Source of the DNA: an uncultured Pelagibacteraceae bacterium
GTDB taxonomy: Bacteria; Pseudomonadota; Alphaproteobacteria; Pelagibacterales; Pelagibacteraceae
Length of the DNA: 64,000 nucleotides
Direction: 5' to 3'
NCBI GenBank assembly: GCA_902540275.1
Contig: CACBMB010000002.1
Location: 1 to 64,000, forward strand
The notes below the pieces were generated by a model that saw only the letters and a program-made list of their open reading frames with translations, did no database searches and had not been told where the DNA came from. Numbering within the stretch: the first letter of the stretch is position 1; each line of letters starts with the position of its first letter. This document shows, in pieces, positions 1 to 64,000 of the stretch. Made by a program: the position numbers and the translations under genes.

Positions 1-1014
1 GCTTTAAGTTTCTTAAATGATCCTTTGTTAGCTAAAGATCATTTTGAAAATTTTTATAATAATGTAGGCTACCCAATAAGTACATCAAGAGGTGCTTATT
101 GGTTAGCCAAGACTTATCAAAAATTAGGTAAAGAGGAATTTGCTAATCAATGGTTTGAAAAGGCTGCTAATTTTCTTACAACTTATTATGGTCAACTAGC
201 GTTTATGGAACTTAATCCAAATAAAACATTTGAACTAGCAAAAGATATAGAAGTATCGAAAGATTATAGAGATTATTTTTTTAAAAAAGAATTAGTAAAA
301 ATAATCTATCTTCTCGATGAACTTAATGAAGATAAATATACAAAACATATTTTAAGACATCTGGCCAATGATAATATTGATAACGGTAGTGAAATATTAG
401 CTGCTGAATTAGCTACAAATATAGATAGATTTGATTTTGCAATTCAGATAGCAAAAATTGCTTCTTATGAAAAAAGATTTCACAACAAATTTAATTACCC
501 AATAATAAGCACTCCTAAATATATTAACGGAAGAAAAATTCCTGATACAGCATTTATATTATCTATAATTAGACAAGAAAGCGAATTTGATTTAAGTGCA
601 AACAGTCATGCAGGTGCTAAAGGTTTAATGCAACTAATGCCTTACACTGCAAAATTAGTAGCAAAACAAGCTAAGCTTCCTTATTCAAAATCAAGACTAA
701 CAAAAGATGCCGAATATAATATTAATTTAGGTTCTCATTATATTGCAGGATTAATTTTAGAATATGATGGAGCTTATCCATTTGCTATAGCCGCTTATAA
801 CGCTGGACCTAAAAGAGTTAGATATTGGAATAGAATAAATAAAAATCCTCAAAAGAAACAGATAGATTATGTTAATTGGATTGAACTGATAAAATTTAAA
901 GAAACGAGAAATTACGTTCAAAGAGTTTTGGAAAATTATAATGTCTATCGTTATATTCTTGAGCAAAAGCCCATAACTATGAAAAATTTTTTTAAAGACG
1001 ACCCATTATACTAA
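1..1014 (+). CDS. Soluble lytic murein transglycosylase (SLT domain), 5' end outside the window
   Basis: ORF open from base 1 (upstream codons read ALSFLNDP in frame, then TTG called as start at 25). SLT motifs: AFILSIIRQESEFDLSANSHAGAKGLMQLMPYTA and YPFAIAAYNAGPKRV. Confidence 0.9.
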   Translation, partial: ALSFLNDPLLAKDHFENFYNNVGYPISTSRGAYWLAKTYQKLGKEEFANQWFEKAANFLTTYYGQLAFMELNPNKTFELAKDIEVSKDYRDYFFKKELVKIIYLLDELNEDKYTKHILRHLANDNIDNGSEILAAELATNIDRFDFAIQIAKIASYEKRFHNKFNYPIISTPKYINGRKIPDTAFILSIIRQESEFDLSANSHAGAKGLMQLMPYTAKLVAKQAKLPYSKSRLTKDAEYNINLGSHYIAGLILEYDGAYPFAIAAYNAGPKRVRYWNRINKNPQKKQIDYVNWIELIKFKETRNYVQRVLENYNVYRYILEQKPITMKNFFKDDPLY

Positions 1015-1018
1015 TTTA

Positions 1019-1110
1019 TGGCGGAAGAGGAGGGATTCGAACCCTCGGTACAAGTTTCCTCGCACGGTCATTTAGCAAACGACTGGTTTAAGCCTCTCAC
1101 CCACTCTTCC
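1019..1110 (-). tRNA. tRNA-Ser (anticodon GCT)
   Basis: Reverse complement GGAAGAGTGGGTGAGAGGC...GTCGTTTGCTAAATGAC...GGTTCGAATCCCTCCTCTTCCGCCA: acceptor stem, long variable arm, T-loop, encoded CCA. Confidence 0.95.
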
Positions 1111-1173
1111 AGGAAATTTGTCACTTCTGATTGTATTGAATAATCAATATTTATAAAGTAATTATTCATAATA

Positions 1174-2427
1174 ATGAGAAATAAGTACTCTTTATTTTCG
1201 CTGGTAAAAAATGCTTTTTCATATCATGAAAATTGGGAAAAAGCATGGAAAGATCCTGAGCCCAAAAAAGAATACGATGCAGTAATTGTTGGTGGTGGTG
1301 GTCATGGATTAGCTACAGCTTATTATTTAGCTAAAAAACATGATATGAAAAATATTGCAGTTGTAGAGAAAGGTTGGATAGGTGGAGGTAATACTGGCAG
1401 AAATACAACTATCATAAGATCTAATTATTTATGGGATGCTAGTGCTGGACTTTATAATCATGCTTTAAAAATTTGGGAAGGTTTGTCTCAAGAGCTTAAT
1501 TATAATGTAATGTTTAGTCAAAGAGGTGTAATGAATCTAGCACATAATTTACAAGATGTTAGAGATTTAAAAAGAAGAACGCATGCCAATAGATTAAATG
1601 GAATCGATGCGGTTTACCTAGATACAAAACAGGTAAAAAAATTTTGCCCAATAATAAATACATCACCTGATATTCGTTATCCTGTACTAGGTGGAACTCT
1701 TCAACGTAGGGCTGGTACTGCACGACATGATGCTGTTGCATGGGGTTATGCAAGAGGTGCGAACGAAATGGGTGTTGATATAATTCAAAATTGTGAGGTT
1801 AAAGGAATAAAAAGGAATCGTGACAGTGTTGAAGGAATTGAAACTACTAAAGGATTTATAAAAACAAATAAAATAGGAGTCGTCGCGGCTGGTCACTCAA
1901 GTGTAATAGCAAATATGGCGGGATTAAAATTACCTTTGGAAAGTAAACCGCTACAAGCTTTAGTGTCTGAACCAGTTAAACCAATTATTGATACTGTAGT
2001 TATGTCTAATGCTGTTCATGCTTATGTAAGTCAATCTGATAAAGGAGAGTTAGTTATAGGTGCTGGTACAGATGATTATGTATCTTATTCACAAAAAGGT
2101 AGTCATGATATTGTAGAAGGCACTCTAAATGCAATTTTGGAATTATATCCAATTTTTAGTAGAATGAGAATGCTGCGTCAATGGGGTGGAATAGTGGACA
2201 TATGTCCAGATGCAAGCCCAATAATTAGTAAAACTTCTATTAAAGGATTATATTTTAATTGTGGTTGGGGAACTGGAGGATTTAAAGCAACTCCTGGTTC
2301 GGGTGATTTGTTTGCTCACACTATTGCAAATGATGAACCACATAAACTAAATGCTGCATTCAATTTAAACAGATTCGTAAGTGGTGATCTAGTTGATGAA
2401 CACGGTGCAGCAGCTGTGGCACACTAA
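1174..2427 (+). CDS. soxB: Sarcosine oxidase beta subunit
   Basis: FAD-binding [22 protein letters not shown] fold; followed by soxD, soxA, soxG in canonical order. Confidence 0.93.
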
Positions 2428-2702
2428 TGTTTTTAATTAATTGTCCTTATTGTGGTGAAAGAGAACAAAGTGAATTTAAAGCAGGTGGTGAGGCCCATAT
2501 AATTAGACCTAAACAACCAACTGAATTAAGTGACGATCAATGGGCAGAATATCTCTTTATGAGAAAAAATATCAAAGGCATACAATTTGAAAGATGGGTA
2601 CACACACATGGTTGTAGAAAGTGGTTCAATGTAGTTCGAGACACATCAAATGATATAATTAAAGCAGTTTATAAAATGGGTGAAAAACCTCCAACCAAAT
2701 AA
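2427..2702 (+). CDS. soxD: Sarcosine oxidase delta subunit
   Basis: Small protein with CPYCGEREQSEF and HTHGCRKWFNVVRDT, typical of SoxD; overlaps the soxB stop. Confidence 0.93.
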   Translation: MFLINCPYCGEREQSEFKAGGEAHIIRPKQPTELSDDQWAEYLFMRKNIKGIQFERWVHTHGCRKWFNVVRDTSNDIIKAVYKMGEKPPTK

Positions 2703-2705
2703 ATA

Positions 2706-5700
2706 ATGACAAAAAATTTAAGAGTTAGAACAAGTAAGTTTATTGATGAAACATATAAAATTTCATTCAAATTTGATGGAAAAACTTATTATGGATATAA
2801 AGGAGATACTTTAGCCTCTGCTCTTTTAGCAAATGATATTCATTTAGTTGGAAGAAGTTTTAAATATCATAGACCACGTGGAATAATGACAGCAGGTTCA
2901 GAAGAACCTAATGCAATTGTGCAATTACATAAAAACTCATCAAGAACAGAACCGAATGTAAGGGCCACTGAAGTGGAGATTTATGAAGGCTTAGAAGCCT
3001 CAAGTCAAAATTGTTGGCCAAGTGTAAATTTTGATATAGGTGGAATAAATAATATATTAAGCCCACTTTTACCTGCGGGCTTTTATTACAAAACTTTTAT
3101 GTGGCCTGCGAGCTTCTGGGAAAAATATGAATACTTTATCAGAAAATCTGCAGGATTAGGTAAATCACCAACTATGCCTGATCCTGATATATATGAACAC
3201 AAATACATTCATTGTGATGTTTTAGTTATTGGAGCAGGTATTTCAGGAATAATAGCAGCAAAAACAGCTGCACAAAATGGATTCAAAACTCTTTTAGTTG
3301 ATGAAAAACCTTATTTAGGAGGTTCAACAATTTACCAAAATTCTGAACATTTTAAAATTAATAACCAAATTTCAAGCTCTTGGTTAGAAAAAGAAATAAA
3401 TGAAATTAAGAAATTCAAAAATTTAGAAATTAAAACGAGAACAAGTATAGCTGCTTTTCATGGTTATAATTTTTTATTAGCTAGGGAAAATTTAACTGAT
3501 CATATTCCATTAGAACAGAGAAACAATAAAACTCGCCAAAGACTTTTAAAGATTAGAGCAAAAAAAGTGATAACTGCAACTGGATCCTTAGAAAGACCAT
3601 TAATTTTTGATAATAATGATCGTCCAGGTATTTTACTTTCCTCTGCTGTAGAAAAATATGCAAATCTGTATGGAGTAGCTTGTGGAGAAAAAAATGTTTT
3701 ATTTACTAATAACGATAGTGCTTATGAAACAGCAATTAGTCTTCATCAAAAAGGGATAAATATAGAAGCTATTATTGATAATAGAGAAGAAATAGACTCG
3801 AAATTAATTAGAGAAACAGAGAAAAATAATATCAAAATCTACAAAGGATACACGGTTGTTAACACCTATGGCTATAAGAGAATTAATAAAATTTCAATAA
3901 TGCAACTTTCAAAAGATGGTCAAAAAGTAGTTAGTTCCAAAATATCTATTTCATGTGACTGTCTGGGGATCTCAGGAGGATGGACTCCGGCTGTTCATCT
4001 TTTCACACAATCTGGAGGTAAATTAAAATTTAGAGATGAAGATCAGGTTTTTATTCCAAATATTTATTCATCAGATCAAATTAGCATAGGATCGTGTAAT
4101 GGTGATTTTACTTTAGATGAAATATTATCCAATGTACCAAATTCATTAAGAGAATTTTTAAATATAAAAAAAACTGATTATGAAAATCTTGAAGTCCGTT
4201 CTTCATTTAATAAAACAAAAAGAAATATATGGTTGCTTCCTTCTGACAAAGTTATTGGAAAAACAAAACCTTTTGTTGATTACCAAAATGATGCTACTGC
4301 AAAAGATATTAAATTAGCTTTAAGAGAAGGTTTCAGATCAATCGAACATGTAAAAAGATACACAACAACTGGTATGGGGACTGATCAAGGAAAACTTGGG
4401 AATATGCATGCATTAGGAATTATATCTGAAACAGCCGGTTCTAAAATGGGAGAACTTGGTACAACAACTTTTAGACCTCCTTATACTCCTCTTACATTTG
4501 GTACAATAGTTGGAAGAAATGTTGGTGAATATTTTGACATATTTAGAAAAACTCCTATGCATGATTGGCATGTACAAAATAAAGCTGAATTTGAAAATGT
4601 AGGACAATGGAAAAGAGCTTGGTATTATCCTCAAAATGGTGAGAGTATGCACGATGCAGTTCAAAGAGAAAGCAAGGCTGCAAGAGATAGTGCAGGTATA
4701 TTAGATGCATCTACATTGGGTAAAATTGATATTCAAGGAACTGATGCTTCTGAATTTTTAAACAGAGTTTACACAAATGCTTGGTCTAAACTAGCCATTG
4801 GAAAATGTCGGTATGGTTTAATGTTAAATGAAGATGGAATGGTTTATGATGACGGTGTAACAACAAGATTAGGTGAAAATCATTATATAATGACAACCAC
4901 AACAGGTGGTGCTGCTACTGTTCTAGGTAAATTAGAAGATTATCTGCAGACTGAATGGCCCGAATTAGATGTTTATTTAACTTCTGTAACTGATCATTAT
5001 GCAACAATAAGTGTTTGTGGTCCAAATAGTAAGAAAATTGTATCACAAGTAATTCCTGATCTTAATTTTTCAGATGAAAGTTTTCCACACATGTCTTTCA
5101 AAAACACAAAGATCGACAAAATTAAATGTAGGGTAATGAGAATTAGTTTTACGGGTGAACATAGTTACGAAATTAATGTTCAAGCTAATTATGGTAAATC
5201 AGTATGGGAAAAATGTATGGAAGCAGGAAAAGAATTTAATATTACTCCATATGGTACTGAAACTATGCACTTATTAAGAGCTGAAAAAGGATTTATTATT
5301 GTGGGTCAAGATACTGATGCAACTATGACTCCTATTGATTTACAAATGGATTGGATAGTTAGTAAAAAGAAATATGATTTTATAGGAAAAAGATCTTTAT
5401 ATAGATCTGATACAATAAGAGAAGACAGGAAACAATTAGTTGGTCTACTCACTGAAAATCCAGATGAAGTTTTAGAAGAAGGTGCTCAAATAGTAGCTGA
5501 TGTTAACAAATCACCTATTGAAATGTTAGGTCATGTGACATCAAGTTATTACAGTCCTAACTTAAAAAAATCAATTGCTCTAGGGGTTGTACGAGGTGGA
5601 AAAAATATGATAGGTCAAAAACTAATTATTCCAATGGAAAATAAAAAAATTAATGTAACTGTTGCTGACCCAGTTTTTTTAGATAAGGAGAATAAAAGAT

Positions 5701-5711
5701 TAAATGCTTAA
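2706..5711 (+). CDS. soxA: Sarcosine oxidase alpha subunit
   Basis: 1001 aa; N-terminal GDTLASALLANDIHLVGRSFKYHRPRGIMTAGSEEPNA, pyridine nucleotide-disulfide oxidoreductase region, C-terminal GcvT-like domain (GTETMHLLRAEKGFIIVGQDTD). Confidence 0.95.
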   Translation: MTKNLRVRTSKFIDETYKISFKFDGKTYYGYKGDTLASALLANDIHLVGRSFKYHRPRGIMTAGSEEPNAIVQLHKNSSRTEPNVRATEVEIYEGLEASSQNCWPSVNFDIGGINNILSPLLPAGFYYKTFMWPASFWEKYEYFIRKSAGLGKSPTMPDPDIYEHKYIHCDVLVIGAGISGIIAAKTAAQNGFKTLLVDEKPYLGGSTIYQNSEHFKINNQISSSWLEKEINEIKKFKNLEIKTRTSIAAFHGYNFLLARENLTDHIPLEQRNNKTRQRLLKIRAKKVITATGSLERPLIFDNNDRPGILLSSAVEKYANLYGVACGEKNVLFTNNDSAYETAISLHQKGINIEAIIDNREEIDSKLIRETEKNNIKIYKGYTVVNTYGYKRINKISIMQLSKDGQKVVSSKISISCDCLGISGGWTPAVHLFTQSGGKLKFRDEDQVFIPNIYSSDQISIGSCNGDFTLDEILSNVPNSLREFLNIKKTDYENLEVRSSFNKTKRNIWLLPSDKVIGKTKPFVDYQNDATAKDIKLALREGFRSIEHVKRYTTTGMGTDQGKLGNMHALGIISETAGSKMGELGTTTFRPPYTPLTFGTIVGRNVGEYFDIFRKTPMHDWHVQNKAEFENVGQWKRAWYYPQNGESMHDAVQRESKAARDSAGILDASTLGKIDIQGTDASEFLNRVYTNAWSKLAIGKCRYGLMLNEDGMVYDDGVTTRLGENHYIMTTTTGGAATVLGKLEDYLQTEWPELDVYLTSVTDHYATISVCGPNSKKIVSQVIPDLNFSDESFPHMSFKNTKIDKIKCRVMRISFTGEHSYEINVQANYGKSVWEKCMEAGKEFNITPYGTETMHLLRAEKGFIIVGQDTDATMTPIDLQMDWIVSKKKYDFIGKRSLYRSDTIREDRKQLVGLLTENPDEVLEEGAQIVADVNKSPIEMLGHVTSSYYSPNLKKSIALGVVRGGKNMIGQKLIIPMENKKINVTVADPVFLDKENKRLNA

Positions 5712-6267
5712 TTACACAAATGTAATAACTGAAGAAAAATCTTACTCAGGTTTACAAATGAAAGAAGTTAAACCTGTTATGAAATTAATTATAAGAGGTA
5801 AAAAAAGAGAATTTTTATCTGCAATCGGAAAATCATTAAATTTATTATTGCCCACTGAAGCTAACACATCATCAAGAAGTGAAAAATTAACTGCTCTTTG
5901 GTTAAGCCCAGATGAATGGATGATTTACTCTAATGAAACTTTAAACTTTGAGAGTAATGACTATGAAACTGATAATTTACTTAATAAAAGTATTTCAAAA
6001 CCAAATTTAGGAGCTGTGACGGATGTTACTGATCAATTTGTTCTGATAAATATTAAAGGTGATAAAATTTTTAACTTATTTGAGACTGGTTCTCCTTTTA
6101 ATTTTAATCAATTTAGAAATAAAAAAGGTTCAGTTACTCAAACGATTCTCGCTAAAATTGATGTGATAATTCATAATCAAAACCAAAATGAGGTAAATCT
6201 TTTTGTAAGACGCTCGTTTTCGCAACATTTGTTCTCATGGATGAATGATAGTGCGTCAAGATTATAG
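5704..6267 (+). CDS. soxG: Sarcosine oxidase gamma subunit
   Basis: Position after soxA (8-nt overlap) and SoxG-like sequence ([35 protein letters not shown]). Confidence 0.88.
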
Positions 6268-6302
6268 TTTCATTTATATTTTCAAATAAGTTATCTAATA
6301 GA

Positions 6303-7070
6303 ATGAAAAAATTATTTCTTATAGCATTATTTGCTTTTTTACCCTTTTCCTTAAATGCAGAGTCTAATTTAGACAAGATTTTATCATCAGGAGTTTTAAA
6401 AGTTGGTACAACTGGTGATTGGGATCCAATGACCATGAAGGATCCAGCAACAAATAAATATAAGGGATTTGATATCGATGTAATGAATGAACTCGCAAAA
6501 GATATGGGAGTAAAGATAGAGTTTGTAGCAGCTGAATGGAAAACCATAGTTTCTGGGATTACATCTGAAAGATATGATATTTCAACTAGTGTAACAAAAA
6601 CTCCAAAAAGAGCTGAAGTAGCAGGTTTTACTGATACTTATTACAAATATGGAACTGTTCCATTAGTACTTAAGAAAAATTTGAAAAAATTTCCAACATG
6701 GGACTCGTTGAATAACTCAAACGTAACAATTGCTACTACTCTTGGTACATCACAAGAAGAAAAAGCAAAAGAATTTTTTCCAAAATCAAAATTAAATTCA
6801 GTTGAAGCGCCAGCTAGAGATTTTCAGGAAGTTTTAGCTGGTAGAGCGGATGGAAATATTACAAGTTCAACTGAAGCTAATAAATTAGTAATCAAATATC
6901 CACAACTAGCTATAGTTCCTGATGGAGAAAAAAATCCTGCTTTCTTAGCAATGATGGTTCCAAAAGGTGATAATAAATGGAACAGTTACGTTAATGATTG
7001 GATAAAAAAGAAAAAGTCATCAGGCTTCTTTACTGAGTTATTAGCTAAATATAATCTAAAAAGCTTATAA
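6303..7070 (+). CDS. ABC transporter periplasmic amino-acid-binding protein (SBP family 3)
   Basis: Signal peptide [38 protein letters not shown]...[23 protein letters not shown]. Confidence 0.88.
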
Positions 7071-7110
7071 TCAATTAGTAATTAATATTTAATTCTTTAT
7101 AACTTAAAGA

Positions 7111-7842
7111 GTGAGAAATTTAATTTTTTTACTCTTAATTTTACCTCTTACTTCATGCGGTAAAAGTGAACTTAATTGGCTAATTTTATCTCCTAATAAT
7201 ATGGAGGGATTAACTAATTTAAAATTTTTATTAAGTGGTTTAACTACTACTATTTTTATTTCAGTAGTTTCAATAATTATTTCAATCTTTTTAGGGCTTG
7301 TTATTGCAATTCCATCCCTAGCTAAAAATAAGTTTTTAACTTATTTAAATATAGGTTATGTAGAAATTGTAAGAGCAATCCCATTACTAGTTTTAATCCT
7401 TTGGATTTATTATGGTTTACCAATAATGACGGGAATAAGTTTTAGTCCATTTGTCTCTGGTATCATCGCTTTATCAATTAGTGAAAGTGCTTTTCAGGCT
7501 GAAATTTTTAGAGCAGGTATTAATTCAATCAAAAAATCCCAATGGGAGGCTGGAAGTTCACTTGGCTTAAATTTTTTTAGAAAATTAAAATTAGTTATAC
7601 TTCCTCAAGCAATTAAGAATATTTTACCTGCTATTGGAAATCAATTTGTTTATGTTTTAAAAATGTCTTCATTAGTATCGATCATTGGTATCGGTGATTT
7701 GACAAGAAAAGCTAATGAACTCGTTGTAACAACATATCGACCATTGGAAATTTATACTTTTTTAATTCTTGAGTATTTAATTTTAATATTGATCGTTTCA
7801 TATCTAGTAAGAAAGCTAGAAAAGAAGTTGCAAAAAGATTAA
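7111..7842 (+). CDS. Amino-acid ABC transporter permease (HisM/GlnP type), GTG start
   Basis: EAGSSLGLNFFRKLKLVILPQAIKNILPAIGNQFVYVLKMSSLVSIIG is the EAA loop region of polar amino acid permeases. Confidence 0.88.
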   Translation: MRNLIFLLLILPLTSCGKSELNWLILSPNNMEGLTNLKFLLSGLTTTIFISVVSIIISIFLGLVIAIPSLAKNKFLTYLNIGYVEIVRAIPLLVLILWIYYGLPIMTGISFSPFVSGIIALSISESAFQAEIFRAGINSIKKSQWEAGSSLGLNFFRKLKLVILPQAIKNILPAIGNQFVYVLKMSSLVSIIGIGDLTRKANELVVTTYRPLEIYTFLILEYLILILIVSYLVRKLEKKLQKD

Positions 7843-8366
7843 TTTTTTTTTCTATAATCCCATGGCTTTTCAAAAGAGCCTCCCCATAAACCTAATTTTT
7901 CTCTTTTTGCAATATTTTCTTGAAATATAAATTTTTTTGAATATTTAATATAAGCAACTGCATATCCATTGCGAACCATCCATTCATTTATATTCACTTT
8001 ATTTTTAAAACATTCTGCAATAAATCTTTTATATCTATCCTTCTCTATCCATTTACATGTCACAAATTTATCATTAATTTTTTTTTTTAGTTTTTTTGTA
8101 GAAATTTCTCCACAAGGATAATCTTTATTAAAAGTCAAAAAAGATATTGTTAACCAAGGTTTTCTACATTTCTGTTTCTTTTCAGGAGCATCAATTCCAA
8201 AAAAACGTATTTTTTTTTCGTTAATTTGAATTGAATCCCCGTCGGTTACTTTAGCTATTCCAGAAATTATCTTTACTTCATCTGATTTGACATCATTATA
8301 AGTCAAAAAGAAAAATATTAGACATATACTAATAAGAAAAAAGAGTTTTATTTTGTTTAAAAACAT
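7839..8366 (-). CDS. Thermonuclease (SNase)-like secreted protein
   Basis: Signal-like N-terminus; AKVTDGDSIQINEKKIRFFGIDAPE...YKRFIAECF...NGYAVAYIKYSK...KLGLWGGSFEKPWDYRKKN. Confidence 0.85.
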   Translation of the reverse strand: MFLNKIKLFFLISICLIFFFLTYNDVKSDEVKIISGIAKVTDGDSIQINEKKIRFFGIDAPEKKQKCRKPWLTISFLTFNKDYPCGEISTKKLKKKINDKFVTCKWIEKDRYKRFIAECFKNKVNINEWMVRNGYAVAYIKYSKKFIFQENIAKREKLGLWGGSFEKPWDYRKKN

Positions 8367-9699
8367 TATTTAAAAAATAACCAATAAATATTAATACAGC
8401 AACTCCCATTGCCCAATTTGTAGCCATAATTGTATAGAAAATATCCTCATAATCTCCTCCTCTTATATTGATTACATACCATAAACTTAAAAAAGGGAAT
8501 GCGGTTAATCTTAATATACTTAAATATAAACTATAAAGGGGTTTCTTAACTGCTTGAAATACAGCTGTAGTAATAAAAAAAACTGGATAAATAGGTCCAA
8601 TTAATGCTGCAACTTTTAAATAAATAGCTCCACTCGCAATTGCTTTTTGATTGTCAGTAAATAATGAAACAAAAAATTCTGCACCAAAAAATATTATTAT
8701 TCCAGCAATAGCCATGAATGAAGAACCAAATAATAAAGCTTTAGTATATAATTCTCTAATTCTATTATAAGCTTTAGCTCCAAAATTTTGTCCTCCGATA
8801 GAAAGAACTGCTGTATTCAAACCAATAACTGGCAGTAAAAATACTTGCTCTACTCTTAATGCAGCACCATAACCGGCTGTAGCTAAGTCACCAAACTGTC
8901 CAATGAAATATAAAATATTAAATATTCCTACTCCAATAAATAACATACTAAACATAACTGGCACAGCTTGATTGGTTAATGATTTTAGATAATCGAATTT
9001 AGGAATAAAACATTGTGGTTTTAGATAATCTCTAATTTTACAATTATTAACTTTATATGCTAAATAGATTGTTCCAATTGATTGTGAAATTACTGTAGCT
9101 ATTGCAAGTCCAGCTATACCAAATCCAGGAATAAACCCATATCCCCAAATAAATAACGGATTTAAAAAAATGTTTAGAAAAAAACTAAATATCAAAACAT
9201 TTCTATAACTTCTTGTATCACCCTGAGCATTTAGAGTCCCATTCAGTGATATTTGTATCAATACAATAAAAGTTCCATAAAAAATAATATCTAGATATTC
9301 TCTTGTCAAAGCTATTCCAGCAGTATCAGATCCCATAACACCCAATAAATAATTTGAAGCATTCAAACCAAATAAAGTTACAAATATTGATACTGTTAAA
9401 GCAAAAATCAAAGACTGTGCAATATACATGGAAGCAACTTTCACTTTTTTTTCACCTATTGAGTTACCTATTAATGCATTTGTTGCGGCACCTAAGCCAA
9501 CACCGACAGCTATAATAGTAAAATAAATTGGAAATGATTTTGCTATAGCACCTATTGCTTCAGCAGAAATTCTACCAGCAAACCAAGTATCGACTAAATT
9601 ATAAAAAGTTTGAAATAACGAACCAACACTTGCGGGTATAGTGACTTTTCTAAGCAGTGTCCAAATTGGATCTTTAGTTAATTTTATTGATTTAGACAA
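8329..9699 (-). CDS. MATE family efflux transporter
   Basis: 12-TM-like protein; LVDTWFAGRISAEAIGAIAKSFPI and repeated MATE half-domains. Confidence 0.92.
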   Translation of the reverse strand: MSKSIKLTKDPIWTLLRKVTIPASVGSLFQTFYNLVDTWFAGRISAEAIGAIAKSFPIYFTIIAVGVGLGAATNALIGNSIGEKKVKVASMYIAQSLIFALTVSIFVTLFGLNASNYLLGVMGSDTAGIALTREYLDIIFYGTFIVLIQISLNGTLNAQGDTRSYRNVLIFSFFLNIFLNPLFIWGYGFIPGFGIAGLAIATVISQSIGTIYLAYKVNNCKIRDYLKPQCFIPKFDYLKSLTNQAVPVMFSMLFIGVGIFNILYFIGQFGDLATAGYGAALRVEQVFLLPVIGLNTAVLSIGGQNFGAKAYNRIRELYTKALLFGSSFMAIAGIIIFFGAEFFVSLFTDNQKAIASGAIYLKVAALIGPIYPVFFITTAVFQAVKKPLYSLYLSILRLTAFPFLSLWYVINIRGGDYEDIFYTIMATNWAMGVAVLIFIGYFLNNVFKQNKTLFSY

Positions 9700-9707
9700 A
9701 GCTATCC

Positions 9708-10616
9708 TTATTTAAATTCTTTTTGAAAAATATGTTTTTTTCCAGATTGTTTTGCTTTATATATCTGACTTTGTCTCATTCTAAAACGTGATTTTTGAGT
9801 TTTTGTTAATTTACCATGACAATTTGGGCAAGAAACTCCCTCTTCATACTTATTTGATTTTTTGTCTTTTGAGGATATAGGCATTCTACATCCACTACAC
9901 ATAGAATAAGAACCTAACCTTAATCCATGTTTTAGACTAATTCTATTATCAAAAACAAAACATTCCCCTTTCCACAAACTTTCTTGTTTCTTAATCTTAT
10001 TTAAATAGTTTAAAATTCCACCATTTAATTGGTAAATATTCTTAAATCCTTTCTTCTTCAAATAAACAGAAGTTTTTTCGCAACGTACTCCACCGGTACA
10101 AAACATTGCTACTGGTTTATTTTTTTTCAGTTTATTTAAATATTTAGGAAAATCTCTAAAATTAGTTACATTTGGATTTACTGATCTTTTAAAAGTTCCA
10201 ACCTTATATTCAAAAGGTTTTCTAGTATCAATTATGTGAGTTTCTTTATTTTTAATTAGTTTATTCCAATCTTTTGGTTCCAAATGAGATTTCATATTTC
10301 TCTCTTTAGGATTGATGGTTAAATTCATAGGTACAATTTCTTTTTTAATCTTAACTTTAGGTTTATGAAAAGGTTGAAATTTAGAATTAGACTCGTTGTT
10401 GCTATCAAATTGTTTAAATGAGAATAAAGATTTCAGTTTTTTGTTAGTTTTATCAATATCTTTGATACTACCAGAAATAGTGCCATTTAAACCTTCTTTA
10501 GCAATGATTATGGTTCCTCTAATATGATTTGAAATAAGGAACTTCTGTAAAAAATCTTTGTTTTTTTTTAATGATTTAATCTTTAAAAATTTATAAAAAC
10601 CAAAAACTTTAAACAT
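9708..10616 (-). CDS. trhO: tRNA uridine hydroxylase TrhO-like (UPF0176, rhodanese domain)
   Basis: IIDTRKPFEYKVGTF; rhodanese loop MFCTGGVRCEK; C-terminal CSGCR...CPNCHGKLT cysteines. Confidence 0.88.
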   Translation of the reverse strand: MFKVFGFYKFLKIKSLKKNKDFLQKFLISNHIRGTIIIAKEGLNGTISGSIKDIDKTNKKLKSLFSFKQFDSNNESNSKFQPFHKPKVKIKKEIVPMNLTINPKERNMKSHLEPKDWNKLIKNKETHIIDTRKPFEYKVGTFKRSVNPNVTNFRDFPKYLNKLKKNKPVAMFCTGGVRCEKTSVYLKKKGFKNIYQLNGGILNYLNKIKKQESLWKGECFVFDNRISLKHGLRLGSYSMCSGCRMPISSKDKKSNKYEEGVSCPNCHGKLTKTQKSRFRMRQSQIYKAKQSGKKHIFQKEFK

Positions 10617-11266
10617 TATAAAACTCTACAAATAGTCATTCCATCACCTAGTGGAATAATAATTTGTTCTACCCTTTTATCTTCAGACACAAATTTATTA
10701 AAATCTCTAATATTAATAGTAATTTTATCATTATTTTTATCATCAACTACTTCACCATGCCATAAAACGTTATCAACAATTATTAACCCACCTTTATTTA
10801 ATAGTTCTAATGATTTTTCATAATATTCTTTATAATTCATTTTATCTGCATCAATGAAGATCATATCAAATTTATTATTTTTTAATTCTTTTAAACTTTC
10901 AAGAGCGGGTTTAATTATTGTTTGAATTTTATGTTCTTGATTGGCTTTTTTAAAAAAATTTAACGCTATTTTGTTCGTCTCTTCACTTTTATCAAGAGCA
11001 ATAAGTTTTCCGTCATCAGGTAAAGCAAGTGAGATTGAGAGAGCACTAAGTCCTGTGAAAGTTCCAATTTCAAGAACATTTTTAATATTTGAAACTTTTA
11101 TAATTAAATGAAGAAAATGACATTGAGTAGGATCAATCTGCATTCTTTTGATGTCCCCTAAAGTTTTATTATAATTGATTATCTCTTGTTGTATTGGATG
11201 TAAATTTAAACCAAAATTATTAATATAATTTTGTAACTTTTCTGTAATATTAAGGTTTACACCCAT
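10616..11266 (-). CDS. O-methyltransferase (caffeoyl-CoA type, SAM-dependent)
   Basis: VLEIGTFTGLSALSISLALPDDGKLIALDKSEE; FDMIFIDADKMNYKEYYEKSLELLNKGGLIIVDNVLWHGEVVD. Confidence 0.9.
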   Translation of the reverse strand: MGVNLNITEKLQNYINNFGLNLHPIQQEIINYNKTLGDIKRMQIDPTQCHFLHLIIKVSNIKNVLEIGTFTGLSALSISLALPDDGKLIALDKSEETNKIALNFFKKANQEHKIQTIIKPALESLKELKNNKFDMIFIDADKMNYKEYYEKSLELLNKGGLIIVDNVLWHGEVVDDKNNDKITINIRDFNKFVSEDKRVEQIIIPLGDGMTICRVL

Positions 11267-11267
11267 T

Positions 11268-12758
11268 CTATTGAAGTTTTTTCTTTAATATCTCATTTAT
11301 AAGTTGAGGATTAGCTTTACCACCAGAAGCTTTCATTGCTTGACCAACAAAGAAACCAAATAATTTTTCCTTACCTTGCTTGTACTCGATTGCTTTTTCT
11401 CTATTGTCAGTAATTATTTTATCAATTAAAGCCTCTATTGCTTTAGGATCACTTTGTTGTTTCAATCCTTTCTCTTCAACAATTTTTTGAGGATCTTTAT
11501 CTCCATCCAACATTAATTCAAATACAGTCTTTGCTATTTTCCCCGAAATTGTTCCATTCTTTATCAGGTTAACAAGTATAGCCAAATTCTTTGCACTTAC
11601 TGGACTTTGAGAAATTTCTAGATTTTTATTATTTAAAACCGCAAATAACTCACCTGTAATCCAGTTAACTGCTAATTTCATATCTTTATTCTTACCCATC
11701 TTGGCCACAACCTCTTCGAAATATTTTGCTGTATCGATATCCGAGACTAAAATTGTTGCCTCATATGGGGACAACTTAAATTCATCAATAAATCTTTTCT
11801 TTTTATCATCAGGTAATTCTGGAATATCATTTTTAAGATCATTAATAAAATCCTCTGAAACTTCTAAGGGTAATAAATCAGGATCTGGAAAATATCTATA
11901 ATCGTGCGCATCTTCTTTTGATCTCATTGATCTTGTTTCATTTTTTTTAGTGTCAAATAGTCTTGTTTCTTGATCTATTGATTTACCCTCTTCGATTAAA
12001 TCAACCTGTCTATTTGCTTCATATTCAATAGCCATTTGCATAAACTTAATAGAATTAACATTTTTGATTTCACATCTTGTACCAAATTCTTTTGAACCTT
12101 TTGATCTTACAGAGACATTAACATCTGCTCTTAATGATCCTTCTTGCATATTTCCATCACATGTACCTAAATATCGCATAATAGATCTTAATTTTTTAAT
12201 ATATTCACTTACTTCATCTGGAGATCTAAGATCTGGTTTACTTACAATTTCCATTAGAGCTACACCCGATCTATTCAAATCAACAAAAGTATTTTGTGGA
12301 TCAAGATCATGAATACTTTTTCCCGCATCTTGTTCTAAATGTAACCTTTCTATACCAATTTCTTTTTGTCCATTAGGCATATCTAAAATTACTTTGCCCT
12401 CACCTACTATGGGGTCTTTAAATTGTGAAATCTGATATCCCTGAGGTAAATCAGCGTAAAAATAATTTTTTCTGTCAAAAACAGATCGTTTGTTGATTTT
12501 TGCATTAAGGCCAATACCAGTTTTTATAGCTTGTTTAACACAAAATTCATTAATTACTGGTAACATTCCTGGGAATGCAGCATCAACTAAACTTACTTGT
12601 GTATTTGGTTCTGCTCCAAATTTAGTAGCTGAAGTAGAAAATAGTTTTGACTCAGATAATATTTGTGCATGAACTTCTAGCCCAATCACAACTTCATATT
12701 GATTATCTTTACGATTAATTAGATATTCTAAATTTTTTTTACTCACTTTATCCACCAA
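11268..12758 (-). CDS. gatB: Aspartyl/glutamyl-tRNA amidotransferase subunit B
   Basis: [34 protein letters not shown]; downstream of gatC and gatA. Confidence 0.97.
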
Positions 12759-14200
12759 TCATTTATTTGATTTTTAAAACTTATCTTTTCTTCCATTGCA
12801 AACGCGATATTTAGTATATTTTGTTCATCAAAAGCTTTGCCGATAATTTGCAAACCCAATGGATAGCCTTTTGAGTCATGTCCTGCAGGAATAGATATAG
12901 CTGGTAGGCCTGCTAAATTGACCGGGACTGTAAATATATCATTAAGATACATTGAAACTGGATCATTTGTTTTTTCACCTATTTTAAATGCTGAACTAGG
13001 TGTTGAAGGAGTTAGAATTGCATCAACTTTCTTATAAGCTTCATCAAAATCATTTTTAATAAGTTTTCTCACTTTTTGAGCTTTTAGATAATACGCATCA
13101 TAATAACCAGATGATAAAACATAAGTTCCAATCATAATTCTTCTTTGAACTTCTGCCCCAAACCCCTCAGATCTAGTTTTCTCATACATTTCAATTAAGT
13201 TTTCACCTTTAGCTCTAAATCCATATTTTACACCATCATATCTTGCTAAATTAGAAGATGCTTCAGCGGGAGCAACTATATAATAAGTTGGCAAAGCATA
13301 ACTTGTATGTGGAAGAGAAATATCGATCGTTTCTGCACCACAATCTTTTACATATTGAATTCCTTTTTGCCAAAGATTCTCAATCTCTTTTGGCATTCCA
13401 TCTACTCTATATTCTTTTGGTATTCCGATTTTCTTTCCCTTAATATTAATACTAAGTTCTTTGCTGTACTCATTTCTTTTAAAATCTATTGATGTAGAGT
13501 CTTTTGGATCATAAGAGCTAATTACTTCTTGTAATAAAGCACAATCTTTTACATTTTGAGCCATTGGTCCTGCTTGATCTAATGAAGAGGCAAAAGCAAC
13601 AATTCCATAACGTGAACAACTTCCATATGTAGGTTTTAATCCTACTGTTCCCGTAAAAGAAGCTGGTTGTCTAATTGATCCACCTGTATCAGTGCCAATT
13701 GTTATTGGAGTTAATTTTCCAGCAACTGCAGATGCAGATCCACCTGATGAGCCACCTGGTACTAAATCTTTATCAATAGGATTTTGTACATTTCCAAAAA
13801 AACTAGTTTCATTTGATGATCCCATTGCAAATTCATCACAGTTTAATTTACCTAAAAGTATTGCTCCTTCATTCCAAATATTTTTAGTTACTGTTGACTC
13901 ATAAGTGGGTACAAAATTATTTAAGATTTTACTACCAGCAGTTGTTTTAACATTTTTTGTACAAAATAAATCTTTAACTGCCATCGGAATACCAGGTAAT
14001 TTTAAATTGAAATTAGGTTTTTGGTCAAATTTTTTTGCTTTATCCAGGGCTGATGAAAAATCATCAGTAATATAAGCGTTTAGCTCTCCAGATTTTTCAG
14101 ATCTTTCAATAAACCCTTTAGTCACATCTGTTGAGGAAAGTTTTTTATTTTTGATATTTTCAACTAATTCTGTCAAAGATTGTTTAGTTATATCTGACAT
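12743..14200 (-). CDS. gatA: Glutamyl-tRNA amidotransferase subunit A
   Basis: Amidase signature [36 protein letters not shown]. Confidence 0.97.
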
Positions 14201-14487
14201 TATTCTATTACCTTTGGTACAACAAAATAATCTTTATTATCTTGCGGAGAATTTTTAATAATTTGTTCTCTTATATTTTCACTTTTAACTTCATCAGATC
14301 TCAATTTTAACGTTGTTTCAGCGACAGAAGTTAAAGGCTCAACATTATCTGTTTTTAATTCATTAAGTTTTTCAATAAAATCAAATATTGAATTTAAATC
14401 ACCAGCTAATTTTTTGGCTCTTTGTTCATCAACTGAAATCCTTGATAATTTAGATATATGTTTTATTGTTTTAAGATCTATACTCAT
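14200..14487 (-). CDS. gatC: Glutamyl-tRNA amidotransferase subunit C
   Basis: [12 protein letters not shown]...[25 protein letters not shown]; directly upstream of gatA. Confidence 0.95.
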
Positions 14488-14537
14488 ATGCTATTTAAAT
14501 ATGACGCAAACTATCACTTAAGTTTAAAATATACAAT

Positions 14538-14993
14538 ATGATCACTTTGGAAGAATTTAAAAAAAAACACTCAGATAAGTGTAGATTGATAGGTTTAGAC
14601 CTTGGTTCTAAAAGAATCGGGGTATCTATTTGTGACGAAAAACAATTAATTGCCACTCCTTTGAAAACAATAAATAGAAATTCACTGGATGAATTAATTA
14701 ATGAACTCAAAGAAATTATAAATGATAATAATATTAAAGGTATGATTATTGGAAATCCTCTAAATATGGATGGTTCGTCAGGTAGATCATCTCAATCTGT
14801 AAGAGATACTTCTCAAAACATTGAAAAAAATATTAATATTCCAGTTTGTTTATGGGATGAAAGATTATCAACAGTTGGGGCCTTTAATTTATCTAGTCAA
14901 TTAGATATCAATGTTAGTAAAAGAGAAAAGAAAATTGACGAAAATGCAGCTACTTTCATATTACAAGGAGCAATAGATTTTTTAAATAATTAA
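14538..14993 (+). CDS. ruvX: Putative pre-16S rRNA nuclease / Holliday junction resolvase YqgF
   Basis: LIGLDLGSKRIGVSICDEKQLIATPL; GNPLNMDGSSG; WDERLSTVGA. Confidence 0.93.
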   Translation: MITLEEFKKKHSDKCRLIGLDLGSKRIGVSICDEKQLIATPLKTINRNSLDELINELKEIINDNNIKGMIIGNPLNMDGSSGRSSQSVRDTSQNIEKNINIPVCLWDERLSTVGAFNLSSQLDINVSKREKKIDENAATFILQGAIDFLNN

Positions 14994-15035
14994 TACTTGC
15001 TATTCTATACATTTATAGCTATAGAGTTGGTTTTA

Positions 15036-15977
15036 ATGGCAATTAAATCTGATATAGCTGTTAAAATTTCTCAAAAACATTTGTTAGGTATACAAGATTT
15101 ATCAATTAATGATGTTAATTTGATATTGGATGAAGCTCATAAATTTATAAAAGTTAATCAAAGTAAAAATAAAAAGATAGATGTTTTAAGAGGTAAAACC
15201 CAAATTAATTTATTTTTTGAGCCCTCTACAAGAACTCAAAGTTCATTTGAATTAGCCGGTAAAAGACTTGGTGCAGATGTAATGTCTATGAACATCAGTA
15301 ACTCAGCAATTAAAAAAGGTGAAACTTTAATTGATACTGCAATGACTTTAAATGCAATGCATCCTGATATCATTGTAATTAGACATCAAGATTCAGGCGC
15401 ATGCAACTTACTTTCACAAAAAGTTAATTGTGCGGTTTTGAATGCTGGTGATGGTAGAAGAGAACATCCAACTCAAGCTTTATTAGACGCTTTAACAATC
15501 ATAACTCGTAAAAAAAAAATTGAAGGATTAAAAATTGCTATTTGTGGAGACATACTTCATTCAAGAGTAGCAAGGTCTAATATTTATTTATTAAATATGT
15601 TAGGAGCAGAAGTAAATATAATTGCTCCAACAAATCTGATGCCTAAGGAAATTGAAAAATTTGGGGTTAACACATTTACTGATATGAGAAAAGGTTTGAA
15701 AGATTGTGATATTGTAATGATGTTACGATTACAAAATGAAAGAATGACAAGTTCGTATCTTTCATCCAACAGAGAGTATTATGAATATTATGGATTAACA
15801 CCAGATAAATTAGAATATGCTAAATCTGACGCCTTAATCATGCATCCTGGACCAATGAATAGAGGTATAGAAATAGATACAGTTTTAGCTGATGATATTA
15901 ATAAAAGTGTGATTAAGGAACAAGTTGAACTTGGAGTGGCAGTAAGAATGGCTTGTTTAAAAATATTTTGTACTTAG
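15036..15977 (+). CDS. pyrB: Aspartate carbamoyltransferase catalytic subunit
   Basis: [25 protein letters not shown] at 15036 preferred over TTG at 14997 of the ORF track; [17 protein letters not shown]. Confidence 0.95.
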
Positions 15978-17264
15978 ATGAAAAAACAATATTTTATAAA
16001 TGCAAATATAATTGACCCTCATAATTCAATAAACGAAAACGGGGGTTTAATTATAAATGAAGATGGCAAAATTGAAGCTGTAGGAAAAAAAGTAAATATT
16101 AATAACTTACCAAGTAGAGAAAAGCCAATTGATTTAAGAGGTAAATATATATTCCCAGGGTTAGTTGATATGAGAGTTTTTGTTGGTGAACCTGGATTTG
16201 AATACAAAGAAAATTTTAGAACTTTAAGTAATGCGGCTTTATCAGGAGGAGTTACTTCCGTAGTTACAATGCCTAATACAGATCCAATAATTGACAATGT
16301 TTCAATAGTTGATTTTTTGAAAAGAAGAGGAAGGGATAAGTCAAAAATAAATATTTTTCCATGTGCTTCACTTACAAAAAATACTGAGGGAACTAATATG
16401 ACAGAATTTGGCCTTTTACAGAGCAAAGGAATAATTGCTTTCACTGATGGTGTAAAAACAATTCAAAATCCAAGATTAATGTCTAGAATAATGAACTCTG
16501 CAAAAGATGTAGGTTGTTTAATTATGCAACACGCTGAGGACAGTGAGTTAGCAAAAAACGGAATGATTAATTCTGGAATAATTGCCTCCAAACTGGGATT
16601 ATCAGGTATTCCAGAAATAGCAGAAAGAATTTTAATTGAAAGAGATTTAACGTTATTAGAAAAAGTTAAATGTAGATATCATATATCACAATTATCATCC
16701 CAGAAATCAGTTGAAGTAATAAAATATAGAAAAGAAATAGTTAAATTTACATCTGGAGTTTCTATAAACAACTTATCATTGAATGAAAATGATATTGGAG
16801 ATTTTAGAACTTTCTTAAAACTATCTCCCCCATTAAGAAGAGAGGAAGATAGATTGGCTTTAGTTCAAGGATTAAAAGATGAATTAATTGATGTAATTGT
16901 CTCTGATCACAAACCTGAGGATGAAGAATCTAAAAGATTAACATTTTCACAAGCAGCTACAGGTGCTTCAGGGATAGAAACACTACTTTCTTTAAGTTTG
17001 GAATTATATCACAATGGATCTCTAAAACTTGAAACAGTAATTAAAGCACTCACCTCAAATCCAGCAAAAATATTAAAAATAGATAAAGGTAATCTTACTA
17101 TTGGAAATGATGCTGACTTTTGTATAGTGGATATTGATAAACCATGGATTGTAAAAAAAGAAAAACTAGTATCAAAATCAAAAAATACTTCAATTGAAGA
17201 TAAAAAACTTCAAGGAAAAGTTACTAATACGTTTGTAAAAGGAAAAGAATTATTTAAGCTGTAG
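15978..17264 (+). CDS. Dihydroorotase-like protein, probably non-catalytic (PyrC'/PyrX type)
   Basis: Dihydroorotase family (VTSVVTMPNTDPIIDN; LIMQHAEDSELA; TSNPAKIL) directly after pyrB, but HxH replaced (VDMRVFVGEPGFEYKEN) and other metal/substrate positions altered. Confidence 0.85.
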   Translation: MKKQYFINANIIDPHNSINENGGLIINEDGKIEAVGKKVNINNLPSREKPIDLRGKYIFPGLVDMRVFVGEPGFEYKENFRTLSNAALSGGVTSVVTMPNTDPIIDNVSIVDFLKRRGRDKSKINIFPCASLTKNTEGTNMTEFGLLQSKGIIAFTDGVKTIQNPRLMSRIMNSAKDVGCLIMQHAEDSELAKNGMINSGIIASKLGLSGIPEIAERILIERDLTLLEKVKCRYHISQLSSQKSVEVIKYRKEIVKFTSGVSINNLSLNENDIGDFRTFLKLSPPLRREEDRLALVQGLKDELIDVIVSDHKPEDEESKRLTFSQAATGASGIETLLSLSLELYHNGSLKLETVIKALTSNPAKILKIDKGNLTIGNDADFCIVDIDKPWIVKKEKLVSKSKNTSIEDKKLQGKVTNTFVKGKELFKL

Positions 17265-17265
17265 T

Positions 17266-17844
17266 ATGGATTTTTTAATTATAGTTATAATTTCCTATTT
17301 AATGGGATCTATCCCATTTGGGTTTATATTAACAAAAATCTTTTTAAAAAAAGATATCAGAGAGGTTGGCTCTGGAAACATTGGAGCGACCAATACACTA
17401 AGAGCTGGAAATAAACTAATTGGTTATTTGACACTCACACTTGATATTATTAAAGCAATTATTCCTGTAATTTATACAAAAATTTATTTTCCAGATTTTT
17501 TATATTTAGCTTCATTGTGTGCTTTTTTAGGTCATGTGTTTCCAGTTTGGCTTAAGTTTAAGGGTGGCAAAGGCGTTGCAACTTATGTTGGAATATTATT
17601 TTCAATCAACATTTATTTTGGAATTATTTTTACAATCATTTGGTTAATAACATTTGTTATTTCAAAGTTTTCATCTTTATCATCATTAATAGCTTCTGTA
17701 TCAATACCTATCTATCTATTAATTTTAACTCAATTTGATCAATTAATTTTTTTTATAATAATGTTCGTATTAATATTTTTTACCCATAGAGAAAATATTA
17801 AAAGATTGAAAAATAAAGAGGAAACTAAGACAAAAATTTATTAA
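17266..17844 (+). CDS. plsY: Glycerol-3-phosphate acyltransferase
   Basis: YLMGSIPFGFILTK; DIREVGSGNIGATNTLRAGNK; GHVFPVWLKFKGGKGVATYVG. Confidence 0.95.
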   Translation: MDFLIIVIISYLMGSIPFGFILTKIFLKKDIREVGSGNIGATNTLRAGNKLIGYLTLTLDIIKAIIPVIYTKIYFPDFLYLASLCAFLGHVFPVWLKFKGGKGVATYVGILFSINIYFGIIFTIIWLITFVISKFSSLSSLIASVSIPIYLLILTQFDQLIFFIIMFVLIFFTHRENIKRLKNKEETKTKIY

Positions 17845-17880
17845 TTTGACTATCTAAAGCTTTTGAGTAGTTTGTAGTCT

Positions 17881-20460
17881 ATGAATTTGGTCATTGTAGA
17901 AAGTCCAGCTAAAGCAAAAACTATAAATAAATATTTAGGTGATAAGTATAAAGTTTTAGCAAGTTATGGGCATATAAGAGACCTTCCGTCAAAAAATGGA
18001 TCGGTGGATCCAGACCAAGATTTTAAAATGGAATGGGAGGTTGATAGTTTTTCTAAAAAATATTTAAAAGAAATTACTGATGCTGCAAAAGAATCCTCAA
18101 AAATAATTTTAGCTACTGACCCTGATCGTGAAGGTGAAGCTATTGCATGGCATGTTAAAGAGTATTTGAATGAAAAAAAACTTTTAAAAGATAAAGAAAT
18201 TGAAAGAGTTGTCTTTAATGAAATTACTAAAAAGGCTGTTATGCATGGAATTGAAAATCCAAGACAGATAGAACCACTGCTAGTAGATGCCTATATGGCA
18301 AGAAGAGCTTTAGATTATTTAGTTGGGTTCAATATTTCTCCGATACTTTGGACAAAGTTACCAGGTTCAAAGTCTGCAGGAAGAGTTCAATCTGTGGCAC
18401 TAAAGTTAATTACAGAAAGAGAACATGAAATTGAGTCTTTTAAACCAGAAGAATTTTGGACATTGAGTGTAAAATTTGTTGATGAAAAAAAACAAAACAT
18501 AACTGCCAGTATCACTCAATTAGATAATAATAAAATTGAAAAGTTTTCTTTTAAAAATAAAGAAGAAATAAATAAAGCTATATCAAATATCAAAAATAAA
18601 AAATTTCAAATTTCTGATATTTCAAGTAAAGTTGTCAATCGTAATCCTTCAGGTCCATTCACTACATCAACTCTTCAGCAGACTGCATCTAGTAGATTAG
18701 GATTTGGAGCTTCTCGAACAATGCAAATTGCCCAAAAACTTTATCAGGGAATAGATATAGAGGGTGAAACAATTGGATTAATTACCTATATGAGAACAGA
18801 TGGCACCAACTTATCAGCTGATGCTGTTACATCTTTTAGAAATTATATCCAAAATGATCTAGGTAAAGAATATTTACCTCAAAATCCATTAAATTATTCT
18901 GGAAAAAAAGCAAAGAATGCTCAAGAAGCTCATGAGGCCATTCGACCAACTGATATTACAAGAACTCCAGAAATAATTAAAAAATATTTAAGTTCAGATC
19001 AAAATAAATTATACGATTTGATTTGGAGTAAAGCTTTATCTTCACAAATGGAGTCTGCTAAATTTGATCGAAATACGATTACTATAACCTCTGAGAATAA
19101 TGACACTATCTGTAAAGCTAGTGGATCAGTTCTAAAATTTGATGGTTTTTTAAAAATTTATAAAAATATTAATAAAGATGATGATGAAAGCATTCTTCCT
19201 GAAATGTCTAAAGGACCAATCAATATTGAGGCTTTATTAGATGAACAACACTATACTCAACCACCGCCTAGATACTCTGAAGCAAGTTTAGTAAAAAAAC
19301 TTGAGGAATTAGGTATTGGAAGACCTTCTACCTATGCAAGTATTATTTCTACCATAGCTAATAGAGGATACGCAGAGATTTTAAATAAAAGATTCTTTCC
19401 AACCGATAGAGGTAAATTGATTTCAGCCTTTTTAGAAAAATTATTTTCAAAATATGTAGATTATAACTTTACTGCTGGATTAGAGGACCAATTAGATGAA
19501 ATTACATCTGGTAAAGAAAGTTGGATAAAAGTATTGGAGCTTTTTTGGAAAGATTTCAATAATAATGTCTCTGAGGTTAAAGAAAAAAGAACAAGAGAAG
19601 TTTTAGATTTGCTAAATGAAAGTTTGGGTAGTTTAGTTTTTGATAAGGATAAAGAGGGAAATATAGTTAGAAAATGCCAATTATGTGATTCTGGAACTCT
19701 TAGTTTGAAAAATAGCTTCAGAGGTGGTGCTTTTATAGGTTGCTCAAATTATCCTGAATGTAAATTTACTCGACCATTATCAAAAGCAAAAGCTGCAGCT
19801 CAAGCACAACTAGCTGAACCAAAATTAATTGGAAAACATGAAAATGGAAATGATATATATCTGAAAAATGGAAGATTTGGTCCATATCTCCAATATGAAA
19901 TAAATCCAGATGATCTAAAAGTTGAAAAAACTCCAAAAAAAAAGAAAAAAACTAAAAAATCTAAATCAGATGTAAATGAACTTTTAAAAAATGTTTCAAT
20001 ACCAAAGGGCTTAGAATTAGAAAATATCGACTTAGAAAAAGCTAAATTCCTATGCTCATTACCTAAATCTTTAGGGATAAATCCTGATAATCAAAAAGAG
20101 ATAACATTGAATACAGGTAGATTTGGTCCTTATCTTAAATGTGAAAATAAATCTGCACGTTTAGAAAATATAGAGGAAATATTTTCAATAGGTTTAAATA
20201 GAGCAATAACAATGATTGCTGAAGCTAAACCTGGTCGAATCTCTTCCTCAATGATAAAAGATTTAGGAGAACATCCAGAGGATAAAAAACCTGTCAGAAT
20301 TATGAAAGGTCAATATGGGCCATACATAAAATATAAATCTTTGAATGCCACTATCCCAGAAGAAAAAGATCCAACAGAACTTACAATGGAGGAAGCATTA
20401 ATACTTATCGAAAAAAGAAAAGAATACGATAAAAATAAAAAAAATAAAAAGAGAAAATAA
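17881..20460 (+). CDS. topA: DNA topoisomerase I
   Basis: MNLVIVESPAKAKTINKYLG; ATDPDREGEAIAWHV; ITYMRTDGTNLS; zinc-ribbon CQLCDSG...CSNYPEC; C-terminal GRFGPYL repeats. Confidence 0.97.
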   Translation: MNLVIVESPAKAKTINKYLGDKYKVLASYGHIRDLPSKNGSVDPDQDFKMEWEVDSFSKKYLKEITDAAKESSKIILATDPDREGEAIAWHVKEYLNEKKLLKDKEIERVVFNEITKKAVMHGIENPRQIEPLLVDAYMARRALDYLVGFNISPILWTKLPGSKSAGRVQSVALKLITEREHEIESFKPEEFWTLSVKFVDEKKQNITASITQLDNNKIEKFSFKNKEEINKAISNIKNKKFQISDISSKVVNRNPSGPFTTSTLQQTASSRLGFGASRTMQIAQKLYQGIDIEGETIGLITYMRTDGTNLSADAVTSFRNYIQNDLGKEYLPQNPLNYSGKKAKNAQEAHEAIRPTDITRTPEIIKKYLSSDQNKLYDLIWSKALSSQMESAKFDRNTITITSENNDTICKASGSVLKFDGFLKIYKNINKDDDESILPEMSKGPINIEALLDEQHYTQPPPRYSEASLVKKLEELGIGRPSTYASIISTIANRGYAEILNKRFFPTDRGKLISAFLEKLFSKYVDYNFTAGLEDQLDEITSGKESWIKVLELFWKDFNNNVSEVKEKRTREVLDLLNESLGSLVFDKDKEGNIVRKCQLCDSGTLSLKNSFRGGAFIGCSNYPECKFTRPLSKAKAAAQAQLAEPKLIGKHENGNDIYLKNGRFGPYLQYEINPDDLKVEKTPKKKKKTKKSKSDVNELLKNVSIPKGLELENIDLEKAKFLCSLPKSLGINPDNQKEITLNTGRFGPYLKCENKSARLENIEEIFSIGLNRAITMIAEAKPGRISSSMIKDLGEHPEDKKPVRIMKGQYGPYIKYKSLNATIPEEKDPTELTMEEALILIEKRKEYDKNKKNKKRK

Positions 20461-20478
20461 AAACGGATCCTAAAAAAA

Positions 20479-22614
20479 CTAATCAGATAAAAATTTATTT
20501 ACTTCAGAAAAATGCACTGCAAAATTCATCCCTTCACTTGTATCTTTATGTAAACCTTGGGTATTTACCCCTACCACTTTATCTTTATAAAACAATGGAC
20601 CACCTGAATTACCTGGATTTATAGCAGCATCAGTTTGAATAAATAATACGTCTGGATTACCAGTTGCGCTGTAAACACTACTTTCTTTTCTTATTGCACT
20701 AATCCAACCTTTTGTTAAAGAGAATTTTCTTCCTTTTGGATGACCTAAAGCTTCAACCATTTCACCTTGTTTTAATTGACCTTCAAAAAATTTTACTGGT
20801 TTACCAGTTGTATTAGTTTTTAAAAGAGCAAGGTCTCTTTTTAAATCTTTTTTGATAACGACGGCTGAAGACCTCTTTTTAAATTTATCTGTGACAGAAA
20901 TTGACATTGCATTTTCTATAACATGATAATTTGTGATGATTTCATCTTTTGAAATAAAAAAACCTGAACCTAAACCTTTTTCAGTCTTAACTATAACAAC
21001 ACTATCAAACCTAATATCTTTTTCCTCATAATTTGATGATGATTTATTAGTTAATGATGCAATTTTTTTGTTTGAACCTTGTTTTGTTCCACCTAATAAT
21101 TTTTCCCACCAAGATAGCTCTTCTTCTACAGAAAAGTTTAAGCTAGCATATAATTCTTTTTTATCAAATAACTCTCTAAATTCGCTTTCATTATCAAACA
21201 AATTTAATAATTCATTTAAAGAAATGTTTTTTATTTTTTGATTCTGCCAATTAGATACTTGATCTGGAGAAGAATACTTGTTTATTAAGTTTTCATATTT
21301 CTTATCCTGAGGATCAATATTATAAGCAACTTTAAAATTTTTGTTGGATTTAATTGAAATATTTTTTTCAATTAATTTCTTATTTTTAAATTGAACAATT
21401 TGATAAATGGCTTTTTTTTCAGCATTAATATTTTGCACTAAATAACTGTAAGTTCTTAACATTTCTTTTTCTAAGTAATCTGGCGTATTTGAATAACTAC
21501 TTATAAGATTATTTAATCTGTTTTGAAGTTTAGCACCCTCATTTTGCCATTTTTCTTGTAATGCAATGCCACCCCATTGAGTAATTAAACCACAACTTAT
21601 ACATTGAGACATTTGAAAACCTCTTTCAGCTTCAGCTTGTGCTCTTTGTAACTCTCTCTCAGTTCTTCTCATTTCTGCTTGAAGTCTATTAAATTCCGGA
21701 TTCGGAACACTCCTTGTACCTGCTACCATCTGAGAAGTTAAATTTTCCTCTAAATTTACTGTTGAGAATGAATCAAAATCTTTTGGAATAACAATTAACA
21801 AATTTGAATTAGTTGCTAACAAATTTTTTACTATATCTAAACTAAATTCCTTATTTGTTTCATAATCAATATTATCAGAAGGATTAATATTAGGTAATAA
21901 TTCTTTTTTAACTATTTGTAAATCAGCTAAAATAACTTTTAATTCATGATTAACATTATCTTTCTGTTTAATATCAAGTTTTTTTTTATTATTATTTTGT
22001 TTTGCAACTTCTTTTTTAATTTTATCTAATTCTTTTTTCTCTTTTAATTTTGCGAGCCTTTCAGCTTTTTTACGCTCTTGTTCAGCTTTTATTGCTAATC
22101 TTTTTTGTTTAAGTTCTTTCTTTCTTTTTTCAATTTTTGCAAGCCTTTCAGCTTTTTTACGCTCTTGTTCAGCTTTTCTTGCTAATCTTTTTTGTTTAAG
22201 TTCTTTTTTTCTTTTTTCAATTTTTGCAAGTCTTTCAGCTTTTTTTAATTCAATTTCTTTTTGTCTTTCTAATTTCTTTTTTTTTTGTGTATTTGCAATT
22301 TCTAGTTTTTTCTTTTCTTCAAGTTCTTGATTATTGTTATTTTCAACCAAAACATTTTCATTGTTTAATATTTTATCTTTATTTTTTCTAAACTCATCTA
22401 GTTTGGAAATTCTTTCAGATGCTTTTATCTCAATAATATGCGTAAATTCTTTTTGATCTATTTTGATATCGCTTGAATCACTACAATTATCTAGATCAAA
22501 TAAAGGTAATATTAGTCCGTCTTTATCAAGACAGTAATTTTCTTGTGAATATGATATATTTGAAACTAGACAAAAAAGTGTAGCAAAAAACAAATATTTA
22601 ATTTTATTTGTCAT
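20479..22614 (-). CDS. Secreted trypsin-like (S1C/HtrA-type) serine protease with N-terminal charged coiled coil, no PDZ domain seen
   Basis: Signal peptide; long K/E/R-rich coiled coil; catalytic contexts ITNYHVIENA, KRDLALLKT, INPGNSGGPLF. Confidence 0.85.
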   Translation of the reverse strand: MTNKIKYLFFATLFCLVSNISYSQENYCLDKDGLILPLFDLDNCSDSSDIKIDQKEFTHIIEIKASERISKLDEFRKNKDKILNNENVLVENNNNQELEEKKKLEIANTQKKKKLERQKEIELKKAERLAKIEKRKKELKQKRLARKAEQERKKAERLAKIEKRKKELKQKRLAIKAEQERKKAERLAKLKEKKELDKIKKEVAKQNNNKKKLDIKQKDNVNHELKVILADLQIVKKELLPNINPSDNIDYETNKEFSLDIVKNLLATNSNLLIVIPKDFDSFSTVNLEENLTSQMVAGTRSVPNPEFNRLQAEMRRTERELQRAQAEAERGFQMSQCISCGLITQWGGIALQEKWQNEGAKLQNRLNNLISSYSNTPDYLEKEMLRTYSYLVQNINAEKKAIYQIVQFKNKKLIEKNISIKSNKNFKVAYNIDPQDKKYENLINKYSSPDQVSNWQNQKIKNISLNELLNLFDNESEFRELFDKKELYASLNFSVEEELSWWEKLLGGTKQGSNKKIASLTNKSSSNYEEKDIRFDSVVIVKTEKGLGSGFFISKDEIITNYHVIENAMSISVTDKFKKRSSAVVIKKDLKRDLALLKTNTTGKPVKFFEGQLKQGEMVEALGHPKGRKFSLTKGWISAIRKESSVYSATGNPDVLFIQTDAAINPGNSGGPLFYKDKVVGVNTQGLHKDTSEGMNFAVHFSEVNKFLSD
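22052..22245. repeat. 87-bp tandem repeat (two full copies plus start of a third) inside the protease coiled coil
   Basis: Units start at 22052, 22139 and 22226 (spacing 87 each); encode KKAERLAKIEKRKKELKQKRLA(R/I)KAEQER; first two copies differ at about 3 positions. Confidence 0.92.
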
Positions 22615-22660
22615 AATAGTAAAATATATATAATTTATATTATATAAATTTATTTCAATT

Positions 22661-23308
22661 ATGAAGAAATTTTTACTCTATTTTCTTGGTTTTTTTTTGA
22701 TTATATTCAATACTAGCTTGTATGCTAACACAGAAAAAACTAAAGAATTTTTTCTTGATAGAACAAAAGCTACTAAATTACTCTTAACACCTCCCAATAT
22801 AGTTAAGAAAAAAATTTCTAATGCAATTTCAAAAATAGAAAATGAATGCTGTGAAGATAATTTTAAGAAAACTGCTAAAATTGATGAAATCAAAAATAAT
22901 TTACAAAAATGTTTAGATAAAAAATGTCATGCATTTGTTTTGCCAATATATACTAAGAAAAAATTACCATTTAAACTTATTGTAATGAGACAAATGGAAG
23001 AATTAGACGACTTGATAATTGAGAATGATGAGCAAAAATATCAAAATTTGATGACCAAATTAAATAGTGAAAAAGATGAACTAAAATTAAAAAATGAAAA
23101 AGATATAGAAAAAGTTAAACAACAGGTAATTGATTTAGAAGAGAAGAATATAAAACTTAAACAAACAGTTGATAAAATGTTATCAAAATATCAAAAAAAA
23201 ATATCTAAATTAGAAATGGAAAATAAAAAACTTTCTGAAAATTTTGATATAGTATTTCAAGCTCATTCTAAAAATAGACAAAAAAAACTAGAAGAAGAAC
23301 TTAAATAA
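22661..23308 (+). CDS. Secreted coiled-coil protein, unknown function
   Basis: Signal-like N-terminus MKKFLLYFLGFFLIIFNTSLYANTEK; C-terminal half K/E/L-rich coiled coil; divergent from the protease. Confidence 0.75.
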   Translation: MKKFLLYFLGFFLIIFNTSLYANTEKTKEFFLDRTKATKLLLTPPNIVKKKISNAISKIENECCEDNFKKTAKIDEIKNNLQKCLDKKCHAFVLPIYTKKKLPFKLIVMRQMEELDDLIIENDEQKYQNLMTKLNSEKDELKLKNEKDIEKVKQQVIDLEEKNIKLKQTVDKMLSKYQKKISKLEMENKKLSENFDIVFQAHSKNRQKKLEEELK

Positions 23309-23310
23309 AA

Positions 23311-23772
23311 ATGGATTTTGAAAAAAAAATAAATGAATTAGGCTTAACATTGCCAGAAGCTAAAGCTCCAGTTGGAAATTATGTTGCAACTAAAACTGTA
23401 AACAAAATGCTATTTATATCAGGACAAATCTCAATAAATGAAAACGGTGAGTTAATTAAGGGTAAAGTGGGCAAAGATTTAGACACTGAAGCTGGATATA
23501 ATGCAGCAAAACGATGCGCATTAAGTATCGTTGCACAGGTAAAAAAAGCTTGTAATGATGATTTGTCAAAAATTAAATCATGCGTAAAACTTACCGGCTT
23601 TGTAAATTCAACAGATAATTTTACAGATCAACCAAAAGTAATAAATGGTGCTTCTGATTTAATTGCCTCTATATTTGGTGATGCTGGAATGCACACAAGA
23701 GCAGCTGTTAGCACAAATAGCCTCCCATTGGGAGTTTCAGTTGAAGTTGATGCCATTTTCGAATTAAAATAA
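23311..23772 (+). CDS. RidA/YjgF family protein
   Basis: NKMLFISGQISINENGELIKGKVG; GMHTRAAVSTNSLPLGVSVEVDAIFEL. Confidence 0.92.
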   Translation: MDFEKKINELGLTLPEAKAPVGNYVATKTVNKMLFISGQISINENGELIKGKVGKDLDTEAGYNAAKRCALSIVAQVKKACNDDLSKIKSCVKLTGFVNSTDNFTDQPKVINGASDLIASIFGDAGMHTRAAVSTNSLPLGVSVEVDAIFELK

Positions 23773-23773
23773 T

Positions 23774-25072
23774 CTATCTTCCAATAGCAAAATATTTTAT
23801 TTTCATTTCTCGCATTTTTTCTGGAGAATAAATATTTCTAAGATCATAAATAATAAAATCATTTTTTTTAACCAATTTTTTAAAGTTTAGTAATTTGAAT
23901 TCATTCCATTCTGTATGTATGATAATAAGATCAGTTTTAAAGCAAGCTGATGTAATATTTTTAAAATATTGAACATTCTTAAGGTTTTTAAACTCTTTTT
24001 TTTCACCCGATGGATCATAATATCTAATTTCACAATTTCTTTTATTTAAATGTTTGATCATTGGTATACTTGCTGCTTCTCTCATATCATCTGTGTTTGG
24101 TTTAAAAGTTACACCTAAAAAAGTTATCTTTTTATTTTTGACTTTATTATTTAAAATTTTTTCAATTTTTTTTGTTAATTGAATTTTTCGTAAATTATTT
24201 GATTTAACTGTACTTTTTACAATTGATAAATCTATTTTATATTTAGTAGCTGTATCAATTAAAGCTCTGGTATCTTTCGGGAAACATGATCCTCCATATG
24301 CAGGTCCTGCTCTTAAAAAACGATCTCCTATACGTTGATCTAAACCCATTCCGTTTGAAATATCTTTTATATCTACATTCGTTTTTTCACATAAGTTAGC
24401 AAGCTCATTTATAAAAGAAATTTTAGTTGCTAAGAAAGAATTAGATGCATATTTAATTAATTCTGCTCCTCTTCTAGAAGTTTGAAGGTATCGGCTACTT
24501 TTTTTGATTATAGGTAAGTATAAATTTTTAAGTATTTTGTTAGCTTTTTTACTATTGGTTCCAATTACAACTCTATCTGGATAAACAAAATCTCTTATTG
24601 CTTCACCCTCTCTCAAAAATTCAGGATTAGAAACTATGTCAACTAATTTTTTTCTTTTAAGTTTAATTAAAATTTTTTCAATTTTATCACCAGTGGTAAC
24701 TGGTACAGTAGATTTTGTTACAATAATTTTATATTTTTTAATAATTTTTTTTAATTCATTTGCTACTTGAAATACATACTTTAAGTTTGCTGAATTGCTA
24801 TTTTTATTTGTTGGAGTACCGACACATATAAAAATAATATCTGACTTTTGTACAGCAAGTTTCAAATCTGTTGTAAAAAATAATTTTTTTTGTTTAAAAT
24901 TTTTTTTTATTAATTCATCTAGTCCAGGTTCGTAAATAGGTACTTTACCCTTATTAAGAAAATCTATTTTATCTTTATCTTTATCTACACAATAAACTGA
25001 ATTACCTAAATCAGAAAAGCAAACTCCACTTACCAAACCAACATAGCCTGTTCCAATCATACAAATTTTCAT
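23774..25072 (-). CDS. UDP-glucose 6-dehydrogenase
   Basis: MKICMIGTGYVGLVSGVCFSDLGN; GPAYGGSCFPKDTRAL; GVTFKPNTDDMREAAS. Confidence 0.95.
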   Translation of the reverse strand: MKICMIGTGYVGLVSGVCFSDLGNSVYCVDKDKDKIDFLNKGKVPIYEPGLDELIKKNFKQKKLFFTTDLKLAVQKSDIIFICVGTPTNKNSNSANLKYVFQVANELKKIIKKYKIIVTKSTVPVTTGDKIEKILIKLKRKKLVDIVSNPEFLREGEAIRDFVYPDRVVIGTNSKKANKILKNLYLPIIKKSSRYLQTSRRGAELIKYASNSFLATKISFINELANLCEKTNVDIKDISNGMGLDQRIGDRFLRAGPAYGGSCFPKDTRALIDTATKYKIDLSIVKSTVKSNNLRKIQLTKKIEKILNNKVKNKKITFLGVTFKPNTDDMREAASIPMIKHLNKRNCEIRYYDPSGEKKEFKNLKNVQYFKNITSACFKTDLIIIHTEWNEFKLLNFKKLVKKNDFIIYDLRNIYSPEKMREMKIKYFAIGR

Positions 25073-25884
25073 AATTTAGAAATCTCCTTTGATGAATTTA
25101 TGTATCCTTTCATAGATCCACAATCTAAATACTTTCCTGAGAAATTATGTGCGATAAATTTTTCGTTATCATAAATTAAAGATTGAATAGCATCAGTAAT
25201 ATGTATTTCTCCACCTTTACCAGGTTTTTGTCTAACTAATTTAGAAAAAATTTTTTTTGGAAGAATATATCTTCCAATTACTGCTCTATTAGATGGAGCC
25301 TTTTTTAATGATGGTTTTTCAATAACATCACTAATAAAAAAATTTTTTTTATCAATTCTTTTTTTTAATTTGTATATACCCCATCTGGTAACATCAGATT
25401 TCTTAACCTTCAAACTAGCCATGACTGATGAGCGATATTTTTTATTTAATTGAATCATAGACTTTGAACAATTTTTTTTAATTATCAAGTCATCTGGTAA
25501 TAACATCAAAAAAAATTTATCCTTAATTAAATTTTTGGTTTTTAATACAGCATGACCCGTGCCTAATGGTTTGTTTTGATAAACGAATTTAATTAATTTT
25601 CTATATCTTAAAATTTTTTTATATTCTTGTTTAATTCTGAGGTCTTTTTTCTTTTTAATAATTTTTTTATAAAATTTATCGTTAAAGAAATAATTTTTTA
25701 TCATAATTTTTTTTTCTGAGATTATGAAAATAATTTCTTTTATTCCTGCCTCAATACATTCATCTAAAATATACTGAATACCAGGTTTACCATTAATTGG
25801 TAAAAGTTCTTTTGGAATAACACTTGAGAGAGGAAGCAACCGTGTTCCTAGTCCTGCTAGAGGAATTATTGCTTGTTTAATCAT
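25069..25884 (-). CDS. galU: UTP-glucose-1-phosphate uridylyltransferase
   Basis: AIIPLAGLGTRLLPLSSVIPKELLPINGKPGIQYILDECIEAGI; paired with ugd. Confidence 0.93.
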   Translation of the reverse strand: MIKQAIIPLAGLGTRLLPLSSVIPKELLPINGKPGIQYILDECIEAGIKEIIFIISEKKIMIKNYFFNDKFYKKIIKKKKDLRIKQEYKKILRYRKLIKFVYQNKPLGTGHAVLKTKNLIKDKFFLMLLPDDLIIKKNCSKSMIQLNKKYRSSVMASLKVKKSDVTRWGIYKLKKRIDKKNFFISDVIEKPSLKKAPSNRAVIGRYILPKKIFSKLVRQKPGKGGEIHITDAIQSLIYDNEKFIAHNFSGKYLDCGSMKGYINSSKEISKL

Positions 25885-25918
25885 TTAAATGTTTTACTTA
25901 TTAAATTATTTTATACAA

Positions 25919-26731
25919 ATGAAAATTTTATTAAATAATAATGATTTAAATGAGGCATTATCTAAAGTACGAAATTTAGGTTTTGTACCTACGATGGGAA
26001 GTCTACATAAAGGTCATATATCACTAATTAAAAGATCAAAAAAGGAGTGCAAAAAAACAATTGTAAGTATATTTGTTAATCCTAAGCAATTTAATAATAA
26101 AAATGATTTTAAAAGATATCCAAGAAATCAAAAAAAAGATTTAATTATTCTCAAAAAATTGAATGTAAATTTTGTTTTTATACCTAAAATTAATCAAATA
26201 TTTCATAAGAAAAAAATAACCAACATTAAGATTGAGAAAAAAAACCAAATATTATGTGCAAAATTTCGAAAAGGTCATTTTGAAGGTGTGATTAAAGTAA
26301 TGGATAGACTGACAGCTTTAATCAAGCCTAAAAAAATTTTTATGGGTGAAAAAGATTATCAACAATTTTATTTAGTAAAGAAATATTTAAATAAAAAATA
26401 TTCATCAAAAATTATTCAATGTAAGACAATTAGAGACAAAAATAAAATTGCACTATCTTCAAGAAATTTACTTTTAGATAAAAAAAACTTATTCAAAGCA
26501 GGAAAATTTATTAAAGATCTAATGAACCTAAGAAATAAATATAGTAAGTATAATAATTTTAATAAAGTGCTTGATTTTAAAAAAAAAGAATTTAGTAAAC
26601 TTTACAAGATTAAAATTGAATATCTTGAATTAAGAAATCTAAATAATCTCAAATTGTCAAAAAAAATAAAAAACTCAAAAATTTTTGTAGCTTTCTATTT
26701 AAATAAAGTAAGATTAATTGATAATTTTTAA
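25919..26731 (+). CDS. panC: Pantoate-beta-alanine ligase
   Basis: LGFVPTMGSLHKGHISLIKRSK; VSIFVNPKQFNNKNDFKRYPR; MGEKDYQQFYLVKK; ATG at 25919 likely start. Confidence 0.93.
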   Translation: MKILLNNNDLNEALSKVRNLGFVPTMGSLHKGHISLIKRSKKECKKTIVSIFVNPKQFNNKNDFKRYPRNQKKDLIILKKLNVNFVFIPKINQIFHKKKITNIKIEKKNQILCAKFRKGHFEGVIKVMDRLTALIKPKKIFMGEKDYQQFYLVKKYLNKKYSSKIIQCKTIRDKNKIALSSRNLLLDKKNLFKAGKFIKDLMNLRNKYSKYNNFNKVLDFKKKEFSKLYKIKIEYLELRNLNNLKLSKKIKNSKIFVAFYLNKVRLIDNF

Positions 26732-26735
26732 TATC

Positions 26736-28109
26736 TTATAAAAAATACGCACCAACACCCAAAAAAGATACAAAACCAATTACATCAGTAATTGTTGTTA
26801 CAAAGACACTAGAGGCAATTGCAGGATCAATATTCATTTTTTTTAATGTGACAGGAACTAAAATACCAAACAAGCCAGCTACCACCATAGTTAAAACCAT
26901 TGAAATAGATATGATTAATGAAAGTTGATAATCTTGAAACCAAATTTGTACTATAAATGAACTTATAATTGCAAAAATAAAGCCGTTAAGAATGCCAATA
27001 TTAAATTCCTTCAAAATATTTTGATTAAAGTTATTTTTAGTTAAATCATTTGTTGCAAGTGTTCTTACTGTGACTGCTAAAGTTTGCATTCCTGCATTAC
27101 CACCCATTGAAGCTACTATTGGCATTAAAAATGCTAAAACAACCATTTGTTCAATTGTTGCACCAAACAAACTAATACAATAAGTTGCTAGAAAAGCTGT
27201 AAATAAATTTAGTAACAACCAATTAAATCTTCTTTTAGTTTTTGTTAATACACCATCAGTTATTTCTTCATCTCCAACCCCGGCTAATCTTAAAGCATCT
27301 TCTTCTGCCTCTTCTTTTAAAACTGTTAAAACATCATCAGATGTTATCATTCCAACTAATTTATTATTTTTATCAACAACACAAGCCGAATTTAAATTAT
27401 AATTTTCAAATGAATTTCCAACTTCCTCTTTATCCATATCTACAGGTATTAAAAAAATAGAGTCATCCATTATTGATGACATTTTTGACTCTCTAGGTGT
27501 TCTTAAAACTTTTGATGATGGAACTGCACCAATAGGTTTAAAATTTTCATCAACAATATAAATTTCTAAAAATTCTTCAGGTAAATCTTTGTTTTCTCTT
27601 AAATAATCAATTGTTTGTCCAACTGACCAATTACTTGGAATAGCAGTAAATTCTCTCTGCATAATTCTGGCTGCACTATCTTCTGGATAACTTAAGCCTT
27701 CCAAGAGAGCAAAACGATCTTTTGGTGGTAATAAACTTAATATTGAATTTTTATCTTTTTCCTCTACATTTTCTAAAATAGCTATTGCATCGTCAGACTC
27801 AAGATTTTTTAATATTCTTACGATCGCATCAGAAGATAAAAATTTTATAATTTCAGTTTGAACAGACTCATTAAGTTCAACAAATACCTCAGGATCTACT
27901 TTAAAATTATTAAGTTTAATTAAGTTTTCTCTATCACTTTCACTTAAATGTTCAATAATATCTGCAGCATCTGCTGGATGCATTTCTTTAAATGAATTTG
28001 TTATAAATGATGCATCGTTGCTTGATATTTTATCTGTAACAACTTTTATGTATTCTTTATTAAATTCAAAATTGACTTTTTTGTCTTTGATTTTTTTTAT
28101 TAAAGTCAT
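26736..28109 (-). CDS. mgtE: Magnesium transporter MgtE
   Basis: MgtE N domain (HPADAADIIEHL), CBS region, TM domain GNAGMQTLAVTVRTLA and TDVIGFVSFLGVG. Confidence 0.95.
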   Translation of the reverse strand: MTLIKKIKDKKVNFEFNKEYIKVVTDKISSNDASFITNSFKEMHPADAADIIEHLSESDRENLIKLNNFKVDPEVFVELNESVQTEIIKFLSSDAIVRILKNLESDDAIAILENVEEKDKNSILSLLPPKDRFALLEGLSYPEDSAARIMQREFTAIPSNWSVGQTIDYLRENKDLPEEFLEIYIVDENFKPIGAVPSSKVLRTPRESKMSSIMDDSIFLIPVDMDKEEVGNSFENYNLNSACVVDKNNKLVGMITSDDVLTVLKEEAEEDALRLAGVGDEEITDGVLTKTKRRFNWLLLNLFTAFLATYCISLFGATIEQMVVLAFLMPIVASMGGNAGMQTLAVTVRTLATNDLTKNNFNQNILKEFNIGILNGFIFAIISSFIVQIWFQDYQLSLIISISMVLTMVVAGLFGILVPVTLKKMNIDPAIASSVFVTTITDVIGFVSFLGVGAYFL

Positions 28110-28169
28110 AAATATACCTATTATTCTGACGGATCTTTTAATACATAATAAAAAGAATACAATTTATAA

Positions 28170-28799
28170 ATGAATATAGAAATTAAAAAGTCACAAAAAC
28201 CTGTAAAATATGAAGATGCTTTGACATTTATGGAGAAACGACTTTATGAAATAAATAAAAATGATTCTCATGATTTAATATGGATTTTAGAACATGAGGA
28301 AATTTATACAGCTGGGACAAGTTTCAAAAAAAAAGAAATTTTAGATAAATCAATAAAAGTAATTCAAACAAATAGAGGCGGAAAAATTACATACCATGGT
28401 CCAGGTCAATTAATTTGTTATTTTGTAATTGATTTAAAAAAAAGAAAAAAAGATATTAGAAAACTTATTTCTATTATTGAAAAAACAATAATCGATACAA
28501 TTAAATTTTACAAAATTGATACATTTGCAGATAAGAAAAATATTGGCATATGGTATAAAAATAATAACGAAATAAAAAAAGTAGCTGCTATAGGAGTAAG
28601 AGTTAGTAAATGGGTAGCTTATCACGGCTTTTCGATAAATGTAAATAATGATTTGAATAAATATAATGCAATAATTCCTTGTGGAATAGAAGATAAAGGA
28701 GTTACAAGTTTAAAAAAAATAAAGAATCAAAATTATGATAATTTAGATAAAAAATTGGTTGAAAACTTTATCTCTAATTTAAAAAATTCAACCTTTTAA
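28170..28799 (+). CDS. lipB: Octanoyltransferase LipB
   Basis: [43 protein letters not shown]; catalytic IIPCGI. Confidence 0.95.
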
Positions 28800-29685
28800 T
28801 TTTTAATAATTTCTGAAAATAATCAGGAAGTAAAGCTTTATATGTATGTTTTTTGTCATTAATCATAAATCTTATTTGATAGGAATGAAGCATAAGATCT
28901 TTATTTATACCTTTTATAGAAGATAAAGATTTATATTTCTTATCACCATAAATTGAATGACCGATATTAAATAATTGTTTTCTTAATTGATGTTTTCTAC
29001 CTGTGATAGGTTTCATTTCTACTAAACTGGAATTTGAATTTTTATCAATAACTTTAAAAATAGTTTTTGCTTTTTCTATAATCTTTTTGCCATTATCATA
29101 TCTGATCAATTCATCATTCCATTCCCCAGAATTTTTTTCTATTTCACCATGACATATTGCTAAATAAGTTTTATGAACTTTTCTTAATCTAAATAATGAA
29201 GTTAACAATTGAGCTGTTTTTCTATTTTTTGCTATTATAAAAACCCCTGAAGTATCTTTGTCTAATCTGTGAACTGAATATGGTTTTGTATCTTTAAAAA
29301 TTTCACTTTTTGCAAAAATATCTACTAAGTTTTTTTTTGATTTTGTTCCTCCTTGAACTGATATGCCTGAACTTTTATTTAAAACTATAAAATCTTCATT
29401 ATTATCAATTATTAAATCTTCGTTAGATTTAATTATTTCATTAGATGGCTTGAATACCTTTTTGTTATGTTGAATATTTTCTTTAAAATTTAAATTAAAA
29501 ATATCTATTTTATCGTTTGTTCTCACTTTGAATGAGCTTTTAACTTTTTTTTTATTAATCTTAATCTTTCCTAATCTTAAATTTTTTTCAATTAAGCCCT
29601 GTGGAATTTTACCTAATTTATTTCGTAACCATCTGTCAATACGCATATCATTACACGTTGATTCAACAACATAATTTTTTATCAT
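28774..29685 (-). CDS. RluC/RluD-type 23S rRNA pseudouridine synthase with S4 domain
   Basis: S4 domain [12 protein letters not shown]...; [37 protein letters not shown]. Confidence 0.93.
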
Positions 29686-29706
29686 ATTGAATATTTAAAT
29701 AATTTA

Positions 29707-30150
29707 TTAAGCTGTAGCTACTTTTTTATCTTCTTTTTTATCAGCTTCTTTTACAGGCTCTTTTTTCTTTTTATCTACTCTTTTTGCTTCTACATCTCTA
29801 TCTACAAATTCAATAATTGCCATGGGTGCATTATCACCATATCTAAAGCCAGCTTTTATTATTCTTGTATAACCACCGTTTCTTTTCTCATATCTTTTTG
29901 AAAGTGTTTTTTTTACTTTAGTTGCTGATTTAATATCTTGTAATTGTGAAACAAGCATTTTCGTAGTATTTAAATTATCTTTTTTTCCTAAAGTAATAAT
30001 TTTATCAGCTTGAGGTTTAAGAAATTTAGCTTTAGGTAAAGTAGTTTTTATTTGTTCATACTTTATTAAAGAATTTAACATGTTTTTAAGTAGAGCTTTT
30101 CTATGTTCTGATGTTCTGTTTAATTTCTTATTTACGAAGCCATGTCTCAT
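29707..30150 (-). CDS. rplQ: 50S ribosomal protein L17
   Basis: [26 protein letters not shown]-rich C-terminal extension. Confidence 0.97.
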   Translation of the reverse strand: MRHGFVNKKLNRTSEHRKALLKNMLNSLIKYEQIKTTLPKAKFLKPQADKIITLGKKDNLNTTKMLVSQLQDIKSATKVKKTLSKRYEKRNGGYTRIIKAGFRYGDNAPMAIIEFVDRDVEAKRVDKKKKEPVKEADKKEDKKVATA

Positions 30151-31178
30151 TAGATTGATTCCTCAAGCTTTTTAGACATTTCTGCAATATTATCTGGGGG
30201 CCAATTCGGTATTTCCATTCCAAGATACAATGACATACCAGTTAAAACTTCTTTAATTTCATTTAGAGATTTTCTACCAAAATTTGGCGTTCTTAACATT
30301 TCACCTTCTGATTTTTGGACAAGATCACCAATATAAATTATATTATCATTTTTTAAACAATTCATTGATCTAACTGATAATTCAAGTTCATCAACTTTTC
30401 TTAATAAATTTTTATTAAATTCAGGTTCTTTTGATACTTCTTTTACTGGAGCCTCTACTGGTTCATCAAAATTGATAAACATTTTTAGTTGATCTTGAAA
30501 TATTCTAGCTGAATAGGCAACTGCATCCTCGGCCGAAATAGATCCATTTGTTTCAACTTCCATAGTAAGTTTGTCATAATCTAAAGCCTTCCCTTCTCTA
30601 GCCGTGCTTACAGAATATGACACTTTTTTTACAGGACTATATAAAGAGTCAATTGCAATTAATCCCAATGGGGGCTCTTCAGGTTTATTTAATTCTGCGG
30701 GAACATATCCTTTTCCAGTATTCACATTCATTTCCATATGAAAATTAGTATTTTCATCTAGATTACAAATTACTAAATCTGGATTTAAAATTTCAATATC
30801 TGCTACTTGTGAAATATTTGAAGCTTTTATCTCACCTGGTCCTTTTGCATCTAAAATTAATTTTTTTGTTCCCTCTGAAGCACATTTCAAAGCTAATGAT
30901 TTTACATTTAGAACAATATCAGTAACATCCTCTCTCACTCCTTTTATAGATGTAAATTCGTGCAAAACACCATCTATCTGTATTGATGTAACTGCTGCAC
31001 CTCTTATTGAAGATAACAAAATTCTTCTAAGTGAATTTCCTAGTGTTAAACCATATCCTTTTTCCAAAGGTTCAGCTATTATTGTAGCCTTCGTTAAATC
31101 ATCACTTATCTTAACATCTAGCTTTGTTGGTTTAATTAATGATTTCCAATTCTTAACATTTACATTTTCTGTTTCCAT
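30150..31178 (-). CDS. rpoA: RNA polymerase alpha subunit
   Basis: [27 protein letters not shown]-terminal alpha[18 protein letters not shown]. Confidence 0.98.
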
Positions 31179-31627
31179 TAAACTCTCCTTTTTTTTGGTG
31201 GTCTAGTACCATTATGAGGCATTGGCGTTGTGTCCTTAATTGATAAAATTTTAAATCCTCTTGCTTGTAAAGCTCTCAATGCAGTTTCCCTACCTGAACC
31301 TGGTCCCTTAACTTCTACTGACAAAGTTTTCATTCCATATTCTAATGCTTTGGCTGCAGCAGCGTCAGCTGCAACTTGTGCTGCGTAAGGTGTAGATTTT
31401 CTAGAACCTTTGAAACCTTTTTGTCCTGCTGAAGCCCATGAAACTACATTTCCGTTGGTATCAGCGATTGAAATTATCGTATTATTAAATGTAGATTGAA
31501 CGTAAGCAATACCATTCAAAATATTTTTTTTAGTTTTCTTTTTTTTTGAATATGAGCTTTTTACTACCTTTTTTGTAGATTTATCTAATTTTTGATCTTT
31601 ATTGTCAGTTTTTTCTAATTTAGCCAT
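31178..31627 (-). CDS. rpsK: 30S ribosomal protein S11 (K-rich N-terminal extension)
   Basis: [60 protein letters not shown]. Confidence 0.98.
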
Positions 31628-31630
31628 TTA

Positions 31631-32014
31631 TTATTTTTTAAGTGGTGTTAATTTTTTTCCAGCTATTGCTATAGCTTTACCTTTTCTAGTTCTAGCATTA
31701 CATCTAGTTCTCTGACCTCTTACTGGTAATTTTTTTCTATGTCTTGAGCCACGATAGCAAGCTAAATCAATTAGTCTTTTTATGCTTAAGGAATAATCTC
31801 TTCTTAAATCACCTTCAACTTTAAAATTTTGATCTATAAATTCTCTTATTTTTAGAATTTCATCGTCAGTCAATTGATTTACTCTTTTTTCCTTTGGTAT
31901 AGACAGTGAACTACAAATTTGTTTAGAAAATTTATCTCCAATCCCATATATATAAGTTAATCCGACATGGACTAATTTATTTTGTGGGATGTTAATACCT
32001 GCAATACGAGCCAT
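31631..32014 (-). CDS. rpsM: 30S ribosomal protein S13
   Basis: [51 protein letters not shown]. Confidence 0.98.
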
Positions 32015-32037
32015 AAATATGTGATAAATTTTAGCCT

Positions 32038-32065
32038 TTTATATAAGAAGTTGTTTTAAAGTCAA
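32038..32065 (-). promoter_or_regulatory. Candidate sigma70-type promoter for rpsM-rpsK-rpoA-rplQ
   Basis: Minus strand TTGACT (32065-32060), 16-nt spacer, TATAAA (32043-32038) in the 55-bp rpsM-adk gap. Confidence 0.5.
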
Positions 32066-32069
32066 CGTC

Positions 32070-32633
32070 TTAAACTTGAAGAAAAGCATCGATTTTATTG
32101 GTTATTTGATCAATTTCTAGTGCACCATCAATTTCATGAAAATTTGGATTTTTAGAGTAAAAATCTAGGACAGGTTTAGTCATCTCCATATAAGTATCAT
32201 ATCTTTTAATGATAGTATCTAAATCATCATCTGATCTATTTTCTAAAATCTTCCTTTTTTCAATCCTTTTTATAATAGTTTCTTTATTTACATTAAGAAA
32301 AAAAATAAATTCAATTTTTTGATCCGATTTTTGTAAAAATAAATCTAGATTTTTAGCCTGACTAAGTGACCGGGGATAACCATCAAATATCAATTTGCCT
32401 TTTTTTTTATCATCAAAAACAATTTCACTTATTAAATTATTAACTATTTCATCGCTTACAAATTTACCATCATTCATGTTTTCAATAATTTTCTTTCCAA
32501 TTATTGTATCTTTTTTAATCTCATTTCTTAACATATCTCCTGTAGATACTTGATAGCCATTAATTTTTTTAACCAAATATTTCGCTTGAGTTCCTTTACC
32601 TGCTCCTGGGGGTCCAAAAAGGATTATATTCAC
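32070..32633 (-). CDS. adk: Adenylate kinase
   Basis: MNIILFGPPGAGKGTQAKYLV; FDGYPRSLSQAKNL. Confidence 0.97.
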   Translation of the reverse strand: MNIILFGPPGAGKGTQAKYLVKKINGYQVSTGDMLRNEIKKDTIIGKKIIENMNDGKFVSDEIVNNLISEIVFDDKKKGKLIFDGYPRSLSQAKNLDLFLQKSDQKIEFIFFLNVNKETIIKRIEKRKILENRSDDDLDTIIKRYDTYMEMTKPVLDFYSKNPNFHEIDGALEIDQITNKIDAFLQV

Positions 32634-32636
32634 TTA

Positions 32637-33917
32637 TTATTTACCAAATTTTGTTTTCTTAATAAGTTGTTCATACTGTGAACTCATTAATCTTGTTTGT
32701 ATTTGTGTGACTGTATCAATCGCAACAACTACAACAATTAAAATAGATGTTCCACCAAGATAAAAGGGAATTGGATAATTAGCAATTAAAAATTCGGGCA
32801 TTAAACAAACTAAAGTTAAATATAAAGCGCCGATAGTAGTTAATTTAGTAAGAATATTTTCTATATATAAAGCTGTACTTTCACCAGGTCTTATACCTGG
32901 AATAAAACCCCCATACTTTCTTAAATTATCGGCAGTTTCATTTGGATTAAAAGTTATAGATGTATAAAAAAATGTGAAAAAAATAATTCCAGATGCATAT
33001 AATAACATGTACAAAGGTTGCCCTTGTGTAAAGAAAGAACTAATATTTAAAAAAGTATCATTTTCGGATAAATTAAAATTTGAAAATGTTACAGGCAACA
33101 ATAATAGTGCTGATGCAAAAATAGCAGGTATAACTCCAGCTTGGTTTATTTTTAATGGTAAATGAGATGACTCTCCACCATACATTTTATTACCCATTTG
33201 TCTTTTAGGATAATTTATTAAAATTTTTCTTAAAGCTCTTTCCATAAAAACTATAAATAATATTGTAAGAATTAATAAAACAAATATTGCTAAAATCATC
33301 AAAGTTGAAACTGCGCCAGTTCTACCTAATTCAAATGTTGTTACTAATGCTCTAGGAATTTCTGCAACTATTCCTGCAAAGATTATGAGTGATATTCCAT
33401 TTCCAATACCCCTTTGAGTAATTTGTTCCCCAAGCCACATCAAAAAAATAGTTCCAGCAACTATAGTTGTCACTGTTGAAACTTTAAAAAAAAGTCCAGG
33501 ATTTATCACTAAATTAGCAGACGACTCTAGACCAACCGATAAACCATAACCTTGAACCGTTGCTAATAATACTGTTCCATATCTTGTTATTTGAGTAATT
33601 TTAGATCTTCCTATTTCACCTTGTGATTTTAAATTTTTAAAATAATCAGATACCCCAGTTAAAAGCTGAACTATTATCGATGAAGATATATATGGCATAA
33701 TACCCAAAGCAAAAATTGCCATCCTGCTGACTGCGCCCCCAGCAAATACATTAAACATTCCAAGTAATCCTTTTTGATTACCCTCCATCATAATTTTTAA
33801 TTGTTCGGGATCGATTCCCGGTAAAGGAATAAAAGTTCCAAATCTATAAACAGCTAAAATAGCAATCGTAAAGATTATTCTATTTCTTAAATCATTGCTT
33901 GATGAGGAAGCACTCAT
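32637..33917 (-). CDS. secY: Preprotein translocase SecY
   Basis: YRFGTFIPLPGIDPEQL; GIMPYISSSIIVQLL; spc operon position. Confidence 0.98.
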   Translation of the reverse strand: MSASSSSNDLRNRIIFTIAILAVYRFGTFIPLPGIDPEQLKIMMEGNQKGLLGMFNVFAGGAVSRMAIFALGIMPYISSSIIVQLLTGVSDYFKNLKSQGEIGRSKITQITRYGTVLLATVQGYGLSVGLESSANLVINPGLFFKVSTVTTIVAGTIFLMWLGEQITQRGIGNGISLIIFAGIVAEIPRALVTTFELGRTGAVSTLMILAIFVLLILTILFIVFMERALRKILINYPKRQMGNKMYGGESSHLPLKINQAGVIPAIFASALLLLPVTFSNFNLSENDTFLNISSFFTQGQPLYMLLYASGIIFFTFFYTSITFNPNETADNLRKYGGFIPGIRPGESTALYIENILTKLTTIGALYLTLVCLMPEFLIANYPIPFYLGGTSILIVVVVAIDTVTQIQTRLMSSQYEQLIKKTKFGK

Positions 33918-33928
33918 TTAAATAACAT

Positions 33929-34381
33929 CTATTTTTTTAACTGTATTGAACCACCAATTTTTTCTAACTTAGCTACTGCAGATTTTGATGCCAAATCGGC
34001 TTGTATATTTACTTTATCTTTGATTTCACCTGATCCTAAGATCTTTAATTTGATAGAATCTTTTTTAATTAATCTTAATTTTTTTAACAAGTCTGAATTA
34101 AGTAAATCTGTCGATTTAATATTTTTTTTATCTAAAAAAGATTGGATTTTATTAAGGTTTAAAATAGCAATAGTTCCCTTTTTGATGGGATTAAAACCTC
34201 TTTTTGGAAGCCTTCTATATAGAGGCATTTGACCACCCTCAAAACTTTTAATGGCTACACCTGATCTTGATTTTTGACCCTTTACTCCTCTTCCACATGT
34301 TTTTCCTTTTCCAGAACCTATACCTCTTCCAACTCTAATTTTTAGTTTTTTTAGTTTGGTTTTATTATTTAAAGTAATCAT
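33929..34381 (-). CDS. rplO: 50S ribosomal protein L15
   Basis: [43 protein letters not shown]. Confidence 0.98.
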
Positions 34382-34896
34382 TATCCTCTTTTTTCAATAA
34401 TCTCAGAAATTTTTTTATTTCTTATAACTGAGATTTGTTTTGGTGAGTTTTGTTTCATTAAAGCTTTCATTGTTGCCCTAATTACATTGTGAGCGTTAGA
34501 CGTTCCCATTGATTTTGCAACTATATCTTTAACTCCTAAAACTTCACATACAGCTCTCACAGGACCCCCAGCAATTATACCTGTACCCTTGGACGCTGCT
34601 CTTAAAACAATTTTTCCAGATCCATCCTTAGCTTTAACGTCATGGTGGATTGTTCTTCCCTCTCTTAAAGGAATATGAATTAGTTTTCTTCTTGCCATTT
34701 CATTAGCTTTTTTTATTGCATCAGGGACTTGCTTAGCTTTTGCATGTGCAATACCAATTTTTCCTGCTTGGTTACCAACTACAACTAAAGCTGAAAAACC
34801 AAATCTTCTACCACCCTTAACAACTTTAGTTATACGATTGATATGGACTAATTTTTCTAAAATATCATCAGTTTTTTTATCTTTTTTATTTTCCAT
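34381..34896 (-). CDS. rpsE: 30S ribosomal protein S5
   Basis: [40 protein letters not shown]. Confidence 0.98.
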
Positions 34897-34898
34897 AG

Positions 34899-35255
34899 TT
34901 AAAATTCCATTCCATTTTTTCTAAGTGTTTCGGCAAAAATTTTAATTCTGCCATGGTATTTGTAAATACCTCTATCAAAATAGATTTTAGTTATTTTTTT
35001 TTCTTTTGCTTTTTTGGCTAATTTCTCTGCTACTATTTTAGATAATTCTGTTTTATTAATTTTATTCAAAGATTTTATCTCTTTTTCTAACGATGATGCT
35101 GATAAAAGAGTAATATTATTACTATCATCTATAATTTGTGCGAAGATGTTTTTTGATGATCTTGAAATACTTAATCTAAATCTATCATGGGCTGAAAACT
35201 TTTTAAGTTTATTGCTCACTCTAAACTTTTTTCTTTTACTAGTGTCTAGTTTCAT
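34899..35255 (-). CDS. rplR: 50S ribosomal protein L18
   Basis: [20 protein letters not shown]...[26 protein letters not shown]. Confidence 0.97.
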
Positions 35256-35794
35256 TATTTTTTCTTACCCTCTTTTTTAAGAACATATTGACCTTTTTCT
35301 CTAATACCTTTACCTTTATAAGGCTCAATTTTTCTCAAAGTTTTTAATTTTGACACAACTGCACCTAATAGCTGTTTATCAAAACCTGTAATCTTTAAAG
35401 TAGTTTGTTTTTCAACTGCTATCTTAACACCCTCTGGGATATTAAAATTGATATCATGACTATATCCTAATTGTAAATTCAATTGATTACCTTTTAAAGA
35501 GGCTCGATAACCTACACCGACTAATTCTAATACTTTTTCATAGCCTTTGCTTGATCCTAAAACTGCATTATTGATTAAACTTCTATTCATTCCCCATAAT
35601 CTTTTTGTATTTTGATCAATTTTTTTTGGTTTTATAGAAATTTCTTTACCATCTTTGATATCAAGATTAAAAATGGTCAAATCTACATTGATGGTCTTTT
35701 TTCCTAAAGGACCTTCTATGTTTAGATTATTTCCAGCTAAAGCAACTTTTACTTTTTCAGGAATTGAAATATTTATTTTACCAATTTTTGACAT
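35255..35794 (-). CDS. rplF: 50S ribosomal protein L6
   Basis: [61 protein letters not shown]. Confidence 0.97.
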
Positions 35795-36189
35795 TAAAAT
35801 ACCTTACAAATTATTTCACCACCAACACGATTTTTTCTAGCATCAATATCAGTCATAACACCTTTTGGTGTTGATACTATTGCAATACCTAAACCATTGT
35901 TAATTTTTGGTAAACTATTTGCACTAGAAAAAATTCTTCGTCCTGGTTTAGATACGCGCTCAAAAGCACTTATAACTGGATTTCCTGAATGATATTTCAG
36001 TTCTAGAAATAAAGTTGATTTATTATTTATGTTTTCAACTTTAAAATCTTTTATAAATCCCTCATTTTTTAGAATATCTGCAATTTTAATCTTGAAATTT
36101 GATGAAGGCAAATTTACTTTTTTATGACTTCTAGATTGAGCATTTTTAATTCTAGCAATCATATCTCCTATTGGGTCACTTAAACTCAT
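35794..36189 (-). CDS. rpsH: 30S ribosomal protein S8
   Basis: DPIGDMIARIKNAQSRSHKKVNLPSSNFK; GIAIVSTPKGVMTDIDARKNRVGGEIICKVF. Confidence 0.98.
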   Translation of the reverse strand: MSLSDPIGDMIARIKNAQSRSHKKVNLPSSNFKIKIADILKNEGFIKDFKVENINNKSTLFLELKYHSGNPVISAFERVSKPGRRIFSSANSLPKINNGLGIAIVSTPKGVMTDIDARKNRVGGEIICKVF

Positions 36190-36199
36190 ATAATCCTTT

Positions 36200-36505
36200 C
36201 TACCAACTCGATTTTATTAAACCAGGTATTTTTCCTTGTAATCCAAGTTGCCTTAATGCAATCCTTGAAATTTTTAATTTTCTGTAAACACCATGTGGTC
36301 TTCCTGTTATTTGACATCTATTCATTATTCTATTTTTTGCAGAATTTCTTGGCAATTTAGATAATTTTTGTTGAGCTTTGAATCTTTCTTCTAAAGGAAG
36401 TTTTTTATTCATAATAATTTTCTTTAATTTTTCTCTTTTTTTATAAAACTTATTAGAAAGTTTTATTCTTCTATTATTCTTATTTATTGAACTTAATTTA
36501 GCCAT
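36200..36505 (-). CDS. rpsN: 30S ribosomal protein S14 (101-aa long form)
   Basis: NRCQITGRPHGVYRKLKISRIALRQLGLQGKIPGLIKSSW. Confidence 0.98.
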   Translation of the reverse strand: MAKLSSINKNNRRIKLSNKFYKKREKLKKIIMNKKLPLEERFKAQQKLSKLPRNSAKNRIMNRCQITGRPHGVYRKLKISRIALRQLGLQGKIPGLIKSSW

Positions 36506-36507
36506 TT

Positions 36508-37062
36508 CTAGTTATCTCCTTTTTTAATAAATGGGAAATTCATTTTTTCTAATAAAGCAAAACTGTGTTCTTTATTTTTTGAAGATATTACAATTATAAT
36601 ATCAAGCCCTCTAACTTTGTCTGCTCTGTCAAAACTTACTTCAGGAAATATTATATGCTCCTTGATCCCAAAAGTATAATTTCCAAATTTATCAAAACCT
36701 TTTGGAGACAAACCTCTAAAGTCTTTAATTCGAGGTAAAGCGATATTCACTAATCTATCTAAAAATTCATACATTTTATTTTTTCGTAACGTTACCTTAA
36801 GACCTGAGTTTGAACCTTTTCTTGTCTTAAAATTAGCTATCGATTTTCTAAATTTAGTAGTAACAGGCTTCTGTCCTGTTATTTTTGCTAAATCTTCCTC
36901 ACATGATTTTAATATTTTAGAATCATTACCATCTAAACCTAAACCCATATTCAAAACAATTTTTTCAATCTTTGGTCCCATGTATAAATTTTTGAAACCA
37001 AACTGGCTTTTTAAAGCTGGTTGAATTTCATTGTAATAAAGATCCTTCAATCTTGGAGTCAT
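36508..37062 (-). CDS. rplE: 50S ribosomal protein L5
   Basis: PRLKDLYYNEIQPAL; TGQKPVTTKFRKSIANFKTRKG. Confidence 0.98.
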   Translation of the reverse strand: MTPRLKDLYYNEIQPALKSQFGFKNLYMGPKIEKIVLNMGLGLDGNDSKILKSCEEDLAKITGQKPVTTKFRKSIANFKTRKGSNSGLKVTLRKNKMYEFLDRLVNIALPRIKDFRGLSPKGFDKFGNYTFGIKEHIIFPEVSFDRADKVRGLDIIIVISSKNKEHSFALLEKMNFPFIKKGDN

Positions 37063-37310
37063 TATTTTTTAACCTCTTTTTTTTTACTTTTTTTATTTTC
37101 ATCAATTAATTTTAGATTTGAAATATTAATAAAACTCTCTTTAGAAAATATACCACCTTTTTTCTCTTTTGTTGTTTTTACATGTTTTTTAACCATATTA
37201 ATTTCTTTTACTTTTGCTCTATTATTTACTCTATCTATTTCTATTACTTCACCTTCTTTTTTTTTATCTTTACCAGTTAAAATTTTTACCTTTAAACCTT
37301 TTTTAATCAT
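37062..37310 (-). CDS. rplX: 50S ribosomal protein L24
   Basis: [40 protein letters not shown]. Confidence 0.96.
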
Positions 37311-37678
37311 TATAAAACCTCAGGAGCTAATGAAATAATTTTCATTTGACCTCTATTTCTTAATTCTCTAGTCACAGGACCAAATATTCTTGTTCCAACT
37401 GGTTCACCTTTGTCATCAACTAATACAGCTGCGTTATTGTCAAATTTTACTTTAGATCCATCTTCTCTGTGAATACCTTTTTTAACTCTAACAACAACAG
37501 CCTTGTGAACTGAACCTTTTTTAACTTTTCCTTTGGGAATGGCCTCTTTAACAGCTATTACTATTGTATCTCCAATACTTGCGTATCTTCTTTTTGAACC
37601 ACCAAGAACTTTTATACATTCTATTTTTTTTGCTCCAGTATTATCTGCGACCTGTAATTCTGTTTGAACTTGTATCAT
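37310..37678 (-). CDS. rplN: 50S ribosomal protein L14
   Basis: [28 protein letters not shown]. Confidence 0.98.
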
Positions 37679-37914
37679 TATTTTATATTCTCCATTACTT
37701 GAAATTTTTTATTTTTTGAAAATGGCTTACTTTCAATTATTGAAACCTTATCACCAGTTTTAAATTTATTATTTTCATCATGAACATTATATTTTTTTTT
37801 AACTTTAATAACTTTTTTCAATAAAGGATGAGAATATTTTCTTTCTACAACAACTGTTATTGTTTTGTTGGGTTTATCACTAACGACTATACCTGTTAAA
37901 ATTTTTTTAGGCAT
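37678..37914 (-). CDS. rpsQ: 30S ribosomal protein S17
   Basis: [42 protein letters not shown]. Confidence 0.97.
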
Positions 37915-38098
37915 TGATTTTTCCTTTTAAAACTGTTTTTAATCTGGCAATTGTTTTTTTTGTTTCACTAATTTTCGCAGGATTGGTAATCTGCGAATTT
38001 ATCTTTTGAAATCTAAAATTAAATAAATCTTTTTTTAATTTATCTATATTTTTTAAAACTTCATCTTTTGATAACTTTTTAATTTCTTGTTTTTTCAT
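37907..38098 (-). CDS. rpmC: 50S ribosomal protein L29
   Basis: 63 aa; [35 protein letters not shown]. Confidence 0.95.
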
Positions 38099-38508
38099 TA
38101 TGCAAATCTCTTTATTGTTTTTGTTTTTATGGGTAATTTTGCTGAAGCTTTATATAAAGCTTCTTTAGCAACCTGCTCTGAAACACCATCAACTTCAAAT
38201 AAAATTCTACCAGGTTTAACTCTACAGGCATAAAATTCTGGAGAACCTTTCCCTTTTCCCATACGAACCTCAATTGGTTTTTTTGATACAGGTATATTTG
38301 GAAATATTCTTGTCCAAACTCTTCCTTGTCTTTTCATATGTCTTGTTAATGCTACTCTTGCTGCCTCTATTTGTTTTCCTGTAACTCTATCAGGAGATAA
38401 TGCTTTTAAAGCATATGCTCCATAGTTAATTAAATGAGCTCTTGAGGCGGTACCATGTATACGTCCTTTATGTGCTTTTCTCCATTTAGTTCTTACAGGT
38501 TGTAACAT
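38098..38508 (-). CDS. rplP: 50S ribosomal protein L16
   Basis: [49 protein letters not shown]. Confidence 0.98.
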
Positions 38509-39188
38509 TATTTTTTTTCTCCCTTTTCAATATTTTTATTTGTTTCTTGACTAAATTCTTTTGCAAAAACTTCTCCTTTATAAATCCAAACCTTAATACC
38601 TATAATGCCATATGTTGTTAACGCTTCTGCTTCAGAATAATCAATATCAGCTCTTAAAGTATGGGATGGAATACTTCCATCTCTTAGCCACTCTGTTCGA
38701 GCTATTTCATTTCCACCAAGTCTTCCACTTATTGAAACTTTTATTCCTTTTGCACCTAATCTTAAACAAGATTGCATCGCTCTTTTCATTGCACGTCTAT
38801 ATGAAATTCTTTTTACCAATTGTTGAGCAATATTTTCAGCTACTAAATAAGCATTTGTCTCAGGTTTTTTAACCTCTTTAATATTTAAAGATACCTCATT
38901 ACTTGTAAATTTAGATAAATTGTTTTTAATTTTATCTATATCACTACCCTTTTTACCTATGACAAAACCAGGTCTTGATGTGTATATTGTAACATAACAT
39001 TTATTTGCAGTTCTCTCGATCATCACTTTAGAAACACCTGAATTAACTACTGTTTTCTTTATGTATTCTCTTATTTTAAAATCCTCTATTAAAAAATTAC
39101 CAAAATCTTTTTTCTTAGCATACCAAACAGAATCCCAACCTCTGTTAACTCCTAATCTAAAACCTACTGGATTAACTTTTTGACCCAT
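38508..39188 (-). CDS. rpsC: 30S ribosomal protein S3
   Basis: [46 protein letters not shown]. Confidence 0.98.
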
Positions 39189-39570
39189 GCGCCTCCATTT
39201 TTTTTGCCTCTGATAAAATTATTGTTACACTAGAATAAGGTTTTAAAATTGGAGCAGCTCTACCTTTTGCTCTCGGTCTAAATCTCTTCATAATTATTTT
39301 TTTTCCACAATAAGCTTCTTTAACTATTAATTTGTCTATGTCGTATTGAAAGTTATTTTCTGCATTTGCTACTGCTGAGCTAATAGTTTTTTTAATATCC
39401 TTAGTAATCCTTTTTTCAGAAAATTCCAAATCTCTAATTGCTATTTCAACTTTTTTTCCAACAATACCTCTTAAAATTGGATTTAATTTTCTTACACTTG
39501 ATCTAACATTATTGTTAATCGACTTAACGGTCTTATCTAAATTCTTTATATTTTTCTTTTTTTTACTCAT
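39172..39570 (-). CDS. rplV: 50S ribosomal protein L22 (N-terminal extension)
   Basis: [54 protein letters not shown]. Confidence 0.96.
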
Positions 39571-39572
39571 AA

Positions 39573-39872
39573 TTATTTTTTCACTTCCGCTTCGGCTGGT
39601 TTAGCTTTTTTATCTGCTGGTGTGTGTCCAAAAAAAGTTCTTGTTGGTGCAAATTCCCCCAATTTATGACCAACCATATCTTCAGAAATAGTTATTGGGA
39701 TAAATTTTTTACCATTGTATATTAAAAAACTAACACCTACAAAATCAGGGATAATAGTTGATTTTCTTGACCATGTTTTAATTGGTATTTTTTTTGGATC
39801 TGTTTTGTATTTATCAACTTTTTTCATTAAACTTTCCTCAACAAAAGGACCTTTCCAAACAGCTCTAGACAT
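39573..39872 (-). CDS. rpsS: 30S ribosomal protein S19
   Basis: [55 protein letters not shown]. Confidence 0.98.
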
Positions 39873-40711
39873 TATTTAGTATCCTTTCGTTTATTTCTTC
39901 TTCTAACAATAAATTTATCAGTTCTTTTGTTATCTCTAGTTTTTAATCCTTTGGCAGATTGACCTGTTGGTGACACAGGATGTCTTCCTCCCGCACTCTT
40001 TCCTTCACCACCACCATGAGGATGATCTACAGGATTTTTTACGACTCCTCTTGTGTGAGGTCGTCTTCCTAGCCATCTGGATCTACCAGCTTTACCAATC
40101 TTTATATTCTTTTGATCTGGGTTGCTTAGAATTCCAATTGTAGCTAATGATCGTGAATCAATTTTTCTTACTTCACCAGATGATAATTTTATTAGACTAT
40201 AATTACCATCTGACCCACTTATTGTTACTGATGACCCTGCTGATCTGGCAATTTTACCACCTGCTCCAGGCTGTATTTCTACATTATGAATATCTATACC
40301 AACAGGAATATCTTGTAATGGCATACAATTTCCAATTTTAATTTCTTTCTTAGATCCACTTTCAATTTTGTCACCAATTTTAATTTTTTGTGGAGCTAAA
40401 TAATAAGCGTGTGAATTATCTTCAAATTTTATGAGCATTATATGACATGATCTATTTGGATCATATTCTATTCTTTCAACAGTTGCGGGTATGTCAAATT
40501 TCTTTCTATAGAAATCTATATGCCTATACATTTTTTTATGACCTCCAGCTCTATTAACTGAAGTTATTCGACCATTGTTATTTCTACCCTTCATCGAATT
40601 TTTTGGTGAAATTAATGACTTGAAAGGTTTACCTTTCCAAAGCTCTGATCGATCAACTAAAATTGTTCCTCTAGTAGATTTTGTATAAGGTTTAAAAGTT
40701 TTTAATGCCAT
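39872..40711 (-). CDS. rplB: 50S ribosomal protein L2
   Basis: [59 protein letters not shown]. Confidence 0.98.
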
Positions 40712-40714
40712 AAA

Positions 40715-41008
40715 TTAAATACCAGTTGTTAAATCTATACTTTGCCCTTTCTTCAAAGTTATTATTGCTTTTTTATATCCAGGAACTTTTACTTTTCTTC
40801 CTCTTGTAGATTTAATTCTGTTTTTCTTATTAATTATATTTATCTTAATTACATTTACCTTAAATATTTTTTCAATATTTGTTTTTAAATTTTTCTTATT
40901 TGCTTGAGAAGGTACTTTAAAAATTATTTTATTTTGTTCAGATAAATTAGTAGATTTTTCTGTAAGTAGTGGAGATAAAATTCTATCGTATAAATTTATT
41001 TTTTGCAT
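40715..41008 (-). CDS. rplW: 50S ribosomal protein L23
   Basis: YDRILSPLLTEKSTNLSEQNKIIFKVPSQANK. Confidence 0.97.
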   Translation of the reverse strand: MQKINLYDRILSPLLTEKSTNLSEQNKIIFKVPSQANKKNLKTNIEKIFKVNVIKINIINKKNRIKSTRGRKVKVPGYKKAIITLKKGQSIDLTTGI

Positions 41009-41009
41009 T

Positions 41010-41633
41010 TTAGTTGTATCTCTTTTCTAATTCTTTAACTGAACTTTCTGTAAAAACTATTTTTTTAAATTTGACAATATCATAAGCGCTAAAATGATTT
41101 ACATCAGTCACTTTTATATTTGGGATATTTCTGATTGATTTCTCTATTTTTTCTTTTGATAATTTGTCTAAAATAACAAGTGAATTTTTAATTTCAAATT
41201 TTTTAAAAATTAAATTCATTTCTTTGGTTTTTTTTATTTCTGATTTAAAATCACTAAATACTAGTAAATTATTATTTTTGACTTTCTCACTCATCAAAGA
41301 TGCAATACTTTGTTTTTTTTCACTTTTGTTAAGTTTTCTTTTTTTGTACGACAATTCACCTTTTGGGCCATGTGCAATACCACCTCCAACAAATATCGGG
41401 GCTTTTCTACTAGCATGTCTTGCGTTTCCCGTTCCTTTTTGAGCATAAATTTTTGATGTTGGGCCAGATACCTCATTTTGCTGTTTTGTTTTTGCGTGAC
41501 GACCTTTGTAGTTTGCATTTGTTTTATATAAAACACTACTTATTAATTTCTTATTAATTTTTACTGAAAAAATTTTATCTAAGACTTCGATTGAAACTTT
41601 TTTTCCATTTAAATCTAATTTATCAATTTTCAT
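41010..41633 (-). CDS. rplD: 50S ribosomal protein L4
   Basis: IYAQKGTGNARHASRKAPIFVGGGIAHGPK. Confidence 0.97.
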   Translation of the reverse strand: MKIDKLDLNGKKVSIEVLDKIFSVKINKKLISSVLYKTNANYKGRHAKTKQQNEVSGPTSKIYAQKGTGNARHASRKAPIFVGGGIAHGPKGELSYKKRKLNKSEKKQSIASLMSEKVKNNNLLVFSDFKSEIKKTKEMNLIFKKFEIKNSLVILDKLSKEKIEKSIRNIPNIKVTDVNHFSAYDIVKFKKIVFTESSVKELEKRYN

Positions 41634-42343
41634 TATTTTTTCTTTTTATCAGGGGTTTTTTTGGCTTGTTCTGCAGCTTTAATCTTTTCATCAATAGTCT
41701 TTTTCTGAATATTTTTTACAGAGCTTTTTACTAAAACTTCTGAGTTTTTTGATCCAGGAATAGATCCTTTTAAATAAAGCAATTCATTTTCTAGATCGGC
41801 TTTTATAATTTCGATATTTTGCATTGTTCTTAATTTGTCACCCATATGACCAGCCATTTTTTTTCCTTTAAATACTTTACCTGGATCTTGTCTTTGACCT
41901 GTTGAACCATGAGATCTGTGTGAAATTGAAACTCCATGAGTAGCTCTTAATCCTCCAAAATTATGTCTTTTCATTGCTCCTGCAAAACCTTTTCCAATTG
42001 TTTTAGATCTTGTATCGACAAACTTGATATCTTTGAATATCTCTAATCCAAATTCATTTCCCTCTTTATATTTACTGACATCTTTTACTCTATATTCTTT
42101 AAGTTTTTTTTTAGCTTCAGTGTTTTTTTTTGCATAAAAACCCTTCATTGCTTTTGTAAGTTTTGAACTTTTAATTTTTCCATAACCTAATTGTACAGCT
42201 TTATAGCCTCTTTTTTCCTCACCTATAATCTGGATAACTCTTGCTTTTTCCATTTTTAAAACTGTTACCGGAACTAATTGACCAGTTTTATAAAACTCTC
42301 TAGTCATACCAATTTTTTTTCCTATTAAAGCTATTTCACTCAT
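41633..42343 (-). CDS. rplC: 50S ribosomal protein L3 (K-rich C-terminal tail)
   Basis: MSEIALIGKKIGMTREF; HRSHGSTGQRQDPGKVFKGKKMAGHMG. Confidence 0.98.
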   Translation of the reverse strand: MSEIALIGKKIGMTREFYKTGQLVPVTVLKMEKARVIQIIGEEKRGYKAVQLGYGKIKSSKLTKAMKGFYAKKNTEAKKKLKEYRVKDVSKYKEGNEFGLEIFKDIKFVDTRSKTIGKGFAGAMKRHNFGGLRATHGVSISHRSHGSTGQRQDPGKVFKGKKMAGHMGDKLRTMQNIEIIKADLENELLYLKGSIPGSKNSEVLVKSSVKNIQKKTIDEKIKAAEQAKKTPDKKKK

Positions 42344-42346
42344 TTT

Positions 42347-42655
42347 TTAAATCTTTATCTCCACATCTACACCTGATGCTAAATCAAGTTTCATTAAGGC
42401 TTCAACTGTTTGTGGTGTTGGTTCAATAATATCAATTAATCTTTTATGAGTTCTTGACTCAAATTGTTCTCTACTTTTTTTATCTATATGAGGTGATCTC
42501 AAAACTGTATATCTTTCAATTCTTGTAGGTAGTGGAATCGGGCCTTTTATGGTTGCTCCAGTCCTTTTAACTGTGTTAACTATTTCCTCAGTTGAAGCAT
42601 CTAATATTTTATTATCATAAGCTCTAAGTTTAATTCTAATATTTTGTTTTTCCAT
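42347..42655 (-). CDS. rpsJ: 30S ribosomal protein S10
   Basis: [61 protein letters not shown]. Confidence 0.98.
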
Positions 42656-42656
42656 T

Positions 42657-44735
42657 TTAACCTGCTACCTTTTTGGTTACTTCGTCTTGAACATTTTGAG
42701 GAACTTTTGAGTAATGATCAAAAAACATTGAATATTGAGCTCTGCCTTGTGACATCGATCTAAGATTATTTATATATCCAAACATATTAGCTAAAGGTAC
42801 CATCGCAGTTATTACTGTAGCATTTCCTCTTTGTTCTTGGGTACTTATTTGACCCCTTCTACTATTTAGATCTCCAATTACATCACCCATATAATCTTCA
42901 GGAGTAACAACTTCTACTCTCATGATTGGTTCTAATAATTTTAAACCACCTTGAGTACAAGCTTCTTTAAAACATGCTCTACTAGCTAATTCAAAAGCTA
43001 AAACACTTGAGTCAACATCATGATGCAAACCATCTACTATCGTAACCTTATAATCAATTAAAGGAAAACCTGCTAATATTCCACTATCAGATACACTCTC
43101 AATTCCTTTTTCAACACCTGGAATGAATTCTTTTGGAATAGCACCCCCTTTGATTGCACTTTCAACATCTCTTCCTTTCCCAGGCTCTTGTGGTTCAACA
43201 AATAATTTTACTTTAGCAAATTGACCTGCACCACCACTTTGTTTTTTATGTATGTATTCAAATTCAGCTGATTTCTCTATTGTCTCTCTATATGCTACTT
43301 GCGGGGCACCAATATTAGCCTCTACCTTAAATTCTCTTTTCATTCTATCTACAATTATATCTAAATGAAGTTCACCCATGCCTTTTATAATTGTCTGACC
43401 CGACTCTTCGTCAGATGATACTCTGAATGAAGGATCCTCTTTAGCTAATCTAGCTAAAGCTTCACCCATTTTTTCTTGGTCACCCTTAGTTTTTGGCTCA
43501 ACAGCTATTTCGATTACTGGATCAGGAAATTCCATTGGTTCAAGTAAAACAGCGTTTTCTTCATCACATAATGTGTGACCAGTTATAGTATTTTTCAAAC
43601 CTGCTAAAGCAATTATGTCACCTGCATTAGCTTCTTTAATATCTTCTCTAGAGTTAGCGTGCATCAATAGCATTCTTCCAACTCTTTCTTCTTTTTCTTT
43701 TGATGAATTATAAATTCCAGTACCAGACTTTATGGTACCTGAATAGACTCTTATAAAAGTTAAAGATCCTACAAATGGGTCATTAGCAACCTTGAAGGCT
43801 AATGCTGAAAAAGGAGCTTTATCGTCAAATTTCATCTCTATCTCATCTTCAGAACCAACTTTAGTGCCCTTAATTGATCCGATATCAACAGGACTTGGTA
43901 AATAATTGACTACAGCATCCAGTAGAGGTTGAACACCTTTATTCTTAAATGCAGAACCAGTTAATACTGGTACAAAATCAAAATTTAATGTTCCTTTTCG
44001 GATACATTTTATTAAATCCTCTTCTTTGATTTCCTCGCCATTTAAATAACTTTCCATTAGTTTTTCGTCTTGTTCTACAGCTAATTCAACAAGCTCAGTT
44101 CTATACTTATTTGAAATTTCTTTTAAATCGTCTGGTATATCTTTATATTCCCATTCAGCACCTAAAGCTTCATTTTTCCAAACTTGAGCTTTCATTTTTA
44201 CAAGGTCAACCACACCTGACAAAGATGCTTCAATACCTATTGGGACTTGAATTACTAAAGGCTTAGCTCCTAGTCTATCTTTAATCATATCAACACATCT
44301 AAAAAAATCAGCACCAGTTCTATCAAGTTTATTTACAAAACAAATTCTCGGCACTTTATATTTATCAGCTTGTCTCCACACAGTTTCAGATTGTGGTTCT
44401 ACACCAGCTACGCCATCAAAAACTGCTACAGCGCCATCTAAAACTTTTAAAGATCTTTCAACCTCAATTGTAAAATCTACGTGTCCTGGTGTATCGATAA
44501 TATTAATTCTATGATCCTGCCAAAAACATGTTGTAGCTGCTGAAGTAATTGTAATTCCTCTTTCTTGTTCTTGCTCCATCCAATCCATCGTTGCAGCGCC
44601 ATCGTGCACTTCACCAATTTTGTGGCTTTTTCCTGTGTAATATAAAATTCTTTCTGTGGTAGTAGTTTTGCCTGCATCTATGTGTGCCATGATACCAATA
44701 TTTCTGTATTTATCTAATGTATGTGTTCTAGGCAT
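42657..44735 (-). CDS. fusA: Elongation factor G
   Basis: [60 protein letters not shown] at 44735 ([12 protein letters not shown]) preferred. Confidence 0.98.
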
Positions 44736-44743
44736 AATTTTTT

Positions 44744-45214
44744 TTACCACCTAAAATGAGCAAAGGCTTTATTAGACTCTGCCATCTTATGGACATCCTC
44801 TCTTTTTTTTACTGCTGCACCTTTTTTTTCATATGCATCATAAAGTTCATTAAAAATTCTATCTGACATATTTTTATCTTTTCTTTTTCTTGCAGAATCA
44901 ATTAACCATCTAATCGCTAGAGCTTGAGCTCTTTTATTTTTTACTTCAACGGGAACTTGATAGGTTGCGCCACCAACTCGTCTAGACCTTACTTCTACAG
45001 TAGGTTTAATATTATTTATTGCCTCGTTAAAAACATTAATTGGTTCTTCTTTTGATTTACTTTTAATTTTTTCAATTGCATCGTAGACAATTTTTTCAGC
45101 AACACCTCTTTTCCCATCATACATGATATTGTTGATTAATTTTGGGATTATTGTTGAGTTAAATTTAGGATCAGGAACAATATTTTTCTTTGGTTGTGTT
45201 TTTTTTCTAGACAT
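44744..45214 (-). CDS. rpsG: 30S ribosomal protein S7
   Basis: IVDPDPKF-like start; [33 protein letters not shown]...FAHFRW. Confidence 0.98.
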
Positions 45215-45219
45215 TTTAA

Positions 45220-45591
45220 TTATTTACCCTTTTTTGTTCCGTAAAGTGATCTTCTTTTTTTTCTATTTGCAACACCTTGGGTATCTAAATTACCTCTAAG
45301 AATGTGATATCTAACACCAGGTAAATCTTTAACTCTTCCACCTCTTATTAAAACGACTGAGTGTTCTTGTAAGTTATGACCTTCACCAGGTATATATGCA
45401 GTTACTTCATAACCATTAGACAATCTTACTCTTGCTACTTTTCTAAGAGCTGAATTTGGTTTTTTAGGAGTCGTTGTGTACACTTTAACACATACACCCC
45501 TCTTTAAAGGCTGCTTTTCCAGAGCAGGAACTTTGTTCCTTGTAATTTGTTTTACTCTTTTCTTTTTTAACAATTGATTAATTGTTGGCAT
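45220..45591 (-). CDS. rpsL: 30S ribosomal protein S12
   Basis: [57 protein letters not shown]. Confidence 0.98.
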
Positions 45592-45654
45592 ATTTTAATT
45601 TTTAAATTAATTGCTTTTGAAAGAAATAACTGACAGGTTATACTTGGCAGCGTT

Positions 45655-45675
45655 TAACACTGTAACTAAGTGTTA
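45655..45675 (-). promoter_or_regulatory. Inverted repeat in the rpsL leader (7-bp stem, 7-nt loop)
   Basis: TAACACT-GTAACTA-AGTGTTA between the candidate promoter and rpsL; no following T-tract. Confidence 0.45.
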
Positions 45676-45697
45676 CATTCCAACCAAAAACATCGCC

Positions 45698-45725
45698 AAA
45701 TTACTAATTAATTTAACTTTGTCAA
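45698..45725 (-). promoter_or_regulatory. Candidate sigma70-type promoter for rpsL-rpsG-fusA
   Basis: Minus strand TTGACA (45725-45720), 16-nt spacer, TAATTT (45703-45698) in the 163-bp rpoC-rpsL gap. Confidence 0.5.
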
Positions 45726-45754
45726 ACTAAAACTAGTATATTTTTGTGATTTTT

Positions 45755-48700
45755 TTATTGATTTACTTGAGTTTCAGATGGCTCAATTTTTTCTTGCTCT
45801 GATAAAAATTTATTATCGTCTTCAAGAGCTTTTTTGTTCCACTTATTCTTAATATTTCCTGTACCTGCTGGAACTAATCGACCCACTATCACATTTTCCT
45901 TCAATCCATTTAAAGGATCAATTTTGCCTTTAATCGCAGCATCTGTAAGAACTCTTGTAGTTTCTTGGAAAGAAGCTGCAGATATAAAAGACTCAGTTTG
46001 TAATGAAGCTTTTGTAATACCCATTAACACTCTTTCAGCAACTGCTGGCTTTTTTCCCTCTGACTTAATTTTTTCATTTATTATATCAAATTTAATTCTA
46101 TCAACAATTTCTCCAGGAAGGTACGATGTGTCACCAGAATTTTTGACCTCAACTTTTTTTAACATTTGTCTTAGTATCGTCTCAATATGCTTATCATTAA
46201 TAATAACACCTTGTAATCTATACACTTCTTGTACTTGGTTTACAAAATACTCTGTTAAATCTTTAATTCCTAAAATTCTTAATATATCGTGTGGCAAAGG
46301 TTGACCGTCTAGCAAATATTCACCCTTTTGAATTTTTTCACCTTGATTAAAATTAATATGTTTTCCTTTTGGTATTAAATAGTTTGAAGGTTCAGTACCA
46401 TCTTCAGGCACTATTGAAACCCTTTGTTTGCCTCTGACCTCTTTACCGAATACAACTTGTCCATCATTTTCCGCAATGATAGCACTGTCTTTTGCTTTTC
46501 TTGCCTCAAACAATTCAGCGACTCTAGGTAAACCACCAGTTATATCTTTTGTTTTAGTTGTTTCTTTTGGTAATCTAGCAATAACATCTCCAGCAGAAAC
46601 TTTTTGACCATCTTTTACAGACAAAATCGAATCTGGGACTAAATAATATCTAGCTTCATTGTCATCTGCTTTTTTAATCACATTACCTTTTTCGTCTCTT
46701 AAAGTTATTCTAGGTTTTAAATCCGTGCTCTTTGATTGTGATCTCCAATCAATTACAGATTTTGAAGATATACCTGTAGCATCATCTGTGGTTTCTTGTA
46801 TTGAAACGCCATCGATTAAATCTACATAACTAGCTATACCACTCTTTTCAGCAATTACAGGTGTAGTATAAGGATCCCATTCGCAAATTTTAGTGTTTGC
46901 TTTAACTTTATCACTATTTTTAAAAAACAGTTTTGATCCATATGCAACTTTATATACTGCTATTTGAACACCATTATCATCTTCAATTGATAACTGAGTA
47001 TTTCTTCCCATAACTATTAAATTCTTTTTGGAGTCTTCTAAAATATTTGAATTAATAATTTTTAATGTACCTTCATTTTTTGTAACAATTTGAGAATCCT
47101 GTTTTACAGATGCAGTACCTCCTACATGGAAAGTTCTCATAGTTAATTGCGTTCCTGGCTCACCAATAGATTGAGCAGAAATCATTCCTATTGCTTCCCC
47201 AACATGAACCATTTTGCCTCTAGATAAATCTCTTCCATACGAAGTTGCGCAAACACCTTCTTTTGATCCACAAGTCATTACTGAATAAACTTTTACAGAT
47301 TTTATTCCAGCAGCATCAATTTGATCACACCCTGCCTCATCAATCATCGCTAACTTCTTAATAATTACTTCTCCAGTAATAGGATGTTTAACATCATCAA
47401 AAGCAACTCTTCCTAAAGCTCTTTCGGATAAACTTACTACAACATTTCCACCTTCTAAAATTTCTGAAAGTTCAATGAAACCAGGATTTTTACAATCACA
47501 ATCTTTTTTTGTTACTGTTAAGTCTTGCGCAACATCACACAATCTTCTTGTTAAATATCCAGAACTAGCAGTTTTTAATGCAGTGTCGGCTAAACCTTTT
47601 CTAGCTCCATGTGTAGAATTAAAATATTCTAAAGCAGTTAAACCTTCCTTGAAATTTGAAGTAATTGGACTTTCAATAATTTCACCAGACGGTTTAGCGA
47701 TTAAACCTCTCATTCCAGCTAATTGTTTCATTTGTGCGGCTGATCCTCTTGCTCCACTATCAGCCATCATAAATACAGAATTTATTTTTAAACCTTGATC
47801 AGTTTTTTCAGTTGCTGAAATTCCCTTCATCATTTCAGCAGCTACTTTATCAGTACATTTAGACCAAGCATCTACAACTTTATTATATTTCTCACCTCTA
47901 GTTATTAAACCCTCTGTATATTGTGTTTCATAATCAGCTATTAATTTCTTAGTATCATCAATTAGTTGAGTTTTGTTTTTTGGAATGATTAAGTCGTCTT
48001 TACCAAATGATATCCCAGCTTTAAATGCGTGTTTAAATCCAAGATCTTTCAACTTATCACAGAAAATCACAGTTGTTTTCTGACCACAAAATCTAAATAC
48101 AATATCTATAATCTCAGAAACTGTTTTTTTTGGAAGTAAACGATCAATTAATGAAAACTTTATATTATGATTTTTTGGTAATAAATTAGCGAGTAAAAAT
48201 CTTCCTGCTGTAGATGTATATTTTTCAAATTTTTTATTACCTTTTTCATCAACTGTTTCAAATCTTGATATTATAGTACTGTGAACTTTAATTTGATTAG
48301 AAGACAAAGCAAATTCTATTTGATCAGCATTTAAAAAATAACCAGCTGGTTTATCATTTACTGGTTCTTGAGATAAATAATAAATTCCTAAGATCATGTC
48401 CTGACTTGGTACAATGATTGGCTTACCGTTAGATGGAGATAAAATATTATTTGTAGATAACATTAATATTCTTGCCTCTAACTGAGCTTCTAAACTTAAT
48501 GGTACATGAACAGCCATTTGATCACCATCGAAATCTGCATTAAAAGCAGCACAAGTTAATGGATGTAATTCTATTGCATCACCTTCAATCAATTTTGGTT
48601 CAAAGGCTTGAACCCCAAGTCTATGAAGTGTTGGGGCTCTATTCAATAAAACCGGATGCTCTCTTACTATAAGTTCCAATGCATCCCAAACCGCGTTAGT

Positions 48701-49924
48701 CTCTTTCTCAACTAATTTTTTAGCTTGTTTTATAGTTGAAGCTAAACCTAATTTATTTAATCTTGCGTATAAAAATGGTTTGAATAATTCCAAAGCCATT
48801 TTTTTGGGTAATCCACATTCATGTAATTTTAAATCTGGTCCAACAACTATTACTGATCTTCCAGAATAATCAACTCTTTTACCTAATAAATTTTGTCTAA
48901 ATCTTCCCTGTTTACCTTTTAGCATCTCAGCTAAAGATTTTAATGGCCTTTTACCGGTACCCGTTATAACTCTACCTCGTCTACCATTATCAAATAACGC
49001 ATCAACTGACTCTTGAAGCATACGTTTTTCATTTCTTACAATTATATCTGGAGCTTTGAGATCCATTAATCTTTTTAAACGATTATTTCTATTAATTACT
49101 CTTCTATAAAGATCATTGAGATCCGAAGTTGCAAATCTTCCTCCATCTAATGGAACTAAAGGTCTTAATTCTGGTGGAATTACTGGTATAACTGTTAAAA
49201 TCATCCACTCTGGTTTTTGACCAGTTTCAATAAATGACTCTATTAGTTTTAATCTTTTGATCGCTCTTTCTTCATTCACCTTTGATTTTGTTTCTTTTAT
49301 ATAATCAGCAAGGATTTTTTTTTCGTTATTTAAATCTAAATTTTTCAACATTTCGAGCACTGCTTCAGCTCCAATACCAGCGGTAAAAGCTTCTTCACCA
49401 TATTCATCTTGATATTTAGCTAATTCTTCTTCATTTAAGAGTTGATTTTTTTGTAGACCAGTTAATCCAGGTTCAATTACTATAAAATTTTCAAAATACA
49501 AAACTCTCTCAATTTCTTTTAGTTTCATGTCAACTGCTAATGCAATTCTGCTAGGAAGAGATTTTAAAAACCAAATATGAGCAACCGGAGTAGCTAAATT
49601 AATATGACCCATTCTTTCCCTTCTCACATTAGATTTAGTTACTTCAACTCCACATTTCTCACAAATTATACCTCTGAACTTCATTCTTTTGTATTTTCCA
49701 CATAAACATTCGTAATCTTTTATTGGACCAAAAATTCTTGCACAAAAAAGACCATCTTTTTCAGGTCTAAATGTACGATAATTTATAGTTTCAGGTTTTT
49801 TTATTTCACCATAAGTCCAAGATTTTATTTTTTCAGGACTGGCTAGAGAAATCTTAATACTATTAAAATTTTGTGATTCTGATATTTCGTTATTTTTAAA
49901 TAAATCTGTTAATTCTTTTTTCAT
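45755..49924 (-). CDS. rpoC: RNA polymerase beta' subunit
   Basis: [38 protein letters not shown]; the 49930 start is a TTG, ATG at 49924 more likely. Confidence 0.98.
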
Positions 49925-49926
49925 TA

Positions 49927-52900
49927 TCAATTAAGTTCCACATTTAACGCCAAAGATTTTATTTCTTTCACAAGAACGTTGAAAGACTCTGGTATACCTG
50001 ATTCAAAGTTTTCTTCACCTTTAACTATTGTCTCATACACTTTAACTCTTCCAGCTACATCGTCAGATTTAACTGTCAATATTTCTTGTAAAGTATAAGA
50101 GGCTCCATAAGCTTCTAGAGCCCAAACTTCCATTTCACCAAATCTTTGACCTCCAAGTTGGGCTTTTCCACCCAATGGTTGTTGTGTAACCAAACTATAT
50201 GGACCAGTTGATCTAGCATGAATTTTATCCTCAACTAAATGATGAAGTTTAAGCATATAAATAATTCCAACAGTTACAGGTCTATCAAATTTTTCCCCTG
50301 TCCTACCATCCCATAAATATGTTTGACCTGAATTAGGTAATTCAGCTAATTCTAACATTTCAGTCACATTTTTTTCTTTTGCGCCATCAAAAACTGGAGT
50401 TGATATTGCAATACCATTCTGTAAATTTTCACATAAATCTTTAAACTCGTTCTTACTTAATTTATCTACTTTATCTTTAAAGATTTCTTCTCCATAAACT
50501 GATTTTAAAAAATTTGCTATTTTTTCAGTTTTTTCAATTTTTTTATTATTTTCATTAATCAAATTTTTTACTTTTTCACCAAATTCTTTGCATGCCCAAC
50601 CTAAGTGAGTTTCTAAAATTTGACCAACATTCATTCTGCTTGGAACTCCTAGAGGATTCAAAACGATATCTACTGGTCGTCCATCTTCTCTATAAGGCAT
50701 ATCTTCAACAGGAACAATTTTACTAACCACACCTTTGTTTCCATGTCTTCCGGACATTTTATCGCCAGGTCTTAATCTTCTTTTAATAGCAACGAAGACT
50801 TTTACCATTTTCATTACACTTGGAAGTAAATCGTCACCACTTCTAATTTTTAGAACTTTATCCTCAAATCTCTCCGTGATATCTTGTTTTGCTTTATTAT
50901 ATTGATCCTTAAGTTGCTCTAAGGCAGTATCCTCTTTGACTTTACCAATATTAATTTTGAATAAATCATTTATAGTTAGTTGATTAATAAGATCAAAATT
51001 CAATTTTGAACCTGATTCAATATTTTTTAATTTTTTAGATAAAGAAGCTCCAGATAAGATTTGAGCTGCTCTTTGTTTTATACTTCTCTCTAAAATTTCT
51101 TCCTCAACAATCTTATCTTGTTGAACTTGTTCTATTTCAGCTCTTTCTATTGTTATAGATCTTTCATCTTTTTCTATTCCATGTCTATTAAAAACTCTCA
51201 CATCAACAACTGTTCCACTACTGCCTCTTGACATTCTTAGAGATGTATCTGTAACATCAATTGCTTTTTCACCAAAAATAGATCTTAATAATTTCTCCTC
51301 AGGTCCCGAAGCTGAGTCACCTTTAGGAGTAACTTTTCCAACTAAAATATCTCCAGCATTTACCTCTGCACCAATATAAACTATTCCCGACTCATCTAAA
51401 TTTTTCAGAGCTTCTTCGTTTACATTCGGAATGTCTCTGGTAATTTCCTCTTCTCCAAGTTTAGTATCTCTTGCCATTATTTCATACTCAACAATATGGA
51501 CTGATGTAAAAACGTCATCAGTTACACATCTTTCAGAAATCAAAATAGAGTCTTCAAAATTGTAACCTTGCCATGGCATAAAAGCTACCGTAACATTTTT
51601 TCCTAAAGCTAACTCACCTAATTTAGTAGATGGACCATCAGCTATTATGTCACCTGATTTAACCTTATCACCAACTGTTACTAAAGGTCTTTGATTGATG
51701 CATGTATTTTGATTTGATCTTTTGAACTTTTGAAGATTATAAATATCTACTCCTGATTTAGTAAAATCACTATCCTCAGTTACTTTTATTACAATTCTCT
51801 TACCATCAATTTTATCTACAATACCATCTCTTTTTGCTACTATTGTTACACCTGAGTCTAATGCCACATCGCTTTCTATTCCAGTCCCAACTAAAGGAGA
51901 CTCTGGTTTAAGTAATGGAACAGCTTGTCTCATCATATTTGAACCCATTAAAGCTCTATTTGCATCATCATTTTCTAAAAAAGGTATTAGAGATGCAGCA
52001 ACTGAAACTAATTGTTTTGGAGAAACGTCTATGTAATCAATTGTATCAGGCTTAGCTAAAAGAAAATTTAAATTTTGTCTACAAGACACTAAATCCTCAA
52101 TAATTTTTCCATTTTTGTCTATTTTTGTATTTGCTTGAGCAATAGTAAATCTTGTTTCTTCCATTGCTGATAGATATTCTACATTATCTTGCACTACTCC
52201 ATTTTTAACTCTTTTGTAGGGACTTTCTATGAAACCATATTTATTTATTTTTGCATAAGTCGACAAACTATTAATAAGACCAATATTGGGTCCCTCTGGT
52301 GTTTCAATTGGACAAATTCTTCCATAATGAGTTGGATGTACGTCTCTTACTTCAAATCCAGCTCTCTCTCGAGTTAATCCACCTGGGCCCAAAGCTGAAA
52401 CTCTTCTTTTATGTGTTATTTCTGATAAAGGATTAGTTTGATCCATAAATTGTGAGAGTTGGGAACTTGCAAAAAAATCTTTTAGTGAAACTGTTAATGG
52501 TTTAGCATTAATTAAATCCTGAGGCATAGCAGACTCAACATCTAAAGTTGTCATCTTTTCTTTTATTGCTCTTTCCATTCTATAAACACCTATACGAGCT
52601 TGATTTTCTACCAATTCGCCAACAGATCTAACTCTTCTATTGCCAAGATGGTCAATGTCATCAACTTCATCTTTTCCATCTCTAAGATCTAGCATTTTGT
52701 GAATAATTGCAATTACATCATCGTTTCTTAAAATAGTAATTTTGTCTGAACACTCTAAATCTAATCTTGAATTCATTTTTACTCTTCCAACATCTGATAA
52801 GTCATATCTATCAGAACTAAAAAATAAATTATTAAAGATTTGAGTTGCGATTTCAATAGTTGGAGGCTCACCTGGTCTTAACATTTTGTATATTTCCGTA

Positions 52901-54015
52901 ATTGCTTCATCCTTTGTGTTATTCTTATCATTGAGAATAGTTGTTAGTAAATATGGTCCTTTATTAATTGAATTAGTTACTGATATTTGAATTGAATGGA
53001 TTTTTGCATCTAAAATTTTTTGAACTATAGTTTCATTTAGCTCTGTTCCAATTTTGAAAATATCTCCCTCTTCCTCACTAATTTTAATATCGTTATGAAG
53101 AAATTTTCCGTAAATTGACTCTTTAGACACCAAAATATCTTTTAAACCCTCTTGTTCAATTTTTTTTGCGTTAAGATAATTAATTTTTTGTCCGAGTTTA
53201 ATTACAACTTTACCGTTTTTAGCATCTATTACTTCTTCAGAAAAATTTTTCGCTTTGTAGTTCTCAGGATTAAATTTAGTTTTCCATTTACTTGAACTAG
53301 AATCAAAAACATATTTTTCACTTTCATAAAATTCATTAGCAATTTCAGGTTTAGAATATCCTAAAGCAAGCAATAAAGTCGAGGTCAGTATTTTTTTCTT
53401 TCTATCTATTTTAAAATATAATAAATCTTTGACATCGTATTCAAAATCTAACCAGGAACCTCTATTTGGTATAACTCTACAATTAAATAATAATTTTCCA
53501 CTAGCATGTGTTTTTCCTTTATCATGATCAAAAAAAACACCTGGACTTCTATGCATTTGATTAACTACAACTCGTTGTACACCATTTGTAATAAACGTTC
53601 CGCTGTTTGTCATCATTGGAACTTCACCCATATAAACTTCTTGCTCTTTGGCTGATAAAATATCTTTAGTATTATTTTCTTGATTTATTTCATATACAAC
53701 TAATCTTAATGTACATTTTAATGCAGAAGAATACGTTAAACCTCTAGCTATACATTCCTCAACATCAAATTTTGGTTTTTCTAATTTATAAGATACGTAC
53801 TCTAATGTTGCTTTATCATTTAGATCCTCAATTGGAAAAATACTTTTAAATACTCTGTCAAAACCTTTAACTAATTCCCCAGCATCAGGATTAAAATGAG
53901 TTAATTCTTTGTAAGAATTTTTTTGAACTTCTATAAGATTTGGTATTGATAAACTTTCCTTAAGTTTACCAAAATTTTTTCTAATATTCTTTTTTTCAGT
54001 AAAAGATAATTGCAT
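49927..54015 (-). CDS. rpoB: RNA polymerase beta subunit
   Basis: [63 protein letters not shown]. Confidence 0.98.
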
Positions 54016-54024
54016 CTATGTATT

Positions 54025-54052
54025 AATACTGATTAAAAAATTAATCAGTATT
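54025..54052 (-). promoter_or_regulatory. Perfect 12-bp inverted repeat with 4-nt loop in the rplL-rpoB intergenic gap
   Basis: AATACTGATTAA-AAAA-TTAATCAGTATT; ends 9 nt upstream of rpoB ATG. Confidence 0.75.
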
Positions 54053-54070
54053 TATAAAATCCTTATTAAT

Positions 54071-54436
54071 TTATTTAAGTTCTACTTTTGCGCCTGCAGC
54101 TTCTAATTTAGCTTTTATTTCTTCAGCTTCTTTTTTTGGAACACCAGCTTTAACTTCTTTTGGTGCACCTTCTACTAGATCTTTAGCTTCTTTTAATCCA
54201 AGTGAAGTTGCTGCTCTAACTTCTTTAATAACATTGATTTTTTTATCACCAGCAGAAATTAACATGATTGAAAAGTCATCTTTTTCTTCGGCTGCTGCTG
54301 CACCACCCGCTGCTGCTGGTGCTGCTGCTGTCATTGGCGTTACTCCCCATTTTTCTTCTAATTGTTTTGAAAGCTCAGCAGCTTCGGCAACTGTTAAGCT
54401 TGACAAGTCTTCGATAATTTTATTTAGGTCTGGCAT
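54071..54436 (-). CDS. rplL: 50S ribosomal protein L7/L12
   Basis: [50 protein letters not shown]. Confidence 0.98.
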
Positions 54437-54440
54437 ATGT

Positions 54441-54962
54441 CTACTCTTTAGGTTGTTTTTCAGAATTTTCTGGTGGTAAACTACTCATTTTTTCTGAACG
54501 TGCAAGCAAAATACTAATTATTTTTGATGCTGAAGCATTCAAAATACCCACTATATTAGCTCTTGCTTCATCTAATGTAGGTAAATTTGCGACATTCATG
54601 ACACCAGCTTGATCTAAAACCTCATTATTCATCATTCCACCAATCAATTTTAGATTCTCATTATCTTTAGCAAATTTTGACAAAATTCTTGCTGACATAA
54701 TTGCATCTTCGCCAAAGGCAACGGCTGTAGGACCAGTGAATAAGTTTGATAAATCTTTACATTTAGTTTTTTCAAGTGCTAACTTTGTTATTCTATTTTT
54801 TGTAATCTTAAAAATAATACCATGTTCTCTCATTTTTGATCTTAAATCATCAAGTTGTGTCATGGTTAACCCTTGATAATGTGTAACCATAATTGCTTTA
54901 CTATTTTCAAACTGATTAGTCATTTCAGTAATGTAATTTTTTTTTTGTTCTTTATTCATCAT
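54441..54962 (-). CDS. rplJ: 50S ribosomal protein L10
   Basis: Between rplA and rpl[42 protein letters not shown]. Confidence 0.97.
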
Positions 54963-54964
54963 AA

Positions 54965-55654
54965 CTAAATATTTTTCCCAATTTTAAGTTTGTATGAAAC
55001 ACCCATAGTTGAGGTAAGAAAAGTAGATTTTATCAACTCACCTTTAATTGTATTGTTTGATTTTTCTTTTTCTAAAGTTTCTAATATTGCATTAAAATTT
55101 TTAATTAACTTATCATCACTAAATGATTTTTTTCCAATACTCACTCCAATGTTCCCATCTTTATCATTTCTAATTTCTACTTGACCAGACTTAGCATCTG
55201 TAACTGCTTGCTTAAGATTTTCAGTTACAGAACCTAGTTTAGGGTTTGGCATTAATCCTTTTGGGCCTAAAACTTTACCAAGTTTTGATAATTTAATCAT
55301 CATTTTTGGAGTACAAATTAATTTTTCAAAATTTAACTCTCCGTTTTTGATCTTTTCTATAAAATCCTCGCCACCTACTATATCTGCTCCAGCTGATTTT
55401 GCTTCAGTCTCTTTTGAATCTTCACAAACAACTGCAACTTTAACTTTTTTACCAGTTCCACCAGGAAGATTGACAACTGTTCTGATATTAATTTCACTTT
55501 TTTTTTGTTTATTATTAATTTGAAAACTTAAATCTACAGATTCATCAAATTTGGTTGTACAATTTTTTTTTACAACTGGTAAAAGTTTATCTATACTTTC
55601 AGATGGTAGTTCAAAAGTTTTTTCTGGAAGTTTTTTAAATCTCTTTGAACTCAT
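54965..55654 (-). CDS. rplA: 50S ribosomal protein L1
   Basis: KLICTPKMMIKLSKLGKVLGPKGLMPNPKLGSVT; ATG at 55654 (MSSKRFKKLPEK) avoids the long rplK overlap in the ORF track. Confidence 0.97.
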   Translation of the reverse strand: MSSKRFKKLPEKTFELPSESIDKLLPVVKKNCTTKFDESVDLSFQINNKQKKSEINIRTVVNLPGGTGKKVKVAVVCEDSKETEAKSAGADIVGGEDFIEKIKNGELNFEKLICTPKMMIKLSKLGKVLGPKGLMPNPKLGSVTENLKQAVTDAKSGQVEIRNDKDGNIGVSIGKKSFSDDKLIKNFNAILETLEKEKSNNTIKGELIKSTFLTSTMGVSYKLKIGKNI

Positions 55655-55655
55655 C

Positions 55656-56087
55656 TTAATCCTTAACCTCAATTCCCATTGATCTTGCCGAACCAGCAAT
55701 AATTTTTACAGCTTGCTCTAAGTCTAAGGCATTTAAGTCATTCATTTTTTGTTTTGCTATTTCCTCAGCTTGTTTTTTTGTAATTGATGCAACAATATTT
55801 CTACCAGGTTCTTGAGAACCACTTTTTAACTTCGCTGCTTCTCTAATAAAAAAAGATGCTGGAGGAGATTTAATCTTAAAATCAAATTTTTTATCTTTAT
55901 AAACAGTTATTTCTACTGGAACAGGCTTTCCTGCTAATGATTTTGTTTTATCATTAAAAGCTTTACAAAATTCCATAATATTTACACCTCGTTGTCCTAG
56001 TGCAGGACCTACAGGTGGTGCTGGATTAGCTTGGCCACCTTTTATCTGAAGCTTTATAAATCCACTTATTTCTTTTTTTGCTGCCAT
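55656..56087 (-). CDS. rplK: 50S ribosomal protein L11
   Basis: [35 protein letters not shown]. Confidence 0.98.
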
Positions 56088-56617
56088 TAACTTACTTTCT
56101 CCACTTGGTTATATTCTAAATCAACTGGTGTAGGTCTACCAAATATTGAAACCGAAACTTTTAATCTTGATTTTTCTTCATCAATTCCTTCAACCATGCC
56201 ATTGAAAGATGCAAAAGGCCCGTCAACAACTTGAACTTTTTCTCCTACGCTGTACTCTATACCAGATTTTGGCTGTGCTACACCATCTTTTATTTGTCCT
56301 AATATTTTTTCTATTTCTTTATCTGAAACTGGCACTGGGATCCCTTTTGAGCCTAAGAAACCACTTACTCTTTTAATATTTTTAATCATATGGTAAATGT
56401 CATTGTTCATCTCACTTTTAATCAAAATATAACCTGGAAAATATTTTTTTTTTCTTTGAATCCTTTTACCTCTTTTAACTTCTGTAACATCATGTGTAGG
56501 TACTATTATTTCTTCAAATTTGTCAGAAATTTTTGCTTTATCAGCCTCTTCCTTAATAAGTCCAGCTACTTTATTTTCAAAACTTGAATGAGATTGAACG
56601 ATGTACCAATTTTTCAT
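56087..56617 (-). CDS. nusG: Transcription antitermination protein NusG
   Basis: [81 protein letters not shown]. Confidence 0.98.
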
Positions 56618-56808
56618 TAGATACTCACCTTAAGTAATATTTCTAAAAAAAATTTAAGTACCTGGTCTAGTAATAAAAAAAATAATGACATAACTACAGC
56701 CATTAAAAAAACCATTAAAGCACCTTGCAAAGTTTCTTTACCAGTTGGCCATGAAACTTTAAATGCTTCCTGTTTAACTTCCTGTATAAATTTAATCGGG
56801 TTTTTCAT
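56617..56808 (-). CDS. secE: Preprotein translocase SecE
   Basis: 63 aa; FIQEVKQEAFKVSWPTGKETLQGALMVFLMAVVMSLFFLLLDQ. Confidence 0.96.
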   Translation of the reverse strand: MKNPIKFIQEVKQEAFKVSWPTGKETLQGALMVFLMAVVMSLFFLLLDQVLKFFLEILLKVSI

Positions 56809-56824
56809 ATTTCTATTCCTAAAT

Positions 56825-56900
56825 TGGCAGGAGCGGAGGGACTCGAACCCTCAGCCTCCGGTTTTGGAGACCGGCGCTCTACCAATTGAGCTACACTCCT
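56825..56900 (-). tRNA. tRNA-Trp (anticodon CCA)
   Basis: Reverse complement AGGAGTGTAGCTCAATTGGTAGAGCGCCGGTCTCCAAAACCGGAGGCTGAGGGTTCGAGTCCCTCCGCTCCTGCCA. Confidence 0.97.
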
Positions 56901-56909
56901 ATATAGAGC

Positions 56910-58100
56910 TTACTCTATAATTTTAGTTACTACTCCTGCTCCTACTGTTCTTCCACCTTCTCTAATTGCAAAGTTTAATTTTTCTGACATCGCAATTGGA
57001 GTGATTAATTTTACTGTAAACTTAGCATCATCACCTGGCATTACCATTTCAGTACCAGATGGTAATTCTACTTCACCTGTAACATCAGTAGTTCTAAAGT
57101 AAAACTGTGGTCTGTACTTTGTAAAAAAAGGAGTGTGTCTACCACCCTCTTCTTTTTTTAATACATAGGCTTGAGCTTCAAATTTAGTATGAGGCGTCAC
57201 TGAACCAGATTTACAAAGAACTTGTCCTCTTTCTACATCAGTTCTTTCAACACCTCTTAAAAGTACTCCGATGTTATCTCCAGCCTCACCTGAGTCTAAA
57301 AGTTTTCTAAACATTTCAACTCCAGTACAAACAGATTTTTTCGTTTCTCTAATTCCAACAATTTCGATTTCATCACCTGTTTTAATTACACCAGATTCTA
57401 CTCTTCCTGTAACAACGGTACCTCTACCAGAAATTGAAAAAACATCTTCAACAGGCATTAAAAAATCTTTATCCTTTGGTCTGTCTGGTTGTGGAATAAA
57501 TTCATCTACATTTTTCATTAATTGTAAGATGGAATTTTTTCCTATTTCATCATCTCTTCCCTCTACTGCTGCTAATGCAGAACCTTTCGCGATTGGAGTT
57601 TTATCTCCTGGGAATTTATATGATGTTAATAATTCTTTAATTTCCTCTTCAACAAGATCAATCATTTCTTTGTCATCAACCTGATCAACTTTGTTTAAGT
57701 ATACAACAATCGCAGGAACACCAACTTGTCTAGCTAAAAGTATGTGTTCTCTAGTTTGTGGCATAGGTCCATCGGCTGCATTAACAACTAAAATTGCACC
57801 ATCCATTTGCGCTGCACCAGTAATCATATTTTTTACATAGTCAGCATGTCCTGGACAATCTACGTGTGCATAATGTCTTTTTTCTGTCTCGTACTCAACA
57901 TGCGCAGTTGAAATAGTAATTCCTCTCTCTTTTTCCTCTGGAGCTTTATCAATTTGATCATACGCAATAGCTGTTGCGCCACCTGTTTCAGCTAAAACTT
58001 TAGTGATTGCTGCAGTCAAAGTTGTTTTTCCATGGTCTACGTGACCTATAGTACCGATATTACAATGCGGTTTATTTCTTACAAATTTTTCTTTCGACAT
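56910..58100 (-). CDS. tuf: Elongation factor Tu
   Basis: [26 protein letters not shown]...[22 protein letters not shown]. Confidence 0.98.
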
Positions 58101-58133
58101 TTTTTTTCCTCTTTATTTTTTAATTTTATTTCT

Positions 58134-58207
58134 TGGAGCGGGTAAAGGGAATCGAACCCTTACATCCAGCTTGGAAGGCTAGCGTTCTACCATTGAACTA
58201 CACCCGC
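58134..58207 (-). tRNA. tRNA-Gly (anticodon TCC)
   Basis: Reverse complement GCGGGTGTAGTTCAATGGTAGAACGCTAGCCTTCCAAGCTGGATGTAAGGGTTCGATTCCCTTTACCCGCTCCA. Confidence 0.97.
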
Positions 58208-58253
58208 ACAAACCCAAGAATAACACTCCAGTATCATTTAAAATTTCATTGAA

Positions 58254-58339
58254 TGGTGGAGGGGGAAAGATTCGAACTTTCGAAGACCGAAGTCAACGGG
58301 TTTACAGCCCGCCCCATTTGACCGCTCTGGAACCCCTCC
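58254..58339 (-). tRNA. tRNA-Tyr (anticodon GTA)
   Basis: Reverse complement GGAGGGGTTCCAGAGCGGTCAAATGGGGCGGGCTGTAAACCCGTTGACTTCGGTCTTCGAAAGTTCGAATCTTTCCCCCTCCACCA, long variable arm. Confidence 0.96.
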
Positions 58340-58469
58340 CTTAGGGGAAGTGTCCCCTTGTTCAATAAAGCTTCAAACAACAAGCGTTTTATATATTTTA
58401 TTTATGCAAATGCAACACGTGATTTATTGGGAAAAAGTCTAAAAAAACGTGTAAATATATGTAAATTTT

Positions 58470-59216
58470 ATGAATAAATCGTCATTTTTTATTGTTGGGC
58501 AACATGCGGTTATAGAAGCGTTAAAAAATCCAAAAAGGAAGGTTTTAAGAGTTTTTTTAACTGAAGAAAGTAAAAAAAATATTCATAGAAAAAGCCCAAA
58601 CAAAAACCTTTTAAATGATGTGAAGGTTTATTTTAAAACAAAAAAAGAATTAGATAAATATAGCACCAAAGAGAATTTATTACATCAAGGATATGTTGCT
58701 GAAATAGAACACTTAGAACAACCATTACTTAAAGAATTTATAAAAAAAAAAGAGAATGTCACTTTAGTTTGTTTAGATGGAGTAACAGATCCTAGAAATA
58801 TCGGATCTTTAATTAGAAGTGCCACATCTTTTAATATAGATGGAATTATTATTAAAGAAAGACTTTATCCAAGTGAAAGTAAACTTATGTATAAATCTTC
58901 TAGTGGAGCCATTGAGTATATGAATATTTTTGAAGTATCTAATATAAATTCTACATTAAAAAATCTTAAAGATAAAAATTTTTGGGTTTATGGATTTGAT
59001 GGTAACGGTGATAAAAACTTTACGGATATAGAATGGAAAGGAAATAATATTCTTTTATTTGGTTCAGAAGGTTTCGGTATGCATCAACATACATCTAAAT
59101 ACGCTGATTTTTTAGTAAAAATAGATATTGATAATAAAGTAGAAAGCTTAAATATCTCAAATAGTGCTGCAATTGTATTTCATCATTTGAGTTATTTAAA
59201 AAAAAGAGTTGATTAA
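58470..59216 (+). CDS. rlmB: 23S rRNA (guanosine-2'-O)-methyltransferase RlmB-like (SpoU family)
   Basis: FFIVGQHAVIEALKNPKRKVLRVFLTE; CLDGVTDPRNIGSLIRSATSFNIDGIII; LFGSEGFGMHQHTSKYADFLVKI. Confidence 0.93.
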   Translation: MNKSSFFIVGQHAVIEALKNPKRKVLRVFLTEESKKNIHRKSPNKNLLNDVKVYFKTKKELDKYSTKENLLHQGYVAEIEHLEQPLLKEFIKKKENVTLVCLDGVTDPRNIGSLIRSATSFNIDGIIIKERLYPSESKLMYKSSSGAIEYMNIFEVSNINSTLKNLKDKNFWVYGFDGNGDKNFTDIEWKGNNILLFGSEGFGMHQHTSKYADFLVKIDIDNKVESLNISNSAAIVFHHLSYLKKRVD

Positions 59217-59245
59217 TTTAAAAATAGTTAATAATTATTGCGCAT

Positions 59246-59321
59246 GCCCTTGTAGCTCAGCTGGTAGAGCAATTGATTTGTAATCAATAGGTCCGCGGTT
59301 CGAATCCGTGCGGGGGCACCA
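59246..59321 (+). tRNA. tRNA-Thr (anticodon TGT), intact copy at the island edge
   Basis: GCCCTTGTAGCTCAGCTGGTAGAGCAATTGATTTGTAATCAATAGGTCCGCGGTTCGAATCCGTGCGGGGGCACCA. Confidence 0.96.
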
Positions 59322-59372
59322 TCACTCAATAAAATCAACGTTAATTATTTTTAAAAAGTTAAATTTCTATCC

Positions 59373-59427
59373 TGACTGTGCTCATAGTGTGCTTTGATTG
59401 TGTATAGAGTGTGTATGGATTGTGTAT
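59373..59427. repeat. Array of five 11-bp direct repeats, consensus nnAnTGTGywn
   Basis: TGTG at 59377, 59388, 59399, 59410, 59421: tgactgtgctc/atagtgtgctt/tgattgtgtat/agagtgtgtat/ggattgtgtat. Confidence 0.8.
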
Positions 59428-59442
59428 CAAACAAGTAGTCGT

Positions 59443-60042
59443 TTAATCCTTTTTTTTTATAACTTTAAAACCTTTGTTTGCATAAAACCAAATAATTGGA
59501 AAAGAAATTATCATTAAAATAATTTTAGAAACAAACATTGTGTCTATAATCAAATAAATTGCACCGATTGCTAATATGGATAAAAATATTCTATTTTTAG
59601 TTTTATTTTCTATTTCTTTTTCTTTAATTTTTTTAAATGAGATTTTTAGCGCAAAAAACATATTTAATAACATCCAAACTATTGAAAAAGGAGCTCCCAT
59701 TGGTATCCAAGGTGGAAATACTATTAGAGCAAAACCCATCCAAGCTTTTGGAAATAAATCTGCACAAAGATGAATTGCAATACCTATTAAAAATCCAATA
59801 TAGGCATAATCTAAAATTTCTTTAGAAAAGTCTTTATTTGAAAAAAATCTTCCAAAAATCTTATTTGAAATTTTAGAATATCCTTCCTTAGTTAAAAATT
59901 TATATAAGAAAAAAGGAACAATTATCCCGTGAGTTAATATTGATCTATGTCCTAAAAATACTAGAAGGTGCAAATCAAAATCAGGAAATTCTAAACCAGC
60001 TAATAAAGAAACGTACAAAACAACTAAATACGTTTTTTTCAT
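59443..60042 (-). CDS. YdjM/DUF457-like membrane protein (putative metal-dependent hydrolase)
   Basis: EFPDFDLHLLVFLGHRSILTHGIIVPFFLY...GIAIHLCADLFPKAWMG with several hydrophobic helices. Confidence 0.65.
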   Translation of the reverse strand: MKKTYLVVLYVSLLAGLEFPDFDLHLLVFLGHRSILTHGIIVPFFLYKFLTKEGYSKISNKIFGRFFSNKDFSKEILDYAYIGFLIGIAIHLCADLFPKAWMGFALIVFPPWIPMGAPFSIVWMLLNMFFALKISFKKIKEKEIENKTKNRIFLSILAIGAIYLIIDTMFVSKIILMIISFPIIWFYANKGFKVIKKKD

Positions 60043-60381
60043 TTAATCAAAATATTGATAACCCCAAGCTTGTTTCATTCTAACAAGAAATCTGACCTCT
60101 TTATCTTTTAATTCACCATCAGATAAGGCAACTCTTTTAACAAAGTCTTTTGCTTGAAATTTTGAATCATCTTTTGTGATATTTCCCAAATAAAAATCTT
60201 GAGCAACATCAATATCACCTGAAAATTTTTTATTTATTTCATCTGATGCATTATGTACGTTAAAATCAACTTTAATCTCTTTTGCAATCTTTAGTATTTC
60301 AGCAGTCTCATCTTTTCCTAAACCATGATCAGCTAATGCCATACATACACATAAATTCAAAGAATTGATCTTATCCGACAT
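60043..60381 (-). CDS. Small TerB-like helical protein
   Basis: ALADHGLGKDETAEILKIAKEI and VALSDGELKDKEVRFLVRMKQAWG resemble TerB-like DGxL..E motifs. Confidence 0.5.
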   Translation of the reverse strand: MSDKINSLNLCVCMALADHGLGKDETAEILKIAKEIKVDFNVHNASDEINKKFSGDIDVAQDFYLGNITKDDSKFQAKDFVKRVALSDGELKDKEVRFLVRMKQAWGYQYFD

Positions 60382-60934
60382 GTTTAAACCCTTTTCTTAT
60401 ACATTCCTTTATGCTGTTAGTATAAAACTCACCACTTTTTATATTAATATGAACCTTGTCATAAAATTTATCAAAAGGGAAAAAGAATAATTTTTTCCCT
60501 CTTTTATTTATGTTGCATTTAATCATTGGAAAATTTTTATCTAATTTAATGTTTCTATGTTGGATATTTAATTTTTTTGCAACATCTTTAGCTCTATCTG
60601 AAAGTTTTGCAGTTGTCACAAATACACCTTTAGGAAAATTGTTCTTATTATAAATATAATAAAGGATAGTGCCCGCTAATTGCATCAAATGTTTTTCGTG
60701 AATAGTTTTTCTTTTTGACCAATTTTTAGCTTGAATAATAAGAACTTGTTTTTTCTTCGTACAAATTAAATCTCTGCCTAAATCACTTTTTCCTTTTAAA
60801 ATACCATAAGGCTCAACTCTCCAACCATTCTTTTCATAAAGATATCTTATCTGCCTCTCGTAGAATTCCCCTATTCCCTCCTTTGAATGAACTTTCTTTT
60901 TATATTCATCAAATTTTTTCTGCAGATTTTTCAT
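60371..60934 (-). CDS. Mrr-like PD-(D/E)XK restriction endonuclease family protein
   Basis: GEFYERQIRYLYEKNGWRVEPYGILKGKSDLGRDLICTKKKQVLIIQAKNW: GxD ... QxK arrangement of Mrr-type nucleases. Confidence 0.7.
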   Translation of the reverse strand: MKNLQKKFDEYKKKVHSKEGIGEFYERQIRYLYEKNGWRVEPYGILKGKSDLGRDLICTKKKQVLIIQAKNWSKRKTIHEKHLMQLAGTILYYIYNKNNFPKGVFVTTAKLSDRAKDVAKKLNIQHRNIKLDKNFPMIKCNINKRGKKLFFFPFDKFYDKVHINIKSGEFYTNSIKECIRKGFKHVG

Positions 60935-61713
60935 TTCAAATTCTTAATTACATCTTCTTTTTTTTTACCAGCTCTTACTTCATCAAAATACACTACCTGT
61001 ATAGGTATATCTTTCTTATGTATCTGCTTATAAATATTCACTTTAGATCTATAAATTCCAAATTTAAAATATGTTTTCACACCTTTAGATTTTGTTGCAC
61101 CTTTAAAATCAAGAACTAATTTATTATTTGCCCATAATTTAAAATAACCATCATCTTTGTGTGTCCAATTAACATTTACCAATATATCATTCCATTTTCC
61201 TAACAACTCTTCTTTAGAAAAAATTTGAGTGCTTCCTACAGTATATTCTGGAACATAGTTTTCGATCCAATATCCACCACGTTTATTTTTAAACATCCAA
61301 ATTACATGTTTTTTTTCTTGGTGAAACTGACCAAGTATAACTGATACAGGATCAACATTTACAAAATCTTCAGGCATATAAATTGACCAAGCATACCATC
61401 TATCTCCTTTGCTAACTCTAAGCCTTGCACTCAACTCATGTCTTTCACGATTTGTTTTACAATCATTCCAGTTACCATCTTTATCTTTACCACAATCACC
61501 AGCTCTTAATTCAAACCTTATAGATTTTTCACCTGCACGTACTGGATGACCATCTGATTTATTAACTACTTGCATTCCATATTTTTTATAATAATTCCCT
61601 GTAAGGCTTTTTTTAAATTTACTACCTGAAGCTACATCCTTAGGCAAACTTACTGCGTATACAGTATTGACCCATAATAAACCCAGAACTACGATCCCTA
61701 AAAGTTTTTGCAT
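60931..61713 (-). CDS. Secreted polysaccharide lyase-like protein (heparin lyase I-like fold)
   Basis: Signal peptide; HPVRAGEKSIRFELRAGDCG...RERHELSARLRVSKGDRWYAWSIYMPEDF...ILGQFHQEK...YFKFGIYR...VVYFDEVRAGK. Confidence 0.7.
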   Translation of the reverse strand: MQKLLGIVVLGLLWVNTVYAVSLPKDVASGSKFKKSLTGNYYKKYGMQVVNKSDGHPVRAGEKSIRFELRAGDCGKDKDGNWNDCKTNRERHELSARLRVSKGDRWYAWSIYMPEDFVNVDPVSVILGQFHQEKKHVIWMFKNKRGGYWIENYVPEYTVGSTQIFSKEELLGKWNDILVNVNWTHKDDGYFKLWANNKLVLDFKGATKSKGVKTYFKFGIYRSKVNIYKQIHKKDIPIQVVYFDEVRAGKKKEDVIKNLK

Positions 61714-62496
61714 TTAACTCTTTTTAGAAACAGTAAATTTCACTTTCTTATCATTATGGTCTCGCCCAGTTCCTGTTACACCACCATTCTTAATCCACTT
61801 TAACGTACCTGCGGCTCCCATGTTATTTGAACATGCTATTTGCCATGTTCCTTTTCCCCCTTCTTGCAAAGAATAGGTGCCATCACAAGTTCCATCATTA
61901 TTTGGTAACGGTATATTTAAAGTTCCTCTATAATCTTTTTCATCAAACTTGACTGTTCCTGCAATTAAATCTTGATAACCCTCCCAACTTAAAGCAATAG
62001 ATCTCTCACCCTTTAACTCATATTTTTTTACAGTTTTTTTGGGTTCTTTTTTTTCTGTTTTCTTTTTTTTTGTTGTTAAATTATTTTTATAAAAACCTAG
62101 CTCAGTTAATTTCGCATATATCTCAGCATCAGACCAATTTGAATTAATTGTAGATGATTTACCTTTTCCTTCATTAATACCATTTTTCCATTTAATAGTT
62201 CTTCTCAATGCAAATTTTTTACATTTTTTTCCAGTAAGCTTTTCACAATGTTTTATGTCTTCATAAGCATTTCCAGATTTACAAACACCCTCTCCACAAG
62301 TCCAATAGGTAGCGTCTGTTCCATCTAGTGTCACATAAAAATCAGAAGGTTTTTTGGTATATTTACCACGAATATATTTTATAAAATAATCAGCAATACT
62401 TTTTGTCAATTGTAATTGACCTTCTCCATAAGGACCCGAATTTGCTTTTCCAGTTAAAATTAAACATAGAAAAATGACACCTAGGAATTTCTTCAT
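61714..62496 (-). CDS. Secreted protein of unknown function
   Basis: ATG at 62496 gives signal peptide MKKFLGVIFLCLILTGKANSGPYG; cysteine-containing N-terminal domain and C-terminal WQIACSNNMGAAGTLKW region. Confidence 0.65.
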   Translation of the reverse strand: MKKFLGVIFLCLILTGKANSGPYGEGQLQLTKSIADYFIKYIRGKYTKKPSDFYVTLDGTDATYWTCGEGVCKSGNAYEDIKHCEKLTGKKCKKFALRRTIKWKNGINEGKGKSSTINSNWSDAEIYAKLTELGFYKNNLTTKKKKTEKKEPKKTVKKYELKGERSIALSWEGYQDLIAGTVKFDEKDYRGTLNIPLPNNDGTCDGTYSLQEGGKGTWQIACSNNMGAAGTLKWIKNGGVTGTGRDHNDKKVKFTVSKKS

Positions 62497-62509
62497 TAAA
62501 AATATTACC

Positions 62510-62561
62510 ATTGTTGCTATATTGTTGCCAAGCTGAAAATATTTTAAAATTATTGTTGCTA
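62510..62561. repeat. Three ATTGTTGCYA direct repeats near the distal island end
   Basis: ATTGTTGCTA (62510-62519), ATTGTTGCCA (62521-62530), ATTGTTGCTA (62552-62561). Confidence 0.75.
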
Positions 62562-62582
62562 ACAAATGTTTATTTAAACTTT

Positions 62583-62635
62583 AGCAATTGATTTGTAATC
62601 AATAGGTCCGCGGTTCGAATCCGTGCGGGGCACCA
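62583..62635 (+). pseudogene. 3' fragment of tRNA-Thr (attachment-site duplication)
   Basis: AGCAATTGATTTGTAATCAATAGGTCCGCGGTTCGAATCCGTGCGGGG identical to 59268-59315, then CACCA with one G deleted; lacks the 5' half of the tRNA. Confidence 0.93.
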
Positions 62636-64000
62636 CTAAAAACTGTTACTTACAATTATATTCGCCCCATAATCAGGTATATCACTGAAAAAATTATATT
62701 TGGATGAAATTTTTAAATCGAAGTTTTTTGTTTTTTTTGTAAATTCTAAATTAGTATTACTACTTTCATCTAGTTCTAACGCAATTTTAGTTTCATCAAT
62801 TGGAACATATCCTAAAGATAAAAAAAACTCATTATAGTAACCTTCCCCGCTTGCACCAAATCTCTCAAAGTTTGTCACTATTGACCAACCAGTGACTGTA
62901 GTTATATCTAATCCATATCCAATTCTATAATTATGTTTTGATTTATTATTTGCTTTATATTTATAAACAGTACTTTGACTGTTTAAATAATAAAATTCTG
63001 CATTAGAAGATGGACTTAAATCTCCCACATACTCTAATCTCCCATGATGGATTGTTTTTTTTTCTTTCTCCTTTTTTTCTTTATCAAACAGTACTCCAAT
63101 TGTTGCCATTGCATTCTTAATATTTTGTTCTTTGTAGATTAATGCATCACTTAAACTGTTACCTAAAGTAGTTTTTTCTCTGAAAGCTTTAAGTTTTGTA
63201 TATCCAAAGTCTAATTTGATACCAGGATTTAGATTTATTTCTCTATCATGTAATCTTTTTCCAAAATTAACTGACCCATAAATTTGTTGTCCTTCTCTAT
63301 TTCCTTTAAGAGTATTACCATAAGTAACTCTTGTATGGTCAGTATCTAATAAACTTAACCCAATAATCCCATCTGTAAAAAAATCATCTTCTCCAATTTT
63401 TGTTCCATAAAGAGCTAAACTATAAGAATCTGTATCTAGTCCTGTGCCTTGGCCACCAATATCAATATTATCATTTCCATATTGGAAAACATATCCATAC
63501 ATTACATCTCTATCTTCATCTTTAATCCTATCGGCACCAATTGAAATACCATATGTGTGAATATCTCTAGATGAAGTATCTATTGCATGTCTTTTACCCA
63601 GACTTACTCTACCCTCACTCCATTGAAACCAATCATCACTATTATAAGTTCTATCTTTTTCCTTTTTAAAAGTTTCTAAAGTGCTAACTAATTTTGCAAT
63701 TTTTTGATTTGTAAAATCAATTTCAGCATTCAAGTTTGTAAGATTATCTTTATTTTTATGTCTTCTTAACCATTCAGTTCTATGAAACACTGGAAGTATA
63801 TTATTCCTAATAATTCTTTTAGATAACTCCACGTTAGCTTCAATGATAGCTTTCACATCACCATTAGTTGATGCATCAAGACAAGTTATAGTTCCAGCAC
63901 AATCAAGATCATATTCATAAATTACATTATCATCTGAACTGCTTCCGTCATCTCCAGTAACATATAGTTTCGTAAAATTAGATGAAAATTTAAATCCTCG
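62636..64000 (-). CDS. Autotransporter-like outer-membrane protein with beta-barrel C-terminus; 5' part outside the window
   Basis: C-terminal barrel with alternating aromatic strands ending in ...NIIVSNSF; frame stays open to window end (GFKFSSNFTKLYVTGDDGSSSDDNVIYEYDLDCAGTITCLDASTNGDV), so the GTG at 63856 is not the real start. Confidence 0.8.
   Translation of the reverse strand, partial: RGFKFSSNFTKLYVTGDDGSSSDDNVIYEYDLDCAGTITCLDASTNGDVKAIIEANVELSKRIIRNNILPVFHRTEWLRRHKNKDNLTNLNAEIDFTNQKIAKLVSTLETFKKEKDRTYNSDDWFQWSEGRVSLGKRHAIDTSSRDIHTYGISIGADRIKDEDRDVMYGYVFQYGNDNIDIGGQGTGLDTDSYSLALYGTKIGEDDFFTDGIIGLSLLDTDHTRVTYGNTLKGNREGQQIYGSVNFGKRLHDREINLNPGIKLDFGYTKLKAFREKTTLGNSLSDALIYKEQNIKNAMATIGVLFDKEKKEKEKKTIHHGRLEYVGDLSPSSNAEFYYLNSQSTVYKYKANNKSKHNYRIGYGLDITTVTGWSIVTNFERFGASGEGYYNEFFLSLGYVPIDETKIALELDESSNTNLEFTKKTKNFDLKISSKYNFFSDIPDYGANIIVSNSF

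Follow-up and report, generated by a model that had tools for sequence, protein, structure and literature searches.

A phased array beside a tRNA-Thr gene

In the window analysed here (the whole stretch of 64,000 nucleotides), a tRNA-Thr(TGT) gene is followed by an AT-rich spacer, a short repeat array, five antisense genes and a partial copy of the same tRNA gene (Table 1). The array, read as TGACTGTGCTCATAGTGTGCTTTGATTGTGTATAGAGTGTGTATGGATTGTGTATCAA, had been singled out in a preliminary description of this DNA as five TGTG words exactly 11 bp apart with an invariant A two bases upstream, and both features are seen again on re-reading the letters: TGTG starts at 59377, 59388, 59399, 59410 and 59421, and the A precedes all five units. 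The first unit lies 55 bp past the CCA end of tRNA-Thr, close to the roughly 50 bp given before, and the array is non-coding as claimed, falling between the tRNA gene and the stop codon of an antisense gene at 59443. When pitches of 7–30 bp were scanned, this was the sole non-homopolymer tetramer array with at least five copies in the 64 kb; the chance-frequency check proposed earlier gave the pattern once in the window and not at all in 100 dinucleotide shuffles of it. At this locus, an Rfam search returned only the tRNAs. Elsewhere in the window, at 22030-22286, an 87-bp unit is repeated in tandem about three times with 86–93% matches.

Table 1 Features of the tRNA-Thr locus and its cassette (window coordinates).
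Feature	Position	Strand	Source or assignment
tRNA-Thr(TGT), integration target	59246..59321	+	ARAGORN
Attachment repeat: tRNA-Thr 3' half from the anticodon stem-loop	59268-59321	+	Repeat copies
AT-rich spacer between core and array, TCACTCAATAAAATCAACGTTAATT...AAATTTCTATCCTGA, conserved among cassettes of the same class	59322..59372	+	Cassette comparison
Array of five 11-bp units, TGTGCTCATAG/TGTGCTTTGAT/TGTGTATAGAG/TGTGTATGGAT/TGTGTATCAAA	59377..59431	+	Proposed integrase arm-type sites, tRNA-side arm
Conserved box, the last part of the tRNA-side end module (consensus ATCAAGTRGTCGTT; CAAACAAGTAGTCGTT in the window)	59428..59443	+	Cassette comparison
Cargo gene, YdjM-like membrane protein, below the Pfam cut-off	59443..60042	-	Pfam
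Cargo gene, TerB-like	60043..60381	-	Domain match
Cargo gene, Mrr-type restriction endonuclease domain	60371..60934	-	Domain match
Cargo gene, polysaccharide lyase	60931..61713	-	Domain match
First cargo gene, whose in-frame ATG (62496) is 96 bp away from the distal core	61714..62496	-	ORF
Promoter-like TGGTAATATTTTTA (putative promoter), directly before the ATG, adjoining and overlapping the distal arm	62497..62511	-	Sequence
Distal arm, two units TGTTGCTATAT/TGTTGCCAAGC at 62512 and 62523	62511..62533	+	11-bp pitch units
Distal attachment repeat: partial tRNA-Thr copy covering the 3' half, 98% identical and lacking one G	62583..62635	+	Repeat search

The array travels with an integrase-less cassette

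Searching relatives, we found at least four TGTG words at 11-bp pitch in 17 of 300 congeneric genomes, all belonging to one homologous family, and a single match in the same genomes for the pattern written backwards. All 15 arrays clear of contig ends lie 55–56 bp after the CCA of tRNA-Thr in the same orientation, 11 of them behind a full gene and four behind a partial copy; thus the prospect raised in the preliminary description, that such arrays might turn up at an equal rate at random chromosomal sites, does not hold. In L034, the array stands 55 bp after a second, partial tRNA copy because another cassette has been inserted ahead of it, and it is therefore part of the cassette and not of the chromosome; it travels with its cassette in L210 as well. 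A query made of the tRNA 3' half and the array was also searched against 50,697 phage records, where the best 40 of 254 matching records align with the tRNA part only and cover at most 35% of the query, none of them spanning the array.

The cassette in the window occupies 59322-62582, flanked by tRNA-Thr and by a second copy of the 3' half of that gene, and the core direct repeats at its two ends (59268-59321 and 62583-62635) are 98% identical. Two things go beyond the preliminary description: the cassette is without an integrase, and a second array stands at its other end. Its five genes include neither an integrase nor a replication gene of its own, so it does not qualify as a phage satellite, and there is no initiator gene beside the repeats in this cassette. 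Across the whole genome from which the window comes, only one gene with a Phage_integrase domain was found, and it is of Xer-like size. Directly past the partial tRNA-Thr copy, an autotransporter beta-domain gene ends antisense (62636-64000).

A catalogue of tRNA-Thr cassettes

Partial 3' copies of tRNA-Thr recur downstream of the gene in many of 61 related genomes (search with tRNA-Thr and its flank), and dozens of related SAR11-type genomes carry tRNA-Thr cassettes, some in tandem. From 85 loci, 50 of which have at least two tRNA-Thr copies, we catalogued 147 such copies and 62 closed cassettes, which measure 0.7–11 kb and mostly 1–2 kb. Their plan runs from a tRNA 3' copy through a spacer, two to five arm units, a box, antisense cargo, and a start codon with promoter-like stretch and two arm units, to the next tRNA 3' copy, with the cargo diverging past the conserved box. 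A cassette usually holds one to three cargo genes, as against five in the window cassette, and cargo ORFs of at least 80 aa are almost all antisense to the tRNA (143 of 145). Among their products are pilin-like proteins, restriction and HNH nucleases, candidate defence proteins and polysaccharide lyases, the last a family accounting for 4 of 101 cassette proteins. A profile search of six-frame ORFs from the 62 closed cassettes (133 kb) found no integrase.

In 40 of 61 cassettes, 92–97 bp separate the distal core from the first start codon. This codon is preceded by a promoter-like TGrTAAAGTTTTTT stretch, a candidate promoter by its letters, which adjoins the distal arm. Such a recurring distance, and distal units set right beside a promoter-like stretch, could be taken to mean that the repeats are operators that control expression of the cargo and play no part in recombination. 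We regard this as very improbable, given that the tRNA-side array lies beyond the stop codon that ends the last cargo gene, where an operator would make little sense, and that arms and promoters are expected to overlap in any case, as they do for intS of KplE1 (PMC2951348).

Two loci depart from the common layout. In another family of the order, L063 (reverse complement, 414-2404) has five tRNA-Thr 3' copies at intervals of only 0.4–0.5 kb, with roughly one small gene to an interval, and no TGTG arrays were seen there. In L045 (reverse complement, 481-6931), a tRNA-Thr 5' half is followed by a 6.3-kb stretch and then by a full tRNA-Thr, which reverses the usual layout.

Arm units match between the two ends of a cassette

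Among the 62 closed cassettes, the second array at the distal end comprises two units, again at 11-bp pitch. Of the 127 non-redundant tRNA-side ends, about 58 have 11 bp as their best lag, as do 22 of 62 distal ends, compared for both with 8 of 125 control stretches. Many tRNA-side ends show no recognisable array. The letters of the units differ between cassettes yet are shared by the two ends of the same cassette: the mean best 18-mer identity from end to end is 14.55, compared with 12.85 ± 0.16 when ends are permuted, and none of 20,000 permutations reached as high (p < 5e-5). Stretches outside the arms gave no significant end-to-end match, but these controls mostly test composition, and the strength of the result therefore rests on the arm letters that the ends share. 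Words found at both ends include TGCGGAC in L197, TGTGTCG in L198, L201, L210 and L223, TGTTACC in L040, L225, L232 and L234, and further TGTGTTA and AAGTGAA.

This result argues against explaining the array solely as a tandem duplication that arose by chance and was inherited at the locus through common descent. The TGTGTAT class is indeed one homologous family, as a duplication relic would be; other classes, however, keep the pitch and the place with different letters, and the letters at the two ends change together, which leaves this the least credible of the explanations we weighed.

In the window cassette itself (L031), the arm classes differ (TGTGTAT on the tRNA side, TGTTGC at the distal end), and the end-to-end match ranks in the lowest 6%. 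The mismatch suggests a recombinant origin, and this copy may no longer be excisable as a unit. Within the cassette, a search for relics of internal ends, which two fused cassettes would be expected to leave, returned only short AT-rich matches.

Related integrases are flanked by repeats of the same kind

Of 398 genomes of the order, 18 encode related tyrosine integrases, which lie at other tRNA genes. An element-specific word is repeated between the attachment site and int at 16 of the 20 integrase loci, 30–48 bp before the gene, at a pitch of 11 bp (12 bp in two); where a direct repeat could be resolved, the same word recurs at the distal end in 12 of 14 elements, against 1.3 expected. The N-terminal part of these integrases gave no match to a Pfam arm-binding family, and the Int_N match in the L166 integrase covers the middle part of the protein.

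When 399 genomes were searched with a profile, tRNA-Thr proved to have a cognate integrase in one of them (genome G272, L250/L252; E = 1.1e-102), encoded by a gene that is cut by a contig end. It lies antisense to the tRNA about 106 bp from the core, in the place that cargo takes in the cassettes, and its arms are two TGTTGC units and not TGTGTAT. Among 209 cassette ends, the distal arm of the window cassette is the best match to the L252 arm (15 of 18 positions; 0 of 2,000 shuffles). No integrase with TGTGTAT-type arms was found among the integrase loci of the order.

Two elements at tRNA-Met, in L124 and L166, pack an integrase, an AAA/primase-like protein and a terminase small-subunit-like protein into about 5.5 kb. 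The L124 element (1170-6700, 5.5 kb; integrase, AAA_25 and terminase-like genes) carries TGTGATCA-type units at both ends, six on one side and two on the opposite side. In L166 (genome G511, 9692-16900), the integrase/AAA_25/terminase-small-subunit-like element stands in tandem with an integrase-less two-gene cassette, and the pair shares a common attachment repeat and identical TGACACA arms, which points circumstantially to mobilisation of the cassette by the element beside it. A third arm pair follows, and behind it lies a cargo gene whose product is 47% identical over 140 aa to that of the first cargo gene in the window (61714..62496). Five genomes also carry phage-type integrases of about 425–460 aa next to tRNA-Leu(TAG) (L051, 4365-5764, and L111-L114), which are likely prophages or prophage remains; they are not obvious helpers because of that location and because they are without TGTG arrays.

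These loci bear on two further explanations. Equal spacing near one helical turn is what iterons for replication or transfer of a plasmid-like intermediate would show, and the integrase elements do encode a primase/AAA-like protein. No initiator, primase or relaxase was found, however, in the window cassette or in the commonest cargo families; arrays occupy both ends and keep an almost constant distance to the recombination core, and integrase genes are flanked by the same kind of repeats. Thus, of the protein-binding sites suggested in the preliminary description, a replication or transfer origin is unsupported, as no initiator or relaxase is encoded and both ends carry arrays, and we hold it to be highly unlikely, whereas integrase arm-type sites are favoured.

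Phased direct repeats within attachment arms are common targets of excisionases (recombination directionality factors) and of host accessory proteins, and the array might accordingly be bound by a protein of this kind instead of the integrase; the second conserved box in the end module would suit the same reading. Excisionase sites, however, are usually confined to one arm and here both arms have repeats; a host factor would see a single motif, whereas the units are cassette-specific and matched at both ends; and most int genes have element-specific repeat words beside them. We therefore consider this explanation unlikely.

A proposed route of integration in trans

We propose, with a probability of roughly 85%, that the array comprises the tRNA-side arm-type sites at which a tyrosine integrase, supplied in trans, would bind an integrase-less cassette at tRNA-Thr(TGT). 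This reading of the sequence is favoured because the array is linked to tRNA-Thr, travels with the cassette and matches the other end across cassettes, and because integrase-encoding elements have the same layout. Integrase binding, its supply in trans and the mobility of present-day cassettes are what we infer from these observations.

The recombination core would span the 3' half of the tRNA from its anticodon stem-loop onwards (59268-59321), with 62511-62635 as the matching end. The N-terminal domain of the integrase would bind the arm units while the enzyme also binds the core within the tRNA, and integrase held on the core and on arms at both sides would then join a circular cassette to tRNA-Thr. 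As each cassette would bring its own tRNA 3' half, the tRNA would stay intact and older cassettes would be pushed downstream. Since the cassettes are without an integrase, the enzyme would have to come in trans, most simply from a rare autonomous relative of the G272 or G511 kind, or from a phage satellite.

Comparison with known systems

Arm-type sites and CIMEs are already known kinds. As with the arm sites of lambda Int and KplE1 IntS, short repeats flank the core on both sides in a tRNA-targeting element, and the cassette arm overlaps the promoter-like stretch of the adjacent gene much as the arm of KplE1 attL overlaps the promoter of adjacent intS (PMC2951348). Here, by contrast, the gene beside the arm is usually cargo and not int, tRNA-side arrays have up to five units, and the unit letters vary among neighbouring cassettes at one tRNA.

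CIMEs, which are decayed ICEs or IMEs, keep attL and attR, have no integration genes and accrete in tandem at one target gene (PMC5704250). The tRNA-Thr cassettes resemble them in their tandem arrangement and in having both attachment ends without an integrase gene, as found in the 62 closed cassettes. Unlike CIMEs, they are very small (most 1–2 kb), and their cargo genes point one way and stand at a nearly constant distance from the end, so that the format looks maintained and not decayed; the relatives that do bear an integrase, moreover, look satellite-like (AAA_25, Terminase_2) and not conjugative. The integrase, AAA/primase-like and terminase small-subunit-like genes of L124 and L166 recall PICMI satellites (PMC10803314), whereas the tRNA-Thr cassettes have none of the three. 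AlpA and Fis, which mark PICMIs (PMC10803314), were not seen in a non-exhaustive look at the integrase elements.

The ssrA islands of Dehalococcoides, with a serine recombinase and a 20-bp repeat, also form a series bounded by the repeats of one RNA gene with an integration module in only some members, but the available portion of that report describes no arm arrays (PMC3146451). Tycheposons (4–200 kb, with a recombinase) and the additive island of Methylopumilus, with its repeated tRNA 3' ends, likewise place cargo elements at tRNA genes, and again no arm arrays are given in the portion of the source at hand (PMC10872708). In the accessible parts of the openly licensed literature, we found no description of this SAR11 cassette format, its locus or its arrays.

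Implications for SAR11-type bacteria

A broader reading, which we offer tentatively and at slightly less than even odds, is that SAR11-type bacteria practise an integron-like form of gene capture without a resident integrase, for which tRNA-Thr is the port of entry. Small cassettes ending in arm sites, and with a promoter built into one end, would be stacked one way and mobilised in trans by the integrases of rare satellite-like elements, the arm letters setting the helper for each cassette.

The genomes of SAR11 bacteria are streamlined, and their acquisition of accessory genes is poorly explained. A format that needs only two short ends would move defence, pilin and polysaccharide-lyase genes at almost no DNA cost, and the matched arm letters make the pairing of integrase and cassette testable. 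The cassette ends also constitute a simple sequence signature by which such cassettes can be spotted in metagenomes.
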